Of a stretch of DNA of 64,000 nt, positions 1-64,000 are shown piece by piece (positions within the stretch are counted from its first letter, which is position 1; every line of letters begins with the position of its first letter). The DNA lies in contig NZ_CP109162.1 in NCBI RefSeq assembly GCF_035920445.1, positions 8,612,892-8,676,891 on the forward strand. Direction: 5' to 3'. The notes beneath the pieces were generated by a model. It was not told the DNA's origin, did no database searches, and was given only the letters and a program-made list of their open reading frames with translations. Origin of the DNA: Nocardia sp. NBC_01730 (GTDB lineage Bacteria; Actinomycetota; Actinomycetes; Mycobacteriales; Mycobacteriaceae). The translations under genes were made by a program, and so were the position numbers.

Positions 1-1221
1 GAATTCGACGCGCCACCAGTCGAGGGCCTCGCCTGGATGCAGGCGGTGCGGATCCTTGCGGCCGCGGCGCAGCCCGACCCCGCCACTGACGCGATCGATC
101 CAGCCGCGCAGCGACCATGCCAGCGGAAATGAATACCACCCGTTCTCGCCGCCGATCGATTCGATGACCGCCCACAGTGTGTCGGGGCCGGCGAGGGTTC
201 GCCGTTCGCGGACATCTTCGTAGAGCGATCCCCCGGACCACTCCGGGTCACTCGGCAGCGGGTCCGACGGCGCGCCCGCAGTGCTCGCATCCGACCACCG
301 AGTCGGGACCTCCGCATTGCGGATTCGGGCCAAAGCGAGTTCGACGGCCCTCTCATAGCTGGTCGGACCGCCGTCGGGTTCGGGGATGTAGGCGCCGACG
401 TCGTGGTCGTGGCACACCACCTCGTGCACGAGTGATTCGATCAGCGGCACCGCCAGCGCGCGCGGCACCGGAGTGACCACATTGACCCATTGGGCCGACA
501 ACCACGGCGTGAGCACCGGAACGGGCAGCACCATCCGATGCGGCAGACCAGCCACCGCCGCATACTTTTCAATCATCGTCAAATAGGTCAGGACATCCGG
601 ACCACCGATGTCGAACGAACGGTTGACGTCGGAGGGCAGCTCGGCGGATCGCACCAGGTAGTAGAGAACATCACGCACGGCGATTGGCTGGATCCGGTTG
701 TGCACCCATCGTGGGGCGACCATCGCGGGCAGCCGTTCGGACAGGTAGCGCAGCATCTCGAAACTAGCCGATCCGGACCCGATGATCACCGCCGCGCGCA
801 ATTCCACGGTTGGTACGCCGGATTCCCTGAGGATCGCCCCGACCTCCGCGCGGGAAGCAAGGTGGCGTGACAGGGGGGTTTGTTCCGGGATGATGCCCCC
901 GAGGTAGACGATGCGCCGCACGCCGGCCGCCCGAGCCGCCGCCCCGACGGTCCGCGCGGCGCGCTGGTCGATATCAGCGAAGTCGCGTCGGGTCAGCGAG
1001 TGCACCAGATAGTAGACGACCTCTTGACCGACCACCGCAGCTCGCACATCATCGTCATTGGTGACATCTCCGCGCACCACCTCGACCCGGTCCCGCCACG
1101 GGACCTCCGCCAGCTTGACCGGTGTTCGGGCTACTACCCGGACCTGGTGACCGGCTTGCGCCAATTCGGGCACCAGTCGGCCACCTATGTATCCGGTGGC
1201 TCCAAAAACTACACACCGCAT
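1..1221 (-). CDS. NAD(P)-binding epimerase-like protein with C-terminal DUF2867-type region (partial)
   Basis: My reverse-strand translation gives an open frame from ATG at 1221 to the window edge, so the C-terminus is missing. The protein starts MRCVVFGATGYIGG, a Rossmann nucleotide-binding motif (GxTGxxG) of the atypical SDR/NmrA type, and continues through about 300 residues of that fold (YLVHS, RIVYLGGI). After about residue 300 it changes to an extension with WSLRGWIDRVSGGVGLRRGR, typical of DUF2867 domains fused to SDR proteins in actinobacteria. The substrate is unknown. It is transcribed divergently from the lipocalin gene. The family assignment is good; no specific reaction can be claimed. 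Confidence 0.85.
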   Translation of the reverse strand, partial: MRCVVFGATGYIGGRLVPELAQAGHQVRVVARTPVKLAEVPWRDRVEVVRGDVTNDDDVRAAVVGQEVVYYLVHSLTRRDFADIDQRAARTVGAAARAAGVRRIVYLGGIIPEQTPLSRHLASRAEVGAILRESGVPTVELRAAVIIGSGSASFEMLRYLSERLPAMVAPRWVHNRIQPIAVRDVLYYLVRSAELPSDVNRSFDIGGPDVLTYLTMIEKYAAVAGLPHRMVLPVPVLTPWLSAQWVNVVTPVPRALAVPLIESLVHEVVCHDHDVGAYIPEPDGGPTSYERAVELALARIRNAEVPTRWSDASTAGAPSDPLPSDPEWSGGSLYEDVRERRTLAGPDTLWAVIESIGGENGWYSFPLAWSLRGWIDRVSGGVGLRRGRKDPHRLHPGEALDWWRVEF

Positions 1222-1432
1222 GTCCGATCACCGTTCTCCCTGTTCGCGACCTACAGGCCGAGGCCCGGTATGGACGGCTGCCGCCTTGGCGGCTCGTCGC
1301 ACGGATACCCGTGCGGTCTCATTCGATACCTGAAGGATCCACCTCCCGAGCCGGCATGCATCGTTTTTACCTCGATCGTGCGGAACTCGATCCCTCCGAC
1401 CATGAGCCGAAACAACTCTGAGGAGCTATCAG

Positions 1433-2083
1433 ATGAGAGCAGATTCCTCCAGAACCGGTTCCGTACAAAGGTTCCGCAAAACCGTCCGCGCCATTGCCGC
1501 GGTCGCGGTGCTCGCCGGAGCTCTGGCGTCCACCACGGCGACCGCATCTGCCGCGCCCGGTGACACGGGCTGGCAGCCGTTGTCCCCGATCGCGTCCCTG
1601 GACGTGCAGCGCTACCTTGGAGATTGGTACCAGGTCGCCGCCGTTCCGCAACCGTACAATCTCGACTGCGCCCGCGACACCGTCGCGAATTACCAACTGA
1701 TCGACCCGAGCAACATTCGAGTCGAAAACAGCTGCACCACCTGGACCGGCGCCACGAACCGCATCATCGGAAACGCCCGGATCACCGACCCGGCCAGTCA
1801 GGCCCAGCTGCACGTCAGTTTCCCCCAGGTGCCCTTTCAAAACTCCCCCGACGGTCCCACCAACTACATCGTCACCTACGTAGGCGACGACTACTCCTGG
1901 GCACTCGTCGGGGATCCGCTGCGTTTGTCCGGATTCGTGCTGTCACGATCACCGGCCGTCGATGCGGCACGATGGCATGAGATCCAGACAGTTGTGGCCG
2001 CCCGCGGTTACAACCCGTGCCTACTGCTGACCTCACCGACCCTGGGCGGCGCAGCCGACATCCGCCCCCTCTGCACCGTGTAG
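1433..2083 (+). CDS. Secreted lipocalin family protein
   Basis: 216 residues. The first 41 or so form a Sec signal peptide: basic start (RFRKTVR), hydrophobic AIAAVAVLAGALAS, and an AxA cleavage site around ATASA. The mature part has the lipocalin signature YLGDWYQVAAVP (the GxW motif that closes the barrel), then beta-strand-like segments and FVLSRSP near the end, as in Blc-type bacterial lipocalins. Four cysteines in the mature part could form disulfides outside the cell. It probably binds a hydrophobic ligand at the cell surface or outside; the ligand is unknown. The spacer AGGAGCTATCAG before ATG 1433 is a good ribosome binding site. Confidence 0.85.
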   Translation: MRADSSRTGSVQRFRKTVRAIAAVAVLAGALASTTATASAAPGDTGWQPLSPIASLDVQRYLGDWYQVAAVPQPYNLDCARDTVANYQLIDPSNIRVENSCTTWTGATNRIIGNARITDPASQAQLHVSFPQVPFQNSPDGPTNYIVTYVGDDYSWALVGDPLRLSGFVLSRSPAVDAARWHEIQTVVAARGYNPCLLLTSPTLGGAADIRPLCTV

Positions 2084-2115
2084 GCGGACCGAGCCCGTGT
2101 CCTACTCCGGCGGGC

Positions 2116-2480
2116 TCACCGCCAGTCGACTCGGCCACCAGATCCGGAGCCCTGCTCGGTGCCGTGCACTGGAGTCCCTTCCCGCGTCCGGGTAACGAGG
2201 AAGATCGTGTAGTCCACCCCCAGCGCAAGCAAACCTCCTGGGGCCGGAGCTGTAGACGGGACCGGCAGGCGGTGCGGGAAACCGATTCGCAGGATGCTTG
2301 CGGTGATCGCGGCCGCGATCACCATCAGCGCGCTCTTCCCTGGTATCAGTTCGGCCGTGTCGATGACGATCGCCCGACCGTCCGGCATACATCGAATCGC
2401 TACTCGCCTTCGCTCGCAGCCGCCAATGGACCGCCATTTCGACCGGACGTTGGTGGGCCCCGGCCAATGACCCGCACCGC
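2116..2480 (-). pseudogene. Remnant of an MMPL/RND-type membrane transporter
   Basis: The reverse strand encodes GGLLALGVDYTIFLVTRTRE followed by GTPVHGTEQG. This is the conserved loop of MMPL lipid and drug exporters (LALGVDYTIFL..R.RE, then THGTxxG). Upstream in the same frame are IDTAELIPGKSALMVI and a weak hydrophobic stretch. Stops lie on both sides, there is no plausible start, and only about 110 codons of a gene family usually above 700 codons remain. It fills most of the gap between the lipocalin gene and ppc. I see no functional gene in the rest of 2084-2661. Confidence 0.55.
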
Positions 2481-2661
2481 GCTGACCGCCGCAGCCTCGG
2501 CAGGGCCTGACTGCGGCATGCGCTCGGTTAGGCCGAGGAGGGTGACGTGGGAGCTGAAGATTGTCCAGTGAGCAACGTTGATCGGCGCGGTATGCCCTGC
2601 GCCGGCACGGTGTGTGCCGCGTCGCATACCGTCTCCGACCGGAGGGCAATACTGTCTGAGC

Positions 2662-5433
2662 ATGGGCGAATCGACGATCGAGACGCAACAGGACGCCACC
2701 AGGCCGCTGCGCGACGACATCCGGTTTCTCGGTGGCGTGCTCGGTGACATCATCCGCGATCACGAGGGACCTGAGGTCTTCGACCTGATCGAGCGGGTGC
2801 GTATCGAGGCGTTTCGGGTGCGCCGCGAGGAGGTCGGACGCAGCGCCGTCGCGGAGATGCTCGACGGTGTCGACATCGCGGTGGCTCTTCCGCTCATCCG
2901 CGCGTTCAGTTATTTCGTGCTGCTGGCGAATCTGGCCGAGGATATCCAGCGTGATCGTCGCCGCGCCGCGCACGAGGCGGCCGGGGAGCCGCCGCAGGAT
3001 TCGTCGCTGGCGGCGACCTACCGCAAGCTGGACGCGGCCGCGCTGGACGGTGACCGGGTTGCCGATCTGCTGGCCGACGCGCTGGTGTCGCCGGTGATCA
3101 CCGCGCACCCGACCGAGACCCGCCGTCGCACGGTCTTCGACGTGCAGACCCGGATCACCGAGCTGATGCGCCTGCGCCAGCGCTACACCGAGACCGAGCG
3201 TGAGCGCGCCGATTTCGAGCAGCAGATCCGCCGACAGGTGTTGAGCCTGTGGCACACCGCGCTGATCCGGTTGGCGCGCTTGCGGATCCAGGACGAGATC
3301 TCGGTGGGTCTGCGCTACTACGACATCACCCTGTTCGACGTGATCCCGGCGATCAACGCCGAAGTGCGCGCCGCCCTGCGCTCGCGCTGGCCGGGAGTCG
3401 AGCTGCTGAGGTGCCCGATCCTGCGTCCCGGCTCGTGGATCGGCGGCGACCGCGACGGAAATCCTTTTGTGAACGCTGATGTCGTGCGGCAGGCGGCATA
3501 CCGGGCCGCGGCCGTCGCCTTCGAGCGCTATCTGCACGAGCTGGTCGAGCTGGAGAAATCGCTGTCGCTCTCGGCCCGTCTCGTCGCGGTGACGCCCGAG
3601 GTGGCCGCTCTCGCCGCGGCCGGTTACCGCGATCCGACCATGCACGCCGACGAGCCGTATCGCCGTGCACTGCACCATATTCGAGGGCGTGTGACCGCCA
3701 CTGTCAAGGCCGCGATCGGGGAGGTTCCGCCCGGTGGCCTCGACGTCGGGGCGCAGCCCTATCCGATGCCGCAGGCAGTTCTCGACGATCTCGACGCGGT
3801 GGACGCGTCGCTGCGCGGCAGCGGTGACGACTTGCTCGCCGACGACCGTCTCGCGCGGCTGCGCCACGCGGTGGAGACGTTCGGCTTCCACCTACAGGGT
3901 CTGGACATGCGACAGAATTCCGAGGTGCACGAGCAGGTGGTCACCGAGCTGCTGGCTTGGGCAGGCGTGCACCCGGACTACGCGAGTTTGTCCGAGGCGC
4001 AGCGGGTGGAGCTGCTCGCGGCCGAGCTGCGCACCCGCCGCCCGCTGCTCGGCCCGCATGCGCGGCTGAGCGAGCTCGCCGCGAAGGAACTCGACATTGT
4101 CCGCGCCGCACGGGATGCCGTGGCGGTCCTCGGTGCCGAGGCGGTGCCCAACTACGTGATCAGCATGTGCACGTCGGTCAGCGACCTGCTCGAGGCCGCA
4201 CTGTTGCTGAAGGAGGGCGGGCTGCTCGATCCCGGCGAGCCGGACGGGCCGCCGAGCTGCTCGGTGGGCATCGTGCCGCTGTTCGAGACCATCGAGGACC
4301 TGGGCGCCGGTGCCGCGACCCTGGCCGCGGCACTGGAGGTTCCGGTCTATCACGAGCTGGTGGCGGCACAGGGGATGCGCCAGGAGGTGATGCTCGGCTA
4401 CTCCGACTCCAACAAGGACGGCGGGTATCTGGCCGCCAACTGGGCGCTGTATCGGGCCGAGCTGGATCTGATCGAGGTCGCCCGCGAGACCGGAATCCGG
4501 TTGCGGCTCTTCCACGGTCGCGGCGGCACCGTCGGCCGGGGCGGCGGCCGCAGCTACGACGCCATTCTCGCCCAGCCCGCAGGCGCGGTGCGCGGCTCGC
4601 TGCGGCTCACCGAACAGGGCGAGGTGATCGCGGCCAAGTACGCGGAACCCGGTGCGGCGCATCGCAATCTCGAGTCGCTGATCGCGGGCACCTTGGAGTC
4701 GACGCTGCTCGACGTGGAGGGCCTCGGCCCGGACGCGGAGCCGTCCTACGGAATCATGGACGACCTGGCGGAGCGCGCCCGCGCGGCGTACGCCCGCCTC
4801 GTGCACGACACCCCGGGATTCGTCGAGTACTTCCGCCAGTCCACGCCGGTCGCCGAGGTCGGCGACCTGAACATCGGCAGCAGGCCCGCCTCGCGCAAGC
4901 CGACGAACTCGGTCGCCGACCTGCGTGCCATACCGTGGGTGATGTCCTGGAGTCAGGCGCGGGTGATGCTGCCCGGCTGGTACGGCACCGGGACGGCGCT
5001 GGAGGAGTGGATCGGCGGCGATCCGGAGCGCCTGGCGACCCTGGCCGATCTCTACCGTCGCTGGCCGTTCTTCCGTACGGTGCTGTCGAACCTGGCCCAG
5101 GTGATGGCCAAGAGCGACCTCGACATCGCCGCCCGCTACGCCGAACTGGTCGACGATGTGGCGTTGCGGGAGCAGATCTTCGGCATGATCCGCGACGAGC
5201 ACGCCCGCACCATCCGCATGCACGCCGCCATCACCGGCAACGACCACCTGCTCGCCGACAATCCCTCGCTCGCCGAGTCCATCCACAACCGCTTCCCCTA
5301 TCTGGAACCGCTCAACCAGATGCAGGTGGAACTGCTGCGCCGCCTCCGGGCCGGTGATGACTCGGAACTCGTGAGGCGAGGAATCCTGCTGACCATGAAC
5401 GGCCTGGCCACCGCGCTCCGCAACTCCGGCTGA
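2662..5433 (+). CDS. ppc: Phosphoenolpyruvate carboxylase
   Basis: 923 residues, the usual length. It carboxylates PEP with bicarbonate to oxaloacetate, refilling the TCA cycle in the cytoplasm. Hallmarks in order: the catalytic-His segment [13 protein letters not shown] near residue 147, [10 protein letters not shown] near 578, and the glycine-rich [13 protein letters not shown] loop near 617. The C-terminal tetrapeptide is RNSG instead of the usual QNTG; position -1 Gly and -3 Asn are kept. The start at ATG 2662 ([10 protein letters not shown]) was preferred to the longer frame from 2578, which adds a proline/cysteine-rich, non-family N-terminus. It stands alone, convergent with the next gene. 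Confidence 0.97.
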
Positions 5434-5456
5434 CCGCTCGGCGCCGCGAAGAGATA

Positions 5457-5864
5457 TCAAGGGGTGACGATGGCGACGGCGTCGATCTCGACGAGCATCT
5501 CGGGGCGGGGGAGTCCGGTGAAGACGGTGGTGCGGCTGGGCAGCACGCCGTCGGTGGTGTGCGCGGTGACGAATTCGCCGTAGGCGTTGTTCATCGCGGC
5601 GAAATCGTCGCGGGTCGTGAGGTAGACGCGCAGCATGACGACGTCGTCGAACCCGGCGCCGCTCGCCTCGACGATCGCCTTGACGTTCCGCAGCGTCCGG
5701 GTCGTCTGCGCGGCGACGTCCCCCGGGTGCAAATACTCGCCGCTGGCCGGGTCCACCGGACCCTGGCCGGAGACCTGCACGAACGGGCCCTTGCGCACGC
5801 CCTGGGAGAAGGTGTGCGCGGGTGCCGGCGCGTCGGTGGTGCGGATGGCGATCTTCTCGCTCAT
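5457..5864 (-). CDS. ridA: RidA family enamine/imine deaminase
   Basis: 135 residues beginning MSEKIAIRTTDAPAP. The fold signature is FVQVSGQGPVDPASG early, then VMLRVYLTTRDDF and a C-terminal RPEMLVEIDAVAI, as in YjgF/RidA proteins. RidA proteins hydrolyse reactive 2-aminoacrylate-type enamines released by PLP dehydratases. Its ATG overlaps the stop of the IclR gene (ATGA), so the two are co-transcribed. That places it in a cluster with a PLP deaminase (7841-9145), where an enamine intermediate would be expected. The link to that enzyme is inferred from position. Confidence 0.9.
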   Translation of the reverse strand: MSEKIAIRTTDAPAPAHTFSQGVRKGPFVQVSGQGPVDPASGEYLHPGDVAAQTTRTLRNVKAIVEASGAGFDDVVMLRVYLTTRDDFAAMNNAYGEFVTAHTTDGVLPSRTTVFTGLPRPEMLVEIDAVAIVTP

Positions 5865-6637
5865 GGTCGGCCTTTCGTCGCGGTGGTGACCCGGCTGGGA
5901 ATCCAGCCGAGTTCGGCGGAGATGGCCTCGGCCGCCGCGTGGACCCGCGGCAGTTCGGCCAGCACCTGGTCGTAGTCGAGCACCATGTCCGGCACCGACA
6001 TGGACACCGCCGCGACCACGGCGCCGGTACCGTCGCGGACCGGAACGCCGATGCAGTTCACGAAGCTCTCGTGCTCTTCGTGGTCTTCCGCATGGCCCTG
6101 TGCCGCAACCTTTTCCAGTTCCCGCACATAGTGCTCGGGTGTGCGGATGGTGCGCTCGGTGAAGGGGTGATAGTCGATCTTCTCGGCGATCGCCTGCCAC
6201 TCCGCGCGCGGCTGCGACGACACCAGCACCTTGCCGACGGCGGTGCAGTGCAGCGGGGCCGGGCGTCCGATGCGCGAGTACATGCGCACGCTCTGGGTGG
6301 CATCGAGTTTGTCGATGTAGACCGCCTCGCCGGACTCGTAGGTGGCGAGATGGATCGTCTGTTTCGTCGCGGCGTTGAGCGCGGCGAGGTGCGGGCGCGC
6401 CAGGGTTCGCACGTCGCGCTGCTCGAGCGTGCGGTTGGCCAGTTCGAACAGCCGCGAACCGAGCATGTACCGGTGCTGGCTGTCGTGGGTGACGAACCGC
6501 TGCGCCTCCATGGTCTGCAACAGGCGAAGCACGGTCGACTTGTGCACGCCCAGCTGTGCCGCCAACTGCTCCAGCGACCGGGAGTCCTCACCCAGCGACA
6601 CGAGGATGGTCAACGCACGCGACAAACTCTGGCTCAT
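5861..6637 (-). CDS. IclR family transcriptional regulator
   Basis: 258 residues. The N-terminal winged helix-turn-helix (LEQLAAQLGVHKSTVLRLLQ, residues about 22-41) is followed by an IclR effector domain with RPAPLHCTAVGKVLV and FVNCIGVPVRDGTGAVVAAVSMS. It overlaps the end of the kinase gene by 4 bp and the start of ridA by 4 bp, making the minus-strand operon kinase-iclR-ridA. It probably controls the divergent promoters around 7705-7840, where a perfect 10+2+10 palindrome lies. The effector is likely a sugar-acid intermediate of the cluster such as 2-keto-3-deoxygluconate (inference). Confidence 0.93.
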   Translation of the reverse strand: MSQSLSRALTILVSLGEDSRSLEQLAAQLGVHKSTVLRLLQTMEAQRFVTHDSQHRYMLGSRLFELANRTLEQRDVRTLARPHLAALNAATKQTIHLATYESGEAVYIDKLDATQSVRMYSRIGRPAPLHCTAVGKVLVSSQPRAEWQAIAEKIDYHPFTERTIRTPEHYVRELEKVAAQGHAEDHEEHESFVNCIGVPVRDGTGAVVAAVSMSVPDMVLDYDQVLAELPRVHAAAEAISAELGWIPSRVTTATKGRP

Positions 6638-7704
6638 GACGCTCTACTCTCGGTGACCACGGCGTCGCTGTAATACAGCTCGGCCCAGGTGGATTCGTCG
6701 ATGTCGGCAAGCCGCTCCAGTACTGGGCGCGGCGGGAGCTCGGCCACGTCACCGGATCCGGTGAGGGCGGCCGCGGCGCACAGGTGCCCGAGGCGCAGGC
6801 GCTGCTCCAGCGGCCTGCCGTGCAGGAGCGCGGCCAGGTAGCCGCCCGCGAACGCGTCTCCGGCCCCGATGCGCTCGGTGACGTCGAGAGTCAGTGCGGG
6901 CACCTCGACGCGCCGCGTTCCGTCGAAGCCGGTGACCGTGTGCCTGTCGTTCTTCACGATCAGCTGTCGCGGCTCGGGGAACAACGCGCGCAACTCGTCG
7001 GCGTGACCGGTGCCGAACACCGCGAGTGCCTCGTCGGCGCCGAGAAACACCACATCACTGCCGCGCACGTGGTGCGCGAGTATCTCGGCCGCCGTGCTGC
7101 GGCCGGTCCACAACGCGGGGCGGTAGTTCAGGTCGAAGCTCACGAGCCTGTCGTCGCGGGCGAGGGCGATCAGCGCCTCGGTGAGTTCGGTCGCCGATTC
7201 CGACAGCGCCGTGGTGATGCCGGTGAAGTGGATCAGTTCGCAGCCTTCGAGCAGCTGGGCGGCGGGCGGTACGGCGAGATCGGCCGCCGACAGCGCGCTG
7301 GCCGCGGAGCCGGTGCGGTAGTACAGCATTCGGCTCGCCCGCTCGGCAAGATCGGTGGCCCGGCCGGAGCCGCCGCCGCGTTCCTTGACGTACACCGCCG
7401 TCGGCCGCCGCGGATCGGTGCCAACCGCCGACACGTCGACGCCGCGCTCGGCGAGGTGGTGCACGAGATACCGCCCGAACCCATCGTCGCCGACTCGGGA
7501 CAGCCAGGCGGTGGCCACACCCAGCTGGGTCAGCACGGTGGCCGCGTTCGCCTCGGCGCCGCCCGCGGTTCGCTTGAAGGTCTCGGACTCCTCCAGCGGG
7601 CCCGGCCGGGCCACCAGCACCGCGAGTCCTTCGCCGACGGTCACCGCCCGCGGGCGCGGCGACGGTCGAACGCCCGTCGGCCCGGGCGGCTCGAGCCACG
7701 TCAC
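6634..7704 (-). CDS. kdgK: PfkB family sugar kinase, probable 2-keto-3-deoxygluconate kinase
   Basis: 356 residues from GTG 7704. The start is decided by a strong AGGAG six bases upstream; a longer frame from ATG 7740 lacks one. PfkB signatures are GGAEANAATVLTQLG near the N-terminus and GAGDAFAGGYLAALL near residue 280, containing the catalytic Asp. It would phosphorylate a six-carbon keto-deoxy acid with ATP. The neighbouring KDPG aldolase gene makes 2-keto-3-deoxygluconate the natural substrate, but PfkB specificity cannot be read with certainty from sequence. It is the first gene of the minus-strand operon with the IclR regulator and ridA. Confidence 0.85.
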   Translation of the reverse strand: MTWLEPPGPTGVRPSPRPRAVTVGEGLAVLVARPGPLEESETFKRTAGGAEANAATVLTQLGVATAWLSRVGDDGFGRYLVHHLAERGVDVSAVGTDPRRPTAVYVKERGGGSGRATDLAERASRMLYYRTGSAASALSAADLAVPPAAQLLEGCELIHFTGITTALSESATELTEALIALARDDRLVSFDLNYRPALWTGRSTAAEILAHHVRGSDVVFLGADEALAVFGTGHADELRALFPEPRQLIVKNDRHTVTGFDGTRRVEVPALTLDVTERIGAGDAFAGGYLAALLHGRPLEQRLRLGHLCAAAALTGSGDVAELPPRPVLERLADIDESTWAELYYSDAVVTESRAS

Positions 7705-7768
7705 ACCGATCTCCTCTCTGCTCTTGCGGCCACCGGCCATCCCGTGCAGAATAACCAGACCAAACACG

Positions 7769-7790
7769 ATGTGCAACAAGTGTTGCACAT
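7769..7790. promoter_or_regulatory. Perfect palindrome, probable IclR operator between divergent operons
   Basis: Half-sites ATGTGCAACA and TGTTGCACAT are exact reverse complements separated by AG. The site lies between the kinase start (7704) and the deaminase start (7841). A second perfect palindrome, TATTGCAATA, overlaps its end at 7790-7799 and could be part of the plus-strand promoter. Position and symmetry fit an operator of the adjacent IclR protein (inference). Confidence 0.7.
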
Positions 7791-7840
7791 ATTGCAATAG
7801 CTATCGGATATGTGTACGGGCCTGGCCTGGAAGGAATGCC

Positions 7841-9145
7841 GTGTCGATCGACCAAGCAGTCGTAGCAGCACTCGGGGACCGCACCATCGGGCCCGAGCAC
7901 AAAGGCCTGCCGCCGGCGTCCTGGGGGCACACCGTGCGCGAATTCCTGGCGACCGCCCCGACTCTCGACCAGCTGGAGACACCGATCCTGACCGTCGACC
8001 GGTCGGCCGTCTCGGCGAACGTCGCGATAATGGCCGACTGGGTGAGCGCGGCAGGCGTGCGGTTGGCGCCACACGGCAAGACCACGATGGCCCCGCAGCT
8101 GTGGGCCGAACAGCTGGCCTCCGGGTCGTGGGGGATCACCCTGGCGACCATCTGGCAGACGCAGGTCGCGCGATCCTTCGGCGTCGCGCGGGTGCTGCTG
8201 GCCAACGCGTTGGTCGATCCGGTCGGACTGCATTGGGTGGCGGCGGAATCGGCGAACGATCCGTCGTTCGAGTTCGTCTGCTGGGCCGACAGCGTCGAAA
8301 CGGTCGCGCTGATGCAGGAGCATCTGAGCACGGCCCCAGGTGCGGAGCGGGTCCGTGTGCTGGTGGAACTCGGTGGGCCGCATGGCCGTACCGGCGCGCG
8401 CACCGTCGACCAGGCGCTTGCCGTGGCGGAGGCGATCGATGCGGCGTCGCGACTGGCGCTGGCCGGGGTGGGCGGTTATGAGGGCGCGCTCGCGCACGAC
8501 CGCACCCCGGACGGCATCCGCGCGGTGCGCGACTACCTGGACGAACTCGCGCGCCTGCACCGCGAGATCGACGCCGCCGGACTGTACCGAAGCCCGGCGA
8601 TCGTCACCGCGGGCGGCAGCGCCTACCCCGACCTGGTCGTCGAACGCCTCGCCCTGCTCGCCGACGAGCAGGGCGCCTCGGGTGTCTCGACCACGGTCGT
8701 CCTGCGGTCCGGGGCCTATCTCATCCACGACGACGGCTTTTACGCGGGTATTTCACCCTTGGCGGCGCCGCGAGGCGAGAAGCCGCTGCGCTCGGCGATG
8801 CACGGCTGGGCGCGCACACTCTCGCGCCCGGAGCCCGGGCTCGCTCTGCTGGACGCGGGGAAGCGCGATCTTCCCTTCGATGAGGGGCTTCCGGTCCCGC
8901 AACGGGTTGCGGGACCGGAAGGCACTCCACTGGACCCGGCCGCCACGGTGTCGGCGCTCAACGACCAGCACACCTTCCTGCGGCTACCGGATGGCGACGC
9001 GACGGAACTGCCGATCGGCACGGTGGTGCGCCTCGGCCTGTCCCATCCGTGCACCGCCTTCGACAAATGGCGGCTCATTCCCGTGATCGACGACGCCGAC
9101 GCTGCGACGCCGCGCGTCGTCGACTTCCTGCACACCTTCTTCTGA
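7841..9145 (+). CDS. PLP-dependent amino acid deaminase/dehydratase, D-threonine-aldolase/D-serine-dehydratase fold
   Basis: 434 residues from GTG 7841, preceded by AAGGAA. The N-terminal alanine-racemase-like barrel has the PLP lysine in RLAPHGKTTMAP. The C-terminal domain ends with LSHPCTAFDKWRLIPV, whose His and Cys match the zinc ligands of DSD1-type D-serine dehydratases. Relatives include D-threonine aldolase and D-glucosaminate dehydratase. With a deacylase, KDG-type kinase, KDPG aldolase and GntP permease alongside, the best guess is conversion of D-glucosaminate to 2-keto-3-deoxygluconate plus ammonia (inference). A perfect 15-bp hairpin lies inside the coding sequence at 8888-8921. 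Confidence 0.85.
   Translation: MSIDQAVVAALGDRTIGPEHKGLPPASWGHTVREFLATAPTLDQLETPILTVDRSAVSANVAIMADWVSAAGVRLAPHGKTTMAPQLWAEQLASGSWGITLATIWQTQVARSFGVARVLLANALVDPVGLHWVAAESANDPSFEFVCWADSVETVALMQEHLSTAPGAERVRVLVELGGPHGRTGARTVDQALAVAEAIDAASRLALAGVGGYEGALAHDRTPDGIRAVRDYLDELARLHREIDAAGLYRSPAIVTAGGSAYPDLVVERLALLADEQGASGVSTTVVLRSGAYLIHDDGFYAGISPLAAPRGEKPLRSAMHGWARTLSRPEPGLALLDAGKRDLPFDEGLPVPQRVAGPEGTPLDPAATVSALNDQHTFLRLPDGDATELPIGTVVRLGLSHPCTAFDKWRLIPVIDDADAATPRVVDFLHTFF
8888..8921 (+). other. Perfect 15-bp inverted repeat inside the deaminase coding sequence
   Basis: CTTCCGGTCCCGCAA (8888-8902) is exactly complementary to 8907-8921, with a four-base CGGG loop. It falls in frame over residues about 350-361 (LPVPQRVAGPEG). 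Such a strong stem inside a gene could pause transcription or be a small inserted repeat; there is no T-tract. Confidence 0.8.
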
Positions 9146-9158
9146 TGAGCCGAAACCC

Positions 9159-10772
9159 ATGACCGACTTACTGTTCCGCGCCGTCGACATCATCGACGGC
9201 ACCGGCGCGCCACGGTTCCGCGGCGACGTCCTCGTCGAGCGAGGGCGCATCGCGCGGATCACCGATCCCGGCGCTGTTTCCGACGCCGATCAGGTCGTGG
9301 ATGCCGGACCCGGCGCGGTGCTGTGCCCAGGCTTCATCGACATGCATGCCCATTCGGATCTGCACTTGCTCACCGAACCGGGGCACTTCCCGAAGATCAG
9401 CCAGGGCGTCACCACCGAGGTGCTCGGGCAGGACGGGTTGTCCTACGCCCCGGTCGACGACACCGCCCTCGCGGTGGTGCGTCGCCAGATCGCGGGCTGG
9501 AACGGCAATCCCGCCGACCTGGACTTCTCCTGGCGCACCGTCGCGGAATACCTGGACCGGCTCGACCATGGCATCACGCCGAACGCCGCCTACCTGGTAC
9601 CGCAGGGCACGCTGCGGTTGCTGGTCGTCGGCGCCGAACAGCGCGCGGCCACCCCGGCCGAGATCCAGCGCATGCGGGAGCTGCTCGCCCAGGGGTTGAG
9701 CGAAGGCGCGGTCGGCATGTCGAGCGGACTCACCTACACGCCAGGAATGTATGCCGACACCAGCGAATTGGCCGCGCTGTGCGAGGTGGTCGCCGACTCC
9801 GGCGGGTTCTACGCGCCGCACACCCGCTCCTACGGCGCGGGCGCGCTGGCGGCCTACGCCGAGATGATCGGACTGGCCCGGACCACCGGGTGCGCTCTGC
9901 ATCTCACACACGCCACGATGAACTTCGGCGTGAACAGAGGGCGCGCACCGGAATTCCTGGCGCTCGTCGACGCGGCGCGGGCCGAGGGCTGTGATATCAC
10001 GCTGGACACCTATCCGTATTTGCCCGGCTCGACCACGCTCTCGGCGTTGCTGCCGAGCTGGGCGATGTCGGGTGGTCCGGACGCCGCGCTGGCGCGGCTG
10101 GAGGACCCCGCCGCTCGGGCGCGCATCACGGTGGACGTCGACGTGCGGGGCTCCGACGGCTGCCACGGCGTCACCGTCGAATGGGAGACCATCCAGATCA
10201 GCGGCGTCGGCAACGCGACGTTGGACGAGTATGTCGGCAAGACGGTCGACCAGATCGCCGCCGACCGCGGTATCGCGCCGGTGGAGGTGTTCTTCGATCT
10301 GCTGCGCCGCGATCAGCTGGCCACCACGATTCTCCAGCACGTCGGGCACGAGGAGAACGTGCGCGCGATCATGGTGCATCCCGGGCATATGGGAGGAAGC
10401 GACGCGCTGCTCGTCGGCGACCGCCCACATCCGCGGGCGTGGGGCACGTTCCCGCGGTACCTCGGCCGCTATGCGCGCGATCTCGGCGTGCTTGGGCTGG
10501 AGGAATGCGTGCACCACCTGACCGGACGGCCCGCCGACCGGCTCCGGCTGCGCGACCGCGGCCTCGTCCGGCCCGGCAACGCCGCCGATCTCGTGGTGTT
10601 CGATCCGGCGACCGTCGCCGACACGGCGACCTTCGACAACCCCAGACAGCAGGCGCGCGGCATCCGGCATGTGCTCGTGAACGGCGAGTTCGCGATCGAG
10701 AACGGCGCACCCACCGGTCATCTCGCAGGCCGCACGCTGCGCAGGGATGCCGCACGGAAGGAGACGGTGTGA
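9159..10772 (+). CDS. N-acyl-D-amino-acid deacylase (D-aminoacylase family amidohydrolase)
   Basis: 537 residues, typical length. It belongs to the metal-dependent amidohydrolase superfamily: FIDMHAHSDLHLL (HxH metal site), LHLTHATMNFGVNRG, and the late GGSDALLVGDRPHPRAWGTF segment that marks D-aminoacylases. The family removes acyl groups from N-acyl-D-amino acids. It starts 13 bp after the deaminase gene and overlaps the aldolase start by 4 bp, so it belongs to the plus-strand operon. In this context it could deacetylate N-acetyl-D-glucosaminate, a D-configured N-acetylated amino acid (inference). Confidence 0.9.
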   Translation: MTDLLFRAVDIIDGTGAPRFRGDVLVERGRIARITDPGAVSDADQVVDAGPGAVLCPGFIDMHAHSDLHLLTEPGHFPKISQGVTTEVLGQDGLSYAPVDDTALAVVRRQIAGWNGNPADLDFSWRTVAEYLDRLDHGITPNAAYLVPQGTLRLLVVGAEQRAATPAEIQRMRELLAQGLSEGAVGMSSGLTYTPGMYADTSELAALCEVVADSGGFYAPHTRSYGAGALAAYAEMIGLARTTGCALHLTHATMNFGVNRGRAPEFLALVDAARAEGCDITLDTYPYLPGSTTLSALLPSWAMSGGPDAALARLEDPAARARITVDVDVRGSDGCHGVTVEWETIQISGVGNATLDEYVGKTVDQIAADRGIAPVEVFFDLLRRDQLATTILQHVGHEENVRAIMVHPGHMGGSDALLVGDRPHPRAWGTFPRYLGRYARDLGVLGLEECVHHLTGRPADRLRLRDRGLVRPGNAADLVVFDPATVADTATFDNPRQQARGIRHVLVNGEFAIENGAPTGHLAGRTLRRDAARKETV

Positions 10773-11398
10773 CCACCGCTGCGAGCGCCGTGGACGTGAT
10801 ACGGGCCGATCGGGTGCTCAGCGTGGTCCGGGCGCCGGAGATTCCCGATCCGGTGGCGCTGGCGGATACGCTGGCGCGCTCCGGAATTCGCGCGGTCGAA
10901 CTCACCTTCACCACGCCGGGCGTGCTCGGCTATCTCGCCGCCGCGGCCGAGGTGCAGGAGGCGGTGGTCGGCGTCGGCACCGTGACGACCGCCGAACAGG
11001 CCGAGGCCGCTATCGACAGCGGAGCCCGATTCCTGGTCACCCCTGGCCTGCGCGCGGACGTCGCCGCTGTCGCGGTGCGTCGCGACATCCCCGTCGTCCT
11101 GGGCGCGTTCACTCCCACCGAGGTCATGCAGGCGCTCGATCTCGGCGCGGCAGCGGTGAAGATCTTCCCGGCCAGGGCCCTCGGCCCCGGCTACCTGAAG
11201 GACCTGCGCGGTCCTTTCCCCGACGTGGCGTTCATCCCTTCCGGTGGCGTCAACGTGGGCAATGCCGCCGAATTCCTCGCTTGCGGTGCTGTCGCCGTGA
11301 GCGCGGGAACCGATGTCGTCGCCCCCTCCGATGTCGCCGCGGGCCGCTGGTTCGCCATCGCCTCGCGTGCGGCGTCGTTCGTTCGATCCATGAATTGA
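10769..11398 (+). CDS. eda: 2-dehydro-3-deoxyphosphogluconate (KDPG) aldolase
   Basis: 209 residues from GTG 10769, overlapping the previous stop (GTGA), with AAGGAG five bases upstream. It cleaves KDPG to pyruvate and glyceraldehyde-3-phosphate. Class I aldolase features are present: VELTFTTPG with the catalytic Glu, VGVGTVT, VTPGL, and the Schiff-base lysine in GAAAVKIFPA. Length and motifs fit Eda-type aldolases well. It supplies the final step for the kinase product of the divergent operon. Confidence 0.92.
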   Translation: MTTAASAVDVIRADRVLSVVRAPEIPDPVALADTLARSGIRAVELTFTTPGVLGYLAAAAEVQEAVVGVGTVTTAEQAEAAIDSGARFLVTPGLRADVAAVAVRRDIPVVLGAFTPTEVMQALDLGAAAVKIFPARALGPGYLKDLRGPFPDVAFIPSGGVNVGNAAEFLACGAVAVSAGTDVVAPSDVAAGRWFAIASRAASFVRSMN

Positions 11399-11407
11399 GA
11401 GGTACCC

Positions 11408-12862
11408 ATGGGCGCCACCGTCGACTGGCTGCGCACCACCACCCCAGGGCTGCTGGTGCTCTGCGGTCTCGCGATTGCCGTACTACTGCTCGCCATCATC
11501 AAGCTCAAGCTGGAGCCGTTCATCGCGCTGCTGCTGACCGGACTGGGGCTGGCGTTGGCCGCAGGGCTGCCCGTCACCAAGATCGTCGGCACCGTGATCA
11601 AACCCGGAGAGTCGTTGCTGGAGACCGGGTTCGGCGGAATTCTCGGGCATATCGCGGTCATCATCGGGCTCGGCACGGTGCTCGGCGCGATCCTCGAACG
11701 CTCCGGTGGCGCGGATGTCTTGACCGGCAGGCTGCTGAATCTGTTCGGCGACAAGGGCGCTCCGGTCGCCATGGGCCTGCTCGGGCTGATCTTCGGCATC
11801 CCGGTCTTCTTCGACATCGGCATCTTCGTGCTGGCGCCGCTGATCTACGTGGCCGCCAAACGAGGGGGTCGGTCGCTGGTGCTCTACGCCATGCCGATGC
11901 TGGCCGGATTGTCCATGACGCACGCGTTCCTGCCGCCGCACCCCGGTCCGGTCGCGCTCGGCGGGCTGCTCAATGTGAGCCTCGGCTGGTTGATCCTGAT
12001 GGGATTCGTCTGCGGTATACCGGGATTCATCGCTGCCGGTCTGGTGTGGGGGACTTACATCGGCAAGCGGATGCAGGTCGAGGTACCCGACGAGTTCCTG
12101 GTACGGCCCGAGGACAAGGTCGCCGCGAACGCCGGTGACGGGCCTGGCGCGCTCCAGGCGGCGGGGGCGACGAGCACCGAGGTGCGGCCGCCGTCGGTCT
12201 GGGTGATCGGGGCCATTATCGCGATCCCACTGCTGCTGATTCTCGGCGCCACCTTCGGCAGCCAGCTGTTGGACGGTGGCTCCACGCTTCTTTCGGTGCT
12301 GACCTTCCTCGGCACGCCGGCGGTCGCGCTGCTCATTGCGGTGCTCGTCGCCTTCTTCGTCCTCGGTGTCCGGCGCGGATCCACCGTGCAGGAACTGAGC
12401 ACCCTCACCGCGGAGTCGCTACGGCCGGTCGGCATGCTGCTGCTGGTGGTCGGCGCGGGCGCGTTCTTCGGAAAGGTCATCTCCGCCACCGGGATCGGCA
12501 CCGCGCTGGCCGACACCATGTCCGCGGCCGGACTTCCGGTGATCGTGCTGGCCTATCTGATCAGCTGCGGGCTGCGCATCGCGCAGGGCTCGGCCACGGT
12601 CGCCATCGTGACCACCGGCGGCATCGTCGCCCCACTGGTCGCGGGGCAGGGCTACTCGCAGGTGGCCATTGCTCTGATCGCCATGGCCATCGCGGCGGGC
12701 TCCATCATCCTCAGTCACGTCAACGACGGCGGGTTCTGGATCATCGCGAAGTACTTCAACCTGACGGTGAAGCAGACGCTGCAGTCCTGGACCGTGCTCG
12801 AAACGGTGCTGTCGGTGGTGAGTTTCGCGGTGGCCGCGATTCTGTTCGCGCTCGTCAGCTGA
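11408..12862 (+). CDS. GntP family gluconate/sugar-acid:H+ symporter
   Basis: 484 residues with about 12-14 hydrophobic helices. Diagnostic GntP segments are IPVFFDIGIFVLAPLIY and MTHAFLPPHPGPVA, plus SHVNDGGFWII near the end. The family imports gluconate and related sugar acids with protons. It is the last gene of the plus-strand catabolic operon and most likely imports the operon's substrate: gluconate, D-glucosaminate or N-acetyl-D-glucosaminate. The gene overlaps by 8 bp the end of the convergent TetR gene. Confidence 0.93.
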   Translation: MGATVDWLRTTTPGLLVLCGLAIAVLLLAIIKLKLEPFIALLLTGLGLALAAGLPVTKIVGTVIKPGESLLETGFGGILGHIAVIIGLGTVLGAILERSGGADVLTGRLLNLFGDKGAPVAMGLLGLIFGIPVFFDIGIFVLAPLIYVAAKRGGRSLVLYAMPMLAGLSMTHAFLPPHPGPVALGGLLNVSLGWLILMGFVCGIPGFIAAGLVWGTYIGKRMQVEVPDEFLVRPEDKVAANAGDGPGALQAAGATSTEVRPPSVWVIGAIIAIPLLLILGATFGSQLLDGGSTLLSVLTFLGTPAVALLIAVLVAFFVLGVRRGSTVQELSTLTAESLRPVGMLLLVVGAGAFFGKVISATGIGTALADTMSAAGLPVIVLAYLISCGLRIAQGSATVAIVTTGGIVAPLVAGQGYSQVAIALIAMAIAAGSIILSHVNDGGFWIIAKYFNLTVKQTLQSWTVLETVLSVVSFAVAAILFALVS

Positions 12863-13415
12863 GCGCGCCGCCGACCAGCGCGCGTACCAGCCGGTTCAAC
12901 GCGCCGTATGGGTCGAAGTCCGGCGCGGGGCTCACCACCTGGTGCAGGATCGCGCCGTCGAGGTAGTCGGCGAGAATCTTCGCCACCGCCCGCTCGGCGC
13001 CGACGCTCGCCAGCAGGGTCGCCGCCCATTCGGTCAGCCGAGGGTGCCCGCGTCGCACGATGTCCTGCAGCGCGGGCACCGTCTGCGCTTCCAGGAGAAG
13101 GGCGTATCTGGCCGGTGTCCCGGTGCGATCGGTCGCTACCGCGTGGACGACGAAGCCCGCCATGGCGTCGACGAGTTCGGCGAGCGTGCGCGGCGTGGGT
13201 ATCCGGTTCAGCATCGCCCAGTCCGCGTGGTCGCGTTCCTCGAGCCGCTCGGCGATGCCGATCAGCAGCGCCTCGCGGGTGCGGAAGTAGTTGGAAGCCG
13301 ACCCGCTCGGCATGGCGGCGGCCTTGTCGACGGCGCGGTGGGTGAGCGCGCGCGTGCCGTGCGATCCCAGCAGGTCGATCGCCGCGTCCAAGAGGAGTTC
13401 GCGCTTCGTGGGCAC
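12855..13415 (-). CDS. TetR family transcriptional regulator
   Basis: 186 residues from GTG 13415. The N-terminal helix-turn-helix reads RELLLDAAIDLLGSHGTRAL then AVDKAAAMPSGSASNYFRTR, the standard TetR arrangement; the remaining two thirds would bind an effector and dimerise. It converges with the GntP gene and overlaps it. Its own promoter region carries a short inverted repeat and a second half-site copy, suggesting autoregulation. The next gene downstream of that region is the MFS exporter gene, but a regulatory link is only a guess. Confidence 0.9.
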   Translation of the reverse strand: MPTKRELLLDAAIDLLGSHGTRALTHRAVDKAAAMPSGSASNYFRTREALLIGIAERLEERDHADWAMLNRIPTPRTLAELVDAMAGFVVHAVATDRTGTPARYALLLEAQTVPALQDIVRRGHPRLTEWAATLLASVGAERAVAKILADYLDGAILHQVVSPAPDFDPYGALNRLVRALVGGALS

Positions 13416-13423
13416 CTGTTGAT

Positions 13424-13480
13424 ACTACATCGGTAGTGACGTGTGCCGCGGCGATGTCGCTCGACACCGCATCAGTAGTG
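13424..13480. promoter_or_regulatory. Possible TetR operator pair upstream of the TetR gene
   Basis: ACTAC-ATCG-GTAGT forms a perfect short inverted repeat at 13424-13437, nine bases upstream of the TetR start. ATCGGTAGTG (13429-13438) recurs as ATCAGTAGTG at 13471-13480, 42 bp away or about four helical turns. This spacing would suit two regulator dimers on one DNA face. Confidence 0.45.
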
Positions 13481-13736
13481 CTGTGTGGGCTCGCCCCTGT
13501 CGATGGCGGTCGAAGGCGGCGACTCGACCCGCTACGACCGCGAACGCAGGGTACGTACCCAGATGATCGCGACCCGTCGCGCCGCATCGGCGTGGTGGCG
13601 CAACCCTCGTTCGCGCCCGCAGTCGCGATCCGCAACATTCCGGATTTCCGGCCTCCGTGCAGCTCAAATCGATTGCGCCGATGCTGGATTGGATGAGAAG
13701 CCAGCTGTTTTCGGCGATGACATCGCAGTCACCGCG

Positions 13737-13999
13737 TTGGCTGGACGTGGGTGGGTTGTTATGGTGTGGGCGTGAATTCTCCGGAGTCGGCCAGACGGTA
13801 GCCGTCCGGCCTGTGTGCTGGGCGGCGTTGTGAGTGCGGGGCCCGCCGGTCGTTGAGCGACTGATGACGGGTGGGGTATTTCGCAACGCCGGGCGATGTC
13901 GGTTTCCTGCCGTCGGGTGATGTTTCGCCCGATTCTGCGACGATCTCGGGTGCCGTGCTGTGCGCGTGGCACCCCTTGTATCCGGGGAGTTTTCTTTCT
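13737..13999 (+). promoter_or_regulatory. Promoter and structured leader of the MFS exporter gene, with possible leader peptide
   Basis: A candidate promoter has TTGGCT (13737-13742), a 17-base spacer and TATGGT (13760-13765). Just downstream a GTG at 13772 opens a nine-codon peptide, MNSPESARR, ending at TAG 13801, followed by the near-complement of its last codons. Further on, GGGTGCC (13948-13954) can pair with GGCACCC (13968-13974), while CCCC (13972-13975) can instead pair with GGGG (13984-13987), which is the ribosome binding site. The two stems exclude each other, as in a drug-induced attenuator. The stretch 13481-13736 holds no recognisable gene. Confidence 0.5.
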
Positions 14000-15196
14000 A
14001 TGCCCATTGTGGTGTTCGTGCTGGCTGTTGCGGTCTTCGCGCAGGGCACGTCCGAGTTCATGGTGTCAGGGTTGCTGGAGCAGATCGCTGCCGACGTCGG
14101 GGTCTCGCCCGGGACCGCGGGATTGCTGACGTCGCTGTTCGCGGCCGGCATGGTCCTCGGGGCGCCGGTGATGGTGATGGCGGCAGGCCGATTGCCGGTC
14201 AGGTATTCGGCAGCAGCGTTTTTGGCGTTGTTCGGTGTGGCTCATGTCGTCGGTGCTGTTACCGCGGATTTCGCGGCGCTGCTGGCGACCCGGGTCGTGG
14301 CGGCGGTCGCCAATGCTGGATTCTTGGCGACAGTGCTGGCTGCTCTGCCGCGGTTGGTCGGCCCGGCCGTGGTCGGACGCGCCACCTCGGTGGTCGTGTC
14401 CGGGGTGACTGTCGCCTGCATCGCCGGTGTGCCCGCCGGGACATTGCTGGGACAGGTCTGGGGATGGCGTTCGGCGTTCTGGGCCGTTGCCATTGTCAGC
14501 GGAGCGGCGCTCGTGCCGGTGTGGGCGATGGTTCCTCGTGACGTGCGCGAGCGTGACCGCCCGGACACGCGGGGTCCGTCGATGTGGCGCGAGTGGGCCG
14601 TAGTGGTCAGACAGCCGGTCGGTGGTGTCGTCATCGTCGGTGTGCTGGTCAACGCGGCGACGTTCGCCGGTTTCACCTACCTGGGCACGATCACTGCCGG
14701 TATTCCCGAGGCGAGTGGCCGTTGGGTTCCGGTCGTGCTCGCATTGTTCGGCATCGGTTCGTTCGTCGGTGTGACTCTCACCGGCCGCTACATCGATCGC
14801 TATCGCAGGCGGATCGTCACTGTCGGAACGGTGGTGCTCGTCGGGGTCTGGCTGCTTGCCGCTCTGACCGCGCACACGCTGACCGGCGTGTCGATCATGG
14901 CGACGGTGTCGGGTGCGGTCGCGTTCGGCGTCGGGTCGACCCTGATCGCGACGATTATGTGGAGCGCTGCGCCTACCGGGCCGCGTATCGCGGGTGCGCT
15001 GGCCACCACGGCCTTCAACATCGGTGCCGTCCTCGGCCCCGCCACTGCCGGCATCGTCGTCGACCACACCGACCACCCCACCACGGCGCTGTGGTGCAGC
15101 AGCGCCTTCACGTTCGCCGCGGTGGCTGTCGTCCTGGTCGGTCGTCGTCTACGCACCGCGACGCCGGTCGGGGAGGTGCGTGTCGATGCACGCTGA
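14000..15196 (+). CDS. MFS drug exporter, Cmx/Cml chloramphenicol-efflux type
   Basis: 398 residues with about 12 transmembrane helices. The start MPIVVFVLAVAVFAQGTSEF with an acidic residue in helix 1, then ITAGIPEASG and repeated loop residues, are typical of the DHA1 subgroup that includes the actinobacterial chloramphenicol exporters Cmx and Cmr. ATG 14000 is chosen because GGGGAG precedes it and the longer frame from 13871 adds a non-family extension. The long structured leader upstream suggests induction by a ribosome-binding drug. The substrate is inferred from family resemblance only. Confidence 0.82.
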   Translation: MPIVVFVLAVAVFAQGTSEFMVSGLLEQIAADVGVSPGTAGLLTSLFAAGMVLGAPVMVMAAGRLPVRYSAAAFLALFGVAHVVGAVTADFAALLATRVVAAVANAGFLATVLAALPRLVGPAVVGRATSVVVSGVTVACIAGVPAGTLLGQVWGWRSAFWAVAIVSGAALVPVWAMVPRDVRERDRPDTRGPSMWREWAVVVRQPVGGVVIVGVLVNAATFAGFTYLGTITAGIPEASGRWVPVVLALFGIGSFVGVTLTGRYIDRYRRRIVTVGTVVLVGVWLLAALTAHTLTGVSIMATVSGAVAFGVGSTLIATIMWSAAPTGPRIAGALATTAFNIGAVLGPATAGIVVDHTDHPTTALWCSSAFTFAAVAVVLVGRRLRTATPVGEVRVDAR

Positions 15197-15320
15197 CGCT
15201 CAGCTGTCCGTGGAAGGTCGGCGCGGGTGGGCCGAGCGGTGGCGGGCCGATCGGCTCGTCCCTGCGGTGAACGTCGATATCGCCTTCGCGCCGGCTCGGC
15301 GGAGGTCGGGCGCAGCGGAA

Positions 15321-16289
15321 CTACGGCGCCGGAAAGTCGTGCACCGCACGGTCGCAGCGGGTGGCCTGGGCACGGATCGCGCCGACCAGTTCCGGTGGAC
15401 CGGTCAGCAGGGTGAAATCGATGTCGACCGAGGTGATCATCCAGACCAGTCCCTCGGGGGACTCGCCGCCGACGTGTAGTCGGCAGCTGCGGTCGTCGAC
15501 GGCCTCCACGACACCTATACCGGGCCATACGCTGTCGGCGGCGTCTTCGGCGGAGCTGTGCAGCAGCACCGTCGCCTGATAGGGCCACGAGCGGGCGGAC
15601 AATCGCATCGAAAGATACGCGGCCACATCACCTTCCGGCGGATCGCGCGGCGAGAACCGGGGCCCGGTGGGGATTCGTGGCGTGATCCGGTCGGCGCGGA
15701 AGGTGCGCCAGTCGGCGCGGTCCACGTCCCAGGCGACCAGGTACCAATGCCTGCTGAAATGCACCAGGGTGTGCGGCTCGACCGAGCGGACGCTCGACGC
15801 GCCGCTGTGTGCGTGATAGTCGAACCGCAGGCGTTCGTGCCGATCGCACGCCTCCGCGATGGCCATCAGCGTGTCCGGCGGGACGGTCGCGCCGGGCGCG
15901 GCGACGCGCAGGGTGGCGCCGCGCAGCGTGCGGACCCGGTGGCGCAACCGTGGCGGGAGCACCTGTTCCAATTTCGTCAGCGCCCGCAGCGATGCCTCCT
16001 CGATGCCGGTCACGGTGCCGCCGGAGGCGCTGCGCAGGCCGACCGCCACTGCGACAGCCTCGTCGTCGTCGAGTAGCAGCGGCGGCAGCGCGGCGCCCGC
16101 GCCGAGCCGATAGCCCGCGGCGCCTCTGGTGGCGTGCACGGGGTAGCCGAGTTCGCGCAGCCGGTCGATATCGCGGCGCACCGTGCGTCCGGTGACGCCG
16201 AGCCGTTCGGCCAGTTCGGCACCGGTCCAGTCGCGATGGGTCTGTAGCAGGGCCAGCAGTTTGAGCAATCGCGCCGAGGTTTCCAGCAT
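15321..16289 (-). CDS. WYL-domain transcriptional regulator (YafY/DeoR type)
   Basis: 322 residues. The N-terminal winged helix (LLKLLALLQTHRDWTGAELA, then GVTGRTVRRDIDRLRELGYP) is followed by a WYL domain with HFSRHWYLVAWDVDRADWRTF and a C-terminal extension region. WYL proteins sense nucleic-acid fragments or small ligands. It is transcribed away from the epoxide hydrolase gene, 63 bp apart, with a perfect inverted repeat between them, so it most likely controls that gene and itself (inference). Confidence 0.88.
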   Translation of the reverse strand: MLETSARLLKLLALLQTHRDWTGAELAERLGVTGRTVRRDIDRLRELGYPVHATRGAAGYRLGAGAALPPLLLDDDEAVAVAVGLRSASGGTVTGIEEASLRALTKLEQVLPPRLRHRVRTLRGATLRVAAPGATVPPDTLMAIAEACDRHERLRFDYHAHSGASSVRSVEPHTLVHFSRHWYLVAWDVDRADWRTFRADRITPRIPTGPRFSPRDPPEGDVAAYLSMRLSARSWPYQATVLLHSSAEDAADSVWPGIGVVEAVDDRSCRLHVGGESPEGLVWMITSVDIDFTLLTGPPELVGAIRAQATRCDRAVHDFPAP

Positions 16290-16309
16290 GACGTCCAGAA
16301 TGCCAATAC

Positions 16310-16332
16310 CTTAGGACCGAAACTGTCCTAAG
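16310..16332. promoter_or_regulatory. Perfect inverted repeat, probable WYL-regulator operator
   Basis: CTTAGGAC (16310-16317) and GTCCTAAG (16325-16332) are exact complements around a 7-bp spacer. The site lies between the divergent regulator and epoxide hydrolase starts, where the promoters must be. Confidence 0.65.
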
Positions 16333-16352
16333 CGGTTTCTAGCGTGGTCGTC

Positions 16353-17570
16353 ATGAGCACCGAACAGGACATCCGCCCCTTCCACATCGACATCCCGCAG
16401 GACCGGATCGACGATCTGCACCACCGGCTCGCGAACACGCTGTGGCCGGACGACCTGCCCGGCGTCGGCTGGGACAAGGGTATGCGCGTGGCGTATCTGC
16501 GGCCGCTGGCCGAATATTGGCACACCGAATTCGATTGGCGCGCGGCGGAATCCCGGCTGAACGAGCTGCCGCAGTTCGTCACCGAGATCGACGGGCAGCA
16601 GATGCATTTCCTGCATGTCCGTTCGCCGGAGCCGGATGCGCTGCCGCTGCTGCTCAATCACGGCTGGCCGGCCTCGTTCGTCGAGTTCCTGGACGTGATC
16701 GGACCGCTGAGCGATCCGCGCGCGCACGGTGGTGACCCGGCGGACGCCTTCCACCTGGTGATCCCTTCGCTGCCCGGGTTCGCGTTCTCCGAGGTGGCAA
16801 CCGCCGCCGGTGCGGGCGCGACCGAGCAGTTCGCGGAGGTGGTCGCGAAACTCATGGCGCGACTCGGTTACGACCGTTACGGCGTACACGGTGGCGACGC
16901 GGGCTTCTTCGTTGCGAGCCGACTGGGCCACATCGCGGGTGAGCGCCTCGCCGGGATCCACATGAGCGGACCGATCACCATCCCGGGATGGGACAGCGGC
17001 GACGCCGAATCCTGGGGTGGCGCAGACGAATCCACGACCACAGGCGAACAGTCCTGGGGCGGTGGCGAATCCGAGTACAGCCCCGAGGACCAGGCGAAGC
17101 TGGCCGCGTTGACCGGCCCGGAAAGCTATTCCCGCTACGACTACGCGATGGTGCAATCCACGCGGCCGCAGACGCTGGCGATCGGCGTGCACGACTCACC
17201 CGTGGGGCTGCTGTCCTGGATCACCGACCTGTTCCGGCAGTACACGAATCCGGCCATCGAACTGCCCGAGGACGCCGTGGGCAGGGACGCGATGCTGACC
17301 AACATCAGCCTCTACTGGTTCACCAGGACCTTCGCTTCGTCGCTGCGGCTCTACAGCGAGTCCGCGGCGTGGGGCGCGCCGCAGCAGAAGTCCGGCGTGC
17401 CGACCGCGGCGGCGATCTTCCCCGGCAGCATGTCCATCCGCAAGCTCGCCGAAAACGAGCACAACATCGTGCGGTGGACCGAATTCGACCGCGGCGGGCA
17501 TTTCGCGGCGATGGAGGCACCGGATCTGCTGACCGTGGACGTGCGGGAGTTCTTCCGGTCGCTGCGCTGA
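16353..17570 (+). CDS. Epoxide hydrolase (EHN-domain alpha/beta hydrolase)
   Basis: 405 residues. An N-terminal epoxide-hydrolase domain (IRPFHIDIPQDRIDDLHHRL) precedes an alpha/beta hydrolase core. Visible elements are the HGWP oxyanion motif, the nucleophile Asp182 in HGGDAGFF (usually GGDWG), and the catalytic histidine in GGHFAAMEAPDLL near the C-terminus. The family opens epoxides to diols; microsomal-type epoxide hydrolases and related actinobacterial proteins share this layout. ATG 16353 is used; GTG 16344 is in frame and possible. The divergent WYL regulator probably controls it. Confidence 0.88.
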   Translation: MSTEQDIRPFHIDIPQDRIDDLHHRLANTLWPDDLPGVGWDKGMRVAYLRPLAEYWHTEFDWRAAESRLNELPQFVTEIDGQQMHFLHVRSPEPDALPLLLNHGWPASFVEFLDVIGPLSDPRAHGGDPADAFHLVIPSLPGFAFSEVATAAGAGATEQFAEVVAKLMARLGYDRYGVHGGDAGFFVASRLGHIAGERLAGIHMSGPITIPGWDSGDAESWGGADESTTTGEQSWGGGESEYSPEDQAKLAALTGPESYSRYDYAMVQSTRPQTLAIGVHDSPVGLLSWITDLFRQYTNPAIELPEDAVGRDAMLTNISLYWFTRTFASSLRLYSESAAWGAPQQKSGVPTAAAIFPGSMSIRKLAENEHNIVRWTEFDRGGHFAAMEAPDLLTVDVREFFRSLR

Positions 17571-17586
17571 CCGCTCGGGTGTTCCC

Positions 17587-17618
17587 GACGCCGCCCCGGT
17601 GCTCGCCAGGGCGGCGTC
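17587..17618. terminator. Bidirectional hairpin terminator
   Basis: GACGCCGCCC (17587-17596) pairs perfectly with GGGCGGCGTC (17609-17618) around a 12-base loop. It sits between two convergent genes (epoxide hydrolase and WYL regulator) and lacks a T-tract, as is common in actinobacteria. Confidence 0.7.
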
Positions 17619-17621
17619 GAT

Positions 17622-18593
17622 CTACGCGCTAGAGTAGCGCGCGTGCATGGCGGCGGCCGTTGCCGCGAGCCGGGCGCGCAGTTCGGCCGGTTCGAGGACC
17701 TCGAGGAATTCACCGAGCGGCAGAATGCCGTGCGCGAGCACCTCGTAGGACTCCGAGGGCACGACCACCTCCACCCACCCCTCGGCATCGGGCGGGCCCG
17801 CCGACGCCATCGCCTCCGCGACTGCGACCGGATCGTTCATCAGTCGCAGCAGCCGCAGGTGCGTCGCCGCTATCCGGCAGCGCGCGCGGACGCGCAGCAT
17901 CGAGTGTGCGAAATCGTCGGCGGCGTCGGACCAGTGCGCCCGCAGATCGAAGTCCACGGGACGGACGAAGGTCTCGATGATCGGCTCGGCGGCGAGAATC
18001 CGGCCGACGCGGTAGGAGCGGACCGCCGATCCGCCGCGTGCGACGAGATACCAGGTGCCCGCCTTCAAGACCAGGCCGAGCGGGTCGAGGTGGCGTTCGA
18101 CAACCTTGTCCTTGCGGCCGTAGCGCACGTGCAGCCTGCGGTCGTGCCAGAGCGCGTCGGCGACCGTGGCGAGCGTCGGCGTCTCGTCTGGACGGTGGAA
18201 CCAGCCCGGTGCGTCGACGTGCACGCGCTCGGCGATGCGCGTCGCGCGCCCACGCAGTTCGGGCGGCAATGCGGCGAGCACCTTCAGTTGCGCGGTGGCC
18301 AGCACGGTGCCGAGCCCGAGATCGGCTGCGGCACTGGGTAATCCAGCCAGGAGTACCGCGTCGGCCTCCTCGGTGGTCAGTCCGGTCAGCCGGGTCCGGT
18401 AGCCGTCCACCAGCTGCACGCCACCCCCGCGGCCAGGCTCGCTGTAGACCGGCACGCCCGCCGCCGAGAGCGCTTCGATGTCCCGGTAGACGGTGCGCAC
18501 CGACACTTCCAGTTTCTCGGCCAGTTCCGGCGCGGTGGTACGGCCCCGCGTTTGCAGCAGCAACAGCAGCTGTATCAGTCGACTCGCCCGCAT
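17622..18593 (-). CDS. WYL-domain transcriptional regulator
   Basis: 323 residues. The winged helix is RASRLIQLLLLLQTRGRTTA followed by VSVRTVYRDIEALSAAGVPV. The WYL core contains LKAGTWYLVARGGSAVRSYRV, where the WYL triplet is exact. It is only distantly similar to the other WYL regulator (15321-16289). It reads away from the pyridoxamine-phosphate-oxidase-like gene, with an inverted repeat in the 62-bp gap, so it probably regulates that flavin enzyme (inference). Confidence 0.9.
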   Translation of the reverse strand: MRASRLIQLLLLLQTRGRTTAPELAEKLEVSVRTVYRDIEALSAAGVPVYSEPGRGGGVQLVDGYRTRLTGLTTEEADAVLLAGLPSAAADLGLGTVLATAQLKVLAALPPELRGRATRIAERVHVDAPGWFHRPDETPTLATVADALWHDRRLHVRYGRKDKVVERHLDPLGLVLKAGTWYLVARGGSAVRSYRVGRILAAEPIIETFVRPVDFDLRAHWSDAADDFAHSMLRVRARCRIAATHLRLLRLMNDPVAVAEAMASAGPPDAEGWVEVVVPSESYEVLAHGILPLGEFLEVLEPAELRARLAATAAAMHARYSSA

Positions 18594-18616
18594 GCCGCGA
18601 GACTAGCCGGAAAGCC

Positions 18617-18631
18617 TGACAGAAGATGTCA
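18617..18631. promoter_or_regulatory. Inverted repeat, probable operator of the second WYL regulator
   Basis: TGACA-GAAGA-TGTCA, two exact 5-bp half-sites around a 5-bp spacer, lies in the divergent promoter region between 18593 and 18656. Confidence 0.5.
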
Positions 18632-18655
18632 TGAATTCGCCGTACCGTCGTCGCC

Positions 18656-19147
18656 ATGACCACTTGGAGCGCATTCGTCGAAGAAGCCCCCCGCGTCGCC
18701 GAGATCTTCACCCGCAGGCACCGGGCCGCGGGCAATCTCTGCATGCTCGGGACCCTCCGTTCCGACGGATTCCCGCGGATCAGTCCGATCGAGCCGAGGG
18801 TCTTCGAGGGGATGCTCGTGATCGCCGGTATGCCGGGGACGACCAAGTTCCGTGATCTGGCCCGTGATCCGCGGTTCTGCCTGCATACCGCCACCGTCGA
18901 CACGAATGTGTCCGACGGTGACGCCAAACTCTTCGGCACCGTCGTCGACCTTCCGGACAAGGAGGTGCACGCCCGCTTCGCCCAGAAACTCTTCGACGAC
19001 AGCGGGTTCGACATCCGAGGCCAGGAGTTCGACCACTTCTACATCGCCGATCTCACCGGCGCCTCGACGGTGGAAGTCGTCGTCGACCACCTCGACATCA
19101 CCATCTGGAAGCCGGGCGCGGGTGAGCGCGTGGTGCGCAAGCACTGA
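18656..19147 (+). CDS. Pyridoxamine 5'-phosphate oxidase-like flavin/F420-binding protein
   Basis: 163 residues. The split-beta-barrel pattern is recognisable: GNLCMLGTLRSDGFPRISPI, then MLVIAGMPGTTKFRDLARDP and a final strand ending in WKPG. These proteins bind FMN, F420 or heme and act as small oxidoreductases; PNP oxidase activity itself is unlikely because the substrate residues of PdxH are not apparent. The divergent WYL regulator gene is its probable controller. Confidence 0.85.
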   Translation: MTTWSAFVEEAPRVAEIFTRRHRAAGNLCMLGTLRSDGFPRISPIEPRVFEGMLVIAGMPGTTKFRDLARDPRFCLHTATVDTNVSDGDAKLFGTVVDLPDKEVHARFAQKLFDDSGFDIRGQEFDHFYIADLTGASTVEVVVDHLDITIWKPGAGERVVRKH

Positions 19148-19220
19148 GACGGACGGGCGGGCGGCTATGGAGAGCGTCGAGAGCTGGTCGTAGAGAGGAC
19201 GCCGCCCATCGGACGTCCAC

Positions 19221-19316
19221 ACCGAGTTGTCGTGGGCCGTCCGGACCGAGTTGTCGTGGGCCGTCCGGACCGAGTTGTCGTGGGCCGTCCGGACCGAGTT
19301 GTCGTGGGCCGTCCGG
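19221..19316 (+). repeat. Four perfect 24-bp tandem repeats
   Basis: The unit starts ACCGAGTTGTCGTGGG and ends CCGTCCGG; copies occupy 19221-19244, 19245-19268, 19269-19292 and 19293-19316 with no differences. They lie between the ends of two convergent genes. Read on the plus strand they would encode RVVVGRPD repeats, but no supported gene covers them. Identity of all copies suggests recent expansion. Confidence 0.95.
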
Positions 19317-19324
19317 CCCTTGTC

Positions 19325-20107
19325 TCACGAGTCGGGTTGGGTGATGGCGCGAATCTCGCGGTAGCTCGGAACCCCTGTGGTGACGGGCGTACTGTCGCGC
19401 ACCGCGCGCGCGACGTCGACGGCTGCCGTCAAGGCAGCGCGGTACAGCAGTGAGCCGGTACTGATCCGGCGGACACCGAGCTCGGCGAGCGTCGCGATCG
19501 ACGGCCCGGTCGCCGAGAAGAGGATGTTGACGGGTACGGGGATCGCGGTGACGAACCGGCCGATCTCGTCCGGATCGGCCAGGCCGGGGACGAAGATGCC
19601 GTCGGCGCCGGCGGCGGTGTACCGCTCGGCGCGGGCGAGGGTGGCACCGTGCTCGAGGTTCAACCAGTAGGTGTCGACGCGGGCATTGACGAACAACTCC
19701 GGCGAACGTGCCTTGATCGCGGAGATCAGCTCGGCCTGATGTTCTGGTCCGGTCAGCGCGGTGTCCGCCCGGCCGTCCTCCAGATTCACTCCGGCGATAC
19801 CGAATTCGGCCAGCCGTCCGACGTATTCGGCGACGGTGGCCGGACTGTCGCTGAACCCACCCTCGATGTCGACGGTCACCGGCACCGGCAGCCTGGCGAG
19901 TCGTCGCGCCAACGCGAGGGTTTCGTCGCCGGTGACCCCGGTGCCGTCGGCGAGCCCCGCCGCGGCGGCCACTCCGAGGCTGGTGGTGCCGATCGCCGGA
20001 AAGCCTTCGGCCGCAAGCATCGCCGCCGAACCGAAGTCCCAGGCATTCGGCAGGACCAGCGGCTCGTCGCGGTGATGCAGCGCATGGAATATCTCGGTTC
20101 TGGTCAT
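19325..20107 (-). CDS. Isocitrate lyase/phosphoenolpyruvate mutase family protein
   Basis: 260 residues from ATG 20107 (MTRTEIFHALHHRDEP). The TIM-barrel carboxy-phosphonoenolpyruvate-mutase pattern is visible: VLPNAWDFGSAAMLAAEGFP, VDIEGGFSD, GVNLEDGRAD and FVNARVDTYWL. The acidic residues in VDIEGG and NLED would bind magnesium. The family cleaves or forms C-C or P-C bonds next to a carboxylate; the diagnostic lyase cysteine motif KKCGH is absent, so the exact reaction is open. Its start overlaps the stop of the small gene upstream by 4 bp. Confidence 0.88.
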   Translation of the reverse strand: MTRTEIFHALHHRDEPLVLPNAWDFGSAAMLAAEGFPAIGTTSLGVAAAAGLADGTGVTGDETLALARRLARLPVPVTVDIEGGFSDSPATVAEYVGRLAEFGIAGVNLEDGRADTALTGPEHQAELISAIKARSPELFVNARVDTYWLNLEHGATLARAERYTAAGADGIFVPGLADPDEIGRFVTAIPVPVNILFSATGPSIATLAELGVRRISTGSLLYRAALTAAVDVARAVRDSTPVTTGVPSYREIRAITQPDS

Positions 20108-20343
20108 CGACGGCTGCCCGCCGCCGCGCGGGCGCGCGCACTGGGCTCGGCAGGCGAAAGCCGCTCCAACTCGGCGAGCACCAAAGTCCGCCGCTGGTGC
20201 TCTGCTTCCTCGCAGAACCGGGCGGCGTTCGCGCGCAGCCACGCCGTACCGGTCGACGCCGACGGAACCCCGCGCACCGACGCGCGGCCGAGCACCGCAC
20301 GCCGTCGCTCGGGCTCGCTGATCACTGAGCATGTTCGGTTCAT
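20104..20343 (-). CDS. Small protein resembling the N-terminus of a P450-like family (possible truncated gene)
   Basis: 79 residues. It contains SEPERRRAVLGRASVRGVP, then WLRANAARFCEEAEHQRRT. From memory, this resembles the first 60 residues of a group of actinobacterial cytochrome-P450-like proteins (RRAVLGR..VRGVP...WLR..VARF..G..H.RRR). Nothing after that matches: no heme motif follows, and the frame ends in an Ala/Arg-rich tail. It overlaps the isocitrate-lyase-like gene by 4 bp and is likely translated with it. It could be a genuine small gene or a truncated P450; I am unsure. Confidence 0.5.
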   Translation of the reverse strand: MNRTCSVISEPERRRAVLGRASVRGVPSASTGTAWLRANAARFCEEAEHQRRTLVLAELERLSPAEPSARARAAAGSRR

Positions 20344-20398
20344 GCCGCGAGGCTATCCCGCGATCATTTCGGCGCCCGCCGAAACAACCGCGCAGGCG

Positions 20399-20535
20399 CT
20401 GCGCGCCACTCGGCGTCCGGTCGTCCGCCCCTGCCTCGACTGGTCCGAGCGCCGCACCCACCTCGGCGGCTCGGCGGGCGCGCAGCTGTGCCGCCGGTTG
20501 CGGGACTTGGCCTGGATCACGCGCGCCGGGGGTAC
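20399..20535 (+). pseudogene. C-terminal fragment of an ArsR-type winged-helix regulator
   Basis: The plus strand encodes VRPCLDWSERRTHLGGSAGA then QLCRRLRDLAWITR. This matches the end of actinobacterial ArsR/SmtB-type regulators (R.CLDWTERR.HLAGALGAAL...L...GWL.R). No start codon or DNA-binding part precedes it; upstream is the oppositely oriented small gene. The rest of 20536-20656 holds nothing recognisable before the arginine operator. Confidence 0.55.
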
Positions 20536-20656
20536 TCCGCCGCCGGAGGTGCTCGATGCCGTGCTCCTCGCGTCGTCCGGTGCTCGGTGGCGGGCTGTTT
20601 GGGTACCCTCGGGCCGGGTATCACGGGCGCGTGGACGACCAGGACGACCCCCGGTC

Positions 20657-22991
<2,335 letters not shown>

Positions 22992-22995
<4 letters not shown>

Positions 22996-23923
22996 CCAGT
23001 CAGGTGCTGCACACGCTCTCCGCACTGGACAAGGCGCACGTCCTGGCCGACGCGCTGCCGTGGCTGCAGAGGTTCCGGGACAAGATCGTCGTGGTGAAGT
23101 ACGGCGGCAACGCCATGATCGACGAGGAACTCAAGCGGGCCTTCGCCGCCGACATGGCCTTTCTGCGCACGGTCGGCGTGCACCCGGTGGTGGTGCACGG
23201 GGGCGGACCGCAGATCAGCGCGATGTTGAAAAAGCTCGGCATGCAAGGGGAATTCCGCGGCGGATTCCGGGTGACCACACCCGAGGTGATGGACGTGGTG
23301 CGGATGGTGCTGTTCGGTCAGGTCGGCCGCGAACTGGTCGGGTTGATCAACGCGCACGGCCCGTACGCCGTCGGCACCTCCGGTGAGGACGCGGGGCTGT
23401 TCACCGCGACCCGCCGCACCGTCGACGTGGATGGCGAGCCGACCGACATCGGCTTGGTCGGCGACGTCACCGCGGTGAACCCGGACGCCGTGCTCGACTT
23501 GATCGGCGCGGGCCGTATCCCGGTGGTATCGACGATCGCGCCGGACGCCGACGGCGTGGTGCACAACATCAACGCCGACACCGCCGCCGCCGCGCTCGCC
23601 GAGGGGATCGGGGCCGAGAAACTGGTGGTGCTCACCGACGTCGAGGGCCTGTATACGAACTGGCCGGACCGGTCGTCGCTCGCGACGCGCATCGACACGG
23701 CCGAGCTGACGGAGTTGCTCCCCAGCCTGGATGCGGGCATGGTGCCCAAGATGGAAGCCTGCCTGCGCGCCGTGCGAGCCGGGGTGCCGACCGCCCATGT
23801 GATCGACGGTCGCGTCCCGCACGCCGTGCTGCTGGAACTGTTCACCGGAGAAGGAATCGGAACGATGGTGACGCCCGCCCCGCTCATCCCGAACGGGTCG
23901 CGCCCACTGGACGGAACGAAACA

Positions 23924-23927
<4 letters not shown>
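22992..23927 (+). CDS. argB: Acetylglutamate kinase
   Basis: 311 residues from ATG 22992, overlapping the argJ stop. It phosphorylates N-acetylglutamate. Amino-acid-kinase motifs: [13 protein letters not shown] at about residue 33, [14 protein letters not shown], and VLTDVEGLY. The N-terminal helix before the core ([20 protein letters not shown]) is the type found in hexameric, arginine-inhibited enzymes, so feedback control by arginine is likely. Confidence 0.97.
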
Positions 23928-26073
<2,146 letters not shown>

Positions 26074-26242
26074 GCGAGTGCGGCGAGCGAACCACCCGCA
26101 CGGCGCGTCCGTGCCCAGCCGGGCGAGGTGGAGTCGTGAGTGAGCTGAACTGTGGGCGCGGCCGAGCATCGCTCGGTCACGACGGGGCCGAGCGTCAGCG
26201 ACAGTCGCGCAGGACAGAGCCGAGCATCGGCGAGGTGTGGTC
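26074..26242. repeat. Intergenic region with short GAGCGA-type repeats between argF and argR
   Basis: The gap contains near-copies of the same words: GCGAGGTGGAGTCGTGAG (from about 26124) and GCGAGGTGTGGTCGTGAG ending at 26247, and GCCGAGCATCGCTCGG and GCCGAGCATCGGCGAG, the first palindromic. I recall similar GTGAGCGAG-rich intergenic repeats in Nocardia genomes, but cannot check. The second copy supplies the argR ribosome binding site and start codon. Confidence 0.45.
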
Positions 26243-26758
26243 GTGAGCGTTCCGCAGTCCAAGCAGGGTAGGGGCGGTGCCGCGATTGCCCGCACCAGGG
26301 CCGGGCGGCAGTCGCGCATCATCGAGCTGCTGGCTGCGCACCCGGTGCGCAGCCAGACGGAGCTGGCCGGGCTGCTCGCCGCCGAGGGGATCGAGACCAC
26401 TCAGGCGACGCTGTCGCGGGACTTGGACGAACTGGGTGCGGTGAAGCTGCGGGCCGCCGACGGCGGTGTGGGCGTCTACATCGTTCCCGAGGACGGCAAC
26501 CCCGTTCGCGGCGTGATCGGCGGCACCGATCGGCTGTCGAAGCTGCTCGGCGACCTCCTGGTCTCCACCGACGCCAGCGGCAATATTGCCGTCTTGCGCA
26601 CCCCGCCCGGCGCGGCCCACTTCCTGGCCAGCGCCCTGGACCGCGCCGCCTTGCCGTATATCGTCGGCACCATCGCGGGCGACGACACCATCGCTGTCAT
26701 CGCCCGCGAACCCCTGACCGGCGCCGAGGTCGCCGCGAAGATCGAACAACTGGCCTGA
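26243..26758 (+). CDS. argR: Arginine repressor
   Basis: 171 residues from GTG 26243, with GAGG upstream; GTG 26237 is also in frame. The N-terminal winged helix ([20 protein letters not shown], then [18 protein letters not shown]) matches the DNA-binding domain of ArgR. The C-terminal part ends with [20 protein letters not shown], the hexamerisation and arginine-binding core with its Asp pair. With arginine bound it should repress the operators before argC and argG found in this window. Confidence 0.96.
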
Positions 26759-26864
26759 GCCGTCGAGCTCGCTGCGGCATGCAGGATCAATGGCCCGCTG
26801 GCTGAACTGGCCCTCTCCTGGAGCTAGGTGTACTCACCCGCCGGTGGGCCGCCGCGGGCCACAC

Positions 26865-27145
26865 TCACTCGGCGAGCGCCCGCACCTTTTCGAAGCGGTC
26901 GACGATCCGTGTGAGAGTGTCGATATTCGCGAGCGCGTCCGGGACCCTGCGGACCAGCCGAGTCCATCTACCGGTGGCCTATCGAGGTCGGGTTCGGATT
27001 GGTCGATGACTTCATCGACATCGGCGGGTTCCGCGTACGGCCTCTCGGTGTCGCTGAGTAAGGCTCGGAGCGCGGTCAATTCGCTACGCAGCGACGGTGA
27101 GGCAAAGGCACGGCTGCCGGGTTCGTCAGTTCGGTGCGGTCGCAA
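26865..27145 (-). pseudogene. Possible frameshifted fragment of an unidentified gene
   Basis: On the minus strand, LRSELTALRALLSDTERPYA then EPADVDEVIDQSEPDLDRP continues, after a one-base shift near 26965, as TRLVRRVPDALANIDTLTR then IVDRFEKVRALAE and a stop. Both pieces look protein-like and run in the same direction, but neither has a clear start and I do not recognise a family. The rest of 26759-27160 shows nothing else. Confidence 0.3.
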
Positions 27146-27159
27146 ACGCTAGCCCCCGG

Positions 27160-27193
27160 TTGTGAATGGGATTGCATCGTCGTGCATAATCAT
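27160..27193 (+). promoter_or_regulatory. ArgR operator and promoter of argG
   Basis: The block 27161-27193 matches the argC operator at 30 of 33 positions, including TGTGAATG, the central TGCAT-CGTC-GTGCA palindrome with one mismatch, and -10-like CATAAT (27185-27190). A transcript would start near 27197, leaving a leader of about 118 nt before the argG start, unlike argC. Confidence 0.78.
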
Positions 27194-27314
27194 TTGTAGA
27201 ACGACGCGGGTGCGCCGCGGCTGGTCCCGAGGAGTCGGGGCCGGGCCGCGCCCACCGCTCAGACACCCGCCATACTGCTGGTACACCTACCGAAAACCGA
27301 GGAGCACACAGAAC

Positions 27315-28517
27315 ATGTCCGAGCGCGTCGTACTCGCCTACTCCGGTGGGCTGGACACCTCCGTGGCGATCAGCTGGATCGGCAAGGAGACCGGCGCCGA
27401 GGTGGTGGCCGTGGCCATCGACCTCGGCCAGGGTGGCGAGGACATGAACGTGGTGCGTCAGCGAGCGCTGGACTGCGGCGCCGTCGAGGCGATCGTGGTC
27501 GACGCCCGTGACGAGTTCGCCACCGAGTACTGCCTGCCCACCATCCAGGCCAACGCCCTGTACATGGGCGAGTACCCGCTCGTCTCGGCGATCAGCCGCC
27601 CGCTGATCGTCAAGCACCTGGTCGAGGCCGCCAAGTTCCATGGGGCCAGTACCGTCGCGCACGGCTGCACCGGCAAAGGCAACGACCAGGTCCGCTTCGA
27701 GGTCGGCATCGGCGCGCTCGCGCCCGACCTGAACGTGATCGCCCCGGTCCGCGACTACGCATGGACCAGGGAGAAGGCCATCGCCTTCGCCGAGGAGAAC
27801 GCGCTGCCGATCAACGTCACCAAGAAATCCCCGTTCTCCATCGACCAGAACGTCTGGGGCCGTGCCGTCGAGACCGGCTTCCTCGAGGACCTGTGGAATG
27901 CTCCGACGAAAGACGTCTACGACTACACCTCCGACCCGACCGTCAACTTCGAGGCGCCGGACGAGCTCATCGTCACCTTCGACAAGGGCGTGCCGGTGGC
28001 CATCGACGGACGCCAGGTCAGCGTGCTCGAGGCGATCGTCGAACTGAACAACCGCGCGGGCCGCCAAGGCGTCGGCCGCCTCGACATGGTCGAGGACCGG
28101 TTGGTCGGCATCAAGAGCCGCGAGATCTACGAGGCGCCCGGCGCCATCGCGCTGATCACCGCGCACCAGGCCCTCGAAAACGTCACCATCGAGCGTGAGC
28201 TGGGCCGCTACAAGCGGCAGGTCGAGCAGCGCTGGGGCGAGCTGGCCTACGACGGCCTGTGGTTCTCCCCGCTCAAGCGGGCTCTGGACGCCTTCATCGG
28301 CGACACCCAGCAGCATGTCTCCGGCGACATCCGGATGGTCCTGCACGGCGGCTCCGCCGTGGTCAACGGCCGTCGCTCCGAGCAGTCGCTGTACGACTTC
28401 AACCTGGCCACCTACGACGAGGGCGACACCTTCGACCAGTCGCTGGCCAAGGGCTTCGTCCAGATCCACGGCCTGTCCTCCAAGGTCGCCGCCCGCCGCG
28501 ACCTGAGCCAGAAGTAA
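27315..28517 (+). CDS. argG: Argininosuccinate synthase
   Basis: 400 residues from ATG 27315, with GGAG about ten bases upstream; the longer open frame from 27162 would begin inside the operator. It couples citrulline and aspartate using ATP. The ATP-pyrophosphatase P-loop is [17 protein letters not shown] (residues about 5-21), followed by [14 protein letters not shown]. Length and motifs are standard for the actinobacterial type. It has its own ArgR-controlled promoter and is followed by a terminator hairpin. Confidence 0.97.
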
Positions 28518-28523
28518 TCCCAC

Positions 28524-28555
28524 GCGCGCCGGTGCACGGACGTGCACCGGCGCGC
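28524..28555 (+). terminator. Hairpin terminator after argG
   Basis: GCGCGCCGGTGCACG (28524-28538) is the exact reverse complement of 28541-28555, separated by two bases. The stem is very GC-rich and lacks a T-tract, starting 7 bp after the argG stop. It may limit read-through into argH. Confidence 0.8.
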
Positions 28556-28649
28556 TGTCGGCTGCCGCCACAGTCGCAGTCCGGGTGCCTCCAGAACCCG
28601 AGGGGCACCCAACGCGGGACCTGAACGCAAATCCTCATCACCCAACTAG

Positions 28650-30101
<1,452 letters not shown>

Positions 30102-30174
30102 TTCGGCGGGGCCGCGCGGATCCGGTGTTCGGAGCGGACGCCCCTGTTCCCGAATGAGTTCGAGTCGATCGGTC

Positions 30175-31491
30175 CTACCGGGTGATGGTGATATCGGCTC
30201 CACTGAACAGGAGATCGCTTGGCCGCGTGGTGCGACCCGCCTCCGGCACCAGCTCGGCCGCGGGCGCGAGCTCGCGCAGCTGCCGGAGGAACACCTCGAC
30301 GGCGAGCGTGGCCATGCTCTTGCCGGGGCAGATGTGCCTGCCGAACCCGAAGGTCAACGGCAGCTTGCCGGTACCATGCAGATTCAGGCAGTCGGGAAAT
30401 GCCTCCGGGTCGCGGTTGGCCGCGGCGAACATCACCAGCACCGGCCCCGCGGGGAGTCGTGTGCCGCTCCGCAGGACGACTGGTGTCTTGACACGACGTT
30501 TCCACGCCACGAGTCCAGGGTCGAGCTGGAGGATCTTCGCGGCGACCAGCCCGGAGCCTTCCGGGTCGGCGAGCAGATCCCACCACGCCCGATCCGGGTC
30601 GGCGAGCAACCGCTGCACCCCCTGCTGGATGCTGCCGCTCACTGTATGCACTCCAGCGGCAAGGGAATTCGCCATGGCCGACACGGCGATTCGGTGGGAG
30701 ACCCCGGCGTCGCGAAGCCTGCGTGCCAATCCGATCGCCTCGCTGCCACGGCCCTCCCGGACCGCCCGGCCGCTCACGGTGAACAACCATCCGAGTGCGC
30801 CCACCGCCTCGGCCAATTCGCGACCGCGCATGACGCGGCCGAGTAGTCCCGATTGCGCGCCGCTCCACGCCGCCACATGCGGCCAGTCCGACTCGGGCAA
30901 CCCCACGGCCGCACCGCACGTCCGTGCGGCGTACGCAATCGACAATGCCGTCACGTCGAGGTGGACGCCGGGCCGGTTGCCCGAATCGCGCACCGCGTCG
31001 TGGAAGTGCTCGACCATGGCGGCGGCACGGTGCGGCCGGTCGCCGGGGGAGATCGTGAAGTGCCCCGACGGACCGGCCATGGTGTTCCACACGCGCTTGT
31101 GCAGGTGGTCGTCGGTCAAGTTGGCGGTCGCCTTGGCGGGCGGCGGAACCAGGTGCCGGACGAAATGCGGAATGGCCCGCGGAGTCGCCGCGATCCGCGC
31201 GTAACCCACCAGCGGATCCAGCGAATTCGCATTGGACAGCCCGGGAGTGGTCGCGTCCAGCACCTCGCGCACGTCGGCGTACTGCCAGATCATGCGTAGT
31301 CCGGACGGATGCCGATAGGTCGGCTCCGGCCATTCGTGCAGTAGCCGATAGCGTTCGTCGCGTTCCGCGAACGATATTTCGTTGCAGGTCAGCGTTTCAA
31401 AGGGAAACTCAACCACCGCAACGTCATTCCTGCCGATCATTTGCCAGATCGTATGCTCCGCGGTAGCTCCGGTCGGACTGGTCTTCCCCAT
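30175..31491 (-). CDS. Cytochrome P450 with degenerate K-helix and I-helix motifs
   Basis: 438 residues from ATG 31491; ATG 31440 is an alternative. The heme-binding loop FGFGRHICPGKSMA is intact, with Cys388 as thiolate ligand. Two usual motifs are altered. The ExxR of the K-helix reads KILQ (in AAKILQLDPGLVAWKRR). In the I-helix the acid of AGxD/ET is histidine (AAGVHTV). CYP157-type actinobacterial P450s also lack ExxR, so it may still bind heme. No ferredoxin gene is nearby. It is divergent from an SMR exporter gene. Confidence 0.9.
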   Translation of the reverse strand: MGKTSPTGATAEHTIWQMIGRNDVAVVEFPFETLTCNEISFAERDERYRLLHEWPEPTYRHPSGLRMIWQYADVREVLDATTPGLSNANSLDPLVGYARIAATPRAIPHFVRHLVPPPAKATANLTDDHLHKRVWNTMAGPSGHFTISPGDRPHRAAAMVEHFHDAVRDSGNRPGVHLDVTALSIAYAARTCGAAVGLPESDWPHVAAWSGAQSGLLGRVMRGRELAEAVGALGWLFTVSGRAVREGRGSEAIGLARRLRDAGVSHRIAVSAMANSLAAGVHTVSGSIQQGVQRLLADPDRAWWDLLADPEGSGLVAAKILQLDPGLVAWKRRVKTPVVLRSGTRLPAGPVLVMFAAANRDPEAFPDCLNLHGTGKLPLTFGFGRHICPGKSMATLAVEVFLRQLRELAPAAELVPEAGRTTRPSDLLFSGADITITR

Positions 31492-31563
31492 CTTGGGGAG
31501 CCGTGTGCCGTCCGGCGCAGGGGATCGCGCTGTGCGGTGCGCGGAACTGGCTACGCTGCGGCG

Positions 31564-31887
31564 ATGACCTTGCTACTGCTTGCATTGGCCATCGCCTCCG
31601 AGGTGACCGCGACCGTCTCGCTGAAGCTCTCCGACGGGTTCAGCAAGCTCATACCTTCGTTCGTAGTGGTAGTCGGCTACGTCGCGGCGTTCTTCTTCCT
31701 GTCCCAGGCTTTGAAGCGCGGCATGGCGATCGGGGTGGCGTACGGTATCTGGTCGGCGGTCGGTGTCGCCGCGATAGCGGTGATCGGCGTGCTGTTTCTG
31801 GACGAGCCTCTGACCCTGGTGCAGGTCGTTGGAATCGGGCTGGTGATCCTCGGTGTGCTGGCGTTGGAACTCGGCGGCGCACACTGA
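31564..31887 (+). CDS. SMR family small multidrug exporter
   Basis: 107 residues with four hydrophobic helices. The essential glutamate of helix 1 is present (LALAIASEVTATVSLK, Glu13), and GMAIGVAYGIWSAVG followed by LFLDEPLTLVQVVGIGLVIL are the usual EmrE/QacE/Mmr signatures. It would export cationic drugs in exchange for protons as a dimer in the membrane. It is a single gene with no partner subunit. Confidence 0.94.
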   Translation: MTLLLLALAIASEVTATVSLKLSDGFSKLIPSFVVVVGYVAAFFFLSQALKRGMAIGVAYGIWSAVGVAAIAVIGVLFLDEPLTLVQVVGIGLVILGVLALELGGAH

Positions 31888-32092
31888 CATTCGGTCCGGC
31901 AGGGAATATCGTACGCGTTGGCTCGCCGTGCCTTTTGTTCGTTGTTTTCTCGACCGAAAAGAATGGTCGTGTAGGTCGGCTCCGTTGCGCCCTTTGCATT
32001 TTCCCGAATACGTCCCGTTGGACGGGCCGACGAACGTACCATCGGGCAATGGATTGGACGTTCGCTCAGCGGATTTTACGTGGATGTGTCCG

Positions 32093-32899
32093 ATGACCTC
32101 GGACGATTCCGAAAAGCAGCCCGAGACGACCGGCGAATCCGCAGTCCTGTTGGAAGCTGTCGGACTGGTGAAGCGCTATGGCGGTGTCGAGGCGTTGCGG
32201 GGCGTCAATTTTCAGGTGCGCGCGGGGGAGGTCGTCGCATTGATCGGCGACAACGGCGCCGGGAAATCGACCTTGGTGAAATGTCTTTCCGGCGCCGAGC
32301 AACCGGATGCCGGAACTATCGTGCTCGACGGCGCTCCGGTCGTGCTGAATTCGCCGACGGCCGCGCGGAAACTCGGCGTGGAAACCGTGTACCAGGATCT
32401 CGCCGTCGCGCCGGACCTCGACCCCGCCGCCAATCTGTTCCTCGGAAGGGAACTCGTCCGCTCCGGACTCCTTGGCAAGCTCGGCATGCTGGACAAGGCC
32501 GCGATGCGAGCCCGGGCGATGGAACACTTCCGGCGCCTCGGGGTGTCCCTGCAGAGCGCCGACGTCCCGATCGGCGCGCTCTCCGGCGGACAGCGCCAGA
32601 GCGTCGCTGTGGCGAGGGCGGTGTTCTGGGCGAGCAGGGTCGTGTTCATGGACGAGCCGACCGCGGCACTGGGTGTCGTGCAGCGCGAGCGCGTTCTCGA
32701 CGTCATCCGCCGGGTACGCGACCAGGGCGTCGCGGTAGTCCTGATCAGTCACAACATGCCGGAGGTTCGTGCGGTCGCGGACCGCATCGAGGTGCTGCGG
32801 CGCGGCAGGCGGGTAGCTCGGTTCGCCGCCGCCGACGCCACGCTCGAGCAGTTGGTCGGCGCCATGACCGGCGCACTGTCCCACGAGGACGCTGCATGA
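32093..32899 (+). CDS. Sugar-type ABC importer, ATP-binding subunit (FrcA-like)
   Basis: 268 residues from ATG 32093; ATG 32084 is close and possible. Walker A is GDNGAGKST, signature LSGGQRQSVAVARA, Walker B VVFMDEPTAAL, and the switch histidine is in LISHNM. It has one ATPase domain, so unlike the double-domain RbsA/XylG it resembles FrcA-type proteins that act as homodimers. It overlaps the permease gene by 4 bp. The 205 bp upstream (31888-32092) shows no gene. Confidence 0.93.
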   Translation: MTSDDSEKQPETTGESAVLLEAVGLVKRYGGVEALRGVNFQVRAGEVVALIGDNGAGKSTLVKCLSGAEQPDAGTIVLDGAPVVLNSPTAARKLGVETVYQDLAVAPDLDPAANLFLGRELVRSGLLGKLGMLDKAAMRARAMEHFRRLGVSLQSADVPIGALSGGQRQSVAVARAVFWASRVVFMDEPTAALGVVQRERVLDVIRRVRDQGVAVVLISHNMPEVRAVADRIEVLRRGRRVARFAAADATLEQLVGAMTGALSHEDAA

Positions 32900-33921
32900 G
32901 GGATATCGAGGCCGTCGCACCGGCCGAACGCACGGTCCTGCAGCGACTGCTCGGCGCCGGCACGGTGTGGATCGGAGTCGTGCTGGTGGTTCTGTGTGTG
33001 GTGTTCAGCCTCATCCGGCCCGACGCCTTCCCCACCCGGTTCACCCTGCAGACTCTGCTGATCGAAACGTCGGTGCTGCTGGTGCTTTCGGTCGGCATGA
33101 CCTTCGTGATCATCACCTCCGGCATCGACCTCTCGGTCGGGACGGTGCTGATATTCGCAGGCGTGCTCGGCGCGAAGTCCATGGAGTGGCTGAGCCCGAA
33201 CGAGGACGCCACCGGCGCGGGCTGGGGCGTCATCGCGGTCGGGTTACTGTTGTCGGTCGCAGGCGGCGGAGTCTGGGGCCTGCTGAACGGCCTTCTGGTG
33301 GCCAAGGCCGGGATTCCGCCGCTGATCGTCACGCTCGGTTCCTTCGGTGCGGCGCTGGGCGCGGCCCAGTTGATCACCGGCGGCGTTGACACCAGGACGG
33401 TGCCCGAAAAGTTGCGTGATTCATTGGGTTTCGGCACGTCGCTGGGGGGAGTGCCGAACCTGGTACTGGTTGCGACCGCCGTGACGGTGCTGGCCGCCTG
33501 GGTGCTGCACACCACGCGCTTCGGTCGCCACACCTATGCGATCGGCTCCAATCAGGAGGCCGCCCGCCGCTCCGGGATCGCAGTGACCCGGCATCTTGTG
33601 CTGGTGTATCTGCTCACCGGGTTGCTGGCCGGACTTGCCGGGTTCATGAACCTGGCCTACTTCGGTACCACCACCATCGGCGGGCACGGCACCGACAACC
33701 TGGACGCCATCGCGGGCGTGGTGATCGGCGGGACAAGCCTTTTCGGCGGTGTCGGCTCGGTCGTGGGCACCGTAATCGGCGTATTCATCCCGTCGGTGCT
33801 GAAGAAAGGTTTCGTTATCGCGCAGGTGCCGGTGTTCTGGCAGCCGATCGCGGTGAGCGTGGTCCTGGTCGCCGCGGTCTGGTTCGACCAAGCCCGTCGC
33901 AGGGCACGGGACCGGAAGTAG
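32896..33921 (+). CDS. Sugar-type ABC importer, permease subunit (RbsC/FrcC-like)
   Basis: 341 residues with about ten hydrophobic segments. TFVIITSGIDLSVGTVLIFA is the strongly conserved segment of carbohydrate transporter-2 permeases; GLLVAKAGIPPLIVTLG and GIAVTRHLVLVYLLTGLLAG follow as expected. It overlaps the ATPase gene by 4 bp and precedes the binding-protein gene by 39 bp, forming a complete three-part importer. Confidence 0.94.
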   Translation: MRDIEAVAPAERTVLQRLLGAGTVWIGVVLVVLCVVFSLIRPDAFPTRFTLQTLLIETSVLLVLSVGMTFVIITSGIDLSVGTVLIFAGVLGAKSMEWLSPNEDATGAGWGVIAVGLLLSVAGGGVWGLLNGLLVAKAGIPPLIVTLGSFGAALGAAQLITGGVDTRTVPEKLRDSLGFGTSLGGVPNLVLVATAVTVLAAWVLHTTRFGRHTYAIGSNQEAARRSGIAVTRHLVLVYLLTGLLAGLAGFMNLAYFGTTTIGGHGTDNLDAIAGVVIGGTSLFGGVGSVVGTVIGVFIPSVLKKGFVIAQVPVFWQPIAVSVVLVAAVWFDQARRRARDRK

Positions 33922-33960
33922 AAATCCCTCGATAACAGAAAACGTATGTGGAGGTGCCGG

Positions 33961-34935
33961 ATGCGGGTGGCCAAGCGGAACGTGGTCGTGATCGGCGCGC
34001 TGGTGGTGATCGGCGCGCTAGTGGTGGGTTGCGGTGGGGGGGTGCGTAATTCGGGCGGCGGCGACAGCAAGCGGCTGGTGCTGATCCCTGGCGTGGCCGA
34101 CGAGCCGTTCTACATCTCTATGCAGTGCGGCGCGCAGGACGAGGCCGCGAAACTCGGCTACCGGCTCGACACCCAGGCCCCGACGAAATTCGACGCCGGA
34201 GCGCAGACTCCGGTGCTTACCGGTGTGGTGGCGAACAATCCCGGCGGCATCCTGATCGCACCGACACACGCCACCGCCATGGCCAATCCGCTACGGCAGG
34301 CCAAGGCCGCGGGCATCAAGATCGTCGAGGTGGACACCGCGCTGGACGACACATCCATCGCGGTGTCGTCGATCTCGTCGGATAACAAGAAGGGCGGTGC
34401 GCTCGCGGCCGCGACGCTGGCGAAGCTGGTCGGGGAGAAGGGCCCGGTTCTGGTGATCAACACCAAGGCGGGCACCTCCACCACCGACGAGCGGGCGCAG
34501 GGTTTCGAAGAGGCGATCAAGAGCTACCCGGGCATCGCCTCGCTCGGCGTGCAATACAACAACAACGACGCGGCGCAGGCGGCGTCGATCGTCACCGCGA
34601 CGCTGGCCGCACACCCCGATCTCGCGGGTGTGTTCGCGACCAACTTGAGTTCGGCTGAGGGGGCGGCGACCGGACTGCGCAACGCCAACAAGCTCGGACA
34701 GGTGAAGCTCGTCGGTTTCGACGCGAGCCCGAAGCAGGTCGAGGATTTGAAAGCCGGTACCGTGCAAGCTCTCATCGCCCAGGACCCGGCGGGGATCGGC
34801 GCCGAAGGCGTCGACCAGGCGGTCGCTGCCCTCGAGGGCAAGCCGGTCACCAGGAACATGCAGACCGCGATGATCGCGATCACCCATGCGGACATGGACG
34901 TCAACGCCAAGTACTTCTACAAACGCACATGCTGA
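33961..34935 (+). CDS. Periplasmic-type sugar-binding lipoprotein of the ABC importer
   Basis: 324 residues from ATG 33961, with GGAGG six bases upstream. A lipoprotein signal peptide ends in LVVGC, where the cysteine would be lipid-modified, so the protein is anchored on the outer face of the membrane. The mature part is a type I periplasmic-binding fold (RbsB family): LIPGVADEPFYISMQCG and VKLVGFDASPKQVEDLKAG. The ligand is probably a monosaccharide, but no sugar-metabolism gene is adjacent, so it cannot be named. Confidence 0.92.
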   Translation: MRVAKRNVVVIGALVVIGALVVGCGGGVRNSGGGDSKRLVLIPGVADEPFYISMQCGAQDEAAKLGYRLDTQAPTKFDAGAQTPVLTGVVANNPGGILIAPTHATAMANPLRQAKAAGIKIVEVDTALDDTSIAVSSISSDNKKGGALAAATLAKLVGEKGPVLVINTKAGTSTTDERAQGFEEAIKSYPGIASLGVQYNNNDAAQAASIVTATLAAHPDLAGVFATNLSSAEGAATGLRNANKLGQVKLVGFDASPKQVEDLKAGTVQALIAQDPAGIGAEGVDQAVAALEGKPVTRNMQTAMIAITHADMDVNAKYFYKRTC

Positions 34936-34948
34936 CCGCCTGATGAGG

Positions 34949-34993
34949 GGACGTGCCGACCGGAAGCGCCCGCGCGCTCCGGTCGGCACGTCC
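34949..34993 (+). terminator. Hairpin terminator of the ABC importer operon
   Basis: GGACGTGCCGACCGGA (34949-34964) pairs perfectly over 16 bp with 34978-34993, and the loop can extend the stem further. It begins 13 bp after the binding-protein stop. The following 34994-35170 has no recognisable gene. Confidence 0.85.
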
Positions 34994-35170
34994 GGTCCGT
35001 CGGCATCGTCACTAAATTAAAAGCCGGCCATGTGGCGTCCATCGGCGCGGCCGGAGGAACTACGGCCCGAATCCAGTGCACCAACCACCGAGTACGGCCA
35101 CCCGGGAATCATGGCGGTGTTGGGTTTCGCGCAGTCGTAGGTATGGCACAGGATCCTGTCGGTGTGAGTG

Positions 35171-37978
35171 TCAGTGAGTGTTCCGTCGGCGTGGGCGTCG
35201 TGCGGTTTCTGCTCGGACATTGTCGATGATGTCTTCGGGGACGAATCCGATGATGTCTTCGCGTGAGGTGATGTTCAGTTTCTGCAGGATCGCGGTCATC
35301 TGTGCGTCGACGGTTCTGACGGAGTTTCCGCGGCGCGCGGCCATTGCGGCATTGGTCCACCGGGCCGCCGCCAATATCGCGACCTCTTGCTCGGCGGTGG
35401 TCAACTCGTTCCAAGACGACGAAGCGGCTCGGCCTGCCGGACGGGATGCTGCCAGAGTGTTGATGGACAGGGTCCCCATGGCGAGTTGTTGCACCTCGTC
35501 GAGTTCGGGGCGCAGCCGGGATCCTTGGGTTTCCGCTGCGGTGAACGCCTCGGGGCCGAGTGTCCGACGGGCCACGGCGAGGGCTTTGTCGGCTTCATCG
35601 GCAAAGGGCCCCAGCGCTTCGAGGCGGATGCCGAACTTGGCTTGTTGCCTTGTGGTTCCTCCGGCGAGTTGGGCGATTTCGACAGCCCATGCGGTGAGCG
35701 CGTCGCGGTCGGGGTTCCCGGCGGCGATGGCGTCGGTGATGCATTGTGCCAATGACCAAGCCCGAAACTGGACCGCCCAGAATCTCCCCCAGGGATCACG
35801 GGCGGGCAGCAGGTGTGTCAGCGCCTGCCGTTCGAAGTCCAATGCCGCGGTGGGATTGCCGTGTCTGGTCAAAGTGAGCGCCCACGCCAGCTGAGCCCAG
35901 GACTTCACCCACAAAGCACCCGAAGCGTTCGCTTCGTCGAGGTGATGTCGTGCGATCTGATGGGCTTGTTGCGCGGTTCCGAGTACACCTGCCGCCAGTG
36001 CCGCCCACAAGTCAGCCATTGTGGTGGCGCCGTAGTTGTCCAGGCGATGCCATTTTTCGCGGGCTCGTGTCAGGACAGTGATAGCTCGTGCATCACGGTG
36101 GGCCAGCAGCAATTCGATGCCCCACGCAAATTCGACGACCGCGGGCAGGCCGATATCGGTCTCGGCGGTGCTTCGCCAGTTCCGTCTGCTGTGAGCGTCC
36201 GGGATGCAGGCGGTGACGCAGTCCTCCAGCATCCGTCTGGCGTCCTCGGGCTCGCCCTGGCACAGGGTGAGCTGGACGATCATCGCCATCGCCCCTATCT
36301 GGAGTTCGGCGGGTTGTGGGTCCAACTCCCGGGTGGCCTGTAAGGAGCGCATGGTCCACCGCCGCATCTCGCGCAATGGACCTTTCATGAAAGGAAATCG
36401 TAAGGTGAGCAGTCCGGAGCAGATCTCCAAGCCGACCGCTGCTTCGCCGGGTGTGGTGATGCTGGTGTCGATAGCGGTGAGGATGTTGTCCCACGCCGCG
36501 CGGGCCCAGTCCAGCAGGTCGTGTTCCGCCGGACCCAGCCAGTTGGCTGCGGCGTGCGCGACTTTGTGGCGGTAGTAGTGGCGGTGTCGTTCGGCCAGCC
36601 GTGCCGATTCGTCGGCTCGAGCGGTGGAGTGCCGCTCGAGCTGTTGCCGAGCGAATATCCGAAGACTTTCGAGTAGCGAGTACCGGACTGTGGTCGGCGT
36701 GAAGTGCGCCGTCACCAGCGATCGATCAACGAGGCGATCGAGCAGATCCTCGATCTCTTCTCTCGCCAGGCTCACTGGCCCATCACCGGAAAGCGACGCG
36801 GGGTCGTCGTCCTCTCCCGGTCCACGGTCTCCGGGTCGCCGGTCGTCGGCGCAAACGCCTTCGATCGCGTCCAGTTCTGCTCCCACATCGAGGGAAGCGC
36901 CGCTGTGGTCGTCTTCGGGATTGGTGTCGTATCCCGCGGCGAATACCGACATGCGCTCGAACAGCAGGCGTTCCTTGTCGGTGCACAGGTCATAGGACCA
37001 GGCGATCACATCCCTGACTCCTCGATGTCGGGGATCGGCTCCCACGCTGGGCCCTGGCGACCATCGCATACGTTTGTCGTCGGTTTCGTCACCACTGAGG
37101 TCCCCAAGGATCGCCGCCAACGGTTGGCGCACCAGTCGTGCCGCGGCCAGTCGGATGTACAGCGGATGATTGTGCATGTGCCGGCAGATCAGATCTGCGG
37201 TGGCGATCTGGTCGGCGCCGGTGACGGGGTGACCGGTGAGCTCGGATCGTTGCTGGAACAACGTCAGAGCCTGTCGGCGCGACAACGGCGGCACGACGAG
37301 CAGCTGCTCATCGACCCATCCGATCGGTTCGCGGCTGGTCGCCAGAATGTTCAACCCCGGCACTGCCTCCGACAACCGGGCTATCACGGCACCGGCACCA
37401 GTCAGGACATGCTCGCAATTGTCCATCACCAATATCGACTGCCGGTATCGCCCCACTGCGTCTTTTTCGGTGAATGTGTGGACAAGCGCCTCCCAGACCG
37501 ATCGCCCGGAGAAATCCGGACCGATCACCGACTGGGCGATTTCTTCCTCGACCGCGGAGGCATCCGAACCCTTGGACAGACGCGCCAGCCGCACCCAATG
37601 GACCGACACATGCCTGGCCATTTGGTAACGGCCGACAGCCTGCACTGCGAGTCTGGTTTTCCCGATACCACCCGAACCGATCAAGGTGATCAACCGTGTC
37701 GAATGCACAAGCATGGGGACGATCTTGTCCAGCTCATCCTCACGACCGACGAAATCACTTGCTGCCCATATCCGATCATGGGCCAGCTCACGACGCGGTT
37801 CCGGCACAACGCCAAGAATAGTCTTCCCCGGCGGTCTGTCCAGGTACTTCCGAATCCTGTCCCGATACATCGGCGAGGCCGTGGCCGAGCTCAGGCTCGT
37901 CGCGGGCGCCACACGTGCGCGTGGTCGGTCCCTCGCCATCTCGACCAATTCCATGCCGCCATGCCGCCATGCTGCCAC
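35171..37978 (-). CDS. Large NB-ARC/LuxR-type ATPase transcriptional regulator
   Basis: About 935 residues. An NTPase core near residues 75-330 has the P-loop TLIGSGGIGKTRLAVQ, Walker B ILVMDNCEHV, ATSREPIGW and the winged WSYDLC segment. Helical TPR-like repeats fill the middle, and a LuxR helix-turn-helix ends the protein (LTTAEQEVAILAAARWTNAA, then NSVRTVDAQM). In the core the usual GLPLAIELAAAR is changed to NHPLYIRLAAAR. The start is uncertain: ATGs at 37978, 37954, 37939 and 37870 are in frame. It is a solitary gene; its targets are unknown. Confidence 0.85.
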   Translation of the reverse strand: MAAWRHGGMELVEMARDRPRARVAPATSLSSATASPMYRDRIRKYLDRPPGKTILGVVPEPRRELAHDRIWAASDFVGREDELDKIVPMLVHSTRLITLIGSGGIGKTRLAVQAVGRYQMARHVSVHWVRLARLSKGSDASAVEEEIAQSVIGPDFSGRSVWEALVHTFTEKDAVGRYRQSILVMDNCEHVLTGAGAVIARLSEAVPGLNILATSREPIGWVDEQLLVVPPLSRRQALTLFQQRSELTGHPVTGADQIATADLICRHMHNHPLYIRLAAARLVRQPLAAILGDLSGDETDDKRMRWSPGPSVGADPRHRGVRDVIAWSYDLCTDKERLLFERMSVFAAGYDTNPEDDHSGASLDVGAELDAIEGVCADDRRPGDRGPGEDDDPASLSGDGPVSLAREEIEDLLDRLVDRSLVTAHFTPTTVRYSLLESLRIFARQQLERHSTARADESARLAERHRHYYRHKVAHAAANWLGPAEHDLLDWARAAWDNILTAIDTSITTPGEAAVGLEICSGLLTLRFPFMKGPLREMRRWTMRSLQATRELDPQPAELQIGAMAMIVQLTLCQGEPEDARRMLEDCVTACIPDAHSRRNWRSTAETDIGLPAVVEFAWGIELLLAHRDARAITVLTRAREKWHRLDNYGATTMADLWAALAAGVLGTAQQAHQIARHHLDEANASGALWVKSWAQLAWALTLTRHGNPTAALDFERQALTHLLPARDPWGRFWAVQFRAWSLAQCITDAIAAGNPDRDALTAWAVEIAQLAGGTTRQQAKFGIRLEALGPFADEADKALAVARRTLGPEAFTAAETQGSRLRPELDEVQQLAMGTLSINTLAASRPAGRAASSSWNELTTAEQEVAILAAARWTNAAMAARRGNSVRTVDAQMTAILQKLNITSREDIIGFVPEDIIDNVRAETARRPRRRNTH

Positions 37979-38018
37979 CCCGGCTCACGGCCATCCCGGG
38001 TAACGCACGGCTTCGGTG

Positions 38019-39179
38019 TCAGGCGGTCTTGGCGAGGTTGTGGGCCAGTGTGCCGAGCCGGGCCAGACGAGCGTCGCCGAGCGGGGTGACCCTGCTGCCG
38101 AGGCGGTTGGTGATGAAGGCGAGCGACATCCCGGTCGCCGGGTCGGCGAAACCGCCCGAGCCGCCGAGCCCGAAGTGGCCGAAGGCCGACACCGGCTCAG
38201 TCTTGGACGGCTTCATGGGCACGCCGTGGTAGCCGAGTGCCCATGGAATCCGGAAGGCCAGGACATAGTCCGGAGTGAACACTTGGCGCTGGGTCATCCG
38301 CTCGATGGTGTCCGGGCGCAGCAACTGGTATCCGTCGAGCTGCCCGCCGTTGGCGAGCGCCCCGTACATGCGGGCCAGCGCGCGAGCGGAGAAGACGCCA
38401 TTGAGGCCGGGCATCACCGAATCGTGCAGGCGTGGATCGGAAACCAGTTCGGCGAACCCCGCCGGGGTGGTGTCGGCGGCGGCCGCGAATCGGGTGCGGC
38501 CCAGCAGTCGGGAGCCCCGCTCCCAGCTCAGGCCCGCGACGGTCAGACGTGGGAAGTTGGTGGCGATGCGTTCGCGTTCCGACTCCGGCACCCGGAACCA
38601 GAGTTCTTCGGCCGCAAGCGGTTCCGCGATCTCGGTGCGCAGCACGTCGGTGAATTCCGCACCGGTGACCCGGCGTACCAATTCCGCGGCCAAGTGCCCG
38701 TAGGTGATGCCGTGATAGCCGCTTGTGACCCGATGCCGTGGGTCGGGAGCCGCGGCCGCGAGCGCCGCGGTCACCGCCGCGTCGTCGAAGAACCGTTCGA
38801 TCGGTCCCGGCAGCAGCCCGCGCAGCCGGTGCAACCCCGCCCGATGGCTGAGCATGGCGCGCACGGTGATGCGTTCCTTGTCGGCCGCGGCGAACTCCGG
38901 CCAGTAGGTCGCGACCGGCTCGTCGTAGTCGATCAGGCCGCGTTCCGCCAACCGGTGTACGAGAGTGCTGGCGACGCCCTTGCTGGTGGAAAACGCCATG
39001 GCGACGGTGTCGCGCTGCCACGGCACCTCGGGGTGTGCGAACCCGGCCCAGACGTCGACGACCGGTTCGCCGTGCAGGTAGACCGCCAAGGCTCCACCGC
39101 CGTCGGACGGCCGCCGAAACAGCCGGTCGAACTCGGTGACCAGGCGCGCGAAGCGACGATCGACGAACTGTGCTGTCAT
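38019..39179 (-). CDS. Beta-lactamase-family serine hydrolase (EstB/class C-like)
   Basis: 386 residues from ATG 39179 (MTAQFVDRRFARLV); an upstream in-frame start exists at 39218. The SxxK nucleophile motif is STSK in VAMAFSTSKGVAS near residue 66, a tyrosine motif is in GYHGITYGHLAAEL, and the third box is HFGLGGSGGF (HxG), pointing to an esterase or peptidase rather than a true beta-lactamase (KTG). No signal peptide is seen, so it is probably cytoplasmic. Divergent from the GntR gene. Confidence 0.88.
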   Translation of the reverse strand: MTAQFVDRRFARLVTEFDRLFRRPSDGGGALAVYLHGEPVVDVWAGFAHPEVPWQRDTVAMAFSTSKGVASTLVHRLAERGLIDYDEPVATYWPEFAAADKERITVRAMLSHRAGLHRLRGLLPGPIERFFDDAAVTAALAAAAPDPRHRVTSGYHGITYGHLAAELVRRVTGAEFTDVLRTEIAEPLAAEELWFRVPESERERIATNFPRLTVAGLSWERGSRLLGRTRFAAAADTTPAGFAELVSDPRLHDSVMPGLNGVFSARALARMYGALANGGQLDGYQLLRPDTIERMTQRQVFTPDYVLAFRIPWALGYHGVPMKPSKTEPVSAFGHFGLGGSGGFADPATGMSLAFITNRLGSRVTPLGDARLARLGTLAHNLAKTA

Positions 39180-39334
39180 CGGAAACTCTCTGTCGTACGG
39201 TCCGTTCCAGCATCGCATGCCCTCGACGCGACGCCGCGCACCCTTCCACGCGACCGGTCGGTACGGTGAGAAGACGTTTCCTGACCGTCACAAAGGTGAC
39301 CGGGGACGCAACACGGCTCGCCTAGCGTGTTGCC

Positions 39335-40057
39335 ATGCCACCGAGACGACGTTCGGCGCTGCTCGCGAGGTTGGTCGTCGACGAACCAGGCCGCCCGCAG
39401 GTGATCCTCGGCGAACTACGCCGGGTGATCCTGGACGGCGCGGTACCGCCCCGCACCGTCATCCCGCTGCGCGAGGTGGCGGAGCTGTTCGGAGTGAGTC
39501 ATATTCCGGTGCGCGAGGCGCTCAAGACGCTGATCGGGGAGGGCCTGGTCACGCACGAGCCACACAGCGGGTACACGGTGGCCCAGCTGACCGCCACCGA
39601 ACTGCGCGAGATGTACATCGTGCGCGAGACCCTGGAGACGGCGTCACTCGCCGCAGCGGCGATGAACCACTCGGCCGCCGACCGTGCCGAGCTGCTGGAG
39701 GTGAACGCGCGCCTCGAACAGGCCATCCGCGACGATGACCCGGTCGCCTACCATCGCCAGTCCCGGGTCTTCCACGTCGCGCTGACCAGGCCGTCGCGGA
39801 TGTTCCGACTGCTGCACATGCTCGAATCGGCATGGAACGTCACCGAGCCGGTGCAGTCGATGGTGCACATCGGGCCGGCCGCCCGGGAGCGCTTGCACAC
39901 CGACCACACATTGATGCTCGACGCGTTCCTCGCCAGGGACGTCGATCGCCTGCTGCTCATCGCCGAAGGGCATCACCGCAGGTTGGAGACGGTGATCGCG
40001 ACGCTGCCCACCGACACGGGGCTGCTGGCGCCGGAAGATATATCTGCGGCGCAATAG
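39335..40057 (+). CDS. GntR family (FCD domain) transcriptional regulator
   Basis: 240 residues. The N-terminal winged helix reads VIPLREVAELFGVSHIPVRE then ALKTLIGEGLVTHEPHSGY; the all-helical C-terminal FCD ligand domain contains the metal-binding histidines typical of FadR-type regulators (HRQSRVFHVAL, HTDHTLMLDA). It sits 87 bp before the NCS1 transporter and racemase genes in the same direction and probably regulates them in response to a carboxylate or hydantoin-like ligand (inference). Confidence 0.9.
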   Translation: MPPRRRSALLARLVVDEPGRPQVILGELRRVILDGAVPPRTVIPLREVAELFGVSHIPVREALKTLIGEGLVTHEPHSGYTVAQLTATELREMYIVRETLETASLAAAAMNHSAADRAELLEVNARLEQAIRDDDPVAYHRQSRVFHVALTRPSRMFRLLHMLESAWNVTEPVQSMVHIGPAARERLHTDHTLMLDAFLARDVDRLLLIAEGHHRRLETVIATLPTDTGLLAPEDISAAQ

Positions 40058-40144
40058 CCGGGAAATGACCGCGCAACGGGCGGGCAATAGCCGGTTTCTA
40101 CCGTCGTCTCGCTCACAGTTCCACCCTTCGGATCGGAAACGCCA

Positions 40145-41644
40145 ATGACCGAAACCATCGCCCCGGTGGCGCCGCGTGCCGTGCCGGCTGTCACCGCACC
40201 ACCTGCCGAGTACGCTCCGCGGCTCACCAACAAGGACCTGGCGCCGCTGCACACGCAGAGCTGGGGCTCCTACAACATCTTCGCGTTCTGGATGTCGGAC
40301 GTGCACAGCGTCGGCGGGTACGTCACCGCGGGCAGCCTGTTCGCGCTCGGCCTCGCCAGCTGGCAGGTGCTCGCGGCGCTGCTGATCGGCATCACCGTGG
40401 TCTACTTCTTCTGCAACCTGGTCGCGAAGCCGAGTCAGGTCACCGGCGTGCCGTATCCGGTCATCTGCCGTAGCGCGTTCGGCGTGCTCGGCGCCAATAT
40501 CCCGGCCATCATCCGCGGCTTGATCGCGGTGGCCTGGTACGGGATCCAGACGTTTCTCGCCTCGGCGGCGCTGGACGTGGTTCTGGTGAAGCTCTTTCCA
40601 TCGCTCGCGCCTTACGCTGTGGCCGACGACTACGGTTTCCTCGGCCTTTCGCTGCTCGGCTGGGGCAGCTACCTGACGCTGTGGGTAGTGCAGGCCTGCG
40701 TGTTCTGGCGGGGTATGGAGTCCATCCGCAGGTTCATCGACTTCTGCGGGCCCGCGGTGTACGTGGTGATGTTCCTGCTGTGCGGCTACCTGATGGCGAA
40801 AGCCGGCTGGGGCGCCATTGATCTGAACCTCGGCGCGGTGAAGTACACCGGATGGGATTCGGTGCCGGTGATGCTCGGCGCTATCGCGCTCGTCGTGTCC
40901 TACTTCTCCGGCCCGATGCTGAACTTCGGCGACTTCTCCCGCTACGGAAAATCCTTCGCCGCGGTGCGCCGGGGCAACCTGCTCGGCCTTCCGCTGAACT
41001 TCCTGCTGTTCTCGCTGCTTGTGGTGATCACCGCCTCGCTGACGGTCCCGATCTACGGTGAGTTGATCACCGACCCGGTCGCCACGGTGGCACGCATCGA
41101 CAGCACATTCGCGATCGTGCTCGGCGCGCTGACGTTCACCGTCGCCACCATCGGCATCAACATCGTCGCGAATTTCATCTCCCCGGCCTTCGACTTCTCG
41201 CACGTGAGTCCGCAGCGGATCAGCTGGCGCGCGGGCGGCATGATCGCGGCAGTCGGCTCGGTGCTGATCACGCCGTGGAACCTGTACAACAACCCGGAGG
41301 TCATCCACTACACCCTGGAGGTGCTCGGTGCGTTCATCGGCCCGCTGTTCGGAGTGCTCATCGCCGACTACTACCTGGTGCGCAAACAGCGCGTGGTAGT
41401 CGCCGACCTGTTCACCCTGTCGCCGACCGGAAGCTACTGGTACCGCAAGGGATACAACCCTGCCGCGGTCATCGCGACGGCGATCGGTGCGCTGGTCGCC
41501 GTGATCCCGGTGCTGGCCAAGGATGTCACCGGCATGTACACCGCGGCGCAGTACAGCTGGTTCATCGGCTGCGGTGTCGGGTTCGTCGCCTACTACGCGT
41601 TGGCCACCCGGACACGGTTGGCGGTGCAGGGAACTCCGGCCTGA
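40145..41644 (+). CDS. NCS1 family nucleobase/allantoin/hydantoin transporter
   Basis: 499 residues, 12 hydrophobic helices. NKDLAPLHTQSWGSYNIFAF then WMSDVHSVGGYVTAGSLF is the conserved start of NCS1 permeases; the middle region contains SYFSGPMLNFGDFSRY. The family imports uracil, cytosine, allantoin or hydantoins with sodium or protons. Its stop codon shares one base with the start of the hydantoin-racemase-like gene, so the cargo is probably a ureide or hydantoin. Confidence 0.9.
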   Translation: MTETIAPVAPRAVPAVTAPPAEYAPRLTNKDLAPLHTQSWGSYNIFAFWMSDVHSVGGYVTAGSLFALGLASWQVLAALLIGITVVYFFCNLVAKPSQVTGVPYPVICRSAFGVLGANIPAIIRGLIAVAWYGIQTFLASAALDVVLVKLFPSLAPYAVADDYGFLGLSLLGWGSYLTLWVVQACVFWRGMESIRRFIDFCGPAVYVVMFLLCGYLMAKAGWGAIDLNLGAVKYTGWDSVPVMLGAIALVVSYFSGPMLNFGDFSRYGKSFAAVRRGNLLGLPLNFLLFSLLVVITASLTVPIYGELITDPVATVARIDSTFAIVLGALTFTVATIGINIVANFISPAFDFSHVSPQRISWRAGGMIAAVGSVLITPWNLYNNPEVIHYTLEVLGAFIGPLFGVLIADYYLVRKQRVVVADLFTLSPTGSYWYRKGYNPAAVIATAIGALVAVIPVLAKDVTGMYTAAQYSWFIGCGVGFVAYYALATRTRLAVQGTPA

Positions 41645-42372
41645 TGCGCATCCGCGTGATCAACCCGAATACCACCCGGTCGATGACCGACACGATCGAG
41701 GAGTGCGCCAGGGCCGTCGCGGGCCCTGGCACCCTCCTCGATGCGGTGACCTCGGAGATGGGACCCGCTTCGATCGAGAGTCACTACGACGAAGCGCTCA
41801 GCGTCCCCGGCCTTCTCGCCGCGATCCGGCGCGGGGAGGCCGAAGGGGTCGACGGCTACGTGCTTGCCTGTTTCGGTGATCCGGGCCTCGATGCCGCCCG
41901 CGAAGTGGCCGGGGGACCGGTGATCGGCATCGCCGAGGCGGCCATGCACACGGCAAGTCATCTCGGTCGCGGATTCAGCGTGGTCACCACGTTGGGGCGG
42001 ACCGTCGGCCGGGCCGCCGATCTGGTGGAACGCTATGGGATGCAACGGTTCTGCCGCGGAATCCACGCGTGTGAGATCCCGGTGCTCGCGCTGGACAGCG
42101 GCCCGGACGCCCGCAAGATCGTCACCGAGGTGTGCCGGGAGGCGGTGGAGGCGGATGGGGCCGACGCCGTCGTCCTGGGGTGCGCGGGCATGGCCGAACT
42201 GTGCGCGTACCTGGGCGCCGAGGTGGGCGTGCCGGTGGTCGACGGCGTGGCGGCCGCGACGCTGACCGTGCAATCGCTGATCACGCTCGGTCTACGGAAG
42301 TCGGGGAGGGGAGAGTTCGCCACGCCGCCAGGCAAGCCGTACACCGGCCCGCTGCGGTCGTTCGGTTCCTGA
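41644..42372 (+). CDS. Aspartate/glutamate/hydantoin racemase family protein
   Basis: 242 residues. The start RIRVINPNTTRSMTDTIEE is diagnostic of the hydantoin/allantoin racemase branch. The two catalytic cysteines are in ACFGDPG (Cys76) and LGCAGM (Cys180), acting as acid and base on the two faces of the substrate. Translationally coupled to the NCS1 transporter gene. It would interconvert enantiomers of 5-substituted hydantoins or allantoin; no hydantoinase gene lies in the window, so the pathway is incomplete here. Confidence 0.9.
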   Translation: MRIRVINPNTTRSMTDTIEECARAVAGPGTLLDAVTSEMGPASIESHYDEALSVPGLLAAIRRGEAEGVDGYVLACFGDPGLDAAREVAGGPVIGIAEAAMHTASHLGRGFSVVTTLGRTVGRAADLVERYGMQRFCRGIHACEIPVLALDSGPDARKIVTEVCREAVEADGADAVVLGCAGMAELCAYLGAEVGVPVVDGVAAATLTVQSLITLGLRKSGRGEFATPPGKPYTGPLRSFGS

Positions 42373-42378
42373 GCGAGA

Positions 42379-42729
42379 TCAGGCAGCCACGGCGGAGACG
42401 AGCTTGCGTAGCTCGGCGTCCGGGTCGGCGACGTCGACAACGAGCCGTGTGACCTCCGCATTCGCCAGGTCGACCCGGATCGCGCGACCGTCGAAGCGGG
42501 TGTCCCAGAACTCTTTGCGGCCCTTGCCGCGGAACGTGCCCGCCGCGATCACGCCGGGGAAGAACGTGCCGGGTGCGCGCACCCACGGCGGGCGGCGGTC
42601 CACCCCGGCCCTGCCGAGTGCAATGACGTCGGACAGATCGAAGGTCAGCTGGTCGCGCAGCGCGAGTAGCTGATGCGCACCGACCACGTGGACCGTCACT
42701 GTCGTTCCCGTGACCTCGAACTCGACCAT
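42379..42729 (-). CDS. Conserved hypothetical protein, possibly PH-like fold
   Basis: 116 residues from ATG 42729, preceded by GAGGTG. The sequence MVEFEVTGTTVTVHVVGAH then LLALRDQLTFDLSDVIAL, with PGTFFPGVIAAGTF and GKGRKEFWDTRFDG in the centre, suggests an all-beta protein; actinobacterial homologues of this pattern are annotated as uncharacterised. No signal peptide or membrane helix is present. It converges with the racemase gene, 6 bp apart. Function unknown. Confidence 0.8.
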   Translation of the reverse strand: MVEFEVTGTTVTVHVVGAHQLLALRDQLTFDLSDVIALGRAGVDRRPPWVRAPGTFFPGVIAAGTFRGKGRKEFWDTRFDGRAIRVDLANAEVTRLVVDVADPDAELRKLVSAVAA

Positions 42730-42902
42730 CGGGCACCTCACTTCATCGAGAACTCGTACACCGTCAAGGATGCGGAACGGTCCTGGTCAAAGCCTGTGCC
42801 GTTCCTATGAGTTCTCTCAGTTTCGGAACATTTCGTTACTCCGATATGCGCATTGACACATCGATCACCTCGCCACCGGAATGCGGACGGGCGTCGGGAA
42901 GG

Positions 42903-43478
42903 TCAGTGCAGCGGCGTTCCGGTGCCCCGAGCGGGGTCGGCGATGTCGAGGACCCCCGCCAGCCACGGGGTGTAGGCGTCCGGGTCGCCGGCCAGGGCGT
43001 CGCGCAGCGCGTCCGGCTGGACCCACGCGTAGTCGGCGACCTCGGCCGGGTCGGGCCGCGGTGCGCCGGTGCCCAGCTGTCCGACCAGCACGTGGTCCCA
43101 TTCGAACTCGACGCGCCCGGTGCGCGGGTCCTCGGCGTGGTAGCGGTAGATCCCCACCTCGGTGAGCGTGGCGGTCAGACCCATCTCCTCGGCAAGCCGC
43201 AGCGACGCCGCGGTGGCGACCAGCTCACCAGGTGCGGGATGGCCGCAGCAGGTGTTGGCCCATAGCGAAGGGAACCGGGTCTTCACCGCCGCACGCTGCT
43301 GCAACAGCACCCGGCCCGTCGCGTCGAACAGCAGCACGGAGAACGCGCGGTGCAGCTGTCCCGGCGCGCGATGGGCTTCGGCGACCGAGCACGCGCCGAT
43401 GGCGAGCCCCGCCTCGTCGACGAGCTCGACCGGCCGGGCTTCCCGGTCGGTTGTCGGCTGCTCGATGGTGTCGGTCAC
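42903..43478 (-). CDS. idi: Isopentenyl-diphosphate delta-isomerase, type I
   Basis: 191 residues from GTG 43478, the usual length for the Nudix-type enzyme; the frame upstream adds a non-conserved tail. It interconverts IPP and DMAPP for isoprenoid synthesis. Active-site features are FPSLWANTCCGHPAPGE (catalytic Cys and metal ligands) and VEFEWDHVLVG (catalytic Glu). RAFSVLLFDATGRVLLQQRA is the beginning of the Nudix fold. It appears monocistronic, with promoter space in the 287 bp to the next gene. Confidence 0.95.
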   Translation of the reverse strand: MTDTIEQPTTDREARPVELVDEAGLAIGACSVAEAHRAPGQLHRAFSVLLFDATGRVLLQQRAAVKTRFPSLWANTCCGHPAPGELVATAASLRLAEEMGLTATLTEVGIYRYHAEDPRTGRVEFEWDHVLVGQLGTGAPRPDPAEVADYAWVQPDALRDALAGDPDAYTPWLAGVLDIADPARGTGTPLH

Positions 43479-43765
43479 CAGCCCACCATATCGCCGGCGA
43501 GCAGCAGATACTGGGCGCTGCCCTCCTGGTAAAGCGGTCAGGAATCGCCTCTCGGCACTCGTCGCCGGCTCGGACTTCGTGACGGCTCCCGGTAGGGGAG
43601 CGCGGCCGACCCATGTTTCCGTATGTCTTGGGCGGCTGACCATGGGCTACCTGGCATGGATCGGGTCACAGCGGACACATAATGGACATGCGGTGTGGCA
43701 AGCTCGTCTGAACACACCGGGATGTGTGATATGGGTCACTTTCTAGGGTAGGGCCAGGAGCGATC

Positions 43766-46714
43766 GTGAAGATCAGTGCGAAGGATGTGGTGGGGTCCGT
43801 ACAGCGGTTGATGTCGACTGCTCAGAACGGCCTCGAGGTCATCCGCTTCGGCGGCCTGACCAATGACGTGGAGTCGTCCCCGTTCGAGGTCGTGGAGCGC
43901 AGACGCATGTACCGGTTGCGCCACTACTTCCCCGACGACACCACCCCCGGCCGTCCCGTCGCCCTGCTCGTTCCTCCGCTCATGGTCAACGCCGACATCT
44001 GGGATGTGAATGCCGACGACGGCGCCGTCGGTATCCTGTATCACGGCGGAATCGACTGCTGGGTGGTCGATTTCGGCTCGCCCGCGAGCGAGGAGGGTGG
44101 CTGGGAACGCGACCTCGCCGACCATGTGCTCGCGGTCAGCAGCGCCATCGACACCGTCACCGAGGCCACCGGCAGCGGCGTACATCTGATGGGGTACTCG
44201 CAGGGCGGCATGTTCGCCTATCAGACCACCGCCTACCGGTACGGCAAGGGGGTGGACAGCATCGTGACCTTCGGCAGCCCGGTCGACATCGTCGCGGGCA
44301 TGCCGTTCGGGCTGCCCTACGGAATGGTTTCCGACGTCGCCGACTTCCTGGCCGACCACGTGGTCACGCGGCTGCCGATCACCGATTCCATGGTGCGGAT
44401 CGGCTTCCAGCTGCTCGACCCGATGAAGACGGCCAAGTCCAGGATCGATTTCCTGCGCCAGCTGCACGACCGCGAAGCGCTGTTGCCGAAGGAGCGCCAG
44501 CGCCGCTTCCTCAACAGTGATGGTTGGGTCGGTTACGCGGGCCCGGCCGCGGCGGATCTGCTCAAGCAGTTCGTCGCGCACAACCGGTTGATGCTCGGCG
44601 GATTCGTGATCCGTGATCAGCCGATCTCGCTGGCCGAACTGAAATGCCCGATCCTCGCGTTCCTCGGCGAGGTCGACGACATCGGCCAACCCGCGGCGGT
44701 CCGCGGTATCGTGCGGGCCGCCCCGAATGCGGAGGTGTACGAGGCGACCCTGCCCACCGGGCACTTCGGCCTGGTGGCGGGCAGTATGGCGACCAAGCAC
44801 ACTTGGCCGCTGGTGCGGCAGTGGGTCGACTGGATGAGCCGCGACAAGCCGCTGCCGCCGGAGATCGTCCCGATGGCTGAGCACGTGGCGAACAATCGCC
44901 CACGTTCGGCGGCGACCCGTGTCGTGCACACCGCCGCGACCCTCGCCGAGGCGGGCGCAGGGGTGGGGAAGGCACTGGAAGGCATCGCGAGCAACACGGT
45001 GCGCGGGTCGATCGAGCTGGCCGGTGAGGCCGCGCGGGCACTACCCAGGCTGGCCCGCCTCGGCATGATCCAGCCGCACACCCGCATCTCGCTCGGGCGC
45101 CTGCTCGCCGAGCAGGCGCGCCGCGCGCCGATGAAAGGCCTGTTCTTGTTCGACGACCGGGTGCACACCAACGCTGCGGTCAATGTGCGTATCGACAACG
45201 TGGTGCGCGGCCTCATCTCGGTCGGCGTTCGCCCCGCGATGCGGATCGGCGTGGTGATGGAGACCCGGCCCAGTGGGCTCGCCACGGTCGCGGCGCTGTC
45301 GCGGCTCGGCGCGGTGGCGGTGCTACTCGCCCCGGGCAGCGAACTGGATCTGGCGATCGAGCTCACCGGTGTCGACACCCTGGTCGCCGACCCGGAGAAT
45401 CTGCGGCAGGCTGTCGCGACCAGAGCCCGGGTGCTGGTGCTCGGCGGCGGCGACACACGCGAGCTGGCGATCCCCACTGGGGACCAAGTGATCGACCTGG
45501 AACAGATCGATCCCGCCCAGGTGCAGTTGCCCGCGTGGTATCGGCCGGATCCCGGCCTCGCGCGGGAGCTGGCGTTCGTGCTCGTCGCCGGCGCCGGCAA
45601 CCGGCTGGAGGCGAAGTACATCACCAACCATCGTTGGGCGCTGTCGGCGTTCGGCACCGCGACCACCGCCGACCTCGACCACCGAGACACGGTGTACTGC
45701 CTTGCGCCGCTGCACCATTCGTCCGGGTTGCTGGTCAGCCTCGGCGGGGCGGTAGCGGGTGGCAGCCGGATCGCGCTAGCCCGTTCGCTCGACCCGGAAC
45801 GCTTCGCCGAGGAGGTACACCGTTACGGCGTCACCGTGGTGACCTACACCTGGACAATGCTGCGCGACATCCTGGATGCGGGGGTCTTCCCGGCCGGGCA
45901 TCGGCACCCGATCCGTTTGTTCATCGGCTCCGGCATGCCGCCCGGGTTGTGGCGGCGCACCGTCGAGCAGTTCGAGCCTGCCCGGGTGCTCGAGTTCTAC
46001 GCCTCGATCGAGGGCGACGTGGTGCTCGCCAACGTGACAGGTGCGAAGCGCGGCTGCAAAGGCAGGCCCGTGCCGGGCACCGCGAAGGTCGAACTCGTCG
46101 CCTACGACCCGATCGCCGAGCGGATCCTGGTGGACCGGTCCGGCTTCGCCCGGCGCTGCGCGGACAACGAGGTCGGTCTTCTGATCGGCAAGGCATCCGA
46201 GGGCGTCGACCTCTCGGCGGGAGGCCTGCGCGGCGTGTTCGCCCCCGGCGACTCGTGGATGCCGACGGAGAACCTGTTCCGCCGCGACAGCGACGGCGAT
46301 TACTGGCTGATGGACCGCACGGACACGGTGATCCGCACCCGCCGCGGGCCGGTCTTCGGGCAGCCGATCGTCGATGTGCTCAACGACATCGCCGCCGTCG
46401 ACATGGAGGTCGCCTATGGCCTCGGCGTCGGCGACCAGTGCATCGCGGTGGGCGCGGTGACCGTGCGCGACAGTTTCCGGCTCGAACCCAAGGACCTCAC
46501 CGAGGCGCTGCGCGCGCTGGACCCGGACCAGCGTCCTGACCTGGTCTACGTGGTGGACGAGATCCCGCGCAGCGCGTCCTACCGGCCCTCCTCTCGTGCG
46601 GTGCAAGAGGCCGGTCGGCTGCGGCCAGGACCCGGCACCTGGTGGTATAACCGGGCGTCGGAGGCCTACGAGGTCCTCACCGAGGACCAGGCGCGCGTCG
46701 TACTCGGCGGCTGA
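43766..46714 (+). CDS. Fusion of alpha/beta hydrolase (PhaC-like) and AMP-dependent acyl-CoA ligase-like domain (Rv1683-type)
   Basis: 982 residues from GTG 43766 with CAGGAG five bases upstream. The first 370 residues are a PHA-synthase/lipase-like hydrolase: VALLVPPLMVNADIWD, and the nucleophile Ser in LMGYSQGGMFAYQT near residue 145. After a linker, residues about 450-980 follow the acyl-CoA ligase fold (FYASIEGD, WLMDRTDTVIRTRRG). The phosphate loop is degenerate, reading VAGAGNRLEAKYI in place of TSGTTGxPKG. I recall M. tuberculosis Rv1683 with the same layout, linked to storage lipids. Confidence 0.88.
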   Translation: MKISAKDVVGSVQRLMSTAQNGLEVIRFGGLTNDVESSPFEVVERRRMYRLRHYFPDDTTPGRPVALLVPPLMVNADIWDVNADDGAVGILYHGGIDCWVVDFGSPASEEGGWERDLADHVLAVSSAIDTVTEATGSGVHLMGYSQGGMFAYQTTAYRYGKGVDSIVTFGSPVDIVAGMPFGLPYGMVSDVADFLADHVVTRLPITDSMVRIGFQLLDPMKTAKSRIDFLRQLHDREALLPKERQRRFLNSDGWVGYAGPAAADLLKQFVAHNRLMLGGFVIRDQPISLAELKCPILAFLGEVDDIGQPAAVRGIVRAAPNAEVYEATLPTGHFGLVAGSMATKHTWPLVRQWVDWMSRDKPLPPEIVPMAEHVANNRPRSAATRVVHTAATLAEAGAGVGKALEGIASNTVRGSIELAGEAARALPRLARLGMIQPHTRISLGRLLAEQARRAPMKGLFLFDDRVHTNAAVNVRIDNVVRGLISVGVRPAMRIGVVMETRPSGLATVAALSRLGAVAVLLAPGSELDLAIELTGVDTLVADPENLRQAVATRARVLVLGGGDTRELAIPTGDQVIDLEQIDPAQVQLPAWYRPDPGLARELAFVLVAGAGNRLEAKYITNHRWALSAFGTATTADLDHRDTVYCLAPLHHSSGLLVSLGGAVAGGSRIALARSLDPERFAEEVHRYGVTVVTYTWTMLRDILDAGVFPAGHRHPIRLFIGSGMPPGLWRRTVEQFEPARVLEFYASIEGDVVLANVTGAKRGCKGRPVPGTAKVELVAYDPIAERILVDRSGFARRCADNEVGLLIGKASEGVDLSAGGLRGVFAPGDSWMPTENLFRRDSDGDYWLMDRTDTVIRTRRGPVFGQPIVDVLNDIAAVDMEVAYGLGVGDQCIAVGAVTVRDSFRLEPKDLTEALRALDPDQRPDLVYVVDEIPRSASYRPSSRAVQEAGRLRPGPGTWWYNRASEAYEVLTEDQARVVLGG

Positions 46715-46796
46715 CGCGTTGCGGCACGCCCCTTTGCCGGGTGGTTCCGTTCACCTGGCCGAACTACAGGATTCCCGGACGGATGGGGCATAGTGA

Positions 46797-47402
46797 GTGC
46801 TTGTGAGAACGAGCCTCATCTATCGCAACGGGACCGTCTACGAGGTGCTGATGCGTGCGTTGTACGGCAGGCATTACACGGCTCGGTATCGCGCGATCGC
46901 GGAACTCATCCCGGAGGGGGCGAGCGCGATCGACCTGTGTTGTGGACCCGCGACGCTCTACACCCGCTATTTGTGTCACAAGTCGGTCGCCTATACGGGG
47001 CTCGATCTGAACGAGCGTTTCGTCGCGCGTGTGGCCGCGGCGGGCGGGCGCGGCAAGGTGTGGAACCTGCGTTCCGACGACGCACTGCCCCCGGCCGACT
47101 ACGTGATCATGCAAGCCAGCCTCTACCACTTCCTCCCCGAGCCGCGGTCTGTGATCGATCGGATGCTCGCGGCGGCGACCAAGCAGGTGATCGTCGCTGA
47201 GCCGGTCCGCAACCTGGCGACCAGCAACAATCCTGTCCTCGCCACCATCGGCAAGCGGTTCACCGACGCGGGCGACGGCGAGCAGGCGCACCGCTTCACC
47301 GAGCAGACACTGGACGAGTTCTTCACGGCGTACGGGCCTCGCGTGGTGCGGCAGTCCCTGATCGCGGGCGGCAGGGAGAAGCTCTACGTGCTCAGGGCGT
47401 GA
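46797..47402 (+). CDS. SAM-dependent methyltransferase, class I
   Basis: 201 residues from GTG 46797. Motif I for SAM binding is ASAIDLCCGPATLYTRYL; YTGLDLNERFVARV supplies the acidic ribose ligand, and ADYVIMQASLYHFLPEPRSV is the motif IV region. The end is short. It lies between the ligase fusion and the sugar aminotransferase, facing the latter, at the edge of the glycan gene island, so a sugar or polyprenyl-linked substrate is plausible but unproven. Confidence 0.85.
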   Translation: MLVRTSLIYRNGTVYEVLMRALYGRHYTARYRAIAELIPEGASAIDLCCGPATLYTRYLCHKSVAYTGLDLNERFVARVAAAGGRGKVWNLRSDDALPPADYVIMQASLYHFLPEPRSVIDRMLAAATKQVIVAEPVRNLATSNNPVLATIGKRFTDAGDGEQAHRFTEQTLDEFFTAYGPRVVRQSLIAGGREKLYVLRA

Positions 47403-47443
47403 TGCCGAGATCCGGGCCCGTCGCCGCGGACGGACCCGTTCGG

Positions 47444-48583
47444 TCACACGGTGAACGCGGTGACCGCGTCCACGACGCGGTCGATCTGCGCGTCGGTCAG
47501 ATCGGGCCAGAGCGGCAGGCGCACAACGGTTCCCGAGAAGTCCGCGCTGTGCACGCACGGCAGCGGCGTGCGGCCGAGTTTGAAGCCCGCAGGGCTGGAG
47601 TCCAGCGGGACGTAGTGGAACGGCGCCGAGACGCCCCGCGCGGCGAGGTGCGCGATGAGCTGGTCGCGGCGGTGTTCGGTCGGGGTGCGCAAGTAGTAGA
47701 GGTGGGCGGTGTGCGCACGGTCCGCGGGTACCGACATGAGACGCACGTCGTTGCGTCGGGCCCAGTCCGGGAGGGCGGCGGCGTACGCATCCCACACTCG
47801 GTGCCGTCCGGCCTGGATCGTGTCGAACTCGTCGAGTTGCGCGTCGAGCACGGCCGCATTCAGCTCACTCGGCAGATAACTGGAGCCGATGTCCTGCCAA
47901 GAGTATTTATCCACGGCTCCGCGCAGGAATCGGGCCCGGTCGGTGCCCTTCTCCCGGATGATCTCGGCCCGCGCCATCAGGATCTCGTCGGTGAGCAGCA
48001 GCGCGCCGCCCTCGCCGCAGTGCACGTTCTTGGTGTCGTGGAAGCTGAGCGTGCCCATCGTGCCGATGGTTCCCAGCGGATGGCCGCGCCAGGTACCGCC
48101 GAGCCCGTGCGCGTTGTCCTCCACGACTGCGAAGCCGTGTGCGTTCGCCAGCGCGAGTAATCCCGCCATGTCGGCGGCGACGCCACCGTAATGGATGACC
48201 ACCACGGCCTTCGTCCGCTCGCTGATCACGGCGGCCACCGACTCCGGATCCAGATTTCCGGTCGCCGGATCGATATCGGCGAATACGCAGGTGGCGCCGC
48301 GCAGCGCCATGGAGGTGGCAGTGGAGGTGAACGCGAAGCTCGGCACGATCACTTCGTCGTCGGGCCCCAGTTCCAGCAGCAGGCCCGCCATCTCCAGCGC
48401 GGAGGTGCAGGAGGTGGTGAGCAGGGCGTGCGGCGCGCCCGTGATGGCCCTCAGCTTCGCGGTTGCCGAAGCGGTGAACTGCCCGTCGCCGTGGCTGTGG
48501 TCGGAGGCAAGCACGGCCTCCAGGTTTGTTAGTTCCCTGCGCGCCCGGAACGGGCGGCTGAAGATGACGCGGTCAGTGCTCAA
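47444..48583 (-). CDS. DegT/DnrJ/EryC1 sugar aminotransferase, WecE/RffA-like
   Basis: 379 residues. PLP-dependent transaminase acting on nucleotide-linked keto-sugars. The segment TLSFHDTKNVHCGEGGALLL carries the PLP lysine and matches the WecE/RffA branch (dTDP-4-amino-4,6-dideoxygalactose) more than the perosamine or DesV types; VVEDNAHGLGGTW holds the Asp that contacts the ring. Its start overlaps the GT2 gene end by 11 bp, so aminated sugar and glycosyltransferase are made together. The exact sugar is inferred. Confidence 0.88.
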   Translation of the reverse strand: MSTDRVIFSRPFRARRELTNLEAVLASDHSHGDGQFTASATAKLRAITGAPHALLTTSCTSALEMAGLLLELGPDDEVIVPSFAFTSTATSMALRGATCVFADIDPATGNLDPESVAAVISERTKAVVVIHYGGVAADMAGLLALANAHGFAVVEDNAHGLGGTWRGHPLGTIGTMGTLSFHDTKNVHCGEGGALLLTDEILMARAEIIREKGTDRARFLRGAVDKYSWQDIGSSYLPSELNAAVLDAQLDEFDTIQAGRHRVWDAYAAALPDWARRNDVRLMSVPADRAHTAHLYYLRTPTEHRRDQLIAHLAARGVSAPFHYVPLDSSPAGFKLGRTPLPCVHSADFSGTVVRLPLWPDLTDAQIDRVVDAVTAFTV

Positions 48584-49673
48584 CCCGGTCGGTCCCCTTG
48601 CTGGCGGTGGTCGCGGTCAGTTCCCGGGTATCCGCCGGGCGCGGCGTCGGTGTCTCGACGGTGAGATAGAGCGGTTTGCCCACCAGAATGTGCAGGGCGA
48701 CTCCGAGGTACTCGGCGATGAGTCCGAGCGAGAAGAGCACAGCGCCGGAACACAACAGCAGCACGACGATGGTCGAGGCCCAGCCCTCGGGCGCCCAACC
48801 GTCGGTGGTCATGGCCTCGCACACGACGACAGCGGCCATCACGCCGCCGGCGAGAGCCAGCGTGACGCCGAGCAGGCTGACCAGCCGCAGGCCGCGAGTT
48901 CCGCTGCACAGCACCATCTTCCAGAAGAGCGAGAACAGCCGGCGATAGTTGTAGCCGGATTCCTCGCGGCCCTCGCTGCGCAGCACGACCGGTGCCTGCG
49001 CGACCGCGCCGACCACCCAGGTCAGCGCGACGTCGAGGTAGACGCCGTTGGAGGCGACCTCGGCGAGCTGTCGGCCGATGTCCCCGCGAATCAACCGGTA
49101 ACTCTCGAACCGGGTGGAATCCGGGAACGCGAACAGCGTCGCGAGCACCACCTTGGCCCCGCGTGAGGTCAGATTGCGCAGGAACCCGTGCGGCCTGGTG
49201 TTGGTCGGCTTGGAATACACCAGGTCGGCACGCTGGGTCAGCGCTGTGTCCAGGAAGTCGGCGATGAAGTGTGGGTCGTGCTGACCGTCCTCGTCCATAG
49301 TGACGATCCAGTCGCCGCCCGCGGCCGACATCCCGGCGATCGTCGCCGCATCCTGGCCGAAGTTGCGACTGAGCCAGACGGTGCGCACCTCGGCGTAGGT
49401 CTGGTGCAGTTCCTGCAGCACCACGTCGGAACGGTCGGGGCCATGGTCGTGCACCAGGATGATCTCGGTGACGGTGAACGTGATGCCACCCGGAGTTTCG
49501 GTGGGGCGCGTCAGACCGTGTAGTTCGGCGACCAGTCCGGCGATGGTTTCCTCGCCCCGATACACCGGCACGACCACCGACACCATGTGCGGCCGGTCCA
49601 TGCCGGGCCGAGCCGGATCACCGTTCGTCGCGGGGGCGCCGGAACGGAGTGTACGGACGGGGGGAATCGGCAT
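48573..49673 (-). CDS. Membrane-anchored GT2 glycosyltransferase (GtrB/DPM1-like)
   Basis: 366 residues. The GT-A domain starts at MVSVVVPVYRGEETIAGLV, with VTMDEDGQHDPHFIADFL carrying the metal-binding acid cluster, and ends with two long hydrophobic helices near residues 260-330 (LVSLLGVTLALAGGVMAAVV, ILLL-type stretch). This is the layout of GtrB-type enzymes that load a sugar on polyprenyl phosphate. ATG 49673 or ATG 49601 could be the start. Shared operon with the aminotransferase, divergent from the giant membrane-protein gene. Confidence 0.9.
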   Translation of the reverse strand: MPIPPVRTLRSGAPATNGDPARPGMDRPHMVSVVVPVYRGEETIAGLVAELHGLTRPTETPGGITFTVTEIILVHDHGPDRSDVVLQELHQTYAEVRTVWLSRNFGQDAATIAGMSAAGGDWIVTMDEDGQHDPHFIADFLDTALTQRADLVYSKPTNTRPHGFLRNLTSRGAKVVLATLFAFPDSTRFESYRLIRGDIGRQLAEVASNGVYLDVALTWVVGAVAQAPVVLRSEGREESGYNYRRLFSLFWKMVLCSGTRGLRLVSLLGVTLALAGGVMAAVVVCEAMTTDGWAPEGWASTIVVLLLCSGAVLFSLGLIAEYLGVALHILVGKPLYLTVETPTPRPADTRELTATTASKGTDRVEH

Positions 49674-49840
49674 CAGCTGGATCGACTTTCGATGACGGTG
49701 CGTACCGGCACTCGCTGCAAGACAGCAGGGCCCGAGCCGTTGTGGACTCTAGCACGGTGCGGTTTCGGGTTACCGGAGCAGCTGATCACCCCCTCATCAT
49801 GGTGGCGTCGGCGACCGATGCCAAGCGAGGAGCTGGCCTG

Positions 49841-49846
49841 TAGGGT
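49841..49846 (+). promoter_or_regulatory. -10 element TAGGGT before the first giant membrane-protein gene
   Basis: TAGGGT ends nine bases before GTG 49856, the usual distance for a leaderless transcript in this group. The same words CTGTAGGGT..ACTCGTG recur at 52855-52874 before the paralogous gene, showing that the duplication included the promoter. Confidence 0.5.
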
Positions 49847-49855
49847 TGGGAACTC

Positions 49856-52258
49856 GTGACGGACAGTGCAGTGCTCGACTCGCGGCAGGATGGTTATTCG
49901 CGGCGAGATATCTATCGGTGGGGGGTCATCACCGCACTCGGAGTGATCGCGGGCTATGTCGCTGTTCTGCTCGCCAACCTTCGGCATTTCTTTACCGACG
50001 ACACCGAATCCCAGTACACCTCGCTGTGGGTGGGGCTGGGCCGCGCGCTGCGCGAGGGCAACTTCCCGGTGATGGTGCCGGAGCACTGGATGTCGGGCAA
50101 CAACACGATGGACGACGCGGGCCTGTTCAACCCACCGCAGCTCCTGATCGATCTGATCGCGCCTTCGGTGGACAATGTCGCCCTGTACGCCACCGTCGTG
50201 AAGCTGATCTTCTCGATCATCGCCGCGCTCGGCGTGTACCGCATCTGCCTCGCCTACGGTGGGCGGCCGTCGTGGTCGGCGGCGGCGGGCATCGCGCTGC
50301 CGATGTCGGGCTTCTTCCTGTTCTTCGACGAAGCCAGCTGGATGACCGCGCTCACCGGCACCGCGTGGATGGTGCACGCGTGGGCCGCATCGGTGCGTTA
50401 CACGCGCGGTCTCGGCGGGAGCGACGGGCCCGGAGGCGGTAGCTCGCGTAGCCACGTAGGGCCCCGCGGACGCCGCATCGAACACAGCGGGAGCGACGGG
50501 CCCGGAGGCGGTAGCTCGCGTAGCCACGTAGGGCACCGCGGACGCCGCTTCGGACACGGCGGCCCGATCCCGGTGTTCGTCTACCTTTATCTGACGATTT
50601 CGACGCAGTACATCTTCCCCGCGGTCGAGGCGATTCTGATGCTGCTGGCGGTGGCCGTGGGCGAGTTCGTGTATCAGCGCAAGTGGCAGCCGGTGGTTCG
50701 GCTGACCGTCGCGGCGGGCTGTGCCGGGCTCGCGGGTCTGCTGACCTTCCTGCCCTCCATGCTCTCCGCGAAGGTGACCTGGCGCGGCACCTCGCAGATC
50801 AACAACGACCAGTTCCTCACGGTGCCGTGGTCGGAGTCGCTGAACGCCAGCCTGCCCAGCTCGCTGCCCGCGTTCAGTTCGTGGTGGGGCTACGTTCAGC
50901 CACTTCCGGTCACCTATATCGCCTGGTTCCTGATTCCGGCGCTGGCGTTCATCGACTGGCGCCGCGCACGGGAGTCCTGGCGCGAACTCAGCGCGGTCGC
51001 GATATTCGCGATCACGATGCTGATGTGGACCGCGGGCCCAGGGTCGATCGGGCCGCTGCGCTGGCCCGCTCGGGTACTTCCGATGCTGGCTATCGGTCTG
51101 CTCGTGCTGGTGTGCGTGTTGGTCGGTCGCTACGGCACGGTGGCCGATCCCAAGCGCCGCGGCACGGCGGCGGGTGTGTTGATCCTGCTGCTGTGGGTGC
51201 GTTCGTTCTCCGCCGACCCGCACGACGCGGTCCTGCACGTGGTCGCGGCGCTGGCGCTCGCCGCGTTGGTGGCCGGGGCGGTGTGGCTCGGGCGCACCAG
51301 GGGTACCGCAGCGGCCTGCGTACTGGCTATCGTCGCGATGTTCCCGATCGCGTACTTCCAGGTCAGTGCCGCGCAACCCACTCCGATGGCGTGGAATCTG
51401 CCCGCACATCGTTCGGAGGCGAAGGCAGCCTTCCCGGATTTCGCGGGCACCACCATCCAGCTGGGTGATCGTGGTCTGTTGCAGCCGCAGGACAAGAGTG
51501 TCGAAGGCGCCTATGGATCGCTTGTCTTCGGCAACTACGCCAGGGGAGTCGAACTCGACTACGTCAACGGCTACACCCCTAGCGGGCACTTCTATTTCGG
51601 CGAGATGCTCTGCATGCGCTGGGACGGCAGCGTCTGCCCGGACGCCTACCGGCGGATGTTCGCGCCGGAGCCGACCACCGGGCGGCCTCTCGTCGATCTG
51701 ATGAAACTGGACCGAGTGGTGTTGCAACGGGCGCTGTTCCCGGAGGCACCGAACCAACCCGCCCCCGAGGGCTGGAAATGGGTCGACTATCCCGGTCATG
51801 AGCGCTACATCGCGGTGCTGGAACGAGTGGCCGGTCCCATCTCGACGACGAACGGCCGCGTCGCGGACGCCGACGACGTGACCGCGACCTCGATCTCCGA
51901 AACCGACACCACCAGCCGGGTGCGGGTGTCCTCGGCCGAAGGCGGTCGTGTCGTGTTCTCGCGGCTCGGCTGGCCTGGGTACCGAGTCACCTTGGATGGC
52001 AGATCGATTCCGATCACGACGGTCGCCAAGTCCTTCGTCGCCGTCCAGGTGCCCGCGGGCACCCAGAATGCCGAACTGGTGCTGACCTGGCGTCCGCCGG
52101 GCTGGAAGATCGGCATCGCGACCGGAGTAGCGGGCCTGCTCGGCATCGGCATCCTGCAGTGGCTCTACGTGCGGTCACGGCGACGTACGGAGCCGGAGCG
52201 GACCGGTGATCAGGTGACAGGCGAGCCGGACCGCGAGCTGGTTGACGTCGTGTCATGA
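49856..52258 (+). CDS. Giant polytopic membrane protein, GT-C/YfhO-like (first paralogue)
   Basis: 800 residues, about 12 transmembrane helices and a large C-terminal extracytoplasmic domain. FFTDDTESQY after the first helix and GNFPVMVPEHW resemble the acidic catalytic loop of GT-C enzymes using polyprenyl-phosphate sugars (YfhO/GtrC-like); this is fold-level inference. Residues about 187-234 are two 24-residue repeats (GSDGPGGGSSRSHVG) encoded by inserted DNA. It lies 4 bp overlapping with the GtrA-like gene. The closest relative is the paralogue at 52872-55262, equal in organisation. Confidence 0.85.
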   Translation: MTDSAVLDSRQDGYSRRDIYRWGVITALGVIAGYVAVLLANLRHFFTDDTESQYTSLWVGLGRALREGNFPVMVPEHWMSGNNTMDDAGLFNPPQLLIDLIAPSVDNVALYATVVKLIFSIIAALGVYRICLAYGGRPSWSAAAGIALPMSGFFLFFDEASWMTALTGTAWMVHAWAASVRYTRGLGGSDGPGGGSSRSHVGPRGRRIEHSGSDGPGGGSSRSHVGHRGRRFGHGGPIPVFVYLYLTISTQYIFPAVEAILMLLAVAVGEFVYQRKWQPVVRLTVAAGCAGLAGLLTFLPSMLSAKVTWRGTSQINNDQFLTVPWSESLNASLPSSLPAFSSWWGYVQPLPVTYIAWFLIPALAFIDWRRARESWRELSAVAIFAITMLMWTAGPGSIGPLRWPARVLPMLAIGLLVLVCVLVGRYGTVADPKRRGTAAGVLILLLWVRSFSADPHDAVLHVVAALALAALVAGAVWLGRTRGTAAACVLAIVAMFPIAYFQVSAAQPTPMAWNLPAHRSEAKAAFPDFAGTTIQLGDRGLLQPQDKSVEGAYGSLVFGNYARGVELDYVNGYTPSGHFYFGEMLCMRWDGSVCPDAYRRMFAPEPTTGRPLVDLMKLDRVVLQRALFPEAPNQPAPEGWKWVDYPGHERYIAVLERVAGPISTTNGRVADADDVTATSISETDTTSRVRVSSAEGGRVVFSRLGWPGYRVTLDGRSIPITTVAKSFVAVQVPAGTQNAELVLTWRPPGWKIGIATGVAGLLGIGILQWLYVRSRRRTEPERTGDQVTGEPDRELVDVVS
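50415..50558 (+). repeat. Two 72-bp repeat units inserted in frame
   Basis: Units 50415-50486 and 50487-50558 both begin GCGGGAGCGACGGGCCCGGA and differ at four positions. The same element occurs twice at 53410-53553 at the matching place of the paralogous gene. Each unit is exactly 24 codons, so the frame is kept. Confidence 0.95.
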
Positions 52259-52752
52259 GGGCGAACGCACGCTCCGACGACGCACCAGCCGCCACGAACC
52301 CGACGTCGGCCTGCGCGTCCACCGCGGGACCGTTGGTGCGCGTCGTGCGCAGGCAGGAGGTTGCTTTCGCGCTGGTCGGCGTGTGCAACACGGTGCTCGG
52401 CATCGCGCTGACCGTGGCGTGGCTGGCGGTGCTGGGTGACGCGTGGCCACCCGCCGTCGCGGTCGTGCTGGCCTACGGTATGGGCATCGTCGTGGCTTTC
52501 GTCCTGCACCGGACCCTGGTGTTCCGGGTGCGTGGCCGTTTGGTGCGCGATTTCGCTGGCTTCGTCGTAGTGAATTCCGGTGGGCTGCTGATGAATACGG
52601 TGCTGCTGTCGCTGGCTGTCTCGGCGCTGCACCTGCCGCGGATTCCGTCGGCGGTCGTGGTGATGGGCTTGGTCGCGGTCGCCAGTTTCTTCGGCCATCG
52701 GTACATCTCGTTCCGCCGACCGGAGGTCCGATCCCCAGGTGCGGTCGGATAG
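52255..52752 (+). CDS. GtrA family membrane protein (first copy)
   Basis: 165 residues, four hydrophobic helices. The family core is visible: FALVGVCNTVLGIALTVAWL, AFVLHRTLVFRVRG and ASFFGHRYISFRR. GtrA-type proteins are thought to flip polyprenyl-phosphate-linked sugars across the membrane. Its ATG overlaps the stop of the preceding giant membrane-protein gene (ATGA), so the two are made together; the pair is repeated downstream. Confidence 0.93.
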   Translation: MRANARSDDAPAATNPTSACASTAGPLVRVVRRQEVAFALVGVCNTVLGIALTVAWLAVLGDAWPPAVAVVLAYGMGIVVAFVLHRTLVFRVRGRLVRDFAGFVVVNSGGLLMNTVLLSLAVSALHLPRIPSAVVVMGLVAVASFFGHRYISFRRPEVRSPGAVG

Positions 52753-52871
52753 GTTTCCCCGGTCATCACCGATGTCGCGGAGCCCACGACGACAACGCAT
52801 TACGTCATCGGACGGTGTCACGGCACTGGCTTGCCCGGATAACACCGGCTTGCCTGTAGGGTCTGTGACTC

Positions 52872-55262
52872 GTGGTGGAAAGTAGAACCGTTGCTTCGCG
52901 AGACGTCTACATATGGGGCATCATTACCGCGCTCGGGGTGGTCGCGGGGTATGTTGCGGTTCTATTCGCCAACATTCGGCATTTCTACACCGATGACACG
53001 GAATCGCAGTACGCGCCGCTGTGGGTGATGCTCGGCAGACAACTGCGCGCAGGACAGTTCCCCGCACTGGTTCCCGAGCATTGGATGGCGGGAAACTACA
53101 CCATCGAAGAGGCGGGTCTGCTCAATCCACCGCAGCTGCTGATCGATCTGATCGCGCCCTCGGTCGGTAACCTCGCGCTGTATGCCACCGTGGTCAAGCT
53201 GATCTTCGCCATCATCCTCGGACTCGGCGTCTATCGGATCTGCCTGGCTTACGGTGCGAAGGCGCCATGGGCTGCGGTGGCCGGTAGCGCCATCCCGTTC
53301 ACCGGATGGCTGCTGTTCTTCGACGAAGCCAGCTGGATGACCGCGTTCACCGGCACAGCCTGGCTGGTGCACGCGTGGGCCTCCGGCGTGCGGTACGCGC
53401 GTGGACCCGGCGGGAGCGACGGGCCCGGAGGCGGCAGCTTGCGTAACCACGTAGGGTTCCGCGGACGCCGCATCGAACCCGGCGGGAGCGACGGGCCCGG
53501 AGGCGGCAGCTTGCGTAACCACGTAGGGTTCCGCGGACGCCGCATCGAACACAGCGGGCCGATTCCGACGTTCGTCTTCCTCTACCTGGCTATCTCGGTG
53601 CAGTACATCTTCCCGGCGGTCGAGGCCGGTCTGATGATCGGCGCCGTCGCGGTCGGTGAACTTGTCTACCAGAAGAAGTGGCGGCCGCCGCTGCGCCTGC
53701 TCACGGTGGCGGTCTGTGCCGCGCTGACCGGTCTGATGACCTACCTGCCGAGCATGCTGTCGGCGAAGGTGACCTGGCGGGGCACGGCACAGATCAACAA
53801 CGATCAGTTCCTCACCGTGCCGTGGTCGGAGTCGCTCAACGCGAGCCTGCCCAGTACGCTGCCCGCGTTCAACTCCTGGTGGGGCTACGTGCAGCCGATG
53901 CCGGTGGTCTACATCGCCTGGTTCCTGATTCCGGCGCTGGCCTTCGTCGACTGGCGTAAGGCGCTCGATTCGGCGCGTGAGCTCACCGCACCCGCGCTGT
54001 TCACGGTGATGGCGCTGATGTGGACCGCGGGCCCCGGCACCATCGGCCCCCTGCGCTGGCCCGTTCGGGTGCTGCCGATGGTGGCGCTTGGCCTGCTGGT
54101 TCTGGTGTGCGTGCTGCTCGGTCGGTTTGCGACTTTCGACGGTTGGCGGCGGCGCGGGGTCGCTGCCGCGGTGCTCATCGGTCTGCTGTGGGCGCGATCG
54201 TTCTCGGCGGCTCCGCGCGAGGTGGTGTGGCACGTTGTCGCGGCATCGGCGGTGGCGGCGCTCGGGGCCGCGGTGGTGTGGATCGGGCGCAGGCGTGGCA
54301 CGGTCGCGGCCTGTGCGCTGGTGATGGTTTCGACATTCCCGATCGCGTTCCTACAGGTGTGGGCCGCCCAGCCGACGCCGATGGGCTGGAACCTGCCGGA
54401 GAACCGGTCGGAGATGAAGGCAGCATTCCCCGATTTCCCTGGCACCACGCTGCAACTCGGCGACCGGATGCTCATCGGGCCGGATGAGCGGAGGCTGGAC
54501 GGTGCATACGGGTCGCTGGTGTTCGGCAACTACGCCAAGGACCTCGAGCTGACTTACGTCAGCGGGTACACGCCGAATGGGCACTATTGGTTCGGCGAAA
54601 TGCTGTGCATGCGCTGGGACACCAGCGTCTGCCCCGACGCCTACCGTCGGGCCTTCGCGACCGAGCCGACCACCGGCGAGACCATCGTCGACCTGATGAA
54701 GGTCGACCGTGTCGTACTGCAGCGCGCCCTGTACCCGGACGCACGCGACCAGCCCGCGCCGCCCGGCTGGAAGTGGGTCGACTACCCGGGGCACGAGAAG
54801 TACATCGCGGTGCTGGAACGCGAAGGCGGCCTGATCTCGACCCAGAACGGCCGGATCGCCGCCGTGCAGGGTGGAACCGCCACCTCGGTCGCGGAATCGG
54901 ATACGACGAGCCGGGTGCGGGTGAGTTCGAACGATGGCGGACGGGTCGTGTTCGCGCGGCTCGGCTGGCCGGGCTACCACGTGACTCTCGACGGCCGCGA
55001 CATTCCCTTCGCGGAGGTCGCGAAAACCTTTGTCGCCGTGGATATTCCGGCGGGCACGACGTCCGGTGACCTGGTGCTGACGTGGCAGCCGCCCGGCTGG
55101 CGGATCGGCGGATCGGCGGCGCTGCTCGGGCTGCTCGGCGTCGGCGTGCTGGAGTGGGCGTATCTGCGCGGCAGGCGACGCGAACCGACCGAGGAGCCGA
55201 CGCCGCAGGACACCGGTACCCCGGATCCCACCGAACCCGATCTGGCGGACGCCGTCCGATGA
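52872..55262 (+). CDS. Giant polytopic membrane protein, GT-C/YfhO-like (second paralogue)
   Basis: 796 residues from GTG 52872 or 52875. Nearly colinear with the first copy: YTDDTESQYAPLWVMLGRQL, WRGTAQINNDQFLTVPWSES and GYTPNGHYWFGEMLCMRWD recur almost unchanged, while the N-terminus, linker and tail have diverged. Residues about 180-227 are two repeat units related to those in the first copy. A -10-like TAGGGT stands nine bases before the start, as in the first copy. The paralogue probably differs in acceptor specificity (inference). Confidence 0.85.
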   Translation: MVESRTVASRDVYIWGIITALGVVAGYVAVLFANIRHFYTDDTESQYAPLWVMLGRQLRAGQFPALVPEHWMAGNYTIEEAGLLNPPQLLIDLIAPSVGNLALYATVVKLIFAIILGLGVYRICLAYGAKAPWAAVAGSAIPFTGWLLFFDEASWMTAFTGTAWLVHAWASGVRYARGPGGSDGPGGGSLRNHVGFRGRRIEPGGSDGPGGGSLRNHVGFRGRRIEHSGPIPTFVFLYLAISVQYIFPAVEAGLMIGAVAVGELVYQKKWRPPLRLLTVAVCAALTGLMTYLPSMLSAKVTWRGTAQINNDQFLTVPWSESLNASLPSTLPAFNSWWGYVQPMPVVYIAWFLIPALAFVDWRKALDSARELTAPALFTVMALMWTAGPGTIGPLRWPVRVLPMVALGLLVLVCVLLGRFATFDGWRRRGVAAAVLIGLLWARSFSAAPREVVWHVVAASAVAALGAAVVWIGRRRGTVAACALVMVSTFPIAFLQVWAAQPTPMGWNLPENRSEMKAAFPDFPGTTLQLGDRMLIGPDERRLDGAYGSLVFGNYAKDLELTYVSGYTPNGHYWFGEMLCMRWDTSVCPDAYRRAFATEPTTGETIVDLMKVDRVVLQRALYPDARDQPAPPGWKWVDYPGHEKYIAVLEREGGLISTQNGRIAAVQGGTATSVAESDTTSRVRVSSNDGGRVVFARLGWPGYHVTLDGRDIPFAEVAKTFVAVDIPAGTTSGDLVLTWQPPGWRIGGSAALLGLLGVGVLEWAYLRGRRREPTEEPTPQDTGTPDPTEPDLADAVR
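53410..53553 (+). repeat. Two 72-bp repeat units inserted in frame in the second paralogue
   Basis: Units 53410-53481 and 53482-53553 begin with the same GCGGGAGCGACGGGCCCGGA and differ from each other at only two positions, less than from the copies at 50415-50558. This points to homogenisation within each gene after the gene duplication. Confidence 0.95.
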
Positions 55263-55864
55263 GCGCGGTGGACCCGGTCGGCGCGCGCAGAGTGGACGCG
55301 CGGCGCCCGGATGCCACGGGAGCGACGGCGCGGATCGTTGTCCCTGCGTTGGATTCGTCGTACTCGGCAGATGCGGAGCCCGACCGTGCCGACCTGACCG
55401 GGCCGGCTGCCGCCGACCCTGGGCCGCTCTTGCGAGTGGTGCGACGGCAGGAGATCGCCTTCGCCATGGTGGGTGTGGTGAACACCGCCCTCGGCATGGC
55501 GCTGACGGTGATGTGGCTGGCGGTGCTCGGCGACCGGGTACCCGCCGCCGTCGCGCCCCCTGCGGCCTACAGCATCAGCGTGGTCGTCGCGTTCGTCCTG
55601 CACCGCACCTTGGTGTTCCGGGTGCGCGGGCACTTGGCGCGTGACTTCGGCGCTTTCGTCGCCGTGAATTCCGGTGGGCTGCTACTGAACATGGTGCTGC
55701 TCCAGCTGGCCGTGTCGGTCCTGCACCTGCCGCGCATTGCGTCGGCGGTCGTGGTGATGGCGCTGGTCGCGGTCGCGAGCTTCTTCGGGCACCGGTACAT
55801 CTCGTTTCGCCGCGCGCCCGCGGCCGACGCGGACGGTTCCCGGCTGGACGTGCACGGGAGGTAG
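55259..55864 (+). CDS. GtrA family membrane protein (second copy)
   Basis: 201 residues. The C-terminal 135 residues match the first GtrA copy (FAMVGVVNTALGMALTVMWL, VAFVLHRTLVFRVRG, SFFGHRYISFRR). An additional N-terminal cytoplasmic stretch of about 60 residues rich in Ala, Asp and Arg precedes the membrane part. It starts within the stop of the second giant membrane-protein gene. The Trm112-like gene begins 10 bp after its stop. Confidence 0.93.
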   Translation: MSAVDPVGARRVDARRPDATGATARIVVPALDSSYSADAEPDRADLTGPAAADPGPLLRVVRRQEIAFAMVGVVNTALGMALTVMWLAVLGDRVPAAVAPPAAYSISVVVAFVLHRTLVFRVRGHLARDFGAFVAVNSGGLLLNMVLLQLAVSVLHLPRIASAVVVMALVAVASFFGHRYISFRRAPAADADGSRLDVHGR

Positions 55865-55873
55865 GTTCACCAT

Positions 55874-56107
55874 ATGCCTGAGCACACCACTTTGGACGCC
55901 ACACTGCTGAGCCTGCTGGCTTGCCCGCAGGACAAGGGCCCGCTACATCTGGTCCGTGCCGCCGACGGCAGCACATTGCTCTACAACCCGCGCCTGCGCC
56001 GGGCATACCCCGTCGAGAACGGAATCCCGGTGCTGCTCATCGACGAAGCAAGAGACGTGACCGACGCCGAACACGAGGCATTCACCGCCGAGCAGTCCGA
56101 CACCTGA
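55874..56107 (+). CDS. Trm112 family protein (Rv1684-like)
   Basis: 77 residues. The small Trm112 fold is recognisable: LLSLLACPQDKGPLHLVR, then YNPRLRRAYPVENGIPVLLI and an acidic tail. In other organisms Trm112 proteins activate methyltransferases; in bacteria the role is less clear. M. tuberculosis Rv1684 is a similar small protein next to Rv1683; here the two are separated by about 9 kb of glycan genes. The 56108-56376 gap after it has no gene. Confidence 0.9.
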   Translation: MPEHTTLDATLLSLLACPQDKGPLHLVRAADGSTLLYNPRLRRAYPVENGIPVLLIDEARDVTDAEHEAFTAEQSDT

Positions 56108-56376
56108 TCCCTGCTCGAGCCATCTCCTGGTCGATCGCGGCCTGCCGCTACCGGCCCATCCACCCTTGTTTCGCCGTGACTCGCCTGTCGCGATTGTGGG
56201 CGAAGACGGCGCTCGGCAACGGATCCGTCACGTTCGAGTGCGGCCATTGACCGGGCGAAGCGGGGTCCGCCATGATCATTTACACCTCGAGAAGGTCCGG
56301 ACCCTCCAGTGCAGGGGGGTCCGACCAGCCTGGTGAGCGAGGCAGGCGGTGGAAGGGTAGAGAGGTCAGGAGCGTA

Positions 56377-56886
56377 ATGAGCAGCTTGCGTTTACGTAAC
56401 TGGACAGCCCGATGTGCGATCGTCTTCGGTGTCGCGTCAGTGGGATTCGCCATGGCGGTGCCCGCGCAGGCCGAACCACTCTGGCCGGGCGGCCCGGACA
56501 TTCCCGGTATCCCTGCGCTGATTCCGCCCCCACCGCCCACGGCGCCCTGTTCCACGGCCGCCCGGGCCTGTATGCGGCTGTCGACCGACGACGCTTGGCT
56601 GATGGACGAGGGCCGGGTGGTCTACGGTCCGACCCCGATTTCCCACGGGATGCCGGGATACGAGACGCCGCCCGGCGTCTTCCGCGTTTCGTTCAAGCGT
56701 GAGTTCCACTGGAGTACGATGCACAACGCTCCGATGCCGTATGCGGTCTTCTTCAACGGCGACATCGCTTTCCATGTGGGACCGATCGAGAAGAAGTCGC
56801 ACGGTTGCGTCCGGATGCTCCACGAGGGTGCCAAGGCGTTCTACGAGTATCTGAATCCGGGTGACATTGTCGAAGTCGTGGAGTGA
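56377..56886 (+). CDS. L,D-transpeptidase (YkuD domain), exported
   Basis: 169 residues from ATG 56377, with GGAG four bases upstream. A Sec signal peptide (RNWTARCAIVFGVASVGFAM, cleavage near AQA) leads to a short YkuD catalytic domain: DEGRVVYGPTPISHGMPGYE, TPPGVFRV, and the active-site SHGCVRM with Cys144. It would crosslink peptidoglycan 3-3 or attach proteins outside the membrane. It lacks the N-terminal Ig-like domains of mycobacterial LdtMt2-type enzymes, so it may be a minimal or specialised form. Confidence 0.92.
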   Translation: MSSLRLRNWTARCAIVFGVASVGFAMAVPAQAEPLWPGGPDIPGIPALIPPPPPTAPCSTAARACMRLSTDDAWLMDEGRVVYGPTPISHGMPGYETPPGVFRVSFKREFHWSTMHNAPMPYAVFFNGDIAFHVGPIEKKSHGCVRMLHEGAKAFYEYLNPGDIVEVVE

Positions 56887-56925
56887 CCGGTCCGCTGCGA
56901 CTGTGCCGACCCGACCGCACGGTAA

Positions 56926-57564
56926 TCACAACGGTTTCTGCCCGATGTCGCCGGTGAGATAGCGCTGGAGCGTGGGCCCCACCGCCGCGACCAGATCGGA
57001 GGCAGGCATGGATGCCATCGGCTCGACGCCGATGATCTTGCGGGCCACCAGGACGCCGATCATCTGCGACCCCACCAGCGCGACCCGGGCGCGACCGTCG
57101 TCGTCCGCGGTGGCGATGCGCTGCCTGACTCGTTCCAACACGACTTCGAGGATGAATGTCCTCGCCAGCGCCGGGTCGTCGTTGCCTGCCAGGATGCTCC
57201 GCACCACCGCGATGATCCCGGGACCCGCAGGGGAGTCCCATACGGCGACTACCGCCCGAATCATGTTCTCGCCCAACTGGTCCACCGGCACCGAGTCGAT
57301 GATCCGCAGCGTGGCGTCCGGGTCGACCGGTAGTTCCACGACCGCGGCGAAGAGCCCCTGTTTGGTGCCGAAGTAGTGATGTACCAGGGCCGGATCGACA
57401 CCGGCATCGGTGGCGATCGCGCGGACCGAGGTCTTGTCGAAACCGGCGTCGGAGAAGCGAGTACGGGCGGCCGCGAGGATCGCCGCGCGGGCGCCCGACT
57501 GTCCCGGTCTGCGACCGCTGCGGGTAGGACGGTCGGCGCCGTCGGATCCTTTGCCTGTCGTCAC
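56926..57564 (-). CDS. TetR family regulator of the adjacent ABC exporter (Rv1685c-like)
   Basis: 212 residues from GTG 57564, overlapping the permease stop (GTGA). The N-terminal helix-turn-helix is RAAILAAARTRFSDAGFDKT then VRAIATDAGVDPALVHHYFG; the rest is a ligand domain. It is the last gene of the minus-strand operon ATPase-permease-TetR and probably represses it through the palindromic site at 59093-59128. The same three-gene set in M. tuberculosis is Rv1687c-Rv1685c. Confidence 0.92.
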   Translation of the reverse strand: MTTGKGSDGADRPTRSGRRPGQSGARAAILAAARTRFSDAGFDKTSVRAIATDAGVDPALVHHYFGTKQGLFAAVVELPVDPDATLRIIDSVPVDQLGENMIRAVVAVWDSPAGPGIIAVVRSILAGNDDPALARTFILEVVLERVRQRIATADDDGRARVALVGSQMIGVLVARKIIGVEPMASMPASDLVAAVGPTLQRYLTGDIGQKPL

Positions 57565-58355
57565 GCCGTCCGCCGTCGTAGCGTCGCTGCGCCGAGGCAG
57601 AGGGCGACGATGGTGAACCCGACGACAATGGCCAGGTCGCGCCACATCTCGCTGGTCGCCTCCGGGTGCGTGGAAACCTGTTGTAGCGCATCGACCGCAT
57701 AGCTCAACGGCATCACGTTGCTGATCGCCTCCAGCCAATCGGGCAGTTGGCCGCGCGGAACGAGCAAGCCGCACAGGAAGATCTGCGGCGCCACTACGAC
57801 CGGCATGAACTGTACGGCCTGGAATTCGGTGCGCGCGAACGCACTTGCCAGCAGACCGAGGGCGACGCCGCACACCGCGTCGACCACCGCGATCAGCACG
57901 ACCCAGCCGGGGCTGCCCGCCGAGTCGAGCCCCAGCAGTCCGAACGAGACCAGACAGGCGACGGCCGCCTGCGCGGCCGCGGCCAGCGAGAAGGCGGTGC
58001 CGTACCCGGCGAGCAGATCGAGCTTCGACAACGGCGTGGACAGCAGCCGCTCCAGCGTGCCCGAGGTGCGTTCGCGCTGCATGGCTATCGCGGTGATCAG
58101 GAACATCACGATGAACGGCAGGATGCCGAGCATCGTGATGCCGACCCGGTCGAAGAGTGGGACCGGGTTCAGGGGGTTGGTCGGGGTGTCCTTGTAGATG
58201 AAGTACAGCAGCGACATCAGCAGTGCGGGGACCACCAGGATCATGGCGACGGTGCGATGATCGTTGCGCAACTGCCGCAGGATACGGCTGGTGGTCGCGG
58301 CGTAGGGTCGCAGCGTCGGTATGCGCCGCGTCGCGGGTTCGAGGGTGGCGGTCAT
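57561..58355 (-). CDS. ABC-2 type exporter, permease subunit (Rv1686c-like)
   Basis: 264 residues with six hydrophobic helices. MILVVPALLMSLLYFIYKDT near the N-terminus and IAMQRERTSGTLERLLSTPL in the cytoplasmic loop, followed by VAPQIFLCGLLVPRGQLPDW, are typical of DrrB/YadH-like exporters. It starts within the stop of the ATPase gene. Substrate unknown; drugs or lipids are common for the family. Confidence 0.93.
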   Translation of the reverse strand: MTATLEPATRRIPTLRPYAATTSRILRQLRNDHRTVAMILVVPALLMSLLYFIYKDTPTNPLNPVPLFDRVGITMLGILPFIVMFLITAIAMQRERTSGTLERLLSTPLSKLDLLAGYGTAFSLAAAAQAAVACLVSFGLLGLDSAGSPGWVVLIAVVDAVCGVALGLLASAFARTEFQAVQFMPVVVAPQIFLCGLLVPRGQLPDWLEAISNVMPLSYAVDALQQVSTHPEATSEMWRDLAIVVGFTIVALCLGAATLRRRTA

Positions 58356-59083
58356 GCGTTCTGTCCCATCGTGATCAGGGTGAGGAAGGCGGTCTCCAGG
58401 TTCTGTTCGCCGGTCTCCGCGCGGAGCTCGTTGGGGCTGAGCTGGGCGAGCAGGTGCCCGTCGCGCATCAGCAGCAGTCGGTCGCAGTGTTCGGCCTCGT
58501 CCATGACGTGGCTGGAAACCAGCAATGTCGTTCCGCCCGCGGCCAATTCGCGGAACTGCTTCCAGAGGTCCACGCGCAGAACGGGATCCAGGCCGACCGT
58601 CGGTTCGTCCAGGATCAGCAGCTCGGGCTGGGCGACCAGGGCGCAGGCAAGCGAGGCTCTGGTCTGCTGGCCGCCGGAGAGCTCGTCGCCGCGCTGGTGG
58701 GCGTGCGTGTTCAGGCCGACCGCCACCATGGCGTCGTCTACGGCGTCGCGGTCGCGGCCGTAAAGCGCGCCGAAGTACGCGACGTTCTCGCGGACGCTGA
58801 TGTCGGAGTAGATGCTCGGCGCCTGGGTCACATAGCCGATCCGGTGGCGTAATCCCGCCGAGCCCGCCGGGCGGCCGAGCGCGGAGATATCGCCCGATTC
58901 GACGATCTGGGTGCCGACGATGCTGCGCATCAGTGTGGTCTTGCCGCACCCGGACGGCCCGAGTAGTCCGGTGATCGAGCCGCGCGGGATGGTCAGCGAC
59001 ACGTCGTGCAGGACTTCGCGGCCGCCGCGGGAGACCCGCAGGTTCCGGATGTCGACGGCCGGGGATGGCATCGGTTGCGACAT
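58352..59083 (-). CDS. ABC-2 type exporter, ATP-binding subunit (Rv1687c-like)
   Basis: 243 residues. Walker A GPSGCGKTTL, signature ELSGGQQTRASLACAL, Walker B LLILDEPTVGLD and the switch histidine in SSHVMDEAEHC are all intact. One ATPase domain, working as a dimer with the permease subunit. It is the first gene of its operon, with GAGG before ATG 59083, and an operator-like palindrome immediately upstream. Confidence 0.95.
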   Translation of the reverse strand: MSQPMPSPAVDIRNLRVSRGGREVLHDVSLTIPRGSITGLLGPSGCGKTTLMRSIVGTQIVESGDISALGRPAGSAGLRHRIGYVTQAPSIYSDISVRENVAYFGALYGRDRDAVDDAMVAVGLNTHAHQRGDELSGGQQTRASLACALVAQPELLILDEPTVGLDPVLRVDLWKQFRELAAGGTTLLVSSHVMDEAEHCDRLLLMRDGHLLAQLSPNELRAETGEQNLETAFLTLITMGQNA

Positions 59084-59092
59084 GGTCGCCTC

Positions 59093-59128
59093 AATTCATC
59101 GAGTGTTGAATTCACTGTATGATGAATT
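59093..59128. promoter_or_regulatory. Palindromic operator of the TetR/ABC exporter operon
   Basis: AATTCATC (59093-59100) is complementary to GATGAATT (59121-59128). Between them AGTG (59102-59105) and CACT (59113-59116) flank TTGAATT. The region is AT-rich compared with its surroundings and ends ten bases before the exporter start, a fitting place for repression. Confidence 0.6.
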
Positions 59129-59177
59129 TAGCGCGGGTGCGACGAACTGGCAAGCGTCGTCGCGTGTCGTCCCAAGG

Positions 59178-60701
59178 TCAATGGCCGTGGTGGCTGGGCG
59201 GCGTCCCCGCCCTCACGCCGGGCTCGACGACCACGAACTGGCCCATCATTCCCTGGTCCTCGTGCCATAGCAGATGGCAGTGATACATGTACGGCGAGTT
59301 CGGATCGGCCGGGCCGTCGAATCGCATGGCCAGCCGCACGGTGCCGTCGGGTGGCAGGAAGACGGTGTCCTTCGGGCCGGTCAGCGCGGCGGGCGGTGCG
59401 TCGCCGTCCACCGCGAGCACCCGGAACTGGACGTCGTGGATATGGAAGTTGTGCGGCATGCCGTCGTTGTTGTGCACCACCCAGGTCTCCGCGGTGCCAC
59501 GGGTGACGGTGAAGTCGATGCGGTCCATCGCCATCGGCGTGCCGTTGATGCCGGCGAGATTCACCTCGAAACGCCGTTCCCGCACCGAATCGGTGCCGTC
59601 CGGCGCGACCGGGCTCACCAGCGTTTCGGGTAGGTCCGGTGACGGCCGTAGCGTGTCGGCCGCGCGCAGCTCGAGGATGTCGAATGTGTCGTCGCCTCCG
59701 GAGAATCGCTGTGTCCAGAAGCTGAGTCCGGCGTCGAGTTCACTGCTGCGCAACACCGTTCGCTCGCCGGGCCGCACCTGCACCACGATCTCGGCCCGCT
59801 CGCCGGGGGAGAGCCGCAGCCGATCGAGTGCGATCGGATGCTCCATCAGGCCGCCGTCGGTGGCGACGAGCGAGAACGGGCGCGCGTCGGAGAATCCGAA
59901 GGTGTAGGTCCGCGCGGTCGAGGCGTTGAGCAGGCGCAGGCGGACGAGTTCGTCGCCGATGCTCCGGTACGGCGTCAGCGTCCCGTTGACCATCGTCCGA
60001 TCGCCGAGGAATCCGACGTCCCGGAAGATCGCGTGGGAGGAATCGAACGCCGCGCCGTCGAATTTCACATCCTGGACGATCACCGGCAGGTCGTCCACGC
60101 CGTAGGTGTCAGGCAGGGCGAGGGATGCGGACACGTCATCGTCGAGCAGGAACATACCGGCCAGTCCCCGCCGGACGTGCGTTTCGGTCGCGCCGTGCGG
60201 ATGTGGGTGGTACCAGAGCGTCGCTGCGGGTTGATCCACGGTCCAGTTCGGCGTCCAGATGGCGCCGGGCTGCACCATCTGGTGCGGACCCCCATCCAGT
60301 GCGGCGGGCAGGTGCATACCGTGCCAGTGCACGGTGGACGCCTCCGACAGGTTGTTGCGCACGGCGACCGCTACCTTCTCTCCGCGCCGGGCCCGTAGTG
60401 TCGGCCCGAGATGGTCGCCGTTGAATCCCCATGTCTGTGTTGCCTGGCCGGGCCGGAATTCCTTTCGCCCCGAGCGCATGTCGAGTTCGAAAGTGCGGGT
60501 CCCGTCGGCTTCCGTTCGTGATGGCGCCAACGGAGGGATGGCGAGTTCGTTGACGAATCGCGTGCTGCCGACGGTGGACACGGTCGCCTCGACATACACC
60601 CAGGTGACGCCGGCGCCGATCATCAGCACCAGCAACGTCACGAACGCGACGAGGACGACAAGCAACCGCCGCCACTTGCGCGGCCGGGAATTCGACGACA
60701 T
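59178..60701 (-). CDS. Membrane-anchored or exported multicopper oxidase
   Basis: 507 residues from ATG 60701. After a basic start (RPRKWRR) one hydrophobic helix (LLVVLVAFVTLLVLMIGAG) acts as anchor or signal. All four copper-binding segments are present: VHWHGMHL, WYHPHPHG, HNFHIHDVQF and YHCHLLWHEDQGMM, with Cys475 ligating type 1 copper. It oxidises metal ions or phenols outside the cell with O2. The methionine-rich loop of CueO is absent, so it may not be a dedicated cuprous oxidase. Confidence 0.93.
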   Translation of the reverse strand: MSSNSRPRKWRRLLVVLVAFVTLLVLMIGAGVTWVYVEATVSTVGSTRFVNELAIPPLAPSRTEADGTRTFELDMRSGRKEFRPGQATQTWGFNGDHLGPTLRARRGEKVAVAVRNNLSEASTVHWHGMHLPAALDGGPHQMVQPGAIWTPNWTVDQPAATLWYHPHPHGATETHVRRGLAGMFLLDDDVSASLALPDTYGVDDLPVIVQDVKFDGAAFDSSHAIFRDVGFLGDRTMVNGTLTPYRSIGDELVRLRLLNASTARTYTFGFSDARPFSLVATDGGLMEHPIALDRLRLSPGERAEIVVQVRPGERTVLRSSELDAGLSFWTQRFSGGDDTFDILELRAADTLRPSPDLPETLVSPVAPDGTDSVRERRFEVNLAGINGTPMAMDRIDFTVTRGTAETWVVHNNDGMPHNFHIHDVQFRVLAVDGDAPPAALTGPKDTVFLPPDGTVRLAMRFDGPADPNSPYMYHCHLLWHEDQGMMGQFVVVEPGVRAGTPPSHHGH

Positions 60702-60926
60702 GGCATGACGGTAGAAATCGGCGGTGCCACAACACATCCGGGAGCGCCCCCATTTCTTCCCCGGTTCGCCCCCGATGTCCGCCTCGTGCGAGTCAGGGTT
60801 ACCTCGGCATCGACACCTTCGGGTGGTGCCGTACCGGCGCGGATGACAGATCACGGTGTGACCCCGCGTTCCAGGCTCCTGCCGTGACCAATCAGAGCTG
60901 CGGAGCTCTCCGCCGCAGGCGGGCAG

Positions 60927-61020
60927 GTGCGGGCCCTGACGCTGGAACTGTTCTTCGACCTCGTCTTCGTCTTCACCATCACCCAGCTCATGCACGTTTT
61001 GACTCGACATGGTGACGCTG
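60927..61020 (+). pseudogene. N-terminal fragment of a low-temperature-requirement A (LtrA) protein
   Basis: The plus strand from GTG 60927 encodes MRALTLELFFDLVFVFTITQ then LMHVLTRHGD, the conserved first helix of LtrA membrane proteins (V..LELFFDLVFVFAITQ). After about 30 codons the match stops and no further LtrA sequence follows. In the rest of the gap 60702-61149 I see no other gene. Confidence 0.6.
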
Positions 61021-61149
61021 TGCGAGGGCCGGCGCAGCGCGCATATCCGATTGTGGTGACAGAGCTGCCGGAGCCGACCTGCGTCAGCCACGGCGTGTCT
61101 TCGAGTGGCTGCCGATCATCCGTCCCAGCCGTCGAGGACAATAGCGGCT

Positions 61150-61806
61150 GTGTCTGCCGAAGAACTCGCCGTCGAACCGCCCGCCGCTGCCAGGCGTCTG
61201 CTCGGGGCAACCTTGTGGTCGGGAGCGGTGGGGGTACGGATCATCGAGGTCGAGGCATACGGGGGAGATCCTGCGGGACCGTGGCCGGACCCGGCCTCGC
61301 ATTCGGGGCGTGGGCGCACCGAGCGCAACGGGGTCATGTTCGGGCCTGCCGGTGTGCTGTATGTGTACCTCAGCTACGGGATGCACACCTGCGTGAACGT
61401 GACGAGCGGACCGAACGGGACAGCCAGTGCCGTGCTGATCCGCTCCGGTGAGGTGATCGCCGGACGGGAGACGGTCCAGGCGCGGCGTCCGGGGGCGCGT
61501 TCTGATCTCGACTTGGCACGTGGCCCGGGCAATCTCGGCAGTGCGTTGGGAATCGTGTTGAGCGACTACGGAACCCCGCTGTTCGACCCGTCCTCCTCGA
61601 TCCGGTTGGAGTTGAACCGGCCGGTCGAGTTCACCGAGATCGCCAGCGGTCCCCGGGTGGGTGTCAGCACCGCGGCCGATGTGCCGTGGCGGTTCTGGCT
61701 CACCGGTTCCCGCGCGGTGTCGGTTTATCGACGCAGTCCCCGTGCCACTGCCGGCCACGGAGTCGGCATGACCAGCGGTCGAAGAATGTCGGGCGACGCG
61801 CGATGA
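61150..61806 (+). CDS. mpg: 3-methyladenine DNA glycosylase (AAG/MPG type)
   Basis: 218 residues from GTG 61150 (VSAEELAVEPPAAARRLLGA); a longer frame opens at 61105. It removes alkylated purines from DNA. Conserved AAG features: IIEVEAYGGDPAG with the catalytic Glu, ASHSGRGRTERNGVMFGPAG, and VYLSYGMHTCVNV lining the base pocket. Position between the ABC exporter genes and tyrS matches Rv1688 in M. tuberculosis. Confidence 0.94.
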   Translation: MSAEELAVEPPAAARRLLGATLWSGAVGVRIIEVEAYGGDPAGPWPDPASHSGRGRTERNGVMFGPAGVLYVYLSYGMHTCVNVTSGPNGTASAVLIRSGEVIAGRETVQARRPGARSDLDLARGPGNLGSALGIVLSDYGTPLFDPSSSIRLELNRPVEFTEIASGPRVGVSTAADVPWRFWLTGSRAVSVYRRSPRATAGHGVGMTSGRRMSGDAR

Positions 61807-61878
61807 GTTCTCGCGAGCACCCCCGTCCTATCAGGTGAACGCGCCACTGCCTGGCGCGACCGACCCGAAGGAAACGCT

Positions 61879-62301
61879 ATGACCGCCGTCGCCGCCGTCG
61901 CTCCCACCGCCGATCGCTCGGGCAAGGTGCTCAATCGAACCCTGTGGACCCTGCAGATCGTGCTCTGCCTGTTCTTCATCATCGCCTCGGGCCTGCCGAA
62001 GGTGTTCGGCCAGGCCGACGCCGTACGGATCTTCAACGAAATCGGACTCGGCGACTGGTTCCGCTACCTCACCGGCATCGTCGAGATCGCAGGCGGCATC
62101 GGTCTGCTGGTGCCCCGGCTGAGCGGGCTTGCCGCGGCGGGCCTTTCGGTCACCATGGTGCTGGCTGCCGCCACCCAAGCGTTCATCATGGGTGCACCAG
62201 GCCTGGCGCCGTTCCCGCTTGTGCTCGCGGTGCTGTTCGCCTGGCTGGCCTACCGGCGGCGCGACGGCATCGTCGTGCTGCGGGAGATGTTGTCCCGCTG
62301 A
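61879..62301 (+). CDS. DoxX family membrane protein
   Basis: 140 residues, four hydrophobic helices. LNRTLWTLQIVLCLFFIIAS then GLPKVFGQADAVRIFNEIGL, YLTGIVEIAGGIGLLVPRLS and the late helix PLVLAVLFAWLAYRRRDG follow the DoxX pattern. DoxX proteins take part in redox or membrane integrity functions that are poorly defined. It lies between mpg and tyrS as an added gene relative to the M. tuberculosis order and has its own terminator. Confidence 0.85.
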   Translation: MTAVAAVAPTADRSGKVLNRTLWTLQIVLCLFFIIASGLPKVFGQADAVRIFNEIGLGDWFRYLTGIVEIAGGIGLLVPRLSGLAAAGLSVTMVLAAATQAFIMGAPGLAPFPLVLAVLFAWLAYRRRDGIVVLREMLSR

Positions 62302-62319
62302 GGACTTCGGAAACCAGGG

Positions 62320-62349
62320 ACGATCGGCGGACTTCGGCCCGCCGATCGT
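62320..62349 (+). terminator. Hairpin terminator after the DoxX gene
   Basis: ACGATCGGCGG (62320-62330) pairs perfectly with CCGCCGATCGT (62339-62349) around an eight-base loop, 19 bp after the DoxX stop. The rest of the gap to tyrS (62350-62591) shows no gene and no T-box-like structure. Confidence 0.8.
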
Positions 62350-62591
62350 CGTGCCGCGTAGCGGAGATCGTGCACGCGGTAACGGTTGCGGGCATCGTCC
62401 TCTCTACCTGGTAGAGCGGCGCTCGAGGCTGGTGCATTCACCGGGTGTCCGATAACGACGGTTGTCGACATTCCTATCCGCGTTTCGCGACGGTCCGAAC
62501 GCGTGAGAACCGCCGCTCGACTGCGCGTCGTCGCACAATCAGACCCAGGCGCACACAGGGACACAGACCTCGTGCGGAAAGATGGGACAGC

Positions 62592-63881
62592 GTGAGCGGC
62601 GACATCATCGATGAACTGACCTGGCGCGGATTGATCGCGCAGTCCACCGACCTGGATGCCCTGCGCGCGGCGGCGACCGCCGGGCCGCTGACCCTCTATG
62701 CCGGCTTCGATCCCACCGCCGCCAGCCTGCACGCGGGTCATCTGGTGCCCCTGCTCGCGCTGAAGCGATTCCAGCGCGCGGGCCATCGCCCGATCGTGCT
62801 AGCCGGCGGCGCTACCGGGCTCATCGGCGATCCGCGCGACATCGGCGAGCGGACCATGAACTCGACCGACACCGTGGCGAGCTGGGCTGAGCGGATCCGC
62901 TCTCAACTGGAGCGCTTCGTCGATCTGGACGATTCGCCGACCGGCGCCGTCATCGTCGACAACATGGACTGGACCGGCCCGCTGTCGGTCGTCGACTTCC
63001 TGCGCGACATCGGCAAGCATTTCTCGGTGAACGTCATGCTTGCCCGCGACACCATCAAGCGGCGCCTCGACGGCGAGGGCATCTCCTACACCGAGTTCAG
63101 CTACATGCTCCTGCAGGCGAACGACTACCTGCAGCTGCGCCGCAAGCACGGCTGCACGCTGCAGGTCGGCGGCTCCGACCAGTGGGGCAACATCATCGCG
63201 GGCGTCGAGCTCAACCGCCGCGTCGACGGCGCGCACGTGCACGCCCTGACCGTCCCGCTGGTGACCTCCGCCGACGGCAAGAAGTTCGGCAAGTCCACCG
63301 GCGGTGGCAGCCTGTGGCTCGACCCGGAGATGACCAGCCCCTATGCGTGGTACCAGTACTTCGTCAACACCGCCGATGCCGATGTACTGCGCTACCTGCG
63401 CTGGTTCACCTTCCTTTCCCGCGAGGAGTTGGACGAGCTGGAGCAGGCGACCGCCGAGCGTCCGCACGCCAGAGAAGCGCAGCACACGCTCGCGGCCGAA
63501 ATGACGACGCTGGTGCACGGCGAGGCGAACACCCGCGCGGTGCGGTTGGCCAGCCGTGCGTTGTTCGGCCGTGGCGAGCTGCGCGACCTCGACGAGCCGA
63601 CGCTGGGGGCCGCGCTGCGCGAGGCCGCGGTCGACGGCGAAATCGCGCAGGTCGAGGCGGGCGAGCCGAACACCGTAGTGGACCTGCTCGTCGCGACAGG
63701 TCTCTGCGAGAGCCGCGGCGCCGCCCGGCGTGCCGTGAACGAAGGCGGAGCCTCGGTGAACAACGTCAGAATCTCCGACATCGAATGGACGCCCGCCGAC
63801 ACCGACTACCTGCACGGTCGGTGGCTGGTGCTGCGCCGCGGCAAGAAGAACCTCGCAGGAGTTCTGAAGGCGGGCGCATGA
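62592..63881 (+). CDS. tyrS: Tyrosyl-tRNA synthetase
   Basis: 429 residues from GTG 62592 with GGGACA before it; the longer open frame upstream is not family-like. It charges tRNA-Tyr. The HIGH-type motif is HAGHLVPLL (residues about 47-55), KFGKSTGG near residue 231 replaces KMSKS, and [16 protein letters not shown] and the [11 protein letters not shown] segment are strongly conserved. The C-terminal 65 residues form an S4 RNA-binding domain. Order mpg-DoxX-tyrS continues the Rv1688-Rv1689 synteny. Confidence 0.97.
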
Positions 63882-63898
63882 AGATCGCGGTGGCTTGA
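63878..63898 (+). other. Six-codon open frame overlapping the tyrS stop
   Basis: ATG 63878 overlaps the tyrS stop (ATGA) and encodes MKIAVA before TGA at 63896-63898, which already lies in the terminator stem. It may be chance or the remnant of a gene once coupled to tyrS. Confidence 0.25.
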
Positions 63899-63921
63899 AT
63901 CACATTATTGTGATTCAAGCC
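63892..63921 (+). terminator. AT-rich intrinsic terminator after tyrS
   Basis: GGCTTGAATCACA (63892-63904) pairs perfectly with TGTGATTCAAGCC (63909-63921) around TTAT, followed by TTTCCTT. This has the classic stem and T-rich tail, unlike the GC-only hairpins elsewhere in the window. The final 79 bp (63922-64000) are of unknown content and lower GC. Confidence 0.85.
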
Positions 63922-64000
63922 TTTCCTTGCCCCGTTGGCAAGTCTCTGACCTGCGAAAACACGGGCTTGTTCAGGCGATTTGACGTAGCGTTTTCCGGCG

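Follow-up and report, generated by a model that had tools for sequence, protein, structure and literature searches.

A divergent seven-gene locus of Nocardia sp. NBC_01730 is likely, with a probability of about 0.78, to encode an actinobacterial form of the pathway that catabolizes N-acetyl-D-glucosaminate (GlcNAc1A) from oxidised chitin; the enzyme activities, the transport substrate and the exact sugar acid are those that we infer. The same pathway has already been published as the ong cluster of Pseudoalteromonas prydzensis (PMC9537276), so that the route itself is not new. The actinobacterial cluster is a new, probably convergent variant of this known pathway.

Gene layout and proposed pathway

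The seven genes form two divergent groups within positions 5457-12862 of the window (the whole stretch of 64,000 nucleotides that was analysed), and their open reading frames and Pfam matches bear out the gene content, strands and positions of the original prediction. The minus strand encodes a RidA-family protein (5457..5864; PF01042 Ribonuc_L-PSP/RidA, E 6e-30), the counterpart of OngD, an IclR-family regulator (5861..6637; PF01614, C domain, E 2.5e-47, and PF09339, HTH) and a PfkB sugar kinase (6634..7740; PF00294, E 1e-40), the proposed 2-keto-3-deoxygluconate (KDG) kinase. The plus strand carries a fold-type III PLP enzyme, the proposed D-glucosaminate deaminase (7841..9145; PF14031 D-ser_dehydrat, E 3e-20), a D-aminoacylase-fold deacylase, the proposed GlcNAc1A deacetylase (9159..10772; PF07969 Amidohydro_3, E 4e-35), a KDPG/KHG aldolase, Eda (10769..11398; Pfam E 2e-44), whose reading frame overlaps that of the deacylase by 4 bases, and a GntP-family permease, the proposed GlcNAc1A importer (11408..12862; Pfam E 2.5e-120). 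As judged from reading frames and start codons, RidA starts at about 5864, overlapping the IclR stop, PfkB most likely at about 7740 and the deaminase at about GTG 7841.

Among the seven proteins, only Eda (TIGR01182, 173.7 vs 156.05 bits) and GntP (TIGR00791, the gluconate:H+ symporter subfamily, 375 vs 292.75 bits) score above an NCBIfam curated cut-off. Since RidA, IclR, PfkB, the deaminase and the deacylase all fall under these cut-offs, their specific names are putative. For instance, PfkB reaches 159.8 bits with its best model, the KDG/KDGal kinase NF040938, whose cut-off is 400, and the IclR protein matches KdgR best, also below its cut-off.

In the proposed pathway, GntP would import free GlcNAc1A, which the deacylase would split into acetate and D-glucosaminate. 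The PLP deaminase would then release ammonia to give KDG, with RidA perhaps aiding enamine/imine clearance, and the PfkB kinase would phosphorylate KDG to KDPG, from which Eda would yield pyruvate and glyceraldehyde-3-phosphate. A deacylase, a PLP deaminase, RidA and a KDG-type kinase are indeed encoded together in the Nocardia locus, as an ong-type pathway requires. In P. prydzensis, growth on GlcNAc1A is lost upon deletion of ongB, ongC, ongD (RidA) or kdgK, each singly; OngB, OngC and KdgK were assayed, while the aldol cleavage is inferred in the ong pathway too, and an aldolase gene, kdgA, occurs in the Vibrio, Klebsiella and Serratia versions (PMC9537276). The likeness to the ong cluster, of which a homologue was also read in P. 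piscicida (locus L021), thus comprises a D-aminoacylase-fold deacylase, a fold-type III PLP deaminase, RidA and a PfkB KDG kinase. On the other hand, the ong cluster employs an SSS symporter and a MurR/RpiR regulator where the Nocardia locus has GntP and IclR; the Nocardia cluster lacks TonB receptors, and GH20 is part of the ong system whereas the genome of Nocardia sp. NBC_01730 has no match to it.

Recurrence of the gene set and its divergent operator

The gene set recurs in Actinobacteria, in 80 loci from 23 genera. These loci are the best 80 of 431 deacylase relatives; the counts are therefore no census, are conditioned on the deacylase and include some loci that end at contig ends. Within these best 80, the deaminase gene lies 5' of the deacylase gene on the same strand in every case, at 150 bp or less in 75; the distance is larger in four (L231, with a RidA gene in between, L248, L277 and L294) and not measurable in frame in L279. 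RidA was matched in 71 of these 80 loci, IclR in 72, PfkB in 70, GntP in 55 and Eda in 23. The identical divergent seven-gene order is found in 9 of the 20 Nocardia loci compared, the other 11 having the deaminase without the full set. It also occurs in a second genus of the family (locus L057) and on an Arthrobacter plasmid, and the annotation of a Tsukamurella plasmid shows the same order. The seven-gene arrangement is more than chance.

The divergent promoter contains an operator, RTTGCA-N5-TGCAAY (7782..7798, no strand assigned). A search of 11 Nocardia genomes found it once at the cluster in every one, while the reversed pattern, used as a control, gave 0-1 matches per genome. In the upstream regions of the best 80 of 431 deacylase relatives, it is exact in 43 and present with at most one mismatch in 74, where the expectation from single-base shuffling is 0.0 over the 80 regions. 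A pattern scan of the genome also examined a 22-bp palindrome that overlaps the operator (7769..7790, no strand assigned). It is the sole match in the Nocardia sp. NBC_01730 genome at up to three mismatches, with 3 matches per strand for the reversed control, and as such it is not conserved among the relatives scanned. The IclR protein is the predicted binder and may control both divergent operons through this one local operator. Besides the cluster copy, each of these 11 genomes has one or two further exact operator matches, 14 in all. A regulon including LPMO genes was considered and rejected: the palindrome is unique in its genome at up to three mismatches and, among the 10 LPMO-bearing Nocardia genomes checked, no operator is near an LPMO gene, the closest being 23 kb off (genome G334).

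A deacylase and a deaminase from other branches

The closest relative of the deacylase, at 96%, comes from Nocardia sp. 2YAB30, and a Streptomyces host was rejected on these nearest relatives. Solved relatives of the deacylase are 1m7j, 3gip and 9kb1 (PpOngB). The best-scoring of these, the D-aminoacylase of Alcaligenes faecalis (1m7j), is about 40% identical over the aligned part; its pocket is hydrophobic (PMC12017989), and it has a Cys metal ligand where the alignment places Asp in the Nocardia protein. PpOngB (9kb1/9kb3) and the Nocardia deacylase are both amidohydrolases and share His68, His70, His222, His252, Asp368, Tyr194, Tyr285 and Arg379. The metal-site residues His222 and His252 and the catalytic Asp368 are thus kept, but Cys97 of OngB is replaced by Asp; at this site the motif GQDG was read in 77 of the 80 loci (best 80 of 431 relatives), the other three being unreadable by pattern. 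By contrast, the residues with which OngB binds and selects GlcNAc1A are absent: Ser292 and Lys254 are replaced by Thr, Glu226 by Tyr, Ala256 by Asn and Ser290 by Gly, and Gln298 lies opposite Gly in a gapped stretch of the alignment. Ser292 and Gln298 are named as specificity residues in PMC12017989; 20 of 21 PpOngB residues named in that paper match the 9kb1 chain, its Cys79 being Pro there. Since these specificity residues are not conserved, the sequence does not support the proposed substrate of the deacylase.

Both key enzymes belong to branches different from those of their ong counterparts. The deacylase is 33% identical to OngB, and an AU test rejected a joint clade of 15 deacylases of the Nocardia-locus type with two OngB and 9g5m (p 2e-30). 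The deaminase, about 33% identical to OngC, gave a similar result: a clade of OngC with 17 actinobacterial deaminases was rejected (AU p 2e-6). Its best-scoring solved relative is a D-serine deaminase (3gwq, E 1e-70), which sits with OngC in the tree, away from the actinobacterial deaminases. The original claim that D-glucosaminate dehydratase shares this PLP fold stands solely through OngC, as described in PMC9537276. Orphan deaminases nest inside the actinobacterial deaminase clade.

These data incline us to think that the GlcNAc1A pathway arose twice and that Actinobacteria, without descent from the marine ong clusters, built theirs from another D-aminoacylase branch, with an Asp metal ligand, and another PLP deaminase branch, and that a fusion protein of Microbacterium is bifunctional. 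In this fusion, GH20 is predicted to hydrolyse GlcNAc-GlcNAc1A and the same protein to deacetylate the freed acid; no signal peptide is evident by eye. The fusion of deacylase and GH20 beta-N-acetylhexosaminidase occurs in 120/120 listed relatives of the Microbacterium protein, these being the best 120 of 259 passing the E-value, a ranking that favours fusions. No relatives of PfkB, Eda or GntP were found in the 19.9 kb around it (locus L060).

Links to chitin and rival substrates

The genome of Nocardia sp. NBC_01730 has no match to LPMO_10 (PF03067, 0 matches), GH18, GH19 or GH20, and the chitin-degrading context envisaged at the outset is thus missing from the host as far as these four families go; actinobacterial GlcNAcases also belong to GH3 (PMC6097792). 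Lacking these families, the host could use the cluster only to scavenge free acid, which would be released by other organisms. Other actinomycetes, where a look for chitin-degradation genes beside the gene set had been proposed at the outset, show the GH20 fusion in Microbacterium and, in some relatives, a GH20 gene in the cluster: three GH20 loci were read, all with sugar-ABC genes and two with a 7-bladed lactonase (L243, Amycolatopsis; L231, Saccharopolyspora). However, among the best 80 of 431 deacylase relatives just 6 loci contain GH20, which also counts against GlcNAc1A as the substrate.

A sample of 118 Nocardia genomes, taken from a larger group, comprises 40 that have an AA10 LPMO, of which 35 carry the deacylase, and 78 that have no LPMO, of which 19 carry it (p 5e-11 by Fisher's test; p 4e-8 once genome size is included as a covariate). 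An LPMO is accordingly present in 35 of the 54 deacylase-bearing genomes and absent in 19. A Pagel test on a tree of 106 genomes (12 without usable rpoB dropped; 22 of the 106 with less than 3.2 kb of sequence) gave p 6e-4 with LR 19.4, a lower bound given the short, single-start search of the dependent model. None of 2000 tree simulations, retained if the trait count was within 30% of that observed, reached the observed odds ratio. An independent-pairs test pointed in the right direction (about 4.3 vs 0.1 of 14 supported pairs) and, with few informative pairs, was not significant (median p 0.125). GH19 shows no association with the deacylase (16/54 with vs 19/64 without, p 1); because most GH19 matches are partial, it serves as a neutral trait only and not as a chitinase control. 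Since the substrate of an AA10 enzyme may be cellulose as well as chitin (PMC6097792), LPMO presence is no proof of chitin. Because of the GH20 fusion and linkage, the lactonase linkage and the LPMO co-occurrence in relatives, an oxidised-chitin substrate is nevertheless supported for the actinobacterial version. The chemistry first proposed, from deacetylation through deamination to KDG and phosphorylation, with a need for RidA, agrees with the ong pathway (PMC9537276), and the original interpretation is supported in part.

Two other substrates have to be weighed. The locus could serve N-acyl-D-amino acid catabolism, GntP importing N-acetyl-D-serine or -D-threonine, the deacylase freeing the D-amino acid and the PLP enzyme converting it to a 2-keto acid, with kinase and aldolase serving elsewhere. 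The best-scoring solved relatives are indeed D-aminoacylases for the deacylase and, for the deaminase, a structure that bears the name D-serine deaminase; OngC itself deaminates D-serine and D-threonine (PMC9537276), and a related Neorhizobium deacylase lies near a D-amino acid dehydrogenase gene. Furthermore, 30 of the 118 Nocardia genomes have the deaminase without this deacylase, and eight deaminase loci that were read contain no other cluster gene. We consider this reading unlikely, as it leaves no role for PfkB (70/80 loci) or Eda (23/80; best 80 of 431); the GH20 fusion and linkage also speak against it, and the LPMO tracks the deacylase, not the deaminase alone: among the 64 Nocardia genomes without the deacylase, deaminase and LPMO are not associated (3/30 vs 2/34, p 0.66).

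It is still a little less probable that the substrate is another N-acetyl-hexosaminate, such as N-acetyl-D-galactosaminate, or free D-glucosaminate rather than GlcNAc1A from chitin. Promiscuity is possible in GH20 enzymes and in KDG/KDGal kinases, and in Comamonas, genes annotated as KDGal kinase and KDPGal aldolase share a locus with those for RidA, the deaminase and the deacylase. The host without the four searched chitinolytic families and the specificity residues unlike those of OngB would also fit. Against this stand the aldolase, which scores above the eda cut-off, and the LPMO association; for free glucosaminate, a dedicated deacylase would be useless.

Reports of the ong pathway come essentially from Gammaproteobacteria (PMC9537276). 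Actinobacteria are well known for degrading chitin and possess AA10 LPMOs (PMC6097792). A literature search, with subscription journals mostly outside it and including PMC9537276, PMC12017989, PMC13106269, PMC6097792 and PMC11653859, found no description of an actinobacterial GlcNAc1A pathway or of the consumption of oxidised chitin ends. New here are the actinobacterial recurrence, the GH20 fusion, the GH20, sugar-ABC and lactonase genes of the loci read, the LPMO co-occurrence, the conserved operator and the non-orthologous deacylase and deaminase. Collectively, the conserved gene set, operator, fusion and co-occurrence designate directly testable enzymes and a likely convergent pathway assembly. 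If GlcNAc1A is the substrate, soil actinobacteria would possess a route, dedicated to this purpose and under IclR control, for oxidised chitin ends that arise from LPMOs of the cell itself or of its neighbours; strains without recognised chitinolytic genes, such as Nocardia sp. NBC_01730, would be monomer scavengers. Actinobacterial proteins now annotated as 'D-aminoacylases' and 'alanine racemases', for instance on the Tsukamurella plasmid, would also need correcting.

Gene content and its counterpart in the marine ong pathway

The genome is a single contig of 8.68 Mb, and the window covers its final 64 kb. The deacylase encoded there is closest to Nocardia proteins, with 96% for that of Nocardia sp. 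2YAB30, which assigns the host to this genus. As was originally predicted, seven genes are arranged on two strands at window positions 5457-12862. The minus strand encodes RidA, IclR and PfkB; the plus strand encodes a PLP deaminase, a deacylase of D-aminoacylase fold, a KDPG aldolase (Eda) and a GntP permease. The NCBIfam curated cut-offs were passed by Eda and GntP and were not reached by RidA, IclR, PfkB, the deaminase and the deacylase. Motifs expected of functional enzymes can be read in the translations: for the deaminase PHGKTTMAPQL, the PLP lysine motif, and SHPCTAFDKW, for the kinase GAGDAF and for the aldolase KIFPA. Directly upstream of the cluster, a PEP carboxylase is encoded (window 2578-5433), and a PEP carboxykinase gene is present near the cluster of a relative, L063. 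Just 3' of GntP, at window 12855-15196, a TetR regulator is divergent from an MFS pump whose score lies above the NCBIfam threshold for Cmx/CmrA chloramphenicol efflux. Further on, window 20678-30101 looks like an arginine biosynthesis region, with semialdehyde dehydrogenase, class-III aminotransferase and argininosuccinate synthase and lyase.

The original prediction was of a catabolic route for oxidised chitin ends, proceeding via N-acetyl-D-glucosaminate (GlcNAc1A). This interpretation is right in outline, but the route is not new: its chemistry matches that of the ong cluster of Pseudoalteromonas prydzensis, where GlcNAc1A is deacetylated by OngB, OngC converts D-glucosaminate to 2-keto-3-deoxygluconate (KDG) by deamination and KdgK then phosphorylates KDG (PMC9537276). 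OngD, a RidA protein, is essential there, kdgA is additionally present in the Vibrio, Klebsiella and Serratia versions, and a census by similarity to the P. prydzensis genes found the pathway complete in Gammaproteobacteria and in a single Achromobacter (PMC9537276). OngB-similarity searches can miss cases, as is shown by an Aeromonas proteome study in which a search for the OngB and OngC genes gave distant matches or none (PMC11653859). We used the homologous cluster of P. piscicida (L021) as the ong reference. We infer that GlcNAc1A is the substrate of the Nocardia cluster.

Conservation, regulation and apparent loss

By tblastn with the seven window proteins, 9/20 fetched Nocardia loci show the same gene order, and so do L057, from a second genus of the family, and L027, from an Arthrobacter plasmid; a Tsukamurella plasmid has this layout by annotation. 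Among the best 80 of 431 deacylase relatives, which cover 23 genera by record title, include 37 Streptomyces and were selected by the deacylase, some loci being truncated at contig ends, the deaminase lies 5' of the deacylase on the same strand in all 80 and at most 150 bp upstream of it in 75. IclR was matched in 72 of these 80 loci, RidA in 71, PfkB in 70, GntP in 55, Eda in 23 and GH20 in 6; for the Streptomyces loci among them, GntP was found in 24/37 and an Eda match in 4/37. A Comamonas plasmid locus (L023:17-11850) carries RidA, deaminase and deacylase with dipeptide-type ABC transport and genes annotated as KDGal kinase and KDPGal aldolase, and may serve a different N-acetylhexosaminate.

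The divergent promoters of the cluster contain the operator RTTGCA-N5-TGCAAY. When scanned from 320 bp 5' of the deaminase to 60 bp inside its gene, this operator is exact in 43/80 zones of the same best 80 of 431, compared with 3 copies outside these zones in 1.6 Mb. It occurs with at most one mismatch in 74/80 loci (shuffled expectation 0.0). Eleven Nocardia genomes carry it once at the cluster and one to two times elsewhere, with zero copies less than 20 kb from an LPMO gene. The single cluster copy and the lack of copies near LPMO genes thus suggest a local regulon, and the linked IclR is predicted to be the operator binder. A second exact match in the genome of the window lies outside it, at G000:C1:3630229-3630245.

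The remaining 11/20 Nocardia loci possess the deaminase and lack the full set by tblastn. Eight of the Nocardia loci (L074, L075, L076, L080, L082, L083, L088 and L092) place the deaminase beside PEP carboxylase, other cluster genes being absent, and an epoxide-hydrolase gene flanks the opposite side in five of them. The PEP carboxylase-adjoining site holds the whole cluster in the window and some relatives, and the deaminases of L074, L075 and L080 branch beside that of the window. The simplest reading is an apparent loss of the pathway in place with retention of the deaminase, while the reverse, a gain of pathway genes around a lone deaminase, may instead have taken place.

Links to chitin degradation

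We searched 118 Nocardia genomes, with E limits of up to 1e-30 for the deaminase and up to 1e-120 for the deacylase, and found the deaminase in 84, the deacylase in 54 and an AA10 LPMO in 40. AA10 enzymes may have either chitin or cellulose as substrate (PMC6097792), and the count covers the family as a whole. The deacylase occurs in 35/40 LPMO-positive versus 19/78 LPMO-negative genomes (Fisher p 5e-11), and the association holds after accounting for genome size (p 4e-8). On a 106-genome tree built from rpoB and neighbouring DNA, the Pagel dependent model is favoured (LR 19.4, p 6e-4), and the observed odds ratio was reached in 0/2000 simulations with LPMO evolving independently and in 0/2000 of a separate set with the deacylase doing so. 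The stricter independent-pairs test gave the same direction without significance (median p 0.125). The neutral control GH19 showed no association with the deacylase (p 1 in the Fisher test and 0.61 in simulation), and in the 64 deacylase-less genomes the deaminase is unlinked to LPMO (3/30 vs 2/34).

In a Microbacterium locus, a window-type deacylase and a GH20 beta-N-acetylhexosaminidase share a single 1103-residue frame (L060:6542-9853, minus strand), with a deaminase, a RidA gene, two ROK-family genes and a glucosamine-6-phosphate isomerase-family gene as neighbours. Both domains are present in all of the best 120 of 259 relatives passing the E-value, and the named ones among these 120 are almost all Microbacterium. 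The RidA of this locus (L060:11027-11416, plus strand) is 84% identical to that of the window, while the deacylases are just 54% alike. The six GH20-bearing loci among the best 80 of 431 belong to Amycolatopsis (4), Saccharopolyspora (1) and Actinokineospora (1); in each of the three that were read, a family-1 binding protein and a permease are encoded downstream, and L243 and L231 add a 7-bladed lactonase, which fits the pathway because GlcNAc1A and its lactone are in equilibrium (PMC12017989). A more distant variant, L058, has a CBM_5_12 protein, an SBP_bac_5 ABC system and a ROK gene within 20 kb. The genome of the window itself gave zero matches to the four families searched, LPMO_10, GH18, GH19 and GH20, so that the strain would be limited to acid released by other organisms. 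GntP belongs to a family of monomer transporters, which fits such scavenging of free acid.

Relationship to OngB and OngC

Aligned with PpOngB (9kb1), with residue roles from PMC12017989, the window deacylase retains His68, His70, His222, His252, Asp368, Tyr194, Tyr285 and Arg379, whereas Asp stands in for the metal ligand Cys97 and other residues take the place of Lys254, Glu226, Ser290 and Ser292, which contact the substrate in PpOngB. By pattern match, GQDG at the metal site occurs in 77/80, PHxRSY in 76/80 and HAxxN in 77/80 of the best 80 of 431 loci, so these replacements are nearly fixed in the window-type family. GQDG is not a substrate marker, since two haloarchaeal records and one Cetobacterium also bear it in D-aminoacylase genes around which annotation shows no such cluster. 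In trees, OngB stands beside Alcaligenes-type D-aminoacylase with the window-type deacylases elsewhere, and OngC groups with 3gwq. Judged from their sequences, the window deacylase and deaminase are not orthologues of OngB and OngC. A joint clade of OngB and window-type deacylases was rejected (p 2e-30), as was the joining of OngC to the actinobacterial deaminases (p 2e-6).

As far as the literature searched extends, the actinobacterial form, the fusion protein, the operator, the LPMO association and the apparent convergence are new. If the window-type enzymes act as OngB and OngC do, this function would have been reached twice.
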